Source: Apostichopus japonicus
Lineage: Eukaryota; Echinodermata; Holothuroidea; Aspidochirotida; Stichopodidae
Length of the DNA stretch: 64,000 bases
NCBI RefSeq assembly: GCF_037975245.1
Contig: NC_092580.1
Coordinates: 16,442,001 to 16,506,000 of the forward strand
Direction of reading: 5' to 3'
The position numbers and the translations under genes are program-made. Of this stretch, positions 1 to 64,000 are shown piece by piece. Within the stretch, counting starts at the first letter, position 1. The number at the start of each line of letters is the position of its first letter. The notes below the pieces were generated by a model. The model was not told the origin of the DNA. It worked only from the letters and a program-made list of their open reading frames with translations, and ran no database searches.

Positions 1-540
1 TAAAAAGATCCAACCCTCTCCCTCTTTTCCTACCCCCACCCACTCCCACTCCCTTCCCCCTGCCCCTGCCACTGGACAGCCGCAGTAAATTTGTTAACAT
101 CATACAAGTTGTAATGATATGTTCATTTAAAGGCCGCATTTTAATTTCTAAGGTAACTTAAAATGTTGTTATACGTGCTGTATGCTTCTGTAGAAGGCAC
201 TGTTACGTGTCGTTACATCCCAGCAGTACAGATCAAGCAGTAACAAACTGTTTCGAGGAACCATGAACAATAATATTTTAATAGAAACATGATAAAGATT
301 CCGTTTCGTTATCCATTCTGCAAACAAATACAATTAGAAACGTAGATCATCAATTTGCCGCAAGTGATAAGCCGGAAGTGGCTTCTATGTATCAATTTCT
401 ATGCTTGCAATAGTTTATCAAGTTTTGATCATAAATGTAATCTCATAAAATCTGAGTTTATGATCTAGGGCAAATTTTAAAAATGCTATCTATGATAAGC
501 ACTGATGATTCTGAAGAGCTGTCTAGTGGTCTGAGACGAA
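1..540. other. intergenic, nothing recognised
   Basis: The stretch opens with a short C/T-rich run (about 20-70) and is otherwise AT-rich unique sequence. I see no coding potential, RNA gene or repeat in it. Confidence 0.5.
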
Positions 541-929
541 GTTCTTGTCCAAAGTCCAACCGAAGCTAGCTGTGTCTGTGGAATGATTTAAGCATGCAGT
601 TCTACTAAAATATACTTATGAAAAAATACTTAGTCATTACACAAACGTGTATATTAATTTGGTAGAAAAACAAGTTTATGTTGGGACATCTTTGAAGGCA
701 ATTATACAGGTGATTTGTCTGATTCTTAAATATAGTTCTTGTCCAAAGTCCAACCGAAGCTAGCTGTGTCTGTGGAATGATTTAAGCATGCAGTTCTACT
801 AAAATATACTTATGAAAAAATACTTAGTCATTACACAAACGTGTATATTAATTTGGTAGAAAAAACAAGTTTATGTTGGGACATCTTTGAAGGCAATTAT
901 ACAACTGATTTGTCTGATTCTTAAATATA
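541..929. repeat. two-copy tandem duplication, 194 bp
   Basis: Copy 1 (541-734) and copy 2 (735-929) both begin GTTCTTGTCCAAAGTCC and end GATTCTTAAATATA. They differ by only a few positions: one extra A in an A-run, and CAGGTG versus CAACTG near the end. The near-identity means a recent duplication. There is no open frame and no sign of function. Confidence 0.95.
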
Positions 930-2690
930 TTCTAAAATTTCTAGCCCAATATTTCTGAAATTTTTTAGACGAATAGATTCTAAAATATATATATAATAAT
1001 CTACGGCACTTACTATAAAATATGACTTAAAAGTAGCTAAATACTGTAGATGCGCAAGTTGACCTGCAAGCTGTCAGTTGTGGCTGTACTTTTGTCAACC
1101 CTACACCTTTTAATCACTATTACTGTAGCTGACTGATCTAGGCACTTTGGGTGGTCGACAGAATGAACTTATGAGTCTCACAGAAGTCACAGACTATCAA
1201 TTCAGCTGCTCAAAGCTACACCCATGCTTCCCAACCTTTTCTCTCAGATTCCCCACCTGGGTGAATTTCTCCCCTCCTAAATATTTCTACAAAATCAAAC
1301 AATATATTTTTTAAGTCACTTTCTTTCACATGTATACTGTAACAGCGAACGTTACGATTCAAACAATGTTCATGGTATCTCTTACGATTCACTCTACAAC
1401 ACACAACATAAGTTGTTCATCGTTATCTGTTATCATTGAATATGGGATATTAACGGAAGGCTACAACTGTTCAGTTCAATGATTAATGGGAACCTTGAAC
1501 TTGATGCTCTTGAACAAGGGTCGATACCAGGATTTAGCTTGGTTAATTTGAGACATAAATAGCAGTGATGTGTACTGTTATGTCCCAGGCTACCACGTTC
1601 CTTGATTACAATATTTGTTACAGCGCTGAATGTGCACTCAACTAGCTTGGAAGCAGGCCATTCCCCCTCCCCCCTCCACCCCATCCTGCTACCCCTTTCT
1701 TCTCAATTCACCCCAAGACTTTTCAATTCCCCTCTGGTGGTCCACATGGATCCATGTTGAGAAGTATTGAGCTACACTTAATTCAGAAAGACAAGGCTTC
1801 CATGGCCTCAAATTTTATGTGAATTACAGTGTTGTACAATGTTTGTTAAGGAAAAAATATCTGATATAAAAGCCATTGTTAATGTTTTAGTTTGTTGCTT
1901 GTTTGAAGGTAAAGGGACAATTTGTGGTTTTTAGTGCAATTTTTAGAACATTGGAAGTTATTTTGCACATTCCTAGCCTACTGTAGCTTGAGGAGCTGGC
2001 ATTCTCATCAATTACAGTAGGGATTAAAGCAACATTCTAGTGATTTAACAACTTTTGAAGGTCAATATAGATCTTAAATATGGAACAGCTATATAGCAAT
2101 GCTCATACAGTGATATAAAATCACTCAAAATGTCCATTAACAAACACTGAAATCTGACTACAGTCATCCCTTAAACTTGGCAGCATATATCCCTTACTGT
2201 AGAGTGTAGATACATGTAACTTTGCTTTTAATAGTGGATGTACTGTACATGGCAATCACATACAGGTCACTTCTTGTATTCAGGGTCTAACAGTTACATT
2301 CAGTCAGTCCCCAGCAGTGCAAGAGTGGTTTCTGTTCTTGCAGAATATGCACAATGTTTCATGGAGCACTCCTAATTAATGATGATTGCCTAATGGGTAA
2401 CTAATGGGGCTCAGAAGAAATATGCACAGACAGTGACTGCATATCATTCTGACAAGTTTCCATCAATTGTTATGACATTTCTCCAAAAGAAATTTGCATG
2501 GTTTGTCTGAGCCTTTCAGTCAATCTAAAAGAATAATTGTGCTGTCATATAGAGTTGTCATGGCCACAGAGATCCACCACTCCCATTCATCCTCAATACC
2601 AACTCAATATGAGTACCACAATGCTCAGGACTACAAGAATTATGGGTCACAAAGGAAACCTATAAGTTTATTGATCCATGGGTGATCATT
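930..2690. other. intergenic, nothing recognised
   Basis: AT-rich non-coding sequence with no repeat or gene that I recognise. Short reading frames here (for example around 1433-1684 on the minus strand) have no family features. Confidence 0.4.
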
Positions 2691-2692
2691 TA

Positions 2693-3480
2693 TATATAAT
2701 TTGACTGAAAGTTGTTTAGCTACTGTGGATGTTCACACTTTCTGGTACCCTTCAGCTTCAGTGTCGCTTTCATTACTGGAATAGGACCTTTCTTCCTTTT
2801 GGTTTTTTTACTTGTCTACTTTGCTCTGCTCTCGTTTCCTCTTTCTGGCTTCCTTCTCGTTCAGCGCGAGTGTTTTCTCCTGTTCAGCCTCAGTCAGATG
2901 GGTCTTATATGGATTGCTGGTCAAAATTCCTGCACCTGTTATGGTGCTCTTCCTCTTCATTGATGAAGTGTTTGATGCAGATGCCTTAGGAGGAGGTGAG
3001 ATATCCATGGGCATGATGAAATTGGGTGGCTGTTTCTCTGCTCTTGGTTGGGGGAGAGGGGGGATGGTGCACAGCAGCGGAAACAATAACTTGGTGAGCA
3101 CAATTTGGAAGCTGCTTCTCAGTCTCTCTAACCTTGATCAATTGTCCTTGGAATTGAGGCGATGTCTGTTGGAACTTGGGAGTGGTACACTTGTTGCTGG
3201 ATAGGCATATAGCTTGGAGTGTTGTTTGATGGTGATCCTACTGATGATGTTGGTTCAGGACCAGCTGGCCTTGTGGGCTCCGATGTGCCCTGATGTGCCC
3301 TGTTGATTGGGGACATGCTCTTCAGTTTCTTCCATTGCTGTGTCCGAGTCTTCGGACTGTAGTTCGGGCCTAATAGGCGGCTGTTGATCTGGCAGTGGTC
3401 TATCCGTTACATCGGCTGCAGTGAATTTGTGGTAATGATTGATATTTGCAAGGAATGTTTGCCCATTACTGCAGATCTGC
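2693..3480 (-). pseudogene. decayed coding-like exon, Pro/Ser-rich with basic tail
   Basis: On the minus strand three overlapping frames read consecutively as protein-like sequence. The first (about 3478 to 3258) has an acidic stretch, SEDSDTAMEETEEH. The second (about 3316 to 3128) is Pro/Ser/Gln-rich. The third (about 3101 to 2700) has ITGAGILTS followed by the charged run NEKEARKRKREQ. A T-rich stretch ending GCAG at about 3480 resembles a splice acceptor, so this could be a 3' exon. The two frame changes indicate decay. The ILTS plus Glu/Lys/Arg-rich tail is reminiscent of the C-termini of pogo/Tigger-type DDE transposases, but I cannot establish this. No catalytic domain is visible. Confidence 0.35.
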
Positions 3481-3711
3481 AAAAAAATGCCAGACAAAGC
3501 TCTAGTTCGCCCACTGAAAAGACAGTGGTTGAGGGACGTTTGGTCAGAGAACGCTATTTTTTAAGAATGAAAACACCCACTTTTTTGGTCTCTTTAATTT
3601 ATTTATTTCTCGTTCATAAAACCTAAAAGTTTGAGAAGTAAAACTGAAAATAAACAAGCTTTTAAACAATATGAATAGACTTGAGGTGAAGTAGTTGGAC
3701 AGAATGTTTAA

Positions 3712-5470
3712 AGATGAACGATAGTGATTTTTCGCCATTGACGATAAAATACGATTTTATTCAAGAGTATTCTAGTTGGTTTCCATTTTACACATGTGAA
3801 AATTCAAGTCAATCCGATGTTGGAAAGGCTTAAAAAAAATTCCTAAACTCGTTGATTTTTTAAACAAAAATTGGGCTTTTCGCGAAAAGCGATATGATGA
3901 TCACGTGATCTACAGTGACATGTGACGTCATTATGATGATAACAACGTGAGTGTACTTCAGCAGTGTGCACTTAGTGTGTAAGTTTAGTTGCAACCAACT
4001 CTATATTGGACTCGACAAACAACGTAAACCACTAGCAAAATCCAAGAAATTGCGTTTTAGTGGGATGCAACAGAACGAATGTGGACTCTACAATAAGTTT
4101 TTTTCAATTTTCCAAGCGGAAAAAGTAGTGAGAGATATCGGAAACTCTGGATACGATTTGTGAGGAGAACCAGGAAAGACTTCATCGCACCAGGAGTTTC
4201 TCATGGCAAGAATGTGAAAGTTTGTTCTGCCCACTTCACAGAAGATGATTCTTGGGCCCAATTGAAATTTGCGTGTGGCAAGGTCACTAAAGTAATAAAA
4301 GTTTGATGGATTGATGCTTTTATGCCGCATTATTTATATATATCCCGATAAATGCAACAGTAAGTGTTGGAACTGGAAGACATGTCAGACGTGAACAACC
4401 TAATGACTATGTGAGGAGAGAATCCACGTGCAAATTTCAATTGGGGCATGGACGTCGCTAAGGCAGAGTTTTTTGGGGCACTGTGTTCATACCCTCCAAA
4501 CCACTTTAAATGTAATACGAATAGGAAATGTGTGTATGCTCGAGCGAAACAAAACATCGTGTACTTGTATTACTTACGGTAGCGCGCACTGTCACTTAGT
4601 GAAAGTGTGAAAGTACCGTTTGCGGACCTACGTGAAGTTGGGCTAGAATACGATTCCTCCTGAAGCCCAAACCACGAGGCATGCATGTGAATAAACGCAA
4701 TAGGCATTGCATGTAGTGAGAAAATTGTTCGAGCTAGACTAACAACTCGATTGAGTTCAAATGCGGTTGTATTTCAAGCTCAATGAAACCTTTCTGTTGG
4801 ATTTAATGACGCACGGAACAAGGAACGTTTATGTTCTACAGTAGGCCTAGTGCATACAAGCGAATCTACTTTGTTTAGAACTTTGGATTTTCTTTCGGAT
4901 GTTATACTAATCTACGTTTGAGACTATCATCACTATTGTTATTGTGCCAGTTTGACTGGTAAGTGAGCACATTCATACATCACTCTGTATAAAACCCGCC
5001 AAAAACATGATCTTGAGATTTACGTTACTTTGGGTCAGCTTGCGAGTTACCTCTTCAGATATTGGGAAATCGTTGCGAAATCGCCGCAAATTTCGTTAAA
5101 AAAAACGTGTAAACACGTGGTGAAGAAATCAAGAAACACTATGATATTCAATATCTATTTATGTCTTGAACATTACGCCGGAAAATAACAGTTATGCTGA
5201 CACGAAATGAACGCACAGCTCCGTACTGAACAGTTCACAGCAGAAAAGATCATCACAGTGACGTCATTCACTGACCTGAGGGCTGTTCAAGGTCGTTGCA
5301 GTGTTTGAAAATTCCTAAATTACGGAGGCGAAAAAACGATGTTTTAATTCCCTTTTTTATGACTTTCCGGTGTGCTATTTGGAAAATTAAAAAAATATGT
5401 TGCTTGGTAACATATAAACTACATTATATATGAAAATGAGAGATTTTTTTTCTGTCACTATCGTTCTTCT
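3712..5470 (+). mobile_element. TTAA-flanked DNA transposon with THAP remnant (Kolobok-like)
   Basis: A 1759-bp segment is bounded by 16-bp terminal inverted repeats: AGATGAACGATAGTGA at 3712-3727, and AGAAGAACGATAGTGA read inward from 5470 (15/16 identical). Each end is directly flanked by TTAA (3708-3711 and 5471-5474), a typical target duplication. Both subterminal regions carry GTGACGTCATT. Inside lies a broken THAP domain. TTAA target sites together with THAP-containing transposases are known for Kolobok transposons; piggyBac also uses TTAA, but its ends usually begin CCC. No intact transposase is present, so the copy is non-autonomous or decayed. Confidence 0.7.
4051..4306 (+). pseudogene. 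THAP zinc-finger domain, frameshifted
   Basis: THAP is a C2CH DNA-binding zinc finger found in P-element and Kolobok transposases and in host proteins derived from them. The first zinc pair is C-x4-C (CVLVGC, 4051-4068), followed by an aromatic stretch (SFFQFSKRK). The frame then shifts by one base in an A-run at 4120-4124. It resumes as RYRKLWIRFVRRTRKDF (from 4133), with the conserved Trp, and continues to VCSAHF (4220-4237), which supplies the C-x2-H pair. A TGA follows at 4304. Past it, DAFMPHYL may be a remnant of the AVPT box. A frameshift plus stop argues for a pseudogene. An assembly error in the homopolymer could mimic the frameshift but not the stop. Confidence 0.75.
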
Positions 5471-5564
5471 TTAAATGAAAGACAAATCCAGGAATGGCAA
5501 GAAAGTTTGGTCGAATAGTTATTAAGTACATGAATACAATAATATATCACCCTATATAAGATAA

Positions 5565-6290
5565 AAGGAAAAAATATAGGCTCTTAGCAAAAAATGTACC
5601 CTAATCTTACAGCAGTAAAGTAAGGTTAAATTAGGGAAAAAATGGTAAATTTACCACAGTAGCCCTATATAAAATAAAATTATGGTACATACTTATTTTA
5701 CTTTACAAAAACTGTACATACAATATACTGTAAAACTGTTTAACCTTTATATTTTGTAGTCATACATGTTTTGACCGCAGCATATAGACCAAATCTGGTG
5801 CATATAAAGTAGTTTGTGCCATACATACAACATCATGACATACTGTACAGTACGAGTTGCTTTGTTGTTTCAACTACTGTAGCCCGATGATGATACAATC
5901 CACCAATGGGTGAAATTTAAGGTCATTTGTGGTGTACTGATTATAATTAAGACTAGAAGGGAAAACTGTGGTACCTTTGGGGTACAACTCTGGTAAATTT
6001 AGGGTAAAACTGTGGTACAATTCGGTAAAACCATATATTGTACAATTAGGATAAAACTTTGGTATGTACAGCTATTGGGTAAAATTGTGGTTAAGTAGGG
6101 TAATTCCATAGTACACATAGGGTAAATTTGAGATAAGACCATGGTGAAGATGAAATAGAAAGTGATGCTACTATGGTAAAACAGTGGTTAACCGCATCCA
6201 TAGGACCAGAATACCCTGGCAGTCAAATTGTGGTATTGTACATACCACAGTTTACCATGGCAAAAAGGTGGTGCCATGGTTATTTTTTTT
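5565..6290. repeat. degenerate GGTAAAA/TGTGGTA low-complexity block
   Basis: Motifs such as GGTAAAACTGTGGTAC recur irregularly, with both GGTAAA and TTTACC orientations, ending in a short palindromic area around CCATGG (about 6240-6280). The period is not regular enough to call a clean satellite. No genes are visible. Confidence 0.4.
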
Positions 6291-7451
6291 CTAGGCTACA
6301 CTTCATCTTCAGAGCTTGCATAATGTGTTGAAAGAAGATGATCATTTTCTGCTCCTATTTCAGGGCTATAGTAATGTTATGACTATGAGGTGTGTACACT
6401 ATAGTTTGACATTAGCGTTTTCCAAGAACTAAAGCAATGTACATCATTACATGTATACGCAGAGCCAATACAAAGTCCTTACATCTGTATCACATAATGC
6501 TGTGATTTTTGCCATAAGTTAATACGTTGATTGTTGACAAGACTAGTGCATTTCCAACTGCGAATTTGTTATTAATGAAAAGAGCATAGTCTGATCTAGC
6601 CAATTCTACCAAACATTTGCATTTTCTGCCACTTAACGAAGTCAAGTTCAGGGCAAATTTAACAGCACTTTTTGGAGCCATGATAAAAAAGCCCCAAATT
6701 CAATGGACATTTATCAGAAAAGTACGACAAAAATAGAAATTTTAACTGTTTTATTGCAAAAAATAAATGTTGTGAGATTCAACTTATCTCGTCATTGTGG
6801 CTAGCGACGCCTTCTTTTGCATTATTCAAACATTTAAACCAGAGGGTTAGGTTGCAAGCAGTTTCGCGAAATTTCATACGTCTGACCAAATTTTGGGGGC
6901 GGGACTACAGGAAAACTGCTCTCTGAGCTCATTAACTCGCTCGTTGGGGACTGACTGCATTCTTTGATGTTAACATGTAGATCCAACATGATTTGACTGA
7001 TCTCATATTTAACATGTCATGGCACTTTTACATAGTTTTAGCTTGAGAAGCTACTGTACTTTGCAATGAATTGTCTGTTGTGTATAAACTCATTTGATTT
7101 GCCTTGCATCAATTGTTTAGCAAAAAGATCTACTGTATAAATAAACAGTTCTGTGCTTCTGATTTATGTGAAATGTTTAATATATATACAGGGACACCTG
7201 AACTGTCACAAGTTGGCATGCTGATGAGGAATGACCAGTTAACTGTATGCGTGCAGATGGTTTGCACGAATCTCACTTAGAAGTCAGAACTGTTATTGCC
7301 ATTATTATCAATTATTACTTATCGGTGGGTGGGCATGTCATTAAACTGAAGTTAACAGCATCCTGGTACTTTACTTTTGGTATCTGTTTAGGTAGATGTT
7401 TGCACTGTCATATTTTAAGCTCCCATGAGAAAATATTTCGAAAACATTTCG
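6291..7451. other. intergenic, nothing recognised
   Basis: AT-rich DNA with no recognised element. A 63-codon minus-strand frame (6490-6681) starts MAPKSAVKF but has no family features and no convincing splice context. Confidence 0.35.
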
Positions 7452-7569
7452 TTCAGTTTATAGAAGTTAAGTCATTACATTTATATGACTAATTAAGAAA
7501 GAAAGTATCATTCAGTTTATAGAAGTTAAGTCATTACATTTATATGACTAATTAAGAAGGAAAGTATCA
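7452..7569. repeat. two-copy tandem duplication, 59 bp
   Basis: TTCAGTTTATAGAAGTTAAG and the rest of the unit occur at 7452-7510 and again at 7511-7569, with a single difference near the end (GAAAGAAAG versus GAAGGAAAG). Confidence 0.95.
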
Positions 7570-7649
7570 AGTACTTTTGTTGAATGTAGTACTTATCTCT
7601 TCTGTTTTGACAGATTGTCAAGGGAATCTACTTGCCTATAGGTATTTAA

Positions 7650-8266
7650 AGCAGCATTTTGCGTTTGGTCGCCGTTTTCTACTTTTTTGACATGTCCATC
7701 AAGTTTTTTACATATATCAATCACAAAACAGCAAACTAAGATATCAGCCAAGTTTTTCCATGCCAACATCGTCAATTGGCGAGTAATTAAGGATATTTGC
7801 AGATAATGAGAAAGGTGTCCACGACAAAATTCCACATTTAAAATTAATCGCATACAGTTCGGCCAAACCCACTAGTTTGAATTCAACCAATCAGAGATGC
7901 AGGTTTAGTTATGAGCCGTTGCTAAAAATAGATTCAAGACTTTGCGTTGGTACAACCAGGGAGTTGTTATGGAACTCCCTGGTACAACTGCCATATAGAC
8001 TGTACACAAATCAAGCTTGGTGTTGTATTACGTATTGGCCAATGACGTTCGTAGTGTTTAAATATTCATATTATGGGCAAGGTTTATTGGGATCCCAACG
8101 GAAAATATCTTGGAGAAAAACAAAGTTGAAAGTTGCAAATTTTTCGACTTTTATGCCACCATTTGAAGTAAGATTTAAATAGATAAGCTAGTTATGTATG
8201 TCGTTATGGCATAGTGGAGTCAGTGAGGTTGAGAAATATCATAAAAAAAGGACGCAAAATGCTGCT
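7650..8266. mobile_element. TTAA-flanked MITE, 617 bp
   Basis: The ends are 15-bp perfect inverted repeats: AGCAGCATTTTGCGT at 7650-7664 and its complement at 8252-8266. Both ends abut TTAA (7646-7649 and 8267-8270). The interior has a short hairpin around 7950-7985, with CCAGGGAGTT facing AACTCCCTGG. No transposase is present. The target duplication matches the 3.7-kb element, but the terminal sequence differs apart from the leading AG, so it is a different family of the same general type. Confidence 0.8.
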
Positions 8267-8270
8267 TTAA

Positions 8271-10290
8271 GTCCAACTTGGTAAATTCTTTAATGTCACT
8301 AAAATATAGTGTCTTGTGAAAGTAGTCATAATACTCCAGATGCATGCACTGCAATATAGCAAACTACAACAACGACATGTTACAGAACTTGCAGCAACTC
8401 CTTTTAATTAATGTATCGATCTGTGCTCTGTGTAAGACTAATTTGTAGACTTCTTCATTTGGTCATTTGTGCACACATATTCTCTGTGCTCGTTGGAAGC
8501 CTGAACAGATGGAGTTTTGCTCACAAGTACTGTGCTGTACAGTACTGTACTATACTGTACATACTGTACTGTAATTTATGAAAGCCATAGAATGATGTAA
8601 ATATGTAATAACTCTAAACATAAGTGATGATTTTCATATTCTTGGAAGTATAGCTAAACAGGTTAAAGTTGTCAGTGCTCATTGATAGAGGATCAGAACA
8701 CAATCAGTTGTTCACCAAATTAACAAAAAAGCCATGGTATAGTTTCTCCTTTCCCACTTCCCCCATCCCCCTCCCACCACTAAGAAGTAATCATGATTTT
8801 AGTATTAAACAATATTGTATTTACAATTTTGCCTATCTCCACTCCCTCTTTTCTCCAAATTTATTTTAAAAAATAATTTAAAAAATAAATATGTTAATTT
8901 GGTCATTATATATTTTATAGCACTATTACTACTTCGTGGTATGTAAATTAATTTTCTTTCATATTTAATTTTTTCAGGCATCAGTGTCTGCCTGGTATAC
9001 CCATATTTTTTTAATTTTGCATTTCACGATCTTTACCGGTACTCTGTCTCATACAAAGCTGAAGCATGCATGGTCTTCAAAGCATGTCATTACCTTTCAC
9101 ATCATCATATAACGATGCTTGCGTTATATATAGAACCTGTCCCTTTGATTCTACGGTCTGGTACATAGCTACAGCCAGCACTGCATCTCTGCGTGCAAGA
9201 AATTATTTCTGGAATTTCATCCATGTGCATTGTCGTCCTCCGTTGGTTCTGTTGTTAAGTGCAATTGTGATCAAAGCCATTGCTATGTGAGTGGGTCTTG
9301 ATTTGTGTACATTGTGAGGATCTTTAAGTGTGTTTGTTAAGCTCTCTGCATATATACAAGTATGCTTCTCGGAATCCAAGACATTGATTTAAATACATTT
9401 CTACAGATTGTTTATTAGTCTCTAAATTAGATACTGTAGGAGAAGAAGCTGTCACAGACAGAGAGACGGATACATACTGTACTGTAAAGCATGTCAGAGC
9501 CAGACGCTTCTTTTTCTGTTTCCTTACGTTGTGAAATTTAAGTTGTGAGCGAGTGTCAGCTGGTTTTAACACATTTCTGAGCTGTGTTGTGGTATTTTTT
9601 GGGCACCAGCTGTGAAGGCTACAGACCATAGATGGCTGTGTAAAATGTGGGAAGTTGAACAAGATATAGTCATTCATTGATCTCTCTTTCACACATATCA
9701 TGTATGTTGTGTAACAGTTGTCAAGCAGTTTGTTAGAACACTCAACAAGTACCTGCCAAATGTGACAAGTTTTTCAAGTAGAAAAACAAAAAAATACAGA
9801 GATTGGCTGTTCTGTGTCAGCTGGTCTGTGGTGTAAACAATGCTTGTTATTGTTGTACATGTTTGAGACTATGTTCCTGTGTGTCAGACACTTTGGTTAA
9901 ACATCACACAGAGAATTCTCAGTAAAGGTCATCTGTTTGCCATCAGGCTTTCCATTCATTGATCGTATATGTCGGCCCGATATCAGAGCATCGAAGAGAT
10001 GGTGATGTGTTAACTGGAAAACTATGTCAGTGATGGGAAGATCGTGTATTTGCATTTAAGAAAGTAACTTTATTACAGTATGTTGAGATTTCTTCGGGAC
10101 TGTCAGCTGTCTCTTTTCTCTGTACTTTTTTGTTATTTCTAATTTCAAACTTCAGACTGTAAGTTTTGAGTAAACAGATTGATGAAGGTCAGTAATAGCA
10201 GGGTATTTTAGTAACGACTACTAACCAGTGGATTAAAGAATCCATACTTTTATATTGTGGATTTACTGAATTGTAGCTTTCAAAGTGGCA
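8271..10290. other. region upstream of msrB coding start
   Basis: AT-rich DNA. At 8527-8575 several TACTGTAC motifs are clustered. No TATA box or CpG-rich promoter can be fixed with confidence. If the transcript has a 5' untranslated exon or an alternative first exon with a targeting signal, it would lie here or further upstream. Confidence 0.3.
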
Positions 10291-10360
10291 ATGTTCCGGT
10301 ATGTCGATGCGCAGGAACTCACAGATTCACCTGTTAGGAGAAAGTATAAACTTAAGAAAG
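10291..10360 (+). CDS. msrB: msrB coding exon 1
   Basis: 70 bp encoding residues 1-23 plus the first base of codon 24; donor AAAG|GTAAGC. It encodes a poorly conserved basic N-terminal leader (KYKLKK). It is the least certain exon, because it lies outside the conserved domain and the true start could be elsewhere. Confidence 0.7.
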
Positions 10361-12500
10361 GTAAGCAATTTTTTTCTTCTTTATTTAAAATATTTTAAGT
10401 TCCAGGTAATTTTTATTCTGTGGTATACATATTGCATTGAGTAACTTCCTCCACCCTTAAAATAACATAGTGGCTACTGTAGTACACAAACTTTCAAATC
10501 TAGAAATTTAAAAATATATATTGAACTAGTAGAACTTTGCTAATTTTTATAAGGTTTTCAGCAAACTATTTGCTACTCAATTTTTTTGCAGCTGATGGGA
10601 AAACAATAGCCATTATTTGGTTGTAATTTATTTTATCTTGGTAACAGTAAGGATTAGTCCAAATTGGGAAATCTTGATTAAAATAATGCTTGGTAGAATG
10701 TGTTTGCTGGCAAAGAAGTATTTAGGCATTTTAGGTTTGTACGACTTGTACTGTAAAGTATATGTTAATGTAAGGTAAACCTTGCGTGGTATCTTCATGA
10801 AGAAAATTGCCACATTCCAGTTCAAAATTTCAATTGCCCATTCTTCACTTCTCACAAGATTGCCTTCAGAAAGTACCAAAACTTTCTTACAAATGCTGTT
10901 CTTTCTGTACATCTAAGTGATTCATTTCTATGATCCATCCTAGTATTATTACACATTGACATACTGTGCTGTTATATAAGCTCATGAGTCTTGCTCATAA
11001 TGTGACTAAATTTTTGATGTCACTTTTCAAATATCAACCTTAAAACAAAGTCAATATTGAAAAAAAAAACAGTCAATAATTTTACCTTACAAATGTTTGG
11101 CAAAGAGAAACATGATATTGGTTTTCACAAAACATGTTCAAATTCTTTGAGCAGTTGTCTATTTACATAGAGTCGCAGAGATGACGTCTAAGTGAATTTA
11201 CAATAAGAGGGTTCTGAAACATGAAATATAAAACATGAATATGAATGATATTATAACATTCATACATTTATTGAGCAGAGAACATCAAAATCATCTTCTC
11301 AGATAACATTATGGTATTCAGCAAACCTGTCTTGTCAAACTCAAAATTGAGATAAAAAATTGTTGTTTTGGCAAATATTTCTTGAGTGAAGAGCAAGGAT
11401 CCAAGGTAACTGATTGTTTCTCTCAAGGTATTGTTTATCCAGTGTCATTACAGTTAAGTGACTGTAATGACTAATACAGTATATATCTACCTTTTTCTAA
11501 GTACTGTAATGTCTTTGTCTTCAATTGTACATTATTATGTCATAATATAATACATAGATAGAGTCAATGTGTTATAAAGTGGTAATAAATCGCTTCCATT
11601 GTTTTATCCTTCTTGAAACAGATGGTGAGCCTTCCAAATATGATAGTACTTATTGTCCTTTGTTAATTACTTTCCAACATGGTTACACATCATCTAGTCC
11701 ATTCACAGCTACTTTAATGGAAATACTTTACTTTCATGGAAGGTTGCACTGATATGTTTTTGTAATTATACAGTATGTCAGTGAGCTGTTTTTCCAACTT
11801 AACGAGCAACGGTACACTGTACAGGCAATAATTTAATATTCAAATTTTGCACCGCAATTTTGAACATTCGCTTAGGAAATACTACATGGTTCCTTTGTAC
11901 TAAAACTGACATACATCTTTGCTCTTGTACAGTAGTAAGTCCATGTAGCATTTAGCATTTTACTATGAGATATCGGGTACGTTATTCCATGCAGTATGCC
12001 CAATTTCTTGTTTCTGCATTTTTCAGGTTACACCTTTAACATTTTAGGTAAAAACTCTTTTCAAGAATTCAATTGAAGAGAGAGAAAAGACAAATGCATT
12101 TACGTTCTACAAAAAGCAGAAAGTAGGTGATATAGAGTAGAAGTTAGAGGACCCAACACTTAGTTTGATTTCTGCAGGTTATTCTTATGAGCTTGTAGTT
12201 GCTTGGGCTATAGTGACATTTAAGAGTTAGGATATATACACCTCCAAAAGTGCTCGATTTTGGAAGAGCCTGTATATATGAATAATGATACTAGATGGTG
12301 TTGTCTGGACTAGATAGCCATCCTACCATGGCAGAGAGACTGTTTCATAAACACATTTTAGGAATATCACAACCCCGCAACGAAAAAAATACAACTTTTG
12401 TATAGACGAGAAGTATTTTATTCTACTGAAGCCAGGCCTGTGCCACCCTAAACAAAAGAAACAAATTAATGGCTAAATTATGTCTATCTATATATATATA

Positions 12501-12541
<41 letters not shown>

Positions 12542-15500
12542 TAGTAAGTATCATTAATAAGTCTCATCAAATGCATTCAATCTTGCCAGTCTAACACAAC
12601 CTTTTTTTTTATAGTATTGAGTAGTACTGTACACGTAATCACACAATCGTGACAATTGATGTACTTTCTTGTCAGAATCTTTACCCATTTGCATGTTTGA
12701 ATTTAATAGAAAAATACTGTCTAGAAAGCACTCATGCTGTAAGACTGCACAAAGTCTGCACATTTGTAACGAAGGAATGATACTGGCAATTTTCAGCTTT
12801 CGAACTGATAAATTTGTGAGGTGCGATTAATCGTTAGAGACGCAGATGGTGGTACTGTATGCAGATATGATATCTGGGTAAAGAAAGGCCTGGTTTTTAA
12901 ATTGACCTGAGGATATATGAAGGGCTGTGTTTTTTAGAGCAGAAGTAACAAGTTATTCAATGATTTGCACAAAGGTTCATAATTAGTTTGTCACAGTGGT
13001 TACATGTGGCTCTGTTATACAGTTTATACAGTACCCATGTACAGTAGGCCTCAGCTAATTATATAGTTCCAAAAGTACACACTGGCTTATGCTATCAATG
13101 CTTACAAGAAAAGACGATTGTTATTATTGTTATCACCTAGGTTAGGGGTAGGGGTAGGGGTAGGGGTGATACAAGGTTGGGGATTTTGGATTCCAATTTT
13201 GGGCGGTATTCTTGATATCAAACTACCTCTAGTTTGTCAGTTACTATGGATGAAACCGTATCCAAGTACTAGACATACTGTAGATCCACAGTATACAAGG
13301 AATTGTTTAATTATTTTAAACTTGCTGTGGCTTTTCATTCATAATTCAACCTTCATATTTGGCAATTTTTTTATATTTTTATATATTTTATTATTGTTTA
13401 GTACGGGTGTTTTTTATATTTTTGCTTTAGGCTTTTACATTTTATGCCTTATTGGTTCTATATATTTAATATTTAGGTTTTTGTTACTATTTGTATTTGG
13501 GTTTTACATTTGTAAAGCGCTTTGAGCAGCTTTGCTGATTATGCGCTTTATAAATATTACTTATTCTTCATATTTGGCACTTTGCTGTTTTTGTTGTTGT
13601 TTTTTTAAAGTTTTATTTCCCCTAGAGCTGTAGGCATGAATGTCACCGTTAATTGATGTGAAGTCTCACAGCTACCCGTAGATTGTAAAGGGGGGGAAAT
13701 GGGCATTAGAAAATGGGCATTAGACCATGAGCATTAGAAAATGGACTAAGGTATTATATTATTCGAGCTCATCTGGCAATGCTAATGAATAGATCTGTAG
13801 GAATAACCATAACCTGGTACAGTAGATCTCCATACTGCTGGAAATGTCTCATTTCTATTATGAGGGATAATTTTACTCTACCAAATGTAGAGAAACAGTA
13901 TGAGGTGCCTTTGGATTGAAAAGTGGTTATTGCAGTGTTTTGATTGTTACCATGAGTACATACCTATTTATTAAATATATCATCAACAGAATGCAGAATG
14001 TTCTCAAATGTTGCCATGGTTACCACAACTCATACTTTCTGATATAGAACTTTTCGTTGTCATAGAAAGCTGTCCCTGAAAATCAATGTGGTTGTTGTGG
14101 ATTTTTTATTTGTAGGAGAAACAAACCGAATCATTTAACATACATGCAATAGGTACAGTATGATTAATGAAGTGTTGAATTCAGTTGGGAGACATCCTAT
14201 ATGAGTGTTCATTCATATAGTGCTCAGATTGATAGACTTGGGCAAGTCTAATCTTGTTCATATTTATTTGCTTATTTATTATGATACTATAGGGTATTAG
14301 GAACATTTTCAAGTTGTTTTCAGAATTTTTCATTACCTATCATCTCTGTCTAAATATGATGGATGGGTTTGTTTCTTCCTTTCATTCATTTCTTCTTAGA
14401 TAAGAAGTTGTTTAACTAGCTATTATTCTAGAAAGGAATGCCTGACCTACATGCAGGGTCCTGTTAAGCAGTTTTGCATACAGTATGTACAGTACTTTAC
14501 ACAATACATGTGATTCTAGGATAGGAAAAATGATTTAAGATTTGTTGTCTGTCAGCTGCCAGACAGATTATCTGATTCATCATGTTTACACTTGTACCTT
14601 GATGGAATTGCTGAAGTCCTAGTATTTGTGGGTTAAGAGATGGCCCCCATCACTGTTCATCAGATAAATGTGGTTTGAGATTTGCATTTTCTTCTTCATC
14701 TCCCACAAATGTAAGCTATACCAGACTGGCTCACTGAACTTTGTTTGAGTCTTCACTTTGAGTGGAAAATCAGGTAGACATGTATCCTCATATTTTTGAC
14801 AGTAGTTTGTGTGTTAGTCAAATTATACTGGTTGGTGATCCTGCACATATCTCATATACTTAGGCATGATGTGTTCATGTCAATTATCATTGGCATGGTA
14901 ACCTAGCTTTGAGGGCATCCTTGCATGACCATCTGTCGGTGCCATTGGCATTAATTGGTGACAGCCATCAAGTTGTCTCTAGATTATAATTAGGAGATGT
15001 CGCTTCAAGCAAGTAGTGAGAGAAATGATTGGATATGCGGAAGTGCAACATTAAACTTCAAGTCCTTTCATAATAGCTCAGGGACGAACATGTCTTTCCT
15101 GATTTGACTGACTGATTTATTGGGGAAGGGGGGTGGGGCTGATTGGGTAAGTGTTGTATGGGGGGTGGGGCTGATTGGAGCAATGTTGTATGGGGGTGGG
15201 GCTGATTGGGGCAGTGTTGTATGGGGGTGGGGCTGATTGGGGAAGTGTTGTATGGGGGGTGGGGCTGATTGGAGCAATGTTGTATGGGGGTGGGGCTGAT
15301 TGGAGCAATGTTGTATGGGGGTGGGGCTGATTGGGGCAGTGTTGTATGGGGGTGGGGCTGATTGGGGAAGTGTTGTATTGACGAACATGTCTTTGTTGAA
15401 CACAACACAACACATGAAGTGTTGTAAAGACGAACATGTCTTTCCTGATTTGACTGACTGATTTATTGGGGAAGGGGGGTGGGGCTGATTGGGTAAGTGT

Positions 15501-18500
15501 TGTATGGGGGGTGGGGCTGATTGGGGCAGTGTTGTATGGGGGTGGGGCTGATTGGGGCAGTGTTGTATGGGGGTGGGGCTGATTGGGGAAGTGTTGTATG
15601 GGGGGTGGGGCTGATTGGAGCAATGTTGTATGGGGGTGGGGCTGATTGGAGCAATGTTGTATGGGGGTGGGGCTGATTGGGGCAGTGTTGAATACTAAGC
15701 TCTGCATAAGAGACCTGTATACATACTACATACCTCTATACATATTACATACTGTACTCTATCTGCAAGTTTATTTATGGAAGAAGCTAATATTATACAA
15801 TATCATATGTACGTCTAACAGCTAGCTTTCATTTTGATCAGATCCAATGAAGAAACAGCTCAATGTGTTACATCTAGTATCGTACTTACATGAAACTGCT
15901 ATGAGATTCTAGAAATGTATCTGTTGCATTATGCTAAGTACTGACCAGAATTCAGTCATGATCTCAGCACTGTAAACAGACCCTGTACAATATAGGTACA
16001 GACCTACAGTGCAGTACAGTAATGTCATGATTTAGATTTTACTGTTCTGTTCTGTTATAAATTAGAAATGTTTTCCATCCTCACAAGTAATTAGTATGTT
16101 ACTGTTTGAAGAGATACAGTATACTCTATACACTGCAGCACAGATCTGTAAGACATTACTGTGTAGTTAAAAGTAACAATACTGAGTTACATAATGGAAC
16201 CTGGACTAGCAACTGTCCAAATTGTAGTTATTAAAATATATTTATTATATTTAAGCTCACATACATTTGTAGATTCCAGACATATCTACATTACTCTACT
16301 TAGTTAATTTTCACTGCTGGTACTGTGTCTTTTTCCATCTGTATGCATTGATGGATTTGTATCCCCTCTAGATCTTCTCCAATATTGATGTTAAATTATT
16401 TGTAGCACTGTCCAGGTCAGCTGGCTGTATAGTGCATAGTGGGCATTATGCCATGTACAGTAGGCCATGCTTCAGTGCTCAAATGAAGGGATTATATGAT
16501 GGATCGAGAACTGACAGTACCTCAGTCCTCATATAAAGTCAACCCTCGAACCAAGTGAGAGCTATATGCGGAGTTACAAAATAAGAAGTGAGAAAGGAGA
16601 AACAGTTCTCCCTCGGTGACATCTTAATGAATAGAGTGCTAAAGTACATTCAAGGTGTGTAAATCACCTTGTAATACAACATGCTCTTTAATTCAGTTTG
16701 CTCATGTCATTCCAGTATGACAAAGTGAAAGCAGTTTTGTACTTTCAGTTTGTTCTCTATGTTTCAATTATGATAAGTGAAAGCAGTTTTGTACACTTTT
16801 TCAGTTTGTTCTCTATATTGCATCAGTTATTCCAAACCGTTACTATCAGTACTCTTAAAATTAAGATTACATTTAGATTCATACTGGGGCAAAGCTCATT
16901 ACCGTCAATTTGTGTACCACATGAATGTGATAAAGAACCACGAAGGCTTATGCTAAATTCAGCCAAAAAATTGCCAGGACATGGTATCACTTTTCCACAC
17001 GATTTTTAAAAGAATGTAAAACCAAATATTGGTAAGGTGATGAATTGAATTGTGAAATGAAATGTTACTGGTGCATAGTCTCAAAAAGTTATCAAAATCA
17101 CCAAAAAAAGCCTATGGAAACCGTACTATGTTAATATCATATTATATATATATCTAGATTGATTGCAGTACGCTTCTGCACGTTATGTATGGGTGTGTCA
17201 ACACACTTCTGAGCAGTTGAATTACGTCGCAAGTCTCTGTGTTTCACAGGTTTGGTTGAATGGAGAGATGAAGAAAATCCGGAGACAAAAGCAGTCTTGG
17301 GAACATATATCATTTATTTAGACCTGTGTATTAATATTAATTTCATATCATTCACATGTTATAAAGTGCATTCTTGTTCGATGTATTTTTCATAAATTAT
17401 TTCTAGACGAAACATAAAAATAAAGATTTCTTGATTACAGACTGTAATTACTCTATAAATATTTGAAGACAATTTACTTTGAGATTTAAGGGTTCAAATG
17501 AAGGTCTCAACAAGTATCTAGGCATTTGAGGGCCTTAATCTAAGACACACTAAAATTGGCAAATTTGGTGACACATTTTCATAGTTCATCCATTTGGGGA
17601 ATGATAGGCAAATTTAAATGACACAAAATACATATATGCATTTTGACATTGATCTGTATTTAGAAGTTATTTTAAACTTTTTATTATAGTTATCTGAGTG
17701 AATTGTACATTCACCTAATGTTTGAAAATTCTCTGAATGCTCTGTGGTTTACTTTACATACTGTACAGTACTGAACATGTTTACTCTCAGCAGCATTCAC
17801 CACTGGGACAATTGTCTTGTAGAAAACTGTTTTCCATCTTTTCAGAAGAATTTTCACATTTGAGTTACAGTATGACTTACTGTACACACATAATAGTTAA
17901 AAGTGTTGAGAATTTGAGACATAAAGCAACAGGTGTGCTTGGTTAAATGTCAGGATTGATCTTGCATGGTATTAAAATGATGTTTATGAATTTAGTTTGC
18001 AGTTAAAATTTTATTTTTCTTCTCACTTTCATCTTTTCCTGTAGAGAGCAATGACTTTGAGGTGAAGGTGGACAAGGCTAAACTGAAGGAGAAGTTAACC
18101 CCCACACAGTACCATGTGACTCAGGAAAGGGGAACTGAAAGGTAAGGTTGAGGCTGAGAAGATCATTTCAAGCAAGAACATCAAGCTCCTAAATCTCTGG
18201 ATAAACAAACAATTACATACAGTACATGCAAAAGTTCACAGTTTCTTCATAAATGCCAAACTTATATTGCCACAGCTGTGTGAATCATTATAATAACTTA
18301 AACCACATTTGATTTGTTTTCTAAGTTGTACAGGAAACCAAATGGTACAGTACACAACTTGTGATGTAACTTGGATTAAGGGTGGGGGGGAGGGATATCA
18401 TTCAAATCAAGGGGAAAGTTGAAAATAAATGGGGAGGGAGAGGAGGGAGATGGGAGGTGATGGAAGGGAAATGTGCTTTGCATCAGCTATCCATTTTTAC

Positions 18501-21500
18501 ATCAGTTTACTGACCTCTAGGACCCTGATTGTTGGGGCTAAATTTTATATTTTATAGTTCAACCACCCCCCCCTCCCGGGGATTCCACCCAACCCAGTCT
18601 GTAATTACGTTAAAAACTGTAAATTTGTAGTTTTGTTTGCATATTTCATTGATCTTTATCATGATAGTGCTGCACACCAACTTCTGCAAAATCTGATAAA
18701 GCTGGTGACTTCTGTACCTTGAGATGATATGCTGAATATTAAACTCCCCATTATAGTATCCCTTATAGTAGCAATTACTCTCAGTAGATAAGAAGCAACT
18801 GGTTATCAAAATATTGTTGTTGTTATTATTTTATATTCTCTTTATGGTCTGTCTATCCTTGATTGTGATCTCTTCAAATTAGCAATGTAATTTTCCCAGA
18901 GTTTATTGAACAAATATTGGACATGTATATATGCAATTCATGGTCAATGATATAATCACACATGGGATTAAACAGCTGCTGTTGGTTTCAGCACCTCATT
19001 CCTGTTTTCATGTCTCTTCATATCTAATGAAGATGGTATATTGCATCTTGAAGGTCAAACGTTTTGTCTGCAGTTACCCCCTTAAGTGCTCCATTTAGTT
19101 CAGGCGCTCTGTTAACTAGCGTGGAATTATTTAGTAATATTCTGATTGGAGGGTATTGAGTGTCTTAACTGTTGTCACTTTGCCCAGTGGTGATGAACTT
19201 AATGCATTCCGTGTGGGAGGGTTTGTGGTCGTGCATTCCATTGCTTAGCGTAAACAGGAATTGCCGGTGGTGACAGTCTCAAGTGTACATGCATTATCAA
19301 AGCTTGGACAAACACTTTGGAAAGAAACAAAACATATCCTCGCTCCATCGAGTCCATCCCTACCCCCCCCCCCCCCCTCAAAGAAAAAAGAAGCAAAGAG
19401 CAGTCTTGATTTCTCCTGAGATTAATTTTGTAGTTAGTATCAAACAAGGAATACAAAATCTACAGTTTCTCTGCACTTTCAAAATGTTTTTATAACTGAG
19501 CCATGCATCAGTTTTGTTTTCATAATTTGCTCTTAATGTGCGTGCAATTCTTATGAATGTTTGGTCTTGTTATGTATTGGCACAAAGGTATGAAAATCAC
19601 TACACACAAAAATGTACACTGAATTGAATGCCTTTTGCACTGTTTGTGTGATTTGTTTCTTTCACATGATTACTGCCAGATAAACAGATGTAATATAGAT
19701 CTTAATTAGTACATTTATAGTATACATATTCATAAACTCCTTTTGCAATACATGGTCATCATATTGCATTTTTTATTTGTGCTCATTTTACAGTAACTAT
19801 AGGTGCAGAAAATTTGTCACAAAAGTTTTAGCTATCCAATTATGCCAAGACTTAATTTCAAAGCCGCTAAGCTGTAATTTAATTTGTTTTGTGCTTGACG
19901 AGTTCACAGTAGGTAGGAGTTGACTACAGTAGGTGAGAGTACTTTTGGCATTGACAGAGATCTAACACTTAGTGATATTTCTGATGCATTGCTTACATTA
20001 AAGGATATATACATTCGGTCTGAAAATGTACTACTGTAATAGGTGTGAGGTAGGGGACACTAACAAATGGGTGGAAAAGGAAATATGTACTGTGACACTG
20101 TAGTTGTGCTCTTGTCCAAACTGTGACTCCAGTGTATTAGTTATGCAGTAATTCTTTGAAATCATTTGCTGTCAATGTATGTTGTCATATCAATAGCATT
20201 TTCATGTACTGTAGGCAAGCTTGGAGCAGCAACTGCGGTATGAATTGAATATACTATACTCACCTTTTGATAATCCTTACAAAGTTATTTGACAGTTTTG
20301 ATTTGAGGAATTTGTTTTAAAACTCCAAATGATTCATGATGATTGTGCAAATCACCTATCCAATCCATTCAACTTGATGTTAATATTAATCTTAGTAACT
20401 CCCATTTCATTTTCTCATCTTCAAACAGGGCTTTCACTGGGGAGTACTATGATCTTAAGTCTGATGGACACTACCACTGTGTTGTGTGTGATGCAATCCT
20501 ATTCAAGTAAGTCAATTTAAGAAATATATTACAGTATACTAGTGTTTATACTTCACTTCCTCACTCACCTGTCTCCACACAACATTACCATTCTCACTCT
20601 ACTATCTGAGTGTAGTGGTATCCTTGTTTAGCCTTCAGTACACCCCTAACGACTGGAGGTGTTGAACTATATAGGAGTTATGACCCCTGGAACTTTCAAA
20701 AGTTAAGTGACTTTGTGAAGATGTTGCTGATATACTTCCCCGTAGGGATAATACAGTGATTCGAGTTAGGAAGATCACTGGTAACGACTCGACTCAAACA
20801 TAAAATGAAGAAAATCGTTACAACTCTGGCCACTGGTCACCTCCGGTCATTGATCATCATCCTCCATGTTTAAAAAGATCCTAGCAGGATCTTCTTCAGA
20901 GGCTGAATGACACCTTTGTCATTCAGACACTTGTCATCCAGCCTCTGAAGAAGATCCTGCTAGGATCGAAATATCAGGCCCACTTACTTTTACACATAAG
21001 TTTTTTTATATCATTTTTCTGATACTTACAGTCAAAACTGGTGCCATCAGTCAGTTTTTCTTTAATAAAAATAATCACATGCAATTTCACCCAAGTTACA
21101 AGTTTTAGTTGTCATGGTGTCGTTCGCTTGAGCCCTATATATTGATATTGATATGAAGGTTCTTGAAAGTCAGTCAATTCTTCCTGTCACATGACAAGAG
21201 GATTACAGATCTGTATTGAGTCAGTTCTATTCTCAGTAATCTTTGCCAGCTGTTCAATTAGAATAAGCTCTCTAAAAAGCCTTCGAACGAGAAGATCTCA
21301 AATGTCTTCCAGAGATCAAGTTTACCCCCCCCCCCCCCCCGGAGTACAAAATGACATATTGCAGGAAGTTCAATAACATGCTAATCAATGAAGTCTTACT
21401 GAAGGTATTACTGCTCTTCTTTAGAACATGGTTTTTTTTTTTACAAGGTTGGTATGACAATTTTTCTTGGAATAGGAGATGGAAATTTAAAGGAGATTGG

Positions 21501-24500
21501 AAAAACTAAGATGAAAACAAACAAAATCAATTTTTTATTGCTGAGAAAAACAGCTATGAATATACCAATGCCACTGATAGTGACAACACTAAATTTTAAA
21601 GACTGGGGTCTTCTGTTTTTTGTAGTGTTTTAGAGATGAAGCAAACACTCCATTTAAATTGTTGAGTTCAAATGAACCAATGAAATTCACTTAAAATGTG
21701 TTAGGTGATGATGGACTGCTACTACGGTACGAATTTGTATCCGAAGGCTCTTTAAACTTCACTGCTGTATATTGGATTTCCAATGTGAGATATTTGCTGT
21801 TATTCAGAACTTCGCTTGATTGTAAAGTCTGCCCCTTATTCCTTAATAATTGTTTGCACAGCTGATGCCAGCAGCAGTTAGTCTTCTTGTCTTGATTCTT
21901 TACCATGTTAAATATTCTCAGAGCAATGTAAATGGAAAAAACGAGAGAGAGAGATAAGAAAATCAACTTGGATGATAATTGAATCTGTCCCTTGAGGATA
22001 CAAAATTCTTCTCCAAAATTGGATACTTTCGTTTGAACCAAATCTCATGTAGTTTTATTTGATAGTCGGTGCAGTGATACTGTATAGATGGCATGATTTC
22101 CTACTCTTTGATATCTAGGAAAGGTGGTGAAGGTGGGGGGGGGGTGGGCAGTGGTTGGCAATCCCAAAGAGCACTCTGTAAATGGTGAATGAGTGGGTGC
22201 AACTCCACGTTGATAACAAAAGTATATGTTATCAACAAAACACAGAATTTTACAATCAGCTGTTGTGACAGTTTGTACACAAAATGTTGTGACAGGCATC
22301 TTCCCAGACGTTTCAAATCTTCACTGTTTATTATAACGGTGACTCAGTAAGACGTACACTGTAGGAACCTCCATGCAGAAAATTCATCCATGATAGGTTT
22401 CCATGATGATTCTGTTGGTAATTAAGTATAAAACAACAGAATTTATTTTAATATGGCAACATTGACTGATTGAATGAGCTTTAAAATGTGTAGGTTTTCT
22501 TCCTCTCAATTATTGTTTTTATTATCTCTTTTCGAATGTATCGTTAAAATGGTATTTGATAGGTTTGCTTTTAATGTAATTTGCATTGCTGTTTGATGCT
22601 GTGAATACTGCAACTCTGTTTCATAAATTCAACTTTCTTTTCTACACCAACAGATCTGATGAAAAATTTGACTCTGGATGTGGTAAGCATTAATTCAGCA
22701 TGTTATTCTCAGAGACTCTGGCAGTTGTACTAAAGGACAAGTTCTGCTTCAGTGCCATCATGAGTTTAAGTATAACTCAGTTAAATTGAATTGCGTTTAC
22801 GATAAGTTACCCTTTATCTCATATTCCATCTTAGCACTTTTACCTCGAACGGATATGCCAACGTCATTCCGTTATCCTCTTTTTTAAATGTTAGAATGAA
22901 TATTACATTTATTCGTTTTGTATATATGCTACCTAAGCCTATCCTTAAGAGAGATTCATTTGGCTCCAGTTTTCCTCAAGCTGAAATTATTTTGTGTCAT
23001 GGTCATCCTTATATTACTCCCCATTTTTGTTATTTTTCTTTGGCATCTTTCGTTTTGTTTTTAATCTTGTCTATCGATAACATCCTCTCCAACAAATTTA
23101 ATCAAAAGCTTTGGTCAATGCCCCAGGGGTGTTAATATGCACACTCTCTCCTTGAATAACTTACTGTCAAGTCTCCCAAGGGATTTCTGAATAGGAGATG
23201 GTTTCTCATTGCAGCATGAAATGGAATAGTTTGCACTGACTGTGTGAAATCTGAGCATTCTAACAAGTTCAGCAAGATTGAATTGATTCAATTGACTTGG
23301 TATATTCTCTACTGTAAAGCAGCTGGATGCATATTATTTCGGAAATTTCAGAAATGTGTAGTAGTGCAACTAGATTGTCGTGTATTTTTTTTTTTTTTTA
23401 AATATAGCATACTTCAAAATTTTGTGGTGCTGTTAGCTGGCATTTTGTATGTTTATTGATGTTAGTAAATAGCTTCTACTGAATCAAAAGTATGGCTAGT
23501 AGACTCAGATACAAAATGCTATGAAAGTATAACTTAGGCTCAAGCTCAGAGTTGAATTTTGAGATTGTTAACAAACTGCTTATCTATTGCAAAAAGGCCT
23601 ATGTAGGGACCAGGGAAATAAGATTAAAACTTAGAGGTCCTGATATTCAAACCTAGCAGGATCTTCTTCAGAGGCAAACTGAAACAAAACCAGACTAATG
23701 ACATATTTAGGAGAGACAGATGGACAGATAGCTAAATTGGACAGACAGATAGAAATGGACGAATGAACAACAGAAAGTGCAAAATTAGACAACCCCAACG
23801 GTAGTGAGATGAAATGGAGAGGTGATCAGAGGGCATAGGGGGTATATTAATGCAAGTTAATTAGTAATGGATTTGGAAATGGGGGGGGGGAAGCATAAAG
23901 ATCCATTAAAAAAAAAATTGTTAATTGCATGCAAAAAAAGTAAGAGAGAATGCAATGATGGAAGAGAAATAAATTTGTAGAAATTTCTTAATTTTAAACA
24001 TACATATTAGGTTCATAAACAAAAATTACTGCTGTGACCAAAACCAAATACAAATTTGATTCTTTGAAAATGAGTTGATAGAGAACTTCTCTGTCATTAC
24101 ACTAACAATCAGAATTGAAATGTCCAAAGTAAAGGTAGCTCATTTTCTTTCTCGTTTCTTGTACTTTTGTTCGCTTGTATTTCTCCAAAATCTTTTCAGT
24201 CTTTCCATGGTGTCTAGATTGATGCAAGATGTATTTGCTTTCATTTTTTTTACCCTTTAGGGTGGCCTTCTTTCTACGAAATGGCTGAACAGGGTTCCGT
24301 CAAGATGAGGCCAGATCACTCGCATGGGATGGAAAGAACCGAGTCTGTGTGTGCTAAGGTTAGTACTGCATCATGCACCAAACATCTTGAATGACATTTA
24401 AGTATTCCCTGCAAAAAAGAAGTGAAAATTCCTGGATAAAAGTCTCTGGAGGGAACCTGTGATAATAACAGCGAGGATGTAAAGAGGCTTACAGCTCGTC

Positions 24501-25472
24501 TAACATTAGATATCACATGATCATTTGTTCAAGGTCTCCAGTTCATGCCGAGGCTCTTGTGAGGTTGCATGACATTAGAAGAAGGTAGTTTATCCAAATA
24601 TCATCCGTAGTAACCTACCGATGATGGGGTATTTTAAGTCTGAATAAAAGAATTTAAATGTCTTTTGCTAGAGGTTTCATCAAATAAATTTGTGTCGACT
24701 CTAGAAATAGATAAATTAAACTTGTAAACAAAAGATTTGATAGATTGAAGGTCTAGTAATACACACAACAAACAAATGTTATAGAGCATTCATAGTCATA
24801 CATGTTAGTGAAGAAATTGTTGATATGGTATGTTTCAAATTTGAGGACAAATGTGCAAATTTTGTGCATAATTGTCAGCATACCAATTATAACTGACATC
24901 ACAGCCTTGCAATTTCCCAGAATATGGTTTTATGTTAATTTGTTTAATTTACTCGTTTCCCCGCAACAATCGTTATGAAGGAAATGGAATTGTTTCCTGG
25001 GTAAGACTCTCCCTTGTAACAAGACAAACAACAACAAGTGTGTATTATTTGAATAGCAATACATATCTTGCATTTTCAGTGAGACTAATTATTTCACAGA
25101 ATTTATTTAACATTTACCATTCGTATAAGTTTTGCATCTGCAATTTTAAAAGAGGATCAGAGAGGAGGGAGTGGGAGCTTCTATGGCTGGGATATGATGA
25201 CATCATCTTAAAACTGAAAAATTGTGCATCAATGGCAACCAAAGATCACTGTCCATGACTATAGAGTAATGTCCACAGTACCTAACTTCAGTTACATTTA
25301 AAAGTTCTCACAAAATCACATCTCATGTTTGTTCTTAAACTTCCGTTCTTCTATTTTACAGTGCGGTGCTCATCTCGGTCACCTCTTCAACGATGGACCA
25401 ATGCCGACCGGTCAACGTTACTGTATCAATTCAGCATCTCTTAAATTTCAAGGCAAATCTAAAGGAAAATAA
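10291..25472 (+). CDS. msrB: methionine-R-sulfoxide reductase, MSRB3-like (6 coding exons)
   Basis: MsrB reduces the R-epimer of methionine sulfoxide in proteins back to methionine, repairing oxidative damage. Splicing 10291-10360, 18045-18141, 20429-20506, 22654-22682, 24261-24358 and 25362-25472 gives 483 nt, 160 residues plus stop, with every intron GT...AG and phases consistent. The SelR domain covers about residues 37-154: [15 protein letters not shown] (41-55), zinc pairs CVVC (73-76) and CAKC (122-125), FDSGCGWPSF (87-96), GAHLGHLF (126-133) and the catalytic RYCIN (Cys145). Cys91 sits where many bacterial-type MsrBs keep the resolving cysteine; human MSRB3 has Ser there. It is a Cys form, not a selenoprotein. 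The ATG at 10291 follows an in-frame TGA at 10267. The 23-residue first exon is basic and lacks a clear ER or mitochondrial signal, so a targeting exon may exist upstream. Assignment to the MSRB3 branch rests on the QYHVTQE.GTE stretch. Length is normal for the family. Confidence 0.93.
12481..12538. repeat. TA microsatellite
   Basis: Nearly pure (TA)n with a few TC interruptions (TATCTATA) at the left end. Confidence 0.95.
13140..13168. repeat. short TAGGGG hexamer run
   Basis: About four to five consecutive TAGGGG units. It resembles telomere-type repeats but is one G away from TTAGGG and too short to call an interstitial telomere. Confidence 0.8.
13509..13565 (+). mobile_element. retroposon-tail-like GCGCTTTATAAAT motif
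   Basis: TGTAAAGCGCTTTGAGC, then about 20 bp, then GCGCTTTATAAATATTA. Tails of this form are common at the 3' ends of animal SINE/LINE families. No body of a LINE or SINE can be assigned upstream, so this is a fragment call only. Confidence 0.4.
15083..15690. repeat. 31-bp G-rich minisatellite in a 346-bp duplication
   Basis: Units of the form TGGGGGTGGGGCTGATTGG plus GCAGTGTTGTA (31-32 bp) form two blocks, about 15119-15378 and 15466-15690. The blocks and their leader GACGAACATGTCTTTCCTG are themselves duplicated (15083 and 15429, offset 346). The G-tracts could form quadruplexes on the plus strand. Long minus-strand frames here read only [12 protein letters not shown]-type repeats and are products of the array. 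Confidence 0.95.
16705..16815. repeat. imperfect short tandem duplication
   Basis: GTGAAAGCAGTTTTGTAC followed by TTTCAGTTTGTTCTCTAT occurs twice with small differences, inside msrB intron 1. Confidence 0.75.
18045..18141 (+). CDS. msrB: msrB coding exon 2
   Basis: 97 bp; acceptor CCTGTAG, donor GAAAG|GTAAGG. It encodes the start of the SelR domain, including [15 protein letters not shown]. Entry phase 1, exit phase 2. Confidence 0.95.
18142..20428 (+). other. msrB: msrB intron 2
   Basis: GTAAGG...CAAACAG. It holds a G-rich stretch (18376-18475) and a poly-C run of about 16 (19363-19378). Nothing else is recognised. Confidence 0.8.
20429..20506 (+). CDS. msrB: msrB coding exon 3
   Basis: 78 bp; acceptor CAAACAG, donor TTCAA|GTAAGT. 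It encodes [20 protein letters not shown] with the first zinc-binding CxxC pair. Confidence 0.96.
20877..20967. repeat. 29-bp perfect inverted repeat with inner hairpin
   Basis: The arms 20877-20905 and 20939-20967 are exact reverse complements (GATCCTAGCAGGATCTTCTT at the start of the left arm). The 33-nt spacer region contains CTGAATGACA facing TGTCATTCAG, so the whole segment could fold into a cruciform or long hairpin. It consists of two oppositely oriented copies of a hammerhead-like motif. Confidence 0.95.
20941..20979 (+). ncRNA. hammerhead-ribozyme-like motif
   Basis: Read 5' to 3', CTGAAGA (20945-20951) fits the conserved CUGANGA box. It is followed by one extra A, then a six-pair stem GATCCT/AGGATC with loop GCT (20953-20967), then GAAA (20968-20971), then T and ATC (20973-20975) as a possible NUH cleavage triplet. 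Flanking GCCT (20941-20944) and AGGC (20976-20979) can pair as a short stem I. Stem III would be only two pairs. Minimal hammerheads of this type are known from Penelope-like elements and would act as dimers. The extra A and tiny stem III make activity uncertain. Confidence 0.5.
22654..22682 (+). CDS. msrB: msrB coding exon 4 (29-nt microexon)
   Basis: Only 29 nt; acceptor CAACAG, donor TGTG|GTAAGC. It encodes SDEKFDSGC, including Cys91, the candidate resolving cysteine. Skipping it would shift the frame and remove that residue. Confidence 0.95.
22683..24260 (+). other. msrB: msrB intron 4
   Basis: GTAAGC...CCTTTAG. It contains a T-run at 23385-23399, a second diverged hammerhead-like copy on the minus strand (23636-23690) and a G-run at 23881-23890. 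Nothing else is recognised. Confidence 0.8.
23636..23690 (-). mobile_element. second, degenerate hammerhead-like fragment
   Basis: On the minus strand CTCTGAAGAAGATCCTGCTA matches the 20.9-kb motif. The 3' half of stem II is altered (AGGTTT instead of AGGATC) and the GAAA box reads GAAT. The following ATCAGG is kept. It is therefore a decayed copy of the same family, showing that this is an interspersed repeat. Confidence 0.65.
24261..24358 (+). CDS. msrB: msrB coding exon 5
   Basis: 98 bp; acceptor CCTTTAG, donor CTAAG|GTTAGT. It encodes [15 protein letters not shown] through TESVCAK, with substrate-binding Trp93 and zinc ligand Cys122. Confidence 0.96.
24359..25361 (+). other. msrB: msrB intron 5
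   Basis: GTTAGT...TTTTACAG. AT-rich with nothing recognised. Confidence 0.85.
25362..25472 (+). CDS. msrB: msrB coding exon 6 (terminal)
   Basis: 111 bp including TAA at 25470-25472. It encodes [12 protein letters not shown] and [11 protein letters not shown] with catalytic Cys145, ending in a short basic tail (GKSKGK). There is no C-terminal KDEL-type ER retention signal of the kind seen in human MSRB3A. Confidence 0.97.
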
Positions 25473-25612
25473 ACTACTCCCCCTGGTGGAAGAAAACTAA
25501 TGCTTTGGTAAGAAGACCTGAAGGATAATAATAATAATAATAAGGGTGAACAACCGTTTCAGACTCCCAGAAGGCTAGATTATCAAGTTACTGGGTTTTA
25601 ATGGACGTAACA

Positions 25613-25618
25613 ATTAAA
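25613..25618 (+). terminator. candidate msrB polyadenylation signal ATTAAA
   Basis: ATTAAA lies 140 bp after the stop codon and is followed within 60 bp by a GT-rich stretch (GTGGGTAGTGG), a usual downstream element. It would give a short 3' UTR that excludes the minisatellite. AATAAA at 28317-28322 and 28676-28681 are later alternatives. Confidence 0.4.
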
Positions 25619-25744
25619 TGAACACAGCTAGATGTGGAGTCAGTCATTGTGGGTAGTGGTATAATTAGTACTGTGGGTAGTTTGGAGAACAAATGTATGC
25701 TGTTTAACATACACTAAGAACTTGAGCGTTGCTCTACGAGCATT

Positions 25745-27036
25745 GATCTCAATACTGATAATGTATTTATTTCAAGTAATACATTTATTAGTATTATCTC
25801 AATACTGATAATGTATTTATTTTTAGTAATTCATTAGTTAGGTAACACAATCTTGTTACTGATAATGTATTTATTTTAAGTAATACATAAGACAGGTAAC
25901 ACTATCTCAATACTGATAATGTATTTATTTCAAGTATTACATAACATAGGTAACACTATCTCAATACTGATAATGTATTTATTTTAAGTACTACATAAGT
26001 TAGGTTACACTATCTCAATACTGATAATGTATTTATTTCAAGTAATACATTTATTAGTAAGGTAACACTATCTCAATACTGATAATGTATTTATTTTTAG
26101 TAATTCATTAGTTAGGTAACACAATCTCGTTACTGATAATGTATTTATTTTAAGTAATACATAAGACATGTAACACTATCTCAATACTGATAATGTATTT
26201 ATTTCAAGTATTACATAACATAGGTAACACTATCTCAGTACTGATAATGTATTTATTTTAAGTACTACATAAGTTAGGTTACATTATCTCAATACTGATA
26301 ATGTATTTATTTTAAGTAATTCACTTGTTAGGTAACACTATCTCAATACTGATAATGTATTTATTTTAAGTAATTCACTAGTTAGCTAACACTATCTCAT
26401 TACTGATAATGTATTTATTTTAATTAATACATAAGTTATGTAACAGTATATCAATACTGATAATGTATTTATTTCAAGTTATACATAAGTTAGGTAACAC
26501 TATCTCAATACTGATAATGTATTTATTTTAAGTACTACATAAGTTAGGTTACACTATCTCAATACTGATAATGTATTTATTTTAAGTAATTCACTTGTTA
26601 GGTAACACTATCTCAATACTGATAATGTATTTATTTTACGTAATTCACTAGTTAGCTAACACTATCTCATTACTGATAATGTATTTATTTTAATTAATAC
26701 ATAAGTTATGTAACAGTATATCAATACTGATAATGTATTTATTTCAAGTAATACATAAGTTAGGTAACACTATCTCAACACTGATAATGTATTTATTTCA
26801 AGTAATACATAAGTTAGGTAACACTATCTCAATACTGATAATGTATTCATTTCAAGTAATACATAAGTTAGGTAACACTATCTCAATACTGATAATGTAT
26901 TTATTTCAAGTAATACATAAGTTAGGTAACACTATCTCAATACTGATAATGTATTGATTTTAAGTAAAACATAAGTTAGGTAACACTATCTCAATACTGA
27001 ATTATGTATTTATTTCAAGTAATACATTTAGTTAGG
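25745..27036. repeat. 54-bp AT-rich minisatellite with 5-unit higher-order repeats
   Basis: About 24 units with the core CTGATAATGTATTTATTT. Successive GATA anchors are 54 bp apart (for example 25861, 25915, 25969 and 26023). Unit variants recur in order every five units: 25757-26023 matches 26023-26290 (about 270 bp), and 26297-26566 matches 26567 onward (270 bp). The later part becomes uniform (AATACATAAGTTAGGTAACA). A plus-strand frame through it is a repeat product. Confidence 0.97.
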
Positions 27037-30000
27037 TGAAACTTAAACTACCAAACCATAAGCATCCTACAAGACATATCCTTTCATCATTCATGTAATA
27101 GCTACAGGCAGCAGAAAAATGGCCATTACTGCATTAGAAGAACATAACAGCACCCCAAAAAATGCAAACTCATAAAATGTGCCTCTGAAATCGTAGATTA
27201 AATAATGCTAAGTAACATATCTAAAAGTTACCAGGAACAAAAGAAGGGGGGAGTGTGGAAGATAGAGGCGAGATATTTTTCTCTTTGAAAAACGCACTAA
27301 GAGGCTCCATACATCACTAGCCATAACAATATAACCATAATGAATCTTTAGCTACTTGTTCCATCATACCACCAATATCTGTTAGCATGTGCTCAGTTCA
27401 CATTATGCAAGAAGGTTACACTGCATGTAATTGAGTGAATGTTGGAAGCCTTGTGATTTTTGGGGGGGGGGGGTGGGGGGCTAACCATGTATCAGTGAGC
27501 TTTCTACTACTAGGTGTAGACTGAGGAGAGGAAAGGGCTGGTGCAATACTGATTTAAAACTGTTTGTATCTCTGCACCAATAACATCAGGGCTTCTATTT
27601 TTACCAAGGATACTAGATTGGTGCAGCTGAAACCCATATATAACATTGGCTCATTTTGACAAGTTTCTGTTTACATCTCTTGTGACTGAATAGTTATTTA
27701 AGCTTTGGTGTGGTTTCACAGTGTTCATCATGTAAGCAAAAAACATCAGCACTATTTTCCTTTCTAATATCTTCATGCAGGGAATTCACTGGGTAATTGA
27801 ACAATTTGACAATTTTCATTTTCAGTGTTCTTGTTAATGATTTGTATCCTCACTATATTTTCTTTTCTTTCTCATTTTTCAGACACTAGTTCATGGACCA
27901 CACTGCTATTAACTACAGCAAGTACAGTACAAGCATTTTAAAAAACAAATTAAGTTTCTTTAAAAGTTCTAAATAGAGCATTTTGTAAAAGGTATCAGTT
28001 TCTGTTGTCATAAATTTGTTTCACTGTCTAAGAGAGCTCAAAGTTAGACAAGTTTGGTATCACCTAGATTAAGAAGCATAGAAATGTTAGGTACTTCATA
28101 GATAAAAATATATATATATTTAGTGTTCATGTTTATACATCATTTGAGATATCTTCAGCCGCTGCTGGTACGGTTTTGACTTACAAAAGGGGATATGAAG
28201 GGGTGGTGCCTAGACTGGCAAAGAATGGGAAAAAGTTGTGGACTTCTTTTCAAATCTTCTCTGCTCACCCTATGCATTTGTGACATAACAGTTGCCCTAT
28301 TGTGAGGCTTGAATGAAATAAACATGCATCTATTTGTTTACTATTTATATACTTCCCGTCTGGCTCAAAACTTAACTTGTGAAAAATATTGCTTTGCAAA
28401 TGTGGAAATACACACATTTGCATGCTTTTGACGACATCAGAGTTATTTTCAAGGCAAGTTTTGTCATTGCCAATTATTTATTTACATCAAGAGAAAAATA
28501 GACTATATTAATAATGTGTTGTGCCTGCTTTATATCGATAAATTACAACAAAAATATATACAAGGAAAACATAGTGCTCTTTCAAATGAACTGACAAAGC
28601 AATGATGTTTTGTTCTAGTTCAGATGGAAATCCTTGATATGAAGATAAACAATTTTTCTTTCCAGCAAATTCTCTAATAAAGTTACATTATAACATAATT
28701 TAATTGTTATTTTCAAATCTATTTAATTGTTTTTTGTAATAGAAATGTGTTAATTACCATTTGTCTTTGTGGGGTACATTGGAAGAGAAATTAATAATTA
28801 AAGAGTTTGGTTTCAAATGGACTAGTACTTGTCCACATGTAGTAGTGTGCATGTCATCAGTTTATATCAGTTTTATAATATCCAGTAGTTGTAGCAAGTT
28901 TAAATAATACTTTTCTTTAATTTGAATTTATTGATAATTTATTAATAATCAGAAGTCTCACTCTATCTGCTGTTATGAAGAAGGTTCGGTAGATCTAGAA
29001 ATGAAATCAAAATATCCAAATCTTTGCCAGATGGCAATATGGTCCATTACTTTGCTGTTGGCTCAGTGTACTTGACTTTGGGGTTGATAGGGGCTGAAGT
29101 GGGTGAAAGAGGGCCTAAACTCAAAAAAGAGGTAGTGAATGTTACAATTGTGGGTTTGGGGGCATGAATGGGGTGTCGAATATTTTTGGCTATGGAAATC
29201 AGGATATGAAGATAATGATAAGTGTACAAAAGGGACAATATCATCATGTTACCATTTCAGATATATATTAATTCTTGTCACTAGCTTTGTAACTTGCAAA
29301 TGCTGTATTACTCCTCTTGCACAAAACATTTTTGCTCCTACTAACTGTTGCCATTCCAAATTATCAGCAAGGGGTGCATTGTATGCCTTAAAGGATTAAA
29401 AAACCTCTCAGCAATGGAGTCTTCATCTTGTTCAAGTAGAACAGCCAGTGACCTTTATATATGCCCAAAAAAATGAGGAAAATGTTTGACTGCTTGTTTC
29501 TGATTGAATGAAGCGATGGAATTGTCTGGGGAGTTAGTTTGTTACTTTGAATAATTCATGACTTGAGAAATTTATGGAGGATGTGAGTCATTATGGTTAT
29601 ACAGTAAATTGAAATTAGGTTGAGAAAGTAGGAAAGATGTCCATGGCTACAGTTGTCATAGCAAAAAAAGTTGTTATTATTCTACAATATGAATCCAATT
29701 TATATTATGAGACCATATGTTAGTTTCCATGGTAATATGTCTCCAGGGTAACATAAATAAGCAGTTACTTTCATATATTTGAGGTAACTTTTGCAAAGAA
29801 GCCGTAATATCTTGTTTATAAAGTAGCTGGTTGTGTTTCAGGAGCATTTCTGCTTGTACAAAAAGGTGAGGTTAGCTGCACCATGTCCCATTGTTACATA
29901 CAAGCTAGACTATAGGTACATATGCCATGAGAGTGTGGTTAATGGATACTGAATGGTGATATTTGCTTTGAAAAATTGACTCCATTTGTAAAAATTTGAA

Positions 30001-30660
30001 ACATGACTTTGTCAACAAGGTCATTCTGTTCTCATCGGCTAGTTGTACTTGTTTTGTAACATATATGCTGCCGGTGCTTGTACTCACCCCATGAATGTGT
30101 ACTCTTGATACCAGTAATGAGGACAATATGGAAATCTATAGTATAGATACCAGTGTGAGTGTAGCAGTCTGTATTCACACTTAGAACCTTGTACTCAAAC
30201 CATGGAAAATTAATCTTGTAATTTCATGCTTGTACTTTCATGCTGTTGTAACCCAAGTACAAGGTTGCTCATGATATATAAGTGCAGCAAAAATAAAAAC
30301 TTAATTATATTTGTTCATTTGTCTTGGTGGGAAGTAGTAACACTGCTTACTTTACCAGTGAGAGAAGTTTCACTGCTAATGCAACCAGCTGTTTTAAATA
30401 CAAATTAGATTATCAAACTAATAACAACATTTTTCATGGTATTTACTGTATGTTTCTGGGTTTTTTTTGGGTCAATGCTCGTAGATTACAATTTTTATGA
30501 AAGCTTAAAAGAAATTTGCAATAGTAAATCCAAAATAATCATTCTTGACGTGAATTTAAAGGGATTACGAAATATGTGTCTGTGTTTTTTCTTTTTGAGA
30601 ATCATGTGAATTTTCTTGTCCAACTAGGTACATATCAAATCTCTTTTTCCTGGCCCATTA
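27037..30660. other. intergenic, nothing recognised
   Basis: AT-rich DNA with a G-run (27463-27480), several AATAAA motifs and scattered short frames. I can assign no gene or repeat. Confidence 0.4.
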
Positions 30661-30661
30661 G

Positions 30662-30880
30662 GGAGTGTTCGCTCAGTGGTTAACGCCGGTGCCTTTCAAT
30701 CATAAGGTCCCGAGTTTGAGTCACTCCAAGATTAACGTTTGTCGTCCAGTTACAGAGTTGTTGACAATTCATAATCATGGACGTTAAAAAATGAATCTAA
30801 GAGACTGACTTCGGTCAGCTTGCGGCTTTGATAAGCCAATGATGGCTTCTTCGCGAGTTCTTGCTTGCAGGAGGATCTAA
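30662..30880 (+). mobile_element. tRNA-derived SINE
   Basis: The head (30662-30727) has an acceptor-stem-like GGAGTG...CACTCC pair, an A-box-like region (GCTCAGTGGTTAACGCC) and a B-box-like region (GAGTTTGAGTCACTCC). These are the split promoter of RNA polymerase III genes. At about 66 nt it is short for a tRNA and runs on into an unrelated body of about 150 bp (GTCGTCCAGTTACAGAG and onward), so it is a SINE and not a tRNA gene. No clear target duplication is visible. Confidence 0.65.
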
Positions 30881-32060
30881 GAAACATACATTTAGAAAAA
30901 CTGTAACGTTTTGTTGAAGAGACTTGTGATTAACATACATATCCCCTGTGTTATCTACACAATTCTACCTTGTTATAATTTCATTCACACTTCGACAACT
31001 AAAACTAAAGAATTACAGCAAAATGTGACCCAGATGAAGGTAATTTTTATCCCTTTCATTTATTCAGTTCCCTATACCCATCCCCGCTCCCCCTAAAGCT
31101 ATGATGGTCGTCGTATACTCATTTATCTTCATTGTGCTGGTTAGACGTAGTTTTGACACATTTTGTTCCGCGTGCGAACAACTACAAACTGATAGCAGCA
31201 TAACTCTTTATAGACTCCGAAAGTGCCGTCGTTCAACGGGGGTGGGGGGGGGATCCGAATTTATTAGACACTACTGATTGTTATACGGATGTCCGTTTCG
31301 GAAAACAATCCCTTGAAATAAAAACATGAATTGCTGATGGGCTTTCCTAAAGTGGGATATCTTTCTTGTAAAGGATTTAGATTGCATGTTGACCAGTTTA
31401 ATTAATGTGGGGGAGGGTGTAATAGCCTATGCAATGGAGGCGTGTGTGGCATTCATAACATATCTACTGTATACGTTACTGAATCAGTCTTCATCAACAC
31501 CACCAAAGTAAAATAAGCGAATGCCAAGTAGAAACTAGAACTCAATTTGCCTGCAAATCACCGCAGTATTTTAGTGCGCGTGGAGTGCTTGCAGTATTAG
31601 GAAAAACTTTTCGTGGTGTTATTTGTAGGACGGACAACACACCAGGGAGTATGTATAGTCATGTATGTATACCTACAAAGCGAGGGCGCTCGTGAGCGCC
31701 GTGACAGGCTCAGAATAAGTTGGCTACGCAGCTAGCCTATGAAACTGCAAATCTACAGAGACTATATGAAACTTTTAGTTTAACAGTCCAGTCATGTAGA
31801 TATCGTTTACTTGGCCAGTAATGTCAATATTGTAAGGCGCACACGCACTTCAATTATTAGTGGAAGCAGGAAGTTGTTATGGAAAATGTTTTGAAAAGCT
31901 TCCATAATTAGATAATATCTGAAAGAAATGACTTAATCATATACGTCCGAAAGTGAAAGTTTGGCTGAAAATGCCTCCCAGATCGCTGGAAATGGCACTT
32001 CCCACTCCTTGTAATTAGTTGCATCTTAGCCTTCTCTCTTTTGAAAATACTAGCGATTCA
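30881..32060. other. intergenic, nothing recognised
   Basis: It includes a 16-bp palindrome at about 31684-31700 (GGCGCTCGTGAGCGCC) and a G-run (31240-31252). No coding sequence is recognised. Confidence 0.35.
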
Positions 32061-32069
32061 AGAAACATA

Positions 32070-32144
32070 AAAAAAAAATATGCTCAAGGGGGAGGGGGCG
32101 GCTGCCCCTTTTCGCCCCCACCCCACTTGGCGACGCGCCTGCAT
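32070..32144 (-). mobile_element. solitary hAT-like terminus
   Basis: On the minus strand it begins CAGGCGCGTCGCCAAGTGG, then a G/C-rich run and an A/T-rich run. This resembles the right end of the hAT element at 61435 (CAGGCGCGGCGG). No matching second end was found nearby, so it is probably a fragment or one end of a larger, diverged element. Confidence 0.45.
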
Positions 32145-32423
32145 GGTCTCTGATATATATATACAGAAACGTTTGAAATAGAAGAGGGAAATCACGTACG
32201 GTGCTAGCATTGGTGATTGTGTAAGAAACGTGTGGTCCAGCATCGTACGCGTAGCCTATATATTTATGCCAAAGTAGGTACAATTATGATGGGAAAGGTC
32301 TATAAACCTGCCAGGCACGATAAATGTTTGATATCGACCAATAAAAAAAAAAAAACAGGGGCAACAAAACTACATGTTTAAAATGGTGTGATTATGTACA
32401 ACACAAAAGTACCAAAAACGATT

Positions 32424-32591
32424 GTAGATACTTTTTAAGAAAAAGTCGCCCAGGAAAAAACCTGGGGACGAAAACCAAACTACCGATCCGCTCTCAACCT
32501 CAGTCCCCCTTGCATCAGGACTGTGTGATCATCGTCGGGTTTGTATCACCATTCCCCTTGAAAGAGAACAGATACTACACATGTAGAATAC
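32424..32591 (-). repeat. U2-headed repeat, copy 1 (head deleted)
   Basis: Same body as copy 2, flanked by GTAGATAC (32424-32431) and GTAGAATAC (32583-32591). It retains GAACAGATACTACACAT but lacks the adjoining 28 nt that form U2 stem-loop I, a clean internal deletion next to a short ATG repeat. Confidence 0.75.
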
Positions 32592-32776
32592 TATTTTAAG
32601 GAAAAGTCGCCCACGAAAGAACCTGGGCACGACAACCAAACGACTGATCCGCTCTCAACCCCAGTCCCCTTGCATCGGGACTGTGACTGTGTGATCATCG
32701 TCACGTGTGCATCACCATTCCCCTCGAAAGGGAACAGATACTACACATGATCTTAGCGAAAAGGCCGAGAAGTGAT
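32592..32776 (-). ncRNA. U2 snRNA-headed repeat/ncRNA-like element, copy 2
   Basis: Read on the minus strand from 32776, the first ~45 nt match the conserved 5' end of U2 snRNA with three differences: CACTTCTCGGCCTTTTCGCT, then AAGATC.TGTGTAGTATCTG, including the branch-point-recognition GTAGTA. After TGTTC it departs from U2 into a series of possible hairpins: TTCCC/GGGAA (32714-32735), AGTCCC/GGGGACT near 32660-32685, and GTCG.GCCCA/TGGGCGAC near 32605-32635. No Sm-binding site is visible, so it is more likely a U2-derived retroposon than a functional snRNA. The 9-bp GTAGAATAC occurs at both flanks. Confidence 0.65.
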
Positions 32777-32796
32777 GTAGAATACATGATGGGATC

Positions 32797-33014
32797 GGTC
32801 TATATTTCGTGTTTGTAAGGCAATATAGGCTATAATGCAGCTATGAACATGTACTGACGTAACTCTACACAATTGAACAATACGAATTCCATCAGTTTAA
32901 GGGTGTTTGTAAGGTCTATATTTCGTGTTTGTAAGGAATATAGGCTATAATGCAGCTATGAACAAGTACTGACGTAACTCTACAACAATTGACAATACGA
33001 ATTCCATCAGTTAA
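32797..33014. repeat. two-copy tandem duplication, ~116 bp
   Basis: GGTCTATATTTCGTGTTTGT starts both copies (32797 and 32913). Both continue through GACGTAACTCTACA and GAATTCCATCAGTT with small indels. Confidence 0.9.
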
Positions 33015-33089
33015 TCTTCAACAGGTTCATCTCGATGGTTGAATGAATTTGATGAATGACCAGACAAGAAACATGCATATTCATGAGTA

Positions 33090-33215
33090 TGGCACGCGAC
33101 TCACACACGAGGCGGGGAAATCATTTAGCTTGCATAGCGCGGAGCGGAGTGCACCTAATCAACTCTCTGGACTCTCTGGACTAGGATGAGCGCTGCTTTG
33201 CAGTGAATGTGAGTA
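33090..33215 (+). promoter_or_regulatory. possible promoter/first-exon segment
   Basis: This short stretch is GC-richer than its surroundings (GAGGCGGGG, GCGCGGAGCGGAG). It is followed by a consensus donor AAT|GTGAGTAT with GT at 33209. Only a seven-codon frame precedes the donor. It could be a non-coding first exon feeding the exon-like repeats downstream; there is no direct proof of transcription. Confidence 0.3.
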
Positions 33216-34015
33216 TTACTCCGGATTGAAATTTGGAAATGATTTTTTTAGTTTATACATGCGTCTTTCTGGGCCCTTTTTTTATTTTATGGGATACGTC
33301 TATATGACAAGCCAAGCCTAATGTGCAATTATTCGAAAAACTCAGTTTATCGCCGATAAAAAAAGAAACTATAACACATGAAAGACATGTTTTCATATTG
33401 AAGAAAAGTTGTTGTTCACAGAGTCGATAAACCCTGTTAGGCTGTTTCTCGCTCGATAAACTGAAATAGAAAGCATGATTAAATTATAGCAGACATGCCT
33501 ACCATATAGTATGAGAAAAATAATTATATTGAATAGCATGCAGAATTTTTCGTGATAACTTAAATCCCAAAACTTAAATGGAGAAAAAGACCATACTTAG
33601 TTTTTTTGTACAAGTGGCGTCGCTGACGGCACAATACGTTGACTTCACAAGAAACTTGAAATAGTTGTTCACATTAATTAACCGACGCAACAGTGTATTA
33701 CTGGTGTCGTTTATTAAAATCAAGTCACTGATAGTCTCAAGCTTAATTAGTACCACCCAAATTTCATTTATTTACTATACATTTGCATTTTGTCATTATA
33801 GGCGAATGGTTGCAACTTCAGTGGTTTAAGTTTATCCTAAATTGCAATATGTAGAAACCTCATGGGAAGGGGTATCATGAAAAACAAAGAACATTGTCAA
33901 GACCATTAGCAGATGATAACAATATTAATTGTACTGCTGTTGCCCAGACCAGTCTTGGCCAGTATAGTTAAACATATTTTGAGAGCTGTTTGCTGTTAAC
34001 CACCAGATATGCATA
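33216..34015. other. intergenic or intronic, nothing recognised
   Basis: AT-rich spacer between the GC-richer segment and the 857-bp array. No gene or repeat is recognised. Confidence 0.4.
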
Positions 34016-34017
34016 AT

Positions 34018-37000
34018 GCATGCTTTCTCCAGCCAGCATCCACTGCAACTACTTTTACCATGCACCAGGAACTGTCAACAGAAACCTTCACCAGTCCCGA
34101 GCCATTAAACAAGCATCGAGTTCTGCAATCTTCCCAGACCCACACACCAACCGACTGACCAACCAGCCTTTACTATATTTAACTAAATATATGCGAGTGA
34201 AATGTGTATTCTTTCATACTTCTATTTGATATATGTTGCTATTTATTTAAGGCCAACATTAACAATTAAGTTACGTCGACCAACATTTCACCGTCCATAA
34301 TAAACCATCTGCCATTTCTTCATCATCTATCATCCACTATCCACCATTATTAAATGTTGATTGAATTTTTTTTTAATAGTTTGACATACAGAATTTATAT
34401 TATTATATCATCTGATATATATTTCATCATGATTTTCTAATTGATATTTGATCGACTTTGCAGGTTTTGTCCAACTCCAAAGCCACTAACATCCTCTACC
34501 ATCCACCAAAGAACCAGTCACGAACAACCAACCCACAAGCCTTAAAAATTGTTTGTATGTATTCAACATTTTCTATTCAGATTTTGTTGAATGTTTTAAG
34601 TACATATACATTCTATTTAAAATATTGAATTGTGTGCCATCCAACAGTAGTACATGATTTTTAATAGTTTTATATGTATTTCTTTCCTGGGTGTTTTAAA
34701 TTTGATAATATTGTATCATTTGATATAGTAAGTTTGATGCACTCTTGCGTTTTGTCTTTATTGCACGCTTTTCCCAGTTAGCATCCACTGTAACTGTGTC
34801 GGCTTCCCAACATTTACAGTCACCAAACAAGATAGTCTTCAACCAGTCCCTAACCACAACTGAACCAACCAGCATTGTGTCACCAGACGTGCAGGCATTT
34901 CCCAGCCACCACCTACTACAACTACTTTTACCATACACCAAGCACTTCCACCATTCACCAGCCATCAAAAAAGCAACAAGTCTGCGAACATCCACAACCC
35001 ACCAACCAACTGACTGGTGAACCAATCAGCCTTTTACCACCATAGACCGTTGCTGCAGACTTTAATGAGTATTCTTTCATACTTTTAAATGAAATATTGT
35101 CGTTTTGTTAGGACCATTATCAACATTCCACTTCCCCCCACCAATCATCTACCACCCATTCATCCATAATCAACTATATGTCATCCATCATTTACAATCT
35201 TCTATGCACCATTATTAAATGTTGTATGAATTTTGTTTTTAAAGTCTGACATGCATTTTATGAGTGTTTTATATTATTGCAACATCTGATATATAATTCA
35301 TCATGATTTTCTAATTGATATTTGATCGACTTTGCAGGTTTTCTCCAGCTAAAAAGCCACTAACATCCTCTACCATCCACCAAAGAACCAGTCACCAACA
35401 ACCAACCCACAAGCCTTCAAAATTGTTTGTATGTATTAAACATTTTCTATTCAGATTTTGTTGAATGTTTTAAAAACATATACTTTCTATTTAAAATATG
35501 GTAGGTTTGTGTCATCCAACATTAATACATGCTTTTAAATAGTTTTATATGCATTTCTTTCCGTAGTGTTTCAAATTTGATATTATTGCATCATTTGATA
35601 TAGGAAGTTTGATCACTCTTTTGTATTTTTTATATTGCAGGCTTTCCCCAACTAGGTTGACTTCCCACCAGTAACAGCCACCAAACAAGATAGTCTTCAA
35701 CCAGTCCCTAACCAAAACTGAACCAACCCAGCATTGTGTCACCAGACGTGCAGGCGTTTCCCAGCCACCACCTACTGCAACTACTTTTACCATACACCAA
35801 GCACTTCCACCATTCACCAGCCATCAAAAAAGCAACAAGTCTGCGAACATCCACAACCCACCAAACAACTGACTGGCGAACCAATCAGCCTTTTACCACC
35901 ATAGACCGTTGCTGCAGACTTTAATGAGTATTCTTTCATACTTTTAAATGAAATATTGTCGTTTTGTTAGGACCATTATCAACATTCCACTTCCCCCCAC
36001 CAATCATCTACCACCCATTCATCCATAATCAACTATATGTCATCCATCATTTACAATCTTCTATGCACCATTATTAAATGTTGTATGAATTTTGTTTTTA
36101 AAGTCTGACATGCATTTTATGAGTGTTTTATATTATTGCAACATCTGATATATAATTCATCATGATTTTCTAATTGATATTTGATCGACTTTGCAGGTTT
36201 TCTCCAGCTAAAAAGCCACTAACATCCTCTACCATCCACCAAAGAACCAGTCACCAACAACCAACCCACAAGCCTTCAAAATTGTTTGTATGTATTAAAC
36301 ATTTTCTATTCAGATTTTGTTGAATGTTTTAAAAACATATACTTTCTATTTAAAATATGGTAGGTTTGTGTCATCCAACATTAATACATGCTTTTAAATA
36401 GTTTTATATGCATTTCTTTCCGTAGTGTTTCAAATTTGATATTATTGCATCATTTGATATAGGAAGTTTGATCACTCTTTTGTATTTTTTATATTGCAGG
36501 CTTTCCCCAACTAGGTTGACTTCCCACCAGTAACAGCCACCAAACAAGATAGTCTTCAACCAGTCCCTAACCAAAACTGAACCAACCCAGCATTGTGTCA
36601 CCAGACGTGCAGGCGTTTCCCAGCCACCACCTACTGCAACTACTTTTACCATACACCAAGCACTTCCACCATTCACCAGCCATCAAAAAAGCAACAAGTC
36701 TGCGAACATCCACAACCCACCAACCAACTGATTGGCGAACCAATCAGCCTTTTACCACCATAGACTGTTGCTGCAGACTTTAATGAGTATATTCTTTCAT
36801 ACTTTTAAATGAAATATTGTCGTTTTGTTAGGACCATTATCAACATTCCACTTCCCCCACCAATCATCTACCATTCATTCATCCATAATCAACTATCTGT
36901 CATCCATCATTTACCATCTTCTATGCACCATTATTAAATGTTGTATGAATTTTGTTTTTAAATAGTCTGACATACATTTTATGTGGGTTTTATATTATTA

Positions 37001-40000
37001 CAACATCTGATATATAATTCATGATGATTTTCTAGTTGATATTTGATCGACTTTGCAGGTTTTCTCCAGCTAAAAAGCCACTAACATCCTCTACCATCCA
37101 CCAAAGAACCAGGCACCAAAAACCAACCCACAAGTGCCTTTAAAATTGTTTGTATGTATTAAACATTTTTATTCAGATTTTGTTGAATGTTTTAAAAACA
37201 TATACTTTCTATTTAAAGTATTGTTGGAAATTTGTGTCATCCAACATTAATACAAGTTGTTAAACAATTAAATTAGTAGTTCTTTTTGTAGTGTTTTAAA
37301 TTTGATAATATTGCATCATTTGATATAGGAAGTTTGATCACTCTTTTGTTTTTTCTATATTGCAGGCTTTCCCCAACTATGTTGACTTCCCACCAGTAAC
37401 AGCCACCAAACAAGAGTCTTCAACCAGTCCCTAACCACAACTGAACCAACCACCAGACGTGCAGGCATTCCCTAGCCACCACCTACTGCAACTACTTAAC
37501 CATACACCAGGCACTTCCACCATTCACCAGCCATCAAACAAGCAACAAGTCTGCGAACATCCACAACTAACCAATTGACTGGCGAACTAATCAGCCTTTT
37601 ACCACCATAGACCGTTGCTGCAGACTTAAATGAGTATTCTTTCATACTTCTGAATGGAATATTGTCGTTTTATTAGGACCATTATCAACATTCCACTTCC
37701 TCCCACCAATCATCACCATCCATTCATCCATAATCAACTATCTGTCATCCATCATTTACCATCTTCTATGCACCATTATTATATGTTGTATGAACTTTGT
37801 TTTTAAATAGTGTGACATACATTTTATGAGTTATATATTTTTACAACATCTGATATATAATTCATGATGATTTTCTAGTTGATATTTGTTCGACTTTGCA
37901 GGTTTTCTCCAGCTAAAAAGCCACTAATATCCTCTACCATCCACCAAAGAACCAGTCACCAAAAACCAACCCACAAGTGCCTTCAAAATTGTTTGTATGT
38001 ATTTAACATTTTTTATACAGATTTTGTTGAATGTTTTAAATACATATACTTTCTATTTAAAGTATTGTAGGTTTGTGTCATCCAACATTAATACATGCTG
38101 TTAAATAGTTAAATATGTAGTTCTTTTTGTAGTGTTTTAAATTTGATAATATTGCATCATTTGATATAGGAAGTTTGATCACTCTTTTGTATTTTCTATA
38201 TTGCAAGCTTTCCTCAACTATGTTGACTTCCCACCAGTAACAGCCACCAAACAAGATAGTCTTCAACCAGTCCCTAACCACAACTGAACCAACCAGCATT
38301 GTGTCACCAGACGTGCAGGCATTCCACAGCTACCACCTACTGCAACTTCTTTTACCATACACCAAGCACTTCCACCATTCACCAGCCATCGAACAAGCAA
38401 CAAGTCTGCGAACATCCACAACCCACCCACCAACTGACTGGCAAACCAATCGGCCTTTTACCACCAAAGACCGTTGCTGCAGACTTTAATGAGTATTCTT
38501 TCATACTTTTAAATGAAATATTGTCGTTTTGTTAGGACCATTATCAACATTCCACTTCCCCCAACCAATCATCTACCATCCATTCATCCATCATCCATAA
38601 TCAACTATCTGTCATCTGTCATTTACAATCTTCTATGCACCATTATTAAATGTTGTATGAATTTTGTTTTTAAATAGTCTGATGTACATTTTATGAGTGT
38701 TTTATGCTATTACAACATCAGATATATAATTCATTATGATTTTCTAGTTGATATTTGATCGACTTTGCAGGTTTTCTCCAGCTAAAAAGCCACTAACATC
38801 CTCTACCATCCACCAAAGAACCAGTCACCAACAACCAACCCACAAGTGCCTTCAAAATTGCTTGTATGTATTTAACATTTTTTATTCAGATTTTGTTGAA
38901 TGTTTTAAATACATATACTTTCTATTTAAAGTATTGTAGGTTTGTGTCATCCAACATTAATACATGCTTTATATGTATTCTTTTTGTAGTGTTTCAAATT
39001 TGACATTATTGCATCATTTGATATAGGAAGTTTGATCACTCTTTTGTATTTTCTATATTGCAGGCTTTCCGCAACTATGTTGACTTCCCACCAGTAACAG
39101 CCACCAAACAAGATAGTCTTCAACCAGTCCCTAACCACAACTGAACCAACCAGCATTGTGTCACCAGACATGCAGGCATTCCACAGCCACCACCTACTGC
39201 AACTACTTTTACCATACACCACGCACTTCCACCATTCACCAGCCATCGAACAAGCAACAAGTCTGCGAACATCCACTACCCACCAACCGACTGGCAAACC
39301 AATCAGCCTTTTACCACCATAGACCGTTGCTGCAGACTTTAATGAGTATTTTTTCATACTTCTGAATGAAATATTGTTGTTTTATTACGACCATTATCAA
39401 CATTCCACTTCCCCCCACCATTGATCTACCATTCATTCATCCATCATCCATAACCAACTATATGTCATCCATCATTTACCATCTTCTATGCACCATTATT
39501 ATATGTTGTATGAACTTTGTTTTTAAATAGTCTGACATACATTTTATGAGTGTTTTATATTATTACAACATCTGATATATAATTCATCATGATTTTCTAG
39601 TTGATATTTGATCGACTTTGCAGGTTTTCTCCAGCTAAAAAGCCACTAACATCCCTACCATCGACCAAAGAACCAGGCACCAAAAACCAACCCACAAGTG
39701 CCTTCAAAATTGCTTGTATGTATTAAACATTTTCTATTCAGATTTTGTTGAATGTTTTACATACATATACTTTCTATTTGAGGTTTGTGTCATCCAACAT
39801 TAATACATGCTTTTAAATAGTTTTATATGTATTCTTTTTGTAGTGTTTCAAATTTGACATTATTGCATCATTTGATATAGGAAGTTTGATCACTCTTTTG
39901 TATTTTCTATATTGCAGGCTTTCCCCAACTATGTTGACTTCCCACCAGTGACAGCCACCAAACAAGATAGTCTTCAACCAGTCCCTAACCACAACTGAAC

Positions 40001-41445
40001 CAACCAGCATTGTGTCACCAGACGTGCAGGCATTCCACAGCTACCACCTACTGCAACTTCTTTTACCATACACCAAGCACTTCCACCATTCACCAGCCAT
40101 CGAACAAGCAACAAGTCTGCGAACATCCACAACCCACCCACCAACTGACTGGCAAACCAATCGGCCTTTTACCACCAAAGACCGTTGCTGCAGACTTTAA
40201 TGAGTATTCTTTCATACTTCTAAATGAAATATTGTCGTTTATTAGGACCATTATCAACATTCCACTTCCCCCAACCATCCATTCATCCATCATCCATAAT
40301 CAACTATCTGTCATCCATCATTTACAATCTTCTATGCACCATTATTAAATGTTGTATGAACTTTGTTTTTAAATAGTTTGACATACATTTTATGAGTGTT
40401 TTATATTATTACAACATCTGATATATAATTCATGATGATTTTCTAGTTGATATTTGATCGACTTTGCAGTTTTTCTCCAGCTAAAAAGCCACTAACATCC
40501 TCTACCATCGACCAAAGAACCAGTCGCCAACAACCAACCCACAAGTGCCTTCAAAATTGTTTGTATGTATTAAACATTTTTTTTCAGATTTTGTTGAATG
40601 TTTTATATACATATACTTTCTATTTAAAGTATTGTAGGTTTGTGTCATCCAACATTAATACATGCTGTAAAATAGTTAAATATGTAGTTCTTTTTGTAGT
40701 GTTTTAAATTTGATATTATTGCATCATTTGATATAGGAAGTTTGATCACTCTTTTGTATTTTCTATATTGCAGGCTTTCCCCAACTATGTTGACTTCCCA
40801 CCAGTAACAGCCACCAAACAAAATAGTCTTCAGCCAGTTCCTAACCAAAACTGAACCAACTAGCATTGTGTCACCAGACATGCAGGTGTTTCCCAGCCAC
40901 CACCTACTGCAACTTCTTTTACCATACACCAGGCACTTCCACCATTCACCAGCCATCAAACAAGCAACAAGTCTGCGAACATCCACAACCCACCAACCAA
41001 TTGACTGGTGAACCAATCAGCCTTTTACCACCATAGACCGTTGCTGCAGACTTTAATGAGTATTCTTTCATACTTTTAAATGAAATATTGTCGTTTTGTT
41101 AGGACCATTATCAACATTCCACTTCCCCCCACCAATCATCTACCACCCATTCATCCATAATCAACTATATGTCATCCATCATTTACAATCTTCTATGCAC
41201 CATTATTAAATGTTGTATGAATTTTGTTTTTAAAGTCTGACATGCATTTTATGAGTGTTTTATATTATTGCAACATCTGATGTATAATTCATCATGATTT
41301 TCTAATTGATATTTGATCGACTTTGCAGGTTTTCTCCAGCTAAAAAGCCACTAACATCCGCTACCATCGACCAAAGAACCAGTCGCCAACAACCAACCCA
41401 CAAGTGCCTTCAAAATTGTTTGTATGTATTAAACATTTTCTCTTG
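34018..41445. repeat. ~857-bp tandem repeat array, ~8.6 copies
   Basis: The anchor GTTGACTTCCCACCAGTAAC (one copy has GTGAC) recurs at 35655, 36514, 37381, 38222, 39079, 39933 and 40789 (spacing 841-867). Diverged copies occupy 34018-35600, and the array ends in mid-unit at about 41445. Each unit alternates two CCA-rich segments with AT-rich spacers. Both CCA-rich segments are preceded by acceptor-like tracts (GATCGACTTTGCAG and TTTCTATATTGCAG), and the shorter is followed by GTATGT. Copies 2 and 3 are almost identical over about 860 bp, and 41050-41330 matches them again, indicating recent homogenisation. Reading frames on either strand (60-136 codons) vary between copies and are not convincing genes. 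Confidence 0.95.
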
Positions 41446-42030
41446 CATAGTAGCAGTTTGATTTCTTGACCACATGCTAGCACTAAAAATCTGCTTTTGA
41501 AAAAAAGCCAATTTTTAAAAAAGAACACTAAGGCAGTTTGTCAGTTAATATCACCTGTTCCGGTTAGATCCATGCGTTTACTTGTCAGTAATAGGCTTGT
41601 TCTGCAGTGCAACATTCTGTCCTAGCAATACTTGCAGTGTATTTAATTTCAATGTGCAAAATATGTGCCTGCTATCGCACTAGGCTAGAGCCTAGCCTAG
41701 AACGTTGAATGTCCTTCTACAGAAAACTCTTGCATACTAATCATCACATATTATATATTTATATGTTTATTGTAGTTGTAGTAGCCTTGTGTATTAAAAG
41801 TTGTTCACAGGTTTTGTTTGGTAAAAACACGTAAGAACAAATAAAGACAGTGCACCATGGAGAAAGGTTTGCTTTTACTGTATTCCTGCAATGTAATGAC
41901 ATCATAACTTTAACCGAATAATCGCCAGAAGAGCTATGGGATTAGGCCTAATCGACAACAAAAGATTATCAGCACTACCATCTGTATGTCATCCATCATC
42001 TACTATGCACCATTTTTAAATATTGTATGA
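41446..42030. other. unique spacer, nothing recognised
   Basis: Non-repetitive AT-rich DNA with AATAAA at 41840-41845, a possible polyadenylation signal for any plus-strand transcript through the preceding array. No coding sequence is seen. Confidence 0.4.
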
Positions 42031-42049
42031 GTTTATTATGATTTTGTTG

Positions 42050-42530
42050 GACAGGACGACAACATTTTTCTTCGTTTGTCCGAAGGTTGGTGGTGAACAC
42101 AACAGCAACAACCGCTGTGGAGGACGACAATCAAGGTTGGTAGTGGACCCAACGACAACAAAGGTGGTGGAGGATGACAACGAAGGATGGTGGTGGTGAA
42201 CAATGACCAAGGATGGTGGTGATGAACAACAACCAAGGTGGAGTACTACAATGAAGGTTGGCAATGGACCCAACGACAACAAAGGTGGTAGAGGAAAACA
42301 ACAAATGTAGGTGGTGGAGGACGACAACCAAGGTGGAGAACAACTAAGGTGGAGTACTACAATGAAGGTTGTAGGTGGTGGAGGATGACAACCAAGGTGG
42401 AGAACAACTACGGTGGAGTACAATGAAGGTTGTTGTTGGAGGAGGACAACAATGAAGATTTGTGGCGAACACAAGGACAATGACGTTTGGTGGGGGAGTA
42501 CAACAACAAAGGTGGTGTTTCTCCAATGTT
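42050..42530. repeat. irregular GGTGG/ACAACAA repeat block
   Basis: Units such as CAACAAAGGTGGTGGAGGA and TACAATGAAGGTTG recur at irregular spacing. The strand asymmetry (purine-rich on plus) leaves open frames on minus that are artefacts. Similar sequence reappears at 42720-42840 and 43030-43215. Confidence 0.85.
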
Positions 42531-43215
42531 CTATGTTTATTTCTTAGATATTTGTTTGTTCGATGTCAATTCGAAGTTTGTTCGGTGTTTTGCAATTGTT
42601 CGTTCATAAGTTTGTTTGTTTGATATTTGTTCGATGTTTGTTTGTTTGTCCGTTGTTTGTTTGTTAATATTTAATATTTTGTTCAGATTTGATACATTTC
42701 TCTTTTCCTTGTTAATAGAAGGTGAAAGACGAAGATGACTACAACAACTACAATGTTGGTGGTGGAGGACAACAACGAAGGTTGCTTGAACACAACGACA
42801 ATTACAGTGCTGGTGGGGGAAGACAACAACAAGAAATGTGGTTTTTCTTTGATGTTTATTTTGATGTTTGTTCGTTTGTTATAGTCCTCCTTATTTGTTC
42901 AATCATCATATATATCATGTCAATTCTGTGTTTGTTCGATGTCTTTACATTGTATGTTCCATGTTGTTTGTTCAATGTTTGTTCATATTAAATAGTGTGT
43001 TTAGATTTGATACACATTTCTTTTTTTCTTGTTAATAGCAGCAACTACAGTGTTGATGGAGGAGGGCAAGGACAATAAAGGTTGGTGGTGGAGGACACAA
43101 CAACGACGAACATTGGTGGTGAACACAACAACGGTGTTGGAGGAGGATGACGACAATAAAGATTGGCAGTGGACCCAACAACAACAAAGGTGGTGGAGGA
43201 AAACAACTATGGTGG
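42531..43215. repeat. two alternating modules: TTTGTTCGATG + acceptor-like + GGTGG block
   Basis: Each module has a T/G-rich part (TTGTTCGATGTTTGTT), then CAGATTTGATACATTTCTCT or its variant, a T-rich tract ending TTGTTAATAG (42719 and 43038), then a GGTGGTGGAGGACAACAA block. The second module (from about 42845) repeats the order of the first. The TTAATAG ends look like splice acceptors. Confidence 0.75.
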
Positions 43216-44590
43216 TGTTTGTATGAAGTATACTTCTTGAATGTTTGTTTGTTCGATGTTTGTTTCTTTGTTTCCATGTTTGTCCAATGTTTGTTTTTTC
43301 TGTTCGATGTTTGTTTCTTTGTTCAATGTTTGTTTGTTTCTTTGTTCAATGTTTGTTTCTTTGTTCAATGTTTGTTTCTTTGTTCCATGTTTGTTTCTTT
43401 GTTTTGATGTTTGTTTCGATGTTTGTTTGTCCCATGTTTGTTTGTTTGTCTAATGTTTGTTTCTTTTGTTTCGATGTTTGTGTTTTTTTGTTCGATGTTT
43501 GTTTCTTTGTCCAATGTTTGTTTGTTTGTTTTGATATATGTCTGTCCGATGTTTGTTTGTTTGTCCAATGTTTGTTTGTCCAATGTTTGTTTCTTTGTTC
43601 CATGTTTGTTTGTTTGTTTTGATGTTTGTTTGTCCGATGTTTGTTTCTTTTGTTCGATGTTTGTTTTTTTTTGTTCGATGTTTGTTTCTTTGTCCAATGT
43701 TTGTTTCTTTGTTCCATGTTTTGATGTTTGTTTGTCCGATGTTTGTTTCTTTTGTTTTGTTGTTTGTTTTTTTTTGTTTCTTTGTTCCATGTTTGTTTGT
43801 TTTGATGTTTGTTTTGTTTTGTTCGATGTTTGTTTGTTTTTTGTCCAATGTTTGTTTCTTTGTTCCATGTTTGTTTGTTTGTTTGTTTTGATGTTTGTTT
43901 TGTTTTGTTCGATGTTTGTTTTTTTTTGTTCGATGTTTGTTTCTTTGTCCAATGTTTGTTTCTTTGTTTCTTTGTTCCATGTTTGTTTGTTTGTTTGTTT
44001 TGATGTTTGTTTTGTTTTGTTCGATGTTTGTTTTTTTTTGTTCGATGTTTGTTTCTTTGTCCAATGTTTGTTTCTTTGTTCCATGTTTGTTTGTTTGTTT
44101 TGATGTTTGTTTTGTTTTGTTCGATGTTTTTTTTTTTTGTTCGATGTTTGTTTCTTTGTCCAATGTTTGTTTCTTTGTTCCATGTTTGTTTGTTTGTTTT
44201 GATGTTTGTTTTTTTTTGTTCGATGTTTGTTTCTTTGTCCAATGTTTGTTTCTTTGTTCCATGTTTGTTTGTTTGTTTTGATGTTTGTTTTGTTTTGTTC
44301 GATGTTTGTTTTTTTTTGTTCGATGTTTGTTTCTTTGTCCAATGTTTGTTTCTTTGTTTTGATGTTTGTTTTTTTTGTTCGATGTTTGTTTTTTTTGTTC
44401 GATGTTTGTTTTTTTTTTGTTCGATGTTTGATGTTTGTTTGTTTGTTTCTTTTGTTTCATTGTTTCTTTGTTCAATGTTTGTTTCGATGTTTTTTGTTTT
44501 GTTTCTTTGTTTCTTTGTTTGTCCGATGTGTGTTTGTTTGTCCGATGTGTGTGCCTGTTTCGATGTTTGTTTGTTTGTTTGTCTGTTTCA
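43216..44590. repeat. TTTGTTCGATG minisatellite array
   Basis: Built from 15-16-bp variants of TTTGTTCGATGTTTG (also TTTGTCCAATG and TTTGTTCCATG), arranged in higher-order blocks of about 100-115 bp that contain TTTGTTTTGATG. Most units lack stops in several frames, so frames of 117-341 codons exist on both strands (Phe/Cys/Val-rich on plus, Lys/Asn/Gln/Thr-rich on minus). These are consequences of composition. Confidence 0.95.
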
Positions 44591-44838
44591 GGGAGGGTGG
44601 GGACTGGGGGGTCGGGACGAGGGACGGAGGTCAGGGCGGGAGGTCGGTCGGTACAGGAGGTCGGGTCGGGACGGGAAGGTCGGGATGGGGAGGTCGTGTC
44701 AGGACGGGGAGGTCGGGTCAGGACGAGCGGGAGGTCGGTACAGGAGGTCGGGTCGGGTAGGTCGGCTCGGGATGGGGATGTCGGGACGGGGAGGTCGGGT
44801 CGGGACGAGGGACGGAGGTCAGGGTGGGAGGTCGTCCT
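44591..44838. repeat. G-rich GGACGGGGAGGTCGG array
   Basis: About 10-12 imperfect units of roughly 20 bp around GACGGGGAGGTCGGGTC. It is strongly G-biased on the plus strand and quadruplex-prone. It sits exactly between the T/G array and the TCTTCT array. Confidence 0.9.
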
Positions 44839-47800
44839 GCTGTCTGAAAAAACAACTCTAAAAAAATTTAAAAAAACATCAAATACATTTCACCCCCCCT
44901 TCCACATCCCCCGCCCGGCGTCTTCTTCTGTTGTCCGTCTTCTTCTCCGTCCTGCTGTCTGAAATACATTCCCCCTTCCACTTCTTCTGTGCTCCGTCAT
45001 CTTCTTTTGTGCTCCGTCTTCTTCTGTGCTCCGTCTTCTTCTGTTGTCCTGCTGTCTGAAAAAACAACTCTAAAAAAAACACAAAAAAAACCAACATATC
45101 AAATACATTCCCCCTTCCACTTCCCCTGCCCCAGCCCGTCTTCTTCTGTGCTCCGTCTTCTTCTGTGCTCCGTCTTCTTCTGTGCTCCGTCTTCTTCTGT
45201 CTGAAAAAAAAACTATAAAAAAAGTTAAAACATAATACATTAATACATAACCCACCACCCCTGCCCCCGTCCGTCTTCTTCTGTGCTTCGTCTTCTGTGC
45301 TCCGTCTTCTTCTGTACTCCATCTTCTTCTGTGCTCCGTCTTCTTCCGTGCTCCGTCTTCTTCCGTGCTCCGTCTTCTTCTGTGCTCCTTCTTCTTCTGT
45401 TGTCCGTCTTCTTCTGTCTGAAAAAACAACTAAAAAAAAAAAAATAAAACATCAAATACATTTCACCCCCCTCCCACTTCCCCTGCCCCCGCCCGTCTTC
45501 TTCTGTGCTCCATCTTCTTCTGTGCTCCGTCTTCTTCTGTGCTCCGTCTTCTTCTGTGCTCCGTCTTCTTCTGTTGTCCTTCTTCTTCTGTCCTCCTGAT
45601 GTCTGAAAAAAAAACTATAAAAAAAGTTAAAACATAATACATTAATACATAACCCACAACCCCTGCCCCCGTCCGTCTTCTTCTGTGCTCCGTCTTCTTC
45701 TGTGCTCTGTCTTCTTCCGTGCTCCGTCTTCTTCCGTGCTCTGTCTTCTTCTGTTGTCCGTCTTCTTCTTCTCCGTCCTGCTGTCTGAAAAAAAGAAAAA
45801 CATATCAAATACATTCCCCCTTCCACTTCCCCTGTCCCCGCCCGTCTTCTTCTGTGCTCCGTCATCTTCTTTTGTGCTCCGTCTTCTTCTGTGCTCCGTC
45901 TTCTTCTGTTGTCCGTCTTCTTCTGTTGTCCTGCTGTCTGAAAAAACAACTCTAAAAAAAACACAAAAAAAACCAACATATCAAATACATTCCCCCCTTC
46001 CACTTCCCCTGCCCCAGCCCGTCTTCTTCTGTGCTCCGTCTTCTTCTGTGCTCCGTCTTCTTCTGTCTGAAAAAAAAACTATAAAAAAAGTTAAAACATA
46101 ATACATTAATACATAACCCACCACCCCTGCCCCCGTCCGTCTTCTTCTGTGCTCCGTCTTCTTCTGTGCTCCGTTATCTTCCGGGTCTTCTTCCGTGCTC
46201 CGTCTTCTTCCGTGCTCTGTCTTCTTCCGTGCTCCGTCTTCTTCTGTTGTCCGTCTTCTTCTGTCTGTAAAAACAACTCTAAAAAAAAAAATAATAAAAC
46301 ATCAAATACATTTCACTCCCCCTTCCACTTCCCCTGCCCCCGCCCGTCTTCTTCTGTGCTCCGTCTTCTTCTGTGCTCCGTCTTCTTCTGTGCTCTGTCT
46401 TCTTCTGTGTTCCGTCTTCTTTTGTGCTCCGTCTTCTTCTGTGCTCCGTCTTCTTCTGTTGTCCGTCTTCTTCTGTCCTCCTGATGTCTAAAAAAAAACT
46501 ATAAAAAAGTTAAAACATAATACATTAATACATAACCCACCAGCCCTGCCCCCGTCCGTCCGTCTTCTTCTGTGCTCCGTCTTCTTCTGTGCTCCGTCTT
46601 CTTCTGTGCTACGTCTTTTTCTGTGCTCCGTCTTCTTCTGTGCTCTGTCTTCTTCTGTTGTCCGTCTTCTTCTGTCCTCCTGATGTCTGAAAAAAAACTA
46701 TAAAAAAAGTTAAAACATAATACATTAATACATAACCCACCACCCCTGCCCCCGTCTGTCTTCTTCTGTGCTCCGTCTTCTTCCGTGCTCCGTCTTCTTC
46801 CGTGCTCCGTCTTCTTCCGTGCTCCGTCTTCTTCCGTGCTCCGTCTTCTTCCGTGCTCCGTCTTCTTCTGTGCTCCGTTTTCTTCTGTTGTCCGTCTTCT
46901 TCTGTCTGAAAAAACAACTCTAAAAAAAAAATAATAAAACATCAAATACATTTCACCCCCCCTTCCACTTCCCCTGCCCCCGCCCGTCTTCTTCTGTGCT
47001 CCGTCTTCTTCTGTGCTCCGTCTTCTTCTGTGCTCCGTCTTCTTCTGTGCTCCGTCTTCTTCTGTGCTCCGTCTTCTTCTGTTGTCCTTCTTCTTCTGTC
47101 CTCCTGATGTCTGATAAAAAAACCTATAAAAAAAGTTAAAACATAATACATTAATACATAACCCACCACCCCTGCCCCCGTCCGTCTTCTTCTGTGCTCC
47201 GTCTTCTTCTGTGCTCCCTCTTCTTCTGTGCTCCGTCTTCTTCTGTGCTCCGTCTTCTGCTGTGCTACGTCTTCTTCTGTTTTCCGTCTTCTTCTGTTGT
47301 CCGTCTTCTTCTGTCCTCCTGATGTCTGCAAAAAAACTATAAAAAAAGTTAAAACATAATACATTAATACATAACCCACCACCCCTGCCCCCGTCCGTCT
47401 TCTTCTGTGCTCCGTCTTCTTCTGTGCTCCGTCTTCTTCTGTTGTTCGTCTTTTTCTGTGCTCCGTCTTCTTCTGTGCTCCGTCTTCTTCTGTGCTCCGT
47501 CTTCTTCTGTGCTCCGTCTTCTTCTGTGCTCCGTCTTCTTCTGTACTCCGTCTTCTTCTGTTGTCCGTCTTCTTCTGTGTTCCGTCTTCTTCTGTGCTCC
47601 GCTTCTTCTGTCCTCCTGATGTCTGATTAAAAAAACTAGAAAAAAAGTTAATATATATGAAATACATAACCAAGCATCCCTGCCCCAGTCTGTCTTCTTT
47701 TGTGCTCTGTCTTCTTTTGTGCTTCGTCTTCTTCTGTGCTCCCTCTTCTTCTGTGCTCCATCTTCTTCTGTGCTCCGTCTTCTTCTGTGGTCCGTCTTCT

Positions 47801-49200
47801 TCTGTGCTCCGTCTTCTTCTGTGCTCCATCTTCTTCTGTGCTCCGTCTTCTTTTGTGCTTCATCTTCTTCTGTGCTCTGTCTTCTTCTGTTGTCCGTCTT
47901 CTTCTGTGTTCCGTCTTCTTCTGTGCTCCGCTTCTTCTGTCCTCCTGATGTCTGATTAAAAAAACTAGAAAAAAAGTTAATATATATGAAATACATAACC
48001 AAGCATCCCTGCCCCAGTCTGTCTTCTTCTGTGCTCCCTCTTCTTCTGTGCTCCGTCTTCTTCTGTCCCCCTGATGTCTGAAAAAAACTTTAGAAAAAAT
48101 TTAAAACATATGAAATAACATAACCCACCACCCCTGCTCCGTCTTCTTCTGTGCTCTTGTCTTCTTTTGTGCTCCGTTTTCTTCTGTTGTCCGTCTTCTT
48201 CTTTTTTCCGTCTTCTTCAGTCCTCCTGTTGTCTGAAAAAAAACTCTAGAAAAACAGTTAAAACATATGAAGTTCATAACCCAGACACCCCTGCCCACGT
48301 CCGTCTTCTCCTGTGCTCCGTCTTCTTCTGTTATCCGTCTTCTTCTGTGTTCCGTCTTCTTCTGTGTTCCGTCTTCTTCTGTGTTCTGTCTTCTTCTGTC
48401 CTCCTGATGTCTAAAAAAACAACTCTAGAAAAAAGTTAAACATATCAAAAACATAATCCATCACCCCTGCCCCGGTCCGTCTTCTTCTGTGCTACGTCTT
48501 CTTCTGTCCAACTGATGTCTGAAAGAAAAACTCTAGAGAAATAGTTAAAACAAATGAAATACATAACCCACCACCCCTACCTCCGTCCATCTTCTTCTGT
48601 GCTCCGTCTTCTTCTGTGCTCCGTCTTCTTCTGTGCTCCGTCTTCTTCTGTGCTCCGTCTTCTTCTGTTGTCCGTCTTCTTCTGTGTTCCGTCTTCTTCT
48701 GAATTCCGTCTTCTTCTGTGTTCCATCTCCTTCTGTCCTGCTGATGTCTGAAAGAACAACTCTAGAGAAATAGTTAAAACAAATGAAATACATAACCCAC
48801 CACCCCTACCTCCATCTTCTTCTGTGCTCCGTCTTCTTCTGTGCTCTGTCTTCTTCTGTTGTCCGTCTTCTTCTGTGTTCTGTGTTCCATCTCCTGTCCT
48901 GCTGATGTCTGAAAGAACAACTCTAGAGAAATAGTTAACACAAATGAAATACATTACCCACCACCCCTGCCCCCGTCCATCTTCTTCTGTGCTCCGTCTT
49001 TATCTGTGTTCCGTCTTCTTCTGTCCTCCTGATGTCTGAAAAAACAACTCTAGAAAAAAAGTTTAAACATATCAAATACATAACCCACCACCCCTGCCCT
49101 GGTCCGTCTTCTTCTGTGTTCTGTCTTCTTCTGTGTTCCGTCTTCTTCTGTGCTCCTGATGTCTAAAAGAACAACTCTAAAAAATCATCAAACAAAACCC
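44839..49200 (-). repeat. 17-bp minisatellite in ~25 exon/intron-like modules
   Basis: Plus-strand unit GTGCTCCGTCTTCTTCT (17 bp), 2-12 units per module. Modules are separated by AT-rich spacers of about 50-70 bp that begin GTCTGAAAAA and end ATAACCCACCACCCCTGCC. Read on the minus strand, each spacer looks like a mini-intron: GTGG|GTTATG donor-like start, TTTTAAC branch-like motif, T-tract, then TCAG, followed by ACATCAGGAGGACAG. Because 3 x 17 = 51, minus frames cycle through a 17-residue charged repeat and stay open for up to 295 codons. No frame is maintained consistently across spacers, so I do not call a gene. Confidence 0.92.
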
Positions 49201-49830
49201 ACCCACCAACCTGTAGTCAGTTGTCTTCATCAATAATCTTAAGTCGTCGTGCTCGTGGTACTGCTTCATTACAATCTTCTTCGGATCTGAAACATATCAC
49301 ATACATCGAATTAGTCACCCACCAACCCCTCTGTCTTCTTCTGTGGCCTTGGCCCATCTTTGTCCAACATCTTCATCCAATCTGCTTTCGTCTTTATCCA
49401 TCTTCTGATGTGTTATGGTCATCTTCTTATGTGTTATGGTCCTCTTCTTATGTGTTATGGATTATCCATCTTCTTATGTGTTATCTTAAAGAATAAGGCT
49501 AAAAAGACATTTAAAACATACCAAATACAATGCATAACCCCACACCGAGGGACCCCTCCCAGTCTTCCTCTGTGGCCTTGGCCTGTTGTCGTCCAGCCTC
49601 TTCATCCATTTGCTTTTGTCTTTTTTCCGATTTTTTACGTTGTCGTTGTCCTCCTGTGTCATAATCCATCTTCCGGATCTGACAGAATAAGGCTAGGAAA
49701 CAGTTAATAATTACCCAACCACCAACCAGGGGTCCTCTCTCCATCTTCTATGCCCGGAGTTGTCGTTGTCCAGAGTCTTTATCCATCTTCTTTCGTCGTC
49801 TTCTGTGAGTGACTGATGACCCAGCACATA
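49201..49830 (-). repeat. relic exon-like modules at start of segmental duplicate 1
   Basis: The minus strand shows a 133-bp segment (49678 to 49546) preceded by TTCTGTCAG and followed by G|GTGTGG. Its first frame is open throughout (IRKMDYDTGGQRQRKKSEK and onward). A partner segment lies at about 49740-49830. The matching copy in the second duplicate has the same 133-bp length. These resemble the unexpanded ancestor of the 17-bp modules. Confidence 0.7.
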
Positions 49831-52800
49831 TAGGTTCACCTATCTACAAATGAAAATGGTGGGATGGCTTGACAAGTCAAAAATATATATACTTTTTGGT
49901 TTGCAATTATGTTCTGTGAGAGCTCTGAAGTTTTGAATAAAATGTATTTAGAAGTCACAATAAACTTGTTTTCCTATTTTCTCAAGTTAGCAATTTAGTA
50001 ATAACAGCCTCAATCATGACGTGCAATATTTAGCACGAATAAACGAAGGAAAGAAGGAGAGCGCTGAACCACAATCAATGTACGTTTTACCAAATACTAG
50101 CAAAAATGTACAGTACTACCCAGTAGTTTAGGAAAGTCCTAAATCGAGTTGGAAAAATAATACTTTTACATTCTTCCAATGCTATGCTCCCCTAAATCGC
50201 TGTTGGAAATAATGATCATGACGAGGGATGGTACTTGCTGCTTATGGCAGTGTTGATATTGATATTTAGTCCAGCTTAAAATACTGCCATGACAGGCTTA
50301 AATTTTTAGTACTAATAATTTCTTAGAAAACAGGAGGTATTACAGGTGAAATTTAATCCTTCCAAAAAAGTTAGATTTAATAAACATATGTATAAAGAAT
50401 CTGTTTTTCATAATAAGTTATTGAAATTTTTACACGAAAGAAAAAATGTAGATGAAGCACTGAAATTTCAACAGTAAATAGTCAACAGTAAAATTACACA
50501 ACTAGGCTACAAGAACAGCTCATCAATAGTTGGCCAACCCTTGAGGGATGCTGATGGTCAGTGATGTTTTAAAGAAACAACCTTGATTTTCCGAGGTGGG
50601 GGGGGGGGGCAGGGTGTTGGATTCCTATAAGTGTAAAGGGGGAGTGACACCAGGTAGATCCACTCCATGTTCCAATTTAAGCAGTTATTTCCATTACACA
50701 CAGGAATTTTAGCAGGCTAGGCTACTAGTTGCCCTACAACTATACTAACCTATACAAGTCTTTGTAATGACAGTAGCATGCGTAAGCACTCTCACGTCCA
50801 CCAAAGTTAATGCAAAGGAGGTGGCTCAATTGCCTGTCAGGGGAACCAAACATAAAGAGTACTGTACTGTTTGTGCACAACCTTGCAAACATATAGTTGT
50901 AGAACTAACTTATAGTTTCAATGCAACATTCGTCAGAATATTGGGAAGGGGGGGGGGCAGTGAGAGGACCTGGCATTCAACGACTCTACAAGTAGGACAC
51001 ATACCGGCTTCATAGCACCTTCATTTACCCCATATCCCTCCATAAAGTGTCATATCACTACTTAATTCAATTGATTTACTATTTTGAAAACGACAACAAA
51101 GAAGATCAGACCTCACCGTGAACTTGAAAGAGCTGTTCTTGAAGAGTGCAGAAAATTGAAGACTGTAAACCCAAGAAGTACCAACATGATTGGAGTCATT
51201 CAGATGGCTATGACAACTATGTCAATGTACTAATACTGATTTTACTCTTATGAATTCATTAGAGCTTACCAATGTTTTACTGACTTTATGTCTGGCACTC
51301 TCTATACACAGGAGAGTTGGAAGGGGGGGGGACTAAAACTAAAAGTTCCTTTTCTCTTACTGTAAGTCATATTGTAGGTTTACAATATACTGCAGTAATA
51401 ATAGTCGATGAACATAAACTTTTGGGAAGACCATCATCCCCCACCGGTTTTATACCCCCATCCACTTCCTGATATAGCTGACAAGACCGAACGAAAATTA
51501 GTGTTAAGATATGAAGATATGCTTCTAGTACCAGACATTGATTTACCCATACATTTATGTAGTCCATGTAAAAGAACCTTTTTTGCTGCAAAATGTCTTA
51601 GGTTTTGGAAAGTTCCTTCTGCTCTTTTTAATTAAATATATTATTATGCAGCTATAAGAATCTCTGAGTGGACGTGTCTTTTTTGTACAAATGCAGATTA
51701 TTGTTGACATATTCGCAGTTTATTCGACAGAGCATTATAAACTGTTTTTTTTCAGTATCAAAGACTAGAAACAAAATGAGGTGTACAATTATTAAATGGA
51801 AGGTTGAGTGAATTTCAGATTTTGCACAAACACAGCCAAAATTGGGTAAAACTGTGAAACAATGAGAAATTTGGACCTACAGTATAGTGTTGTTCATAAA
51901 TTAAAATATTAATTCATCTGTATATCTTTACTTTGGGAGACTAGACAAATTACTACACTAGAAGGCCCACAAACGTTAATACTGACTTACAGACACAGAA
52001 AACAAGGATCTAGGGATACTTTGAAATATACGAACACATTATCAGACACTAGTTATCTCTCTAAATGAAAAGTTTTCTATTCCTCACCCAACACTAAAGT
52101 AAAAGTAACTTGTCGAAAGAGATAGTAGTATGTTAAATTTGGAAAATATACGTTACCTACCTTAACTGCATATTAAATAGCGCAACTCCTTCCTCGGTAA
52201 GAACCATGATAAAAACTTAATTTCCCGCCAAGGGCGTCTGTCTGGGCTTCTGTTGTGTTGTTATCTGCATTACCTTTCATCAAAGTCATTCACCCATGGA
52301 GCAGAAACCACTGATGGCAATTAGCTGTGCCTATAGTTTGTTGTCGTTCAAATGGGGAGCTGGTAAATGAGCAGCTTACCGATTCATCCGATCCTAAAAT
52401 AGGGTAAAAATATGAAACAATTAGAAATTTTGTGATCTAATTTTGCAAATAAATTAGAATTTAGAACATTTCTTTTTTATAACAATATGAATTAGGATAT
52501 GTTTACTTTGCGGAACAAGAAAAATCACTTCACTGGAAGGGCCACAGAGGTAGCTACGTTACAACAAGGCTGACTTCATCCAGAAAAAGTACAGACTTCT
52601 TTGACAATGTACAATCACATCAGCATCACACTGCTTAATTCTGTACATGGAAACTTTTCTATCCCCAACTCGAAAGGAAAAGGAATAGTAATAGTTCCAG
52701 TTGTTGTTCAATCAGGGAGCTGGTAAATGAGCCAGTTTGCCAGTTTAATTCTATCCTGCTCTGCAAGTTATTGTGACCCGACGTTTTTAACATATTACTA

Positions 52801-53103
52801 CACTATAAACACATTCAGGATTCCGCATATCAGGATGACTTTAGCCAAGAATTGGGTTACATTTAACACATTTATCACCATGTTTGATTTTCGTACTAGG
52901 CCCCTGAGCTTGAGTTTTTGAATGACCTTAAATAACAATGATAAAAAAAAACATTTAGACCCTATATAATTATATATATATTATTAGACCCTATATAATA
53001 TCCTTCTTATCGAGATATTTTGAATCGTATTTGGATATATTTCACATAATAATGACTTCTTACCACCGATAATAACCTGCTTACCCAAGACATGCGTTAA
53101 TAG
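49831..53103. repeat. segmental duplicate 1, low-copy part
   Basis: Nearly identical to 57842-60342, with small indels and substitutions. It contains about 775 bp (51384-52160) absent from the other copy. It ends with the intact site CCCAAGAC at 53084-53091, where the hAT element sits in copy 2. No gene is recognised. The 75-codon plus frame at 51408-51635 lies in the copy-1-only part and has no family features. Confidence 0.92.
51384..52160. other. segment present only in duplicate 1
   Basis: In duplicate 2 the flanks are joined directly (GTTTAC joined to CTTAACTGC at about 59400), with TAC shared at both edges. This fits a microhomology deletion in copy 2 better than an insertion in copy 1, since no inverted termini or target duplications are seen. 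Confidence 0.8.
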
Positions 53104-56100
53104 TGTACCAACATCTGTACTGAGACACAAGGTGGTACACCTTGTGTACTGAAGCATAAAGGGGGCAACCAGTTTACAGGGTGCTAAGGTACACCAGGTG
53201 TACTCGAGCATACAGGGGTCAACCAATCAATAGGGTGCTAAGGTACACCCAGTGTACTGAAGCATGTAGGAGGCCACCGGTCTAGAATACAGGGGGAAAC
53301 CATGCAGTCTACAGGGGGCTAAGGTACACCCAGTTTAGTGAAGCATACAGGGGGCCACCGTTTTACAGGGTATTAAGGTACACCCTGTGCACTGAAGCAT
53401 ACAGGGGGCAACCAGTCAACAGGGTGCTAAGGTACACCCAGTGTTCTGAAGCATACAGGGAGTGACTGGTCTGGCAGACAGGGGGCAAACAGTCTAAAGA
53501 ATGCTAAGGTACACCTTGTGTACAGAAGCATACAGGGGGCAACCAATCTACAGGGAGCTAAAGTACACCCAGTGTCCTGAAGCATACAGGGGGCAACCAG
53601 TCTAAAGGGTGCTAAGCATAAAGTGGCTAACCAGTCTACAGGGTGCAAAAGTACACCTTGTGTACTGAAGCAGTCTAGAGGGTGCTAAGGTACATCCCAT
53701 GTACTGAAGCATACAGAGGGCCACCGGTCTATAGGGTGCTAAGGTACACCCTGTGTACTGAAGCATACAGGGGGCAACCAGTCTAGAGGGTGTAAGGTAT
53801 ATCCCATGTACTGAAGAATACATAGGGCAACCAGTCTACAGGGTGTTATGGGACATCCAATGTACTGAAGCATACAGGGGCAACCAGTCTACAGGGTGCT
53901 AAGGTACACCCTGTGTACTAAAGCATACAGGATGCCACCAGTCTAGGATACAGAGGGCAAAGAGTGCTAAGGTACTGTACACCCAATGTTCTGAAGCATA
54001 CAGGGGGCAACCAGTCTACAGGGGGCTTAGATACACCCTGTGTACTGAAGCATACAGGGGGCCACCGGCCTAGCATACAGGGGTCAACCAGTCTATAGGG
54101 TGCTAAGGTACACCCAGTGTCCTGTAGCATACAGGGTACAACTAGTCTAAAGCGTACTAAGGTACACCTTGTGTACTGAAGCATACAGAAGGCAACCAGT
54201 CTACAGGGTGCTAAGGTACACCCAGTGTTCTGAAGCATACAGGGAGTGACCGGTCTGGCAGACAGGGGGCAAACAGTCTAAAGAATGCTAAGGTACACCT
54301 TGTGTACAGAAGCATACAGGGGGCAACCAATCTACAGGGAGCTAAAGTACACCCAGTGTCCTGAAGCATACAGGGGGCAACCAGTCTAAAGGGTGCTAAG
54401 CATAAAGTGGCTAACCAGTCTACAGGGTGCAAAAGTACACCTTGTGTACTGAAGCAGTCTAGAGGGTGCTAAGGTACATCCCATGTACTGAAGCATACAG
54501 AGGGCCACCGGTCTATAGGGTGCTAAGGTACACCCTGTGTACTGAAGCATACAGGGGGCAACCAGTCTAGAGGGTGTAAGGTATATCCCATGTACTGAAG
54601 AATACATAGGGCAACCAGTCTACAGGGTGTTATGGGACATCCAATGTACTGAAGCATACAGGGGCAACCAGTCTACAGGGTGCTAAGGTACACCCTGTGT
54701 ACTAAAGCATACAGGATGCCACCAGTCTAGGATACAGAGGGCAAAGAGTGCTAAGGTACTGTACACCCAATGTTCTGAAGCATACAGGGGGCAACCAGTC
54801 TACAGGGGGCTTAGATACACCCTGTGTACTGAAGCATACAGGGGGCCACCGGCCTAGCATACAGGGGTCAACCAGTCTATAGGGTGCTAAGGTACACCCA
54901 GTGTCCTGTAGCATACAGGGTACAACTAGTCTAAAGCGTACTAAGGTACACCTTGTGTACTGAAGCATACAGAAGGCAACCAGTCTACAGGGTGCTAAGG
55001 TACACCCAGTGTTCTGAAGCATACAGGGAGTGACCGGTCTGGCAGACAGGGGGCAAACAGTCTAAAGAATGCTAAGGTACACCTTGTGTACAGAAGCATA
55101 CAGGGGGCAACCAATCTACAGGGAGCTAAAGTACACCCAGTGTCCTGAAGCATACAGGGGGCAACCAGTCTAAAGGGTGCTAAGCATAAAGTGGCTAACC
55201 AGTCTACAGGGTGCAAAAGTACACCTTGTGTACTGAAGCAAACAGGGTGCCATCGGTCTAGAATACAGGGGGCAACCAGTCTACAGAATAATAAGGTACA
55301 CCCAGTTTAGTGAAGCATACAGGGGGCCACAGGTTTACAGGGTGTTAAGGTTCACCCTGTGCACTGAAGCATACAGGGGGCAACCAGTATACAGGGTGCT
55401 AAGGTACACCTGGTGTACTGAAGCATACAGGGGGCCACCAGTCTACAATGTGATAAGGTACACCCAGTGTCCTGTAGCATACAGGGTACAACTAGTCTAA
55501 AGCGTACTAAGGTACACCTTGTGTACTGAAGCATACAGAAGGCAACCAGTCTACAGGGTGCTAAGGTCAACCTTGTGTACTGAAGCATAAAGGAGGTAAC
55601 CAGTCAACAAAGTGCTATGGTACTGTACACCCTGTGTAATGAAGCAGACAGTGGGCAACCAGTCTACATGGGGCTAAGGTACACCTAGTTTACTGTACCA
55701 GACAGGGGGCAACCAGTCTACAGGGTGCTAAGGTACACCCAGTTCAGTGAAGCATACAGGGGGCCACCGGTTTACAGGGTGTTCAGGTACACCCTTAGCA
55801 CTGAAGAATACAGGGAGTAACCAGTATACAGGGTGCTAAGGTACACCCGGTGTTCTGAAGCATACAGAGGGCAACCAGTCTACAGGGTGCTAAGGTACAC
55901 CCAGGGTGCAAAGGGGGTAACCAACCTACATGGTGCAAAAGTACACCTAGTATACTGAAGCATACAGGGGTCAACCAGTTCTACAGGGTGTGAAGGTACA
56001 CCCAGTGTATTAAAATACACAGGGGTCAACCAGTTCTACAGGGTGCGAAGGTACACCTTCTGTACTGAAACAAACAGGGGGCAACCAATCTACAGGATGC

Positions 56101-57285
56101 CAAGGTACACCCAGTGTCCTGAAGCATACAGGGGGCAACCAGTCTAAAAGGTGCTAAGGTACACCTTGTGTACTGAAGCATATATGGGGTAACTATTCTA
56201 CAGGTCCGTGCAAAAGTACACCTTGTGTACTGAAGCATACAGGGGGTAACCAGTCTACAGGGTGCTAAGGTACACCCAGTTTACAGAAGCACACTGGGGG
56301 CAACCAGTCTACAGGGTGCTAAGCTACACCTTGTGTACTGAAGCATACAGGGGCCATGGGTCTAGGGTACAGGGGGCAACCTGCATACAGGGTCTTAAGG
56401 TACACCTTATGCACTGAAGCATACAGGGGGCAACCTGTTTACAGGGTGCTAAGGTACACCCGTTGTACTGAAGCATAAAGGGGGTAACCAGTCTACAGGG
56501 TGCTTAGGTACATGGCCAGTTTACTGAAGCAAACAGGGGGCAACCAGTCTACAGTGTGCTAAGGTACACCTTGTGTACTGAAGGAGACAGGGGGCAACCA
56601 GTCTACAGGTACACCCAGTGTACTGGAGAATACAGGGGGCAACCATTCAATGGGGTGCGAAGTGCACCCAGTGTTATGGAGCACACAGGGGGCCAAAGGT
56701 CTACAAGGTGCTAAGGTACACCCAGTGTCCTGAAGCATACAGGGCCAACGAGTGTAAAGGTACACCTTATGTACTGAATCGTAAAGGGGGTAACCAGTGT
56801 AGAGGGTGCAAAAGTACAAAAGGGTACAGTGAACTGTAGCATACAGGGGGCCACCGGTCTAGAATACAGGGGTCAACCAGTCTACAGGGGGCTAAGGTAC
56901 ACCCAGTTAAGTGGAGCACACAGGGGCCAATGGTTTACAGGGTGTTAAGGTACACCCTGTGAACTGATGCATACAGGGGGCATCCTGTATACAGGGTGTT
57001 AAGGTACACCTTGTATACTGAATCATAAAATGGTTCACCAGTCTACAGGTAGCAAAAGTACACCAAGTGTACTGAAGCATACAGGGGGCAACCAGTTTAC
57101 AGGGTGCTAAGGTACACCAGGTCTACTGAAGCATACAGGGGTCAACCAGTCCACAGTGTGCTAAGGTACACCTTGTGTACTGAAGCAGACAGGGGTCAAC
57201 CAGTCTACAAGCATACAGGGAACAACCAGTCTAAAGGGTGTTAAGGTACACCTTGTGTACTGAATCATAAATGGGGTAACCAGTC
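53104..57285. repeat. 54-bp satellite array 1 (CTAAGGTACACC type)
   Basis: Consensus unit CTAAGGTACACCCAGTGTAC, then TGAAGCATACAGGGGGCAAC, then CAGTCTACAGGGTG (54 bp), with many variants and some hybrid units. On the minus strand it reads as an 18-residue Cys-containing repeat (CMLQYTGCTLAPC), repeatedly interrupted by indels. A 784-bp higher-order repeat lies inside it. Confidence 0.96.
53431..55235. repeat. 784-bp higher-order repeat, ~2.3 copies
   Basis: 53431-54214 and 54215-54998 are almost base-for-base identical (I noted GACTGG versus GACCGG), and a third copy runs to about 55235. Each contains about 14 diverged 54-bp units. The near-identity contrasts with the divergence of the units inside. 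Confidence 0.95.
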
Positions 57286-57841
57286 TACAGGAAGACTACA
57301 AAGACATTTAAAACATACCAATTACATTGTATTACACACCCAGCAACGTCCCCCCCCCCGCCCCCGTCTTCTTCTGTCGCCTTAGCTCGTTGTCATCCAG
57401 CATCTCCATCCATCTGCTTCCGTCTTTATCCATCTTCTAACGTTGTCATAGTCATCTTGCATTTTAATCCATCTTTTGGATCTGAAAGAATAAGGATAGG
57501 GAAACAGTTAAAACATACCAAATACATTGCATAACCAACCGAGGGACCCCTCCCAGTCTTCCTCTGTGGCCTTGGCCTGTTGTCGTCCAGCATCTTCATC
57601 CATTTGCTTTTGTCTTTTTTCCGATTTCTTACGTTGTCGTTGTCCTCCTGCGTCATAATCCATCTTCCGGATCTGAGAATAAAAACAATAAAAAGAATAA
57701 GGCTAGGAAACAGTTAATAGCATTACCCAACCACCAACCTGGGGTCCTGGAGTGTGTGGAGTTGTCGTTGTCCAGAGTCTTTATCCATCTTCTTACGTCG
57801 TCTTCTGTGAGTGAATGATGACCCAGCACATATAGGTTCAC
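57286..57841 (-). repeat. relic exon-like modules at start of segmental duplicate 2
   Basis: On the minus strand three modules follow one another. The first ends CCCCAG|GTTGG (about 57747). A 133-bp module follows (57672 to 57540), after TTCTCAG and before G|GTTGG. The third starts ATCCAAAAGATGG (about 57480) after TTCTTTCAG. Spacers carry TATTAAC or TTTTAAC before the pyrimidine tract. A purine-rich end (CAGAAGAAGACGGGGGCGGG) on the third module closely matches the 17-bp array unit at 44.8-49.2 kb. Confidence 0.7.
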
Positions 57842-60342
57842 CTATCTACAAATGAAAATGGTGGGACGGCTTGACAAGTCAAAAATATAAATACTTTTTG
57901 GTTGCAATTATGTTCTGTGAGACCTTTGAAGTTTTGAATAAAATGTATTTAGAAGTCACAATAAACTTGTTTTCCTATTTTCTCAAGTTAGCAATTTAGT
58001 AATAACAGCCTCAATCATGACGTGCAATATTTAGCACGAACAAACGAAGGAAACAAGGAGAGCGCTGAACCACAATCAATGTACGTTTTACCAAATACTA
58101 GCAGAAATGTACAGTACTACCCAGTAGTTTAGGAAAGTCCTAAATCGAGTTGGAAAAAAATACTTTTACATTCTTCCAATGCTATGCTCCCCTAAATCGC
58201 TGTTGGAAATAATGATAATGACGAGGGATGGTACTTGCTGCTTATGGCAGTGTTGATATTGCTATTTAGTCCCGCTTAAAATACTGCCATAGGTAATGAC
58301 AGGCTTAAATTTTTAGTACTAATAATTTCTTAGAAAACAGGGGGTATTACAGGTGAAATTTAATCCTTCCAAAAAAGTTAGATTTAATAAACATATGTAT
58401 AAAGAATCTGTTTTTTATATTAATAAGTTATTGAAATTTTAACACGAAAGAAGATATGTAGATGAAGCACTGAAATTTCAACAGTAAATAGTCAACAGTA
58501 AAATTACACAACTAGGCTACAAGAACAGCTCATCAATAGTTGGCCAACCCTTGAGGGATGCTGATGGTCAGTGATGTTTTAAAGAAACAACCTTGATTTT
58601 CCGAGGTGGGGGGGGGCAGGGTGTTGTGTTACTTTAGGTGTAAAGGGGGAGTGACACCGGGTAGATCCACTCCATGTTCCATTTAAGCAGTTATTTCCAT
58701 TACACACAGGAATTTTAGCAGGCTAGGCTACTAGTTGCCCTACAACTATACTAACCTATACAAGTCTTTTGTAATGACAGTAGCATGCGTAAGCACTCTC
58801 ACATCCACCAAAGTTACTGCAAAGGAGGTGGCTCAATTGCCTGTCAGGGGAACCAAACATAAAGAGTAACATACTGTTTGTGCACAACCTTGCAAACATA
58901 TAGTTGTAGAACTAACTTATAGTTTCAATGCAACATTCGTCAGAATATTGGGAGGGGGGTGGGGAGTGGGGGCGGTGAGAGGACCTGGCATTCAACGACT
59001 CTACAATTAGGACACATACCGGCTTCATAACACCTTCATTTACCCCATATCCCTCCGTACAGTGTCATAACACTACTTAAAGCAATTGATTTACTATTTT
59101 GAAAACGACAACAAAGAAGATCAGACCTCACCGTGAACTTGAAAGAGCTGTTCTTGAAGAGTGCAGAAAATTGAGGACTGTAAACCCAAGAAGTACCAAC
59201 ATGATTGGAGTCATTCAGATGGCTATGAAAACTATTTCAATGTACTAATAATGATTTTACTCTGATGAATAGATTAGAGCTTATCAATGTTTTACTGACT
59301 ATATGTCTGGCACTCTCTATACACAGGAGAGTTGGAAGGGGGGGGGGGGACTAAAAAACTAAAAATTCCTTTTCTCTTACTGTAAGTCATATTGTAGGTT
59401 TACCTTAACTGCATATTAAATAGTGCAACTCCTTCCTCCGTAAGAGCCATGATAAAAAACATTATTTCCCGCTAAGGGCGTCTGTCTGGGCTTCTGTTGT
59501 GTTGTTATCTGCATTACCTTTCATCAAAGTATTCACCCATGGAGCAGAATCCACTGATGGCAATTAGCTGTGCCTATAGTTTGTTGTCGTTCAAATGGGG
59601 AGCTGGTAAATGAGCAGCATACCGATTCATCTGATCCTAAAATAGGGTAAAAATATGAAACAATTAGAAATTTTGTGACCTAATTTTGCAAATAAATCAG
59701 AACATTTTTTTTTTTTATAACAATATGAATTAGGATATGTTTACTTTGCGGAACAAGAAAATCACTTCACTGGGAGGGCCACAGAGGTACAGTAGTACGT
59801 TACAACATGGCCCTGGCAGTCATCCAGAAAGAGTACAGGCTACTTTGACAATGTACAAACACATTTGCTTAATGCTTAATTCTGCTTAATGCTTAATTCT
59901 GTACATGGAAACTTTTCTATCCCCAACTCGAAAGGAAAAGGAACTTGTCGTGAGGAATATTGAGGAATAGTAATAGTTCCAGTTGTTGTTCAATCAGGGA
60001 GCTGGTAAATGAGCCAGTTTGCCAGTTTAATTCTATCCTGCTCTGCACGTTATTGTGACCCGACGTTTTTAACATATTACTACACTATAAACACATTCAG
60101 CATTCCGCATATCAGGATGACTTTAGCCAAGAATTGGGTTACATTTAACACATTTATCACCATGTTTGATTTTCGTACTACTGTAGGCCCCTGAGCTTGA
60201 GTTTTTGAATGACCTTAAATAATAATGATCATAAAAAACATTTAGACCCTATTTAATTACTTTATCTTCTTATCCTTCTTATCGAGATATTTTGAATCGA
60301 ATTTGGATATATTTCACATAATAATGACTTCTAACCTGCTTA
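57842..60342. repeat. segmental duplicate 2, low-copy part
   Basis: Collinear with 49831-53083. It lacks the 775-bp segment and has small changes elsewhere (for example a longer G-tract at about 59338). It is interrupted at 60350 by a hAT insertion and resumes at 61444. No genes are recognised. Confidence 0.93.
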
Positions 60343-60350
60343 CCCAAGAC

Positions 60351-61435
60351 CAGTGGCGGCGGAACCGGGGGGGCTTGGGGGGGCTCAGCCCCCCCAATAA
60401 AAAAGTTGAGGGGGCAATGCATGATAAGCCCCCCCAATATTTACCAAGGCTCCGAAACGTGCATCTGCCCATTTTTCAATGCATACTTGTCGATCTGTCC
60501 GATGCACATCTATACTCTATAGGTGTAATAATTTTAGTAATTGCTGGGGGACCCTCGGCCCGTCCCCTGGCTATATACCACATTGTCACCCCAACCGCGT
60601 CTTCACGCGGTTGGGAAGCAGTGAAAAGTGGAAGCAGTGAGTGAGAGTACCGGTAAGCGTAACACAACTTCGTCTTAGGCCAATGACTTGCCTCATTTCA
60701 GCCAGTTCTCCAACATCCCCTTACTTAGTGGCGGAGCGTCCATATATACAGTCAGGGGGCGGATGCCCCCCCCCCTGACAGACTCAAATGGACTGCTGGC
60801 GCCCTTTTCAGCTTTTCACTACTTTTTACTTATTCGCGATTTTTGACTATTTTATTGCACTCTCATATACCTATTGACATTTGTCATATTCTGTTGGTTT
60901 AATTTTCCGACAAAATGGCGACGACACCTATTTATTCTCCGTTTATCTGCAAATTAGCAAGGCCCCGGAAAGGGTCATTTCCTGCAATCTAGGAGTATCT
61001 TTACTCAAAAATTGTCTGTACGCTCCGCGCCAACCTGTGGTGGCGCTCCGCTTAGTGTCGAAAGCGCCCCTACAGACCATTCTTGCCCTCCCTGACCAAT
61101 ACTCTAGCTCCGCCACTGCCCTTACTACACTCAAAAACATCTTTGCGAGTACACTACGAGTAATAGCTAGTCTCTTAAAAAACCATCGAATATACAAATT
61201 ACAATGTTTTTACAGACTTTTACGTGCAATCTGAGAAATTGCAGGCTTGAGACCCATATTTTAGGGCTGGGTATTCGCAGCATAAAACACTCGGAAAGTG
61301 CCGTTTCCGGCCATCTGGGGGTTTGAAAAAACCCAAAATTTTCATGTACGCTCCGCGCCAACCGATGTTGGCGCTCCACTTAGATAGTCTCCACACATTA
61401 GCCCCCCCAATAATTTTTCCGTTCCGCCGCGCCTG
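60351..61435. mobile_element. non-autonomous hAT element, 1085 bp
   Basis: The termini are CAGTGGCGGCGGAACCGG (left) and, read inward from 61435, CAGGCGCGGCGGAACGG. The 8-bp CCCAAGAC is present on both sides (60343-60350 and 61436-61443) and only once at the orthologous empty site (53084-53091). An 8-bp target duplication and CAG...CTG ends define hAT elements. G-runs and C-runs near the ends (GGGGGGCTCAGCCCCCC) form a terminal hairpin. There is no transposase. Confidence 0.95.
60726..61118. mobile_element. nested hAT MITE, 393 bp
   Basis: It begins TAGTGGCGGAGCGTCC and ends GCTCCGCCACTG, flanked by the 8-bp duplication CCCTTACT (60718-60725 and 61119-61126). It sits inside the 1085-bp element, so it landed either before or after that element moved. 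It shares a TGTACGCTCCGCGCCAACC motif with its host element (about 61017 and 61346). Confidence 0.9.
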
Positions 61436-61443
61436 CCCAAGAC

Positions 61444-64000
61444 ATGCATTAATAGTGTACCAACATCTGTACTGAGACACAAGGTGGTACACCTTGGGTA
61501 CTGAAGCATAAAGTGGGCAGCCAGTCAACAGGGGGCTAAGGTACACCCCGTGTACTGAAGCATACAGAGGGCAACCAGTCTGCAGGGTGCTAAGGTACAT
61601 CTTGGGTACTGAAGAATACAGGAGGTAACCAGTCTACAAGGCCTGTGCTAAGGTACACCCTGTGTATTGAAGCATACAGGGGGCCACCGGTCTACAGGTT
61701 GCTAAGATGCATCCGGTGGACCGGTGTACTTCAGCAGACAGGGGGCAACCAGTCAACAGGGGACTAAGAAACACCCTGTGTACTGAAGCATACAGAGGGC
61801 AACCAGTCTGCAGGGTGCAAAAGTACACCTAGTGTACTGAAGCAAACAGGGGGCAACCAGTTTACAGGTGCTAAGGTACACCAGGTGTACTGTAGCATAC
61901 AGGGGTCAACCAATCCACAGGGTGCTAAGGTACACCCAGTGTACTGAAGCATGTAGGAGGCCACCGGTCTAGAATACAGGGGGAAACCATGCAGTCTACA
62001 GGGGGCTAAGGTAAACCCAGTTTAGTGAAGCATACAGGGGGCCACTGTTTTACAGGGTATTAAGGTACACCCTATGCACTGAAGCATACAGGGGGCAACC
62101 AGTCAACAGCGTGCTAAGGTACACCCAGTGTTCTGAAGCATACAGGGGGTGACAGGTCTGGCAGACAGGGGGAAAACAGTCTAAAAAATGCGAAGCTACA
62201 CCCAGTTTAGTGAAGAATACAGGAGGCCACAGGTTTACAGGGTATTAAGTTACACCTTGTGTACTGGAGCAGACAGGGGGTAACCAGGATACAGCGTGCA
62301 AAGGTACACCTTGTGTACAGAAGCATACAGTGGGCAACCAATCTACAGGGACCTAAAGTGCACCCAGTGTCCTGAAGCATACAGGGGGCAATCAGTCTAA
62401 AGGGTGCTAAGCATAAAGGGGTAACCAGTCTACAGGGTGCAAAAGTACACCTTGTGTACTGAAGCATACAGGGGGCAACCAGTCTAAAGGGTGCTAAGCA
62501 TAAAGGGGTAACCAGTCTACAGGGTGCAAAAGTACACCTTGTGTACTGAAGCATACAGGGGGCAACCAGTCTAAAGAGTGCTAAGCATAAAGGGGTAACC
62601 AGTCTACAGGGTGCAAAAGTACACCTTGTGTACTGAAGCATACAGGGGGCCAACGGTCTAGAATACAGGGGAAAACCAGTCTACAGGGGGCTAAGGTACA
62701 CCCAGTTAAGTGAAGCAAACAGGAGGCCAACGTTTTACAGGGTATTAAGGTTCACCCTGTGCACTGAAGCATACAAGGGGAAACGAGTCTACAGGGTGCT
62801 AAGGTACACCCAGTATACTGAAGCATACAGAGGGCAACTAGTCTACAGAGTGCTAAGGTACACCCAGTTTTCTGAAGCATACAGGGGGCAACCGGTCTAG
62901 CAGACAGGGGGCAACCAGTCTACAGAATTAAAAGAGACACCCAGTTTAGTGTAGCATACAGAGAGCCACAGGTTTACAGGGTATTAAGGTACACCCTGTG
63001 CACTGAAGCATACAGGGGGCAACCAGTTTACAGGGTGCTAAGGTACACCCGGTGTACTGTAGCATAAAGGGGGCAACCAGTCTACAGGGTGCAAAAGTAC
63101 ACCTTGTGTACTGAAGTATACAGGGGGCCAACGGTCTAGAATACTGGGGGCAACCAGTCTACAGGGTGCTAAGGCTCACCCAGTATACTGAAGCATACAG
63201 AGGGCAACCAGTCTACAGGGAGCAAAAGTACACCTTGTGTACTGAAGTATACAGGGGGCCAACGGTCTAGAATACAGGGGGCAACCAGTCTACAGGGTGC
63301 TAAGGCTCACCCAGTATACTGAAGCATACAAAGGGCAACCAGTCTACATAGTGCAAAGGGACACTCAGTGTTCTGAAGCATACAGGGGCAACCGGTCTAG
63401 CAAACAGGGGGCAACCTGTCTACAGAATTAAAAGAGACACCCAGTGTAGTGAAGCATACAGGGGGCCACAGGTTTACAGGGTATTAAGGTACACCCTGTG
63501 CACTGAAGCATACAGGGGAAAACCAGTCTATAGGGTGCTAATGAAAACCTGGTGTTGATGAAGCATTTAGGGGTCAACCGGTCCACAGGGTGCTAAGGTA
63601 CACCCAGTGTACTGAAGCATATAGGGGGCCACCGGCCTAGCCTACAGGGGGCAATCAATCTGCAGGGTGCCAAGGTACACCCAGTGTCCTGAAGCATACA
63701 GGGGGCAACCAGTCTAAAGGGTGCTAAGGTACACCTTGTGTACTGAAACATGAATGGGGTAACTATTCTACAGGTCCATTCAAAAGTACACCTTGTGTAC
63801 TGAAGCATCGAGGGGGCAACCAGTCTACAGTGTGCTAAGGTACACATTGTGTACTGAAGCATACAGGGGGTAACAGCAGTCTAAAGGGTGCTAAGGTACA
63901 CCTTGTGTACTGAAACATGAATGGGGTAACTATTCTACAGGTCCATTTAAAAGTACACCTTTTGTACTGAAGCATTGAGGGGGCAACCAGTCTACAGGGT
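61444..64000. repeat. 54-bp satellite array 2 (continues past window)
   Basis: Same satellite as 53104-57285, resuming with ATGCATTAATAGTGTACC. It has its own local amplifications: an 89-bp unit three times (about 62408, 62497 and 62586), and a ~120-bp unit twice at about 63105-63340 (CCAACGGTCTAGAATAC). The minus-strand 148-codon frame at 62207-62653 is a run of the 18-residue repeat. Confidence 0.95.

Follow-up and report, generated by a model that had tools for sequence, protein, structure and literature searches.

In the 64-kb window (the whole stretch of DNA that was analysed), 25 modules, each composed of a spacer and a GA-rich block, lie on the minus strand between 44.84 and 49.54 kb (Table 1). 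Re-reading of the array sequence confirmed the extent, strand and module number given in an earlier note, as well as the order within the module: a GA-rich block of 17-bp units, a G-rich boundary, and an AT-rich spacer running into a T-tract and AG. As that note had said, the copy number of the 17-bp unit varies; a rough count gave between about 2 and 15 cores in a block. A spacer HMM whose 61 training spacers all came from other loci gave 29 matches in the window when the E limit was set at 10, and 15 of these had E < 1e-3. Every match lies on the minus strand, within 44.84-49.73 or 57.29-57.74 kb. Because a model built from other loci matches these two intervals on one strand, the array is more than a chance pattern. 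When 33-62 kb of the window was searched, no known RNA family reached its gathering score.

Table 1. Positions of the array, its modules and the surrounding duplication in the window
Feature	Position	Strand	Basis
Whole array, about 25 modules (GA-rich 17-bp-unit block and AT-rich intron-shaped spacer)	44839..49830	-	sequence and HMM matches
Class B spacer example (GTGAAATG, without GTTATG, without TTTTAAC)	46265..46316	-	donor and branch score poor
Class A spacer example (GTTATG, TTTTAAC, TTTCAG)	46067..46119	-	intron-like score 23.2
329-bp higher-order repeat, two copies, 94% matches	47394..48066	-	TRF
Unexpanded, old-type modules, 5' end of array	49287..49807	-	sequence and spacer HMM
Segmental duplication copy 1 (5' flank and first modules)	49290..51405	.	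90.0% identity to copy 2
Second unexpanded-module copy, followed directly by a 54-bp satellite	57291..57806	-	HMM E 0.0045, 2.3e-10, 0.0078
Segmental duplication copy 2	57311..59424	.	90.0% identity to copy 1

The 329-bp higher-order repeat is a recent duplication of block plus spacer. The spacers that start at 48009 and 47680 do not differ in sequence. Segments of 300 nt recur at 94% and 96% identity, a sign of homogenisation; 21 of the 25 spacers have distinct sequences. The modules are copies of one another, and therefore do not amount to 25 independent observations of splice signals. The unexpanded modules are indeed present at 49.3-49.8 and 57.3-57.8 kb, but the two sets are not independent, because both lie inside the 2.1-kb segmental duplication. 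In the first set the HMM matched 49730-49671 (E 2.6e-4) and 49540-49483 (E 4.1e-6), and the match at 49327-49289 was not significant (E 8.9). The 571 bp of 49830-50400 occur twice in the genome, their own copy included.

The uniform signals once claimed for every module did not hold: of the 25 spacers, 15 contain GTTATG, 10 contain TTTTAAC and 22 have the terminal CAG, and the three occurred jointly in 9. A shorter TTAAC is present in 14 of 25 spacers, and all 25 end in AG. A second spacer class (class B; 7 modules) has the form GTGGAAGGGGG...(GTGA)AATGTATTTGAT... and lacks both GTTATG and TTTTAAC (starts at 46956, 46316, 45995, 45819, 45466, 45113 and 44912). The highest intron-like score in the array is shared by the class A spacer of Table 1 and the spacer at 45253-45201, and the score is poor in 7 of 25 modules. 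The donor GG/GTTATG turned out to be a weak match, with a score of -0.4 in the two modules where it is the best available, and GTG/GTGGGT, 4 nt upstream, scores 8.1.

A dispersed family of composite tandem repeats

A 26-mer of the module spacer had 1,632 genome matches at up to 2 mismatches (control 0), a 40-mer had 539 (control 0), and all of the first nine other places examined hold arrays of the same module. Thus the window array belongs to a dispersed composite tandem-repeat family (M) present on several chromosomes, with arrays read on seven contigs (C3, C4, C8, C13, C14, C19 and C20). The M unit is about 120-200 bp long. A purine-rich block leads through a G-rich junction into an AT-rich spacer of 55-65 nt, which resembles a short spliceosomal intron in its layout. 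At several loci the copies stand head to tail with array-specific majority sequences, as in complex satellites. Units outside the window are better intron-shaped (GG/GTAAGT or GTTAGT, TTYTAAC, a pyrimidine tract and TTTCAG). A search of the open-access literature found no published description of an M-type repeat.

The 17-bp expansion is almost private to the window locus: 93 of 95 overlapping genome matches to the 17-bp dimer fall within the window array and 2 in the L015 region. Blocks of the L001 array hold two 17-bp units, and those of L015 mostly two to three (one block about six). These counts suggest a stepwise expansion from L001 through L015 to the window, with the intermediate state at C20:16.85 Mb, so that the three arrays lay out the steps by which a minisatellite may arise inside a larger repeat.

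Splice-like signals and reading frame

We compared splice-site columns with other spacer columns in 16 arrays, using per-array alignments that run past the acceptor, so that the acceptor was not favoured by the match requirement. The results showed that the donor GT deviates in 8.8% of cells (same-base permutation P 0.93), the branch AA in 7.0% (P 0.91) and the acceptor AG in 2.1% (P 0.04), against a spacer mean of 5.1%, with the acceptor AG alone below the mean. The test proposed in the earlier note, above-average conservation of all three signals, thus failed for donor and branch and held weakly for the acceptor. Single arrays differ: in L002 (26 rows) and L006 (19 rows) donor GT, branch A and acceptor AG are all free of deviation, as is the donor in L018 and both branch and acceptor in L017; the majority acceptor of L020 is CAA. 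Across the arrays, 209 of 262 modules retain GT where the family has its donor, including L012 (76/77), L006 (23/23) and L002 (36/36); it is gone from most or all mapped modules of L001 (2/25 kept), L007 (0/6), L015 and the window (0/11). Since GT is absent or rare in the L007, L001 and window modules, modules can amplify without the family donor. L001 and L015, without it, keep an alternative GTGGGT scoring 8.6.

We also compared an intron-like score with 300 dinucleotide shuffles per segment; the score is rough, and the segments were picked by hand. The real score was reached by 0/300 shuffles for L002, 1/300 for L012 and 0/300 for one class A stretch of the window, and by 35/300 and 164/300 for class B stretches; units of L002, L012, L006, L017 and L015 all beat the shuffles (0-4/300). 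The M unit is therefore more intron-like than expected from its composition. A donor, a branch, a pyrimidine tract and an acceptor follow one another in good order in many class A modules as well as in L002 and L012; class B modules and the 49.3-kb module lack the full ordered set. The view of the module as an exon-intron-like unit accordingly stands as far as shape goes, more convincingly in its relatives elsewhere, but not as to extra conservation of donor and branch.

These observations bear on the possibility that M arrays, that of the window included, are transcribed on the purine-rich strand and at least partly spliced, giving long noncoding RNAs with many mini-exons and 55-65-nt introns, a reading we hold to be possible but unlikely. 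It would account for the ordered and spaced signals above shuffles, for the donors kept in L012, L006 and L002 and for the splice sites of L002 and L006 free of deviation, and the blocks are purine-rich, as splicing enhancers are. It sits poorly with donor and branch columns conserved no better than the rest, with the arrays that have lost the family donor, with the class B modules of the window and with the acceptor of L020. In a long noncoding RNA, redundant modules could lose splice sites under little selection, so the conservation test does not decide against splicing. A genome search for spliced retrocopies, in which the end of an ATGCAG-type block was joined to a block start, found no junction at 0-2 mismatches, a weak argument that covers this block type. 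Its four pattern matches all had 3 mismatches, and none was a junction because all read as acceptor TTTCCAG or TTCTCAG.

That the tandem blocks are exons of a gene encoding a protein is highly improbable. Block lengths are 0, 1 and 2 modulo 3 in 99, 78 and 85 of 262 blocks, so no frame is kept, and the block G tract varies in length by single bases. Stops occur in all frames in 42/42 blocks of L014 and 6/6 of L007. On the coding side, no frame of the 17-bp unit is closed by a stop, and the unit yields minus-strand open stretches of 110-375 aa in the window array (listing threshold 110 aa), block lengths of L012 lean to 0 modulo 3 (40/77), and each block of the short-block arrays is open in some frame (L012 78/78, L001 69/69, L002 36/36, L006 23/23, L003 19/19). 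We rejected protein coding on block length and, for the long-block arrays, on stops.

Flanks and spread of the arrays

Sequence matching the L005 3' flank, at 81-92% identity and over up to about 1 kb, was found at eight further main places; seven of the eight have an adjoining M array in the sequence examined, and L021, one of the nine flank places, has no M module in the 8 kb examined. L011 and L013 are 86.5% identical over 1,880 bp. Because these segments recur, part of the loci share an origin. The shared 3' flank contains AATAAA motifs, which are compatible with a transcript end. At most of the loci compared, the 5' flanks show no relationship to one another, so a common promoter is not visible, which argues against the splicing reading; in its favour, the array starts read at L008, L009, L010, L016 and L017 all lie inside the spacer, and four of the five keep AG. 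A second array type has a flank with a 60-80-bp element common to the M flank; in L022 this second array proved to be a low-complexity TTTAC-type repeat.

Coding-looking exons lie on the same strand upstream of L001 and L015. The exon near L015 has at least 58 genomic matches, and those at 10.29 and 16.86 Mb of C20 adjoin the L001 and L015 arrays; among the matches listed for it none lies by the other arrays read, and a common upstream gene was set aside. Another exon near L001 has 3 genomic matches. Seven peptides from the upstream coding-looking exons gave no Pfam family above its cut-off.

The presence of arrays on seven contigs, the recurring L005 flank and the repeated exon near L015 would fit arrays that form an internal or terminal segment of a mobile element and are carried by it to new places, and a reverse transcriptase fragment (RVT_1, E 9.1e-8) lies 3' of the L013 array. 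That fragment, however, stands beyond the flank shared with L011, the arrays begin at varied spacer points next to mostly unrelated 5' flanks, the other exon near L001 has few genomic matches, and terminal repeats or target-site duplications were not established. We regard a mobile element as improbable.

Preferred reading and known systems

We consider the window array to be, probably, a locus-specific, minisatellite-swollen member of the dispersed composite satellite family M, kept alike by unequal exchange. M probably began with the tandem duplication of a unit like an exon plus a short intron. Its spread would have come from tandem amplification and, as the shared flanks show for part of the loci, from the duplication of larger segments. 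On the window branch a 17-bp piece of the block would then have been duplicated repeatedly. The higher-order repeats suggest that whole modules undergo unequal exchange or conversion, which would keep the spacers alike while the 17-bp copy number drifts. To judge from the sequence, there is little sign that splicing currently maintains the array, and none that coding does. Against this satellite reading we count the intron-like score above composition, the alternative GTGGGT in L001 and L015, L002 and L006 without splice-site deviation, the modulo-3 lean of L012 and the open short blocks, together with AATAAA in the shared 3' flank and the L021 flank place lacking an M module.

In a more speculative and rather doubtful picture, M arrays would be a family of giant noncoding transcription units in an echinoderm. 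Each would join tens to hundreds of tandem mini-exons over introns of 55-65 nt, the splicing of redundant modules being tolerated or put to use, and in one member a minisatellite would grow within the exons. If spliced, M arrays would rank with the most exon-dense transcripts in nature and would offer a convenient test of a spliceosome facing hundreds of near-identical sites. If unspliced, they would indicate that an intron-shaped unit can turn satellite and still resemble a gene to sequence readers, which matters for the annotation of repeat-rich invertebrate genomes.

M resembles complex satellite DNA that contains higher-order repeats and nested minisatellites in being tandem, homogenised within arrays and present at several loci, with variable internal copy number and higher-order duplications. 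It differs in having a unit that is asymmetric between strands and intron-shaped, and in the nine arrays tested a four-run G motif is repeated solely on the block strand. Introner elements also place many near-identical intron-like sequences in one genome, singly in many genes, whereas the intron-like spacers of M stand in tandem arrays with flanking blocks. Schistosome micro-exon genes share with M many small tandem units between introns or intron-like spacers, but their exons are symmetric and coding, and M keeps no frame. In polyubiquitin genes of the UBC type, tandem repeats that encode ubiquitin monomers are delimited by dual-specific splice sites (PMC10809524). Both systems have unit boundaries that coincide with splice-like signals, and they differ in that the UBC units code for ubiquitin monomers, whereas M units keep no frame and their splicing is putative.

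The array and its place in the M family

We read the minus strand of 44.84–49.83 kb in full and extracted and aligned 25 spacers, which placed the array where the earlier note had described it. Of the spacer signals said there to be constant, the terminal AG was found in 25/25 spacers, whereas GTTATG (15/25), TTTTAAC (10/25; TTAAC in 14/25) and the terminal CAG (22/25) were variable, and GTTATG, TTTTAAC and CAG occurred together in 9/25. Sequences were distinct in 21/25 spacers, and seven spacers formed a second class (class B) with neither GTTATG nor TTTTAAC, beside the GTTATG, TTTTAAC, TTTCAG type (class A). TRF detected the 17-bp unit and a 329-bp two-copy repeat at 47.39–48.07 kb. Ungapped 300-nt repeats with 94% and 96% identity were also found, indicating that whole multi-module segments have been duplicated in the array. 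The unexpanded modules at 49.3–49.8 and 57.3–57.8 kb are present as reported, but their boundaries are not separate witnesses; since both sit in a segmental duplication (90.0% identity over 2,172 aligned columns), the likeness reflects shared ancestry. The 571 bp upstream of these modules occurs twice in the genome, itself included.

The genome (671,581,487 bases, 35 contigs; the window is C20:16442001-16506000) was searched with a 281-bp query from the unexpanded stretch, and 29 matches were obtained, mostly to the query's spacer. In 9/9 places fetched out of these matches we found arrays, on one strand each, of modules of a dispersed composite tandem repeat, the M family (fetched stretches are labeled L001–L026). 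The typical M unit is TTTTTTCAG, then a purine-rich block ATGCAGAAGAAGATGGATTAAGACG...CCACCAGAAGAAGAGGGGG..TCCC, then GG|GT(T/A)AGTGGGTGGG(T/C)TATGTATTTGATATGTT(T/C)TAACTGTTTTTCTAGCCTTGTTTTTTCAG, the bar marking the block/spacer junction. Genome-wide, a spacer 26-mer with up to 2 mismatches gave 598 forward and 1,034 reverse matches (reversed control, 0), and a 40-mer with up to 3 mismatches gave 229 + 310 (control, 0); on contig C4, the match positions reach from 12.0707 Mb to the flank at 12.1138 Mb, about 43 kb. An HMM built from 61 spacers of other loci and run on the window (E up to 10) gave 29 matches, 15 with E < 1e-3, on the minus strand only and only in the array and the 57.3–57.7-kb copy. 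The genome-wide and HMM matches therefore indicate that the array is a derived M-family member and not an isolated object. No description of an M-type repeat was found in a narrow literature check.

Two copies of a 17-mer related to the window unit lie in the block of L001. In L015 (C20:16.85 Mb) most blocks have two to three and one has about six, and blocks of the window array reach about 15, roughly counted. Allowing up to 3 mismatches, the 17-bp dimer gave 95 overlapping matches genome-wide, of which 93 fall in the window array and the other 2 in the region of L015.

Conservation of the splice-like signals

The earlier note had suggested that the array, if transcribed and spliced, would consist of tandem exons joined by ~50-nt introns, and had named as a check whether donor, TTTTAAC and CAG positions are more conserved than the rest of the spacer. 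When about 380 distinct modules of 16 arrays outside the window were aligned array by array, the mean deviation of spacer columns was 5.1%; the acceptor AG did better (2.1%, P 0.04 vs random columns of the same bases), but the donor GT (8.8%, P 0.93) and the branch AA (7.0%, P 0.91) did not. The first block columns deviated by 3.7% on average, and columns 14–15, the alternative donor GTGGGT, by 9.4% and 3.4%. Donor and branch are thus no better kept than the rest of the spacer, an outcome that the earlier note itself had counted against its proposal; it is still compatible with splicing, since the loss of many sites might cost a noncoding array of redundant modules little.

Array by array, with gaps counted as deviations, L002 and L006 showed zero deviation at donor, branch A and acceptor, L018 at donor and acceptor, and L017 at branch and acceptor; the donor deviated by 9.5% in L019, 10.7% in L015, 22.5% in L020 and 37.5% in L004, and the branch A by 29.4% in the array at C20:17.89 Mb. 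Among the 76 columns of arrays intact in the majority, donor G ranked 54th, donor T 60th, branch A 72nd, acceptor A 7th and acceptor G 25th. The majority acceptor of L020 is CAA. The family-donor GT, at the block/spacer junction, was retained in 209/262 mapped modules overall, and is gone from most or all of those in L001 (2/25 retained), L015 and the window (0/11); L007 retained it in 0/6.

Intron-likeness and coding potential

For each segment, a rough score from splice-site weights was set against 300 dinucleotide shuffles. The score was reached by 0 shuffles for L002 and L015, 1 for L012, 4 for L006 and L017, 5 for L008, 8 for L001, 12 for L009 and 19 for L014. Two class A stretches of the window gave counts of 0 and 11, and two class B stretches there 35 and 164. 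The M unit is intron-like in sequence, the 13 segments, hand-picked by us, serving as illustrations. L001 and L015, without the family donor, contain GG|GTGGGT scoring 8.6. In 10/18 non-class-B modules of the window GTGGGT ends the best donor (GTG|GTGGGT in 8 of those 10), 4 nt upstream of the donor previously placed at GG|GTTATG.

We extracted 322 blocks from 12 loci, 262 with a mapped donor. The lengths of the latter modulo 3 (0/1/2) were near even (99/78/85), copies within an array not being independent, and those of L012 leaned to 0 (40/77). None of the 42 L014 blocks or the 6 L007 blocks was open in any of three frames; in the short-block arrays each block was open in some frame (L012 78/78, L001 69, L002 36, L006 23, L003 19). 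The window array has open stretches of 110–375 aa, because the 17-bp unit contains no stops in any frame.

Flanks, G-rich motif and nature of the array

The 3' flank of L005 was found again at eight other main places (81–92% identity), with M modules beside it in the fetched sequence at seven (L006, L007, L012, L014, L018, L019 and L020) and none in the 8 kb fetched at L021. AATAAA motifs in the L013 copy of this flank fit a transcript end and equally fit duplication of larger segments. As read, the 5' edges of L008, L009, L010, L016 and L017 start at differing points, each inside a spacer, and their 5' flanks are unrelated except for about 460 bp common to L010 and L016 (83%), so that no common promoter is in view.

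Features in and around the M arrays
Position	Strand	Feature	Setting
Window 34300-41400	+	Tandem ~0.86-kb units, about eight or nine by eye, strongly C-rich on this strand; acceptor-like TTTTCTATATTGCAG and CGACTTTGCAG stand before the blocks	May be a further array of exon-intron shape, convergent with the array studied; related sequence adjoins L009
Window 43242-44588, 44609-44834		TGTT-rich array and short GC-rich GGTCGGGACGGGA array	Immediately 3' of the minus-strand modules
Window 44839-49830	-	Array studied	
Window 53134-57289 and 61486-64000		54-bp satellite (GCATACAGGGGGCAACCAGTCTACAGGGTGCTAAGGTACACCC...)	Adjoins the unexpanded modules at 57.3–57.8 kb
L013:5240-5656	+	Reverse transcriptase fragment (RVT_1, E 9.1e-8)	3' of M array, past flank common to L011
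L026:2245-4990	-	Coding-looking exons; one matches DUF1280 weakly (E 0.0024, below family cut-off), another has 3 genomic matches only	5' of L001 array

In the nine arrays tested (L001, L002, L003, L006, L012, L014, L015, L017 and L018), a four-run G motif of the G-quadruplex type was repeated in many modules, on the block strand only and never on the opposite strand. Its clusters numbered 62 in L012 (79 modules), 41 in L014 (43), 40 in L018 (44) and 15 in L002 (37); the window array, with one cluster, almost lacks them. Repeats as G-rich and as asymmetric between strands as these may readily undergo unequal exchange. Splicing of M arrays today would be no more than a possibility, which the sequence tests on balance do not favour, and the family is likely descended from a real exon-intron unit. 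We conclude that the window array belongs to a family of composite, intron-shaped tandem repeats in which a minisatellite has expanded locally.
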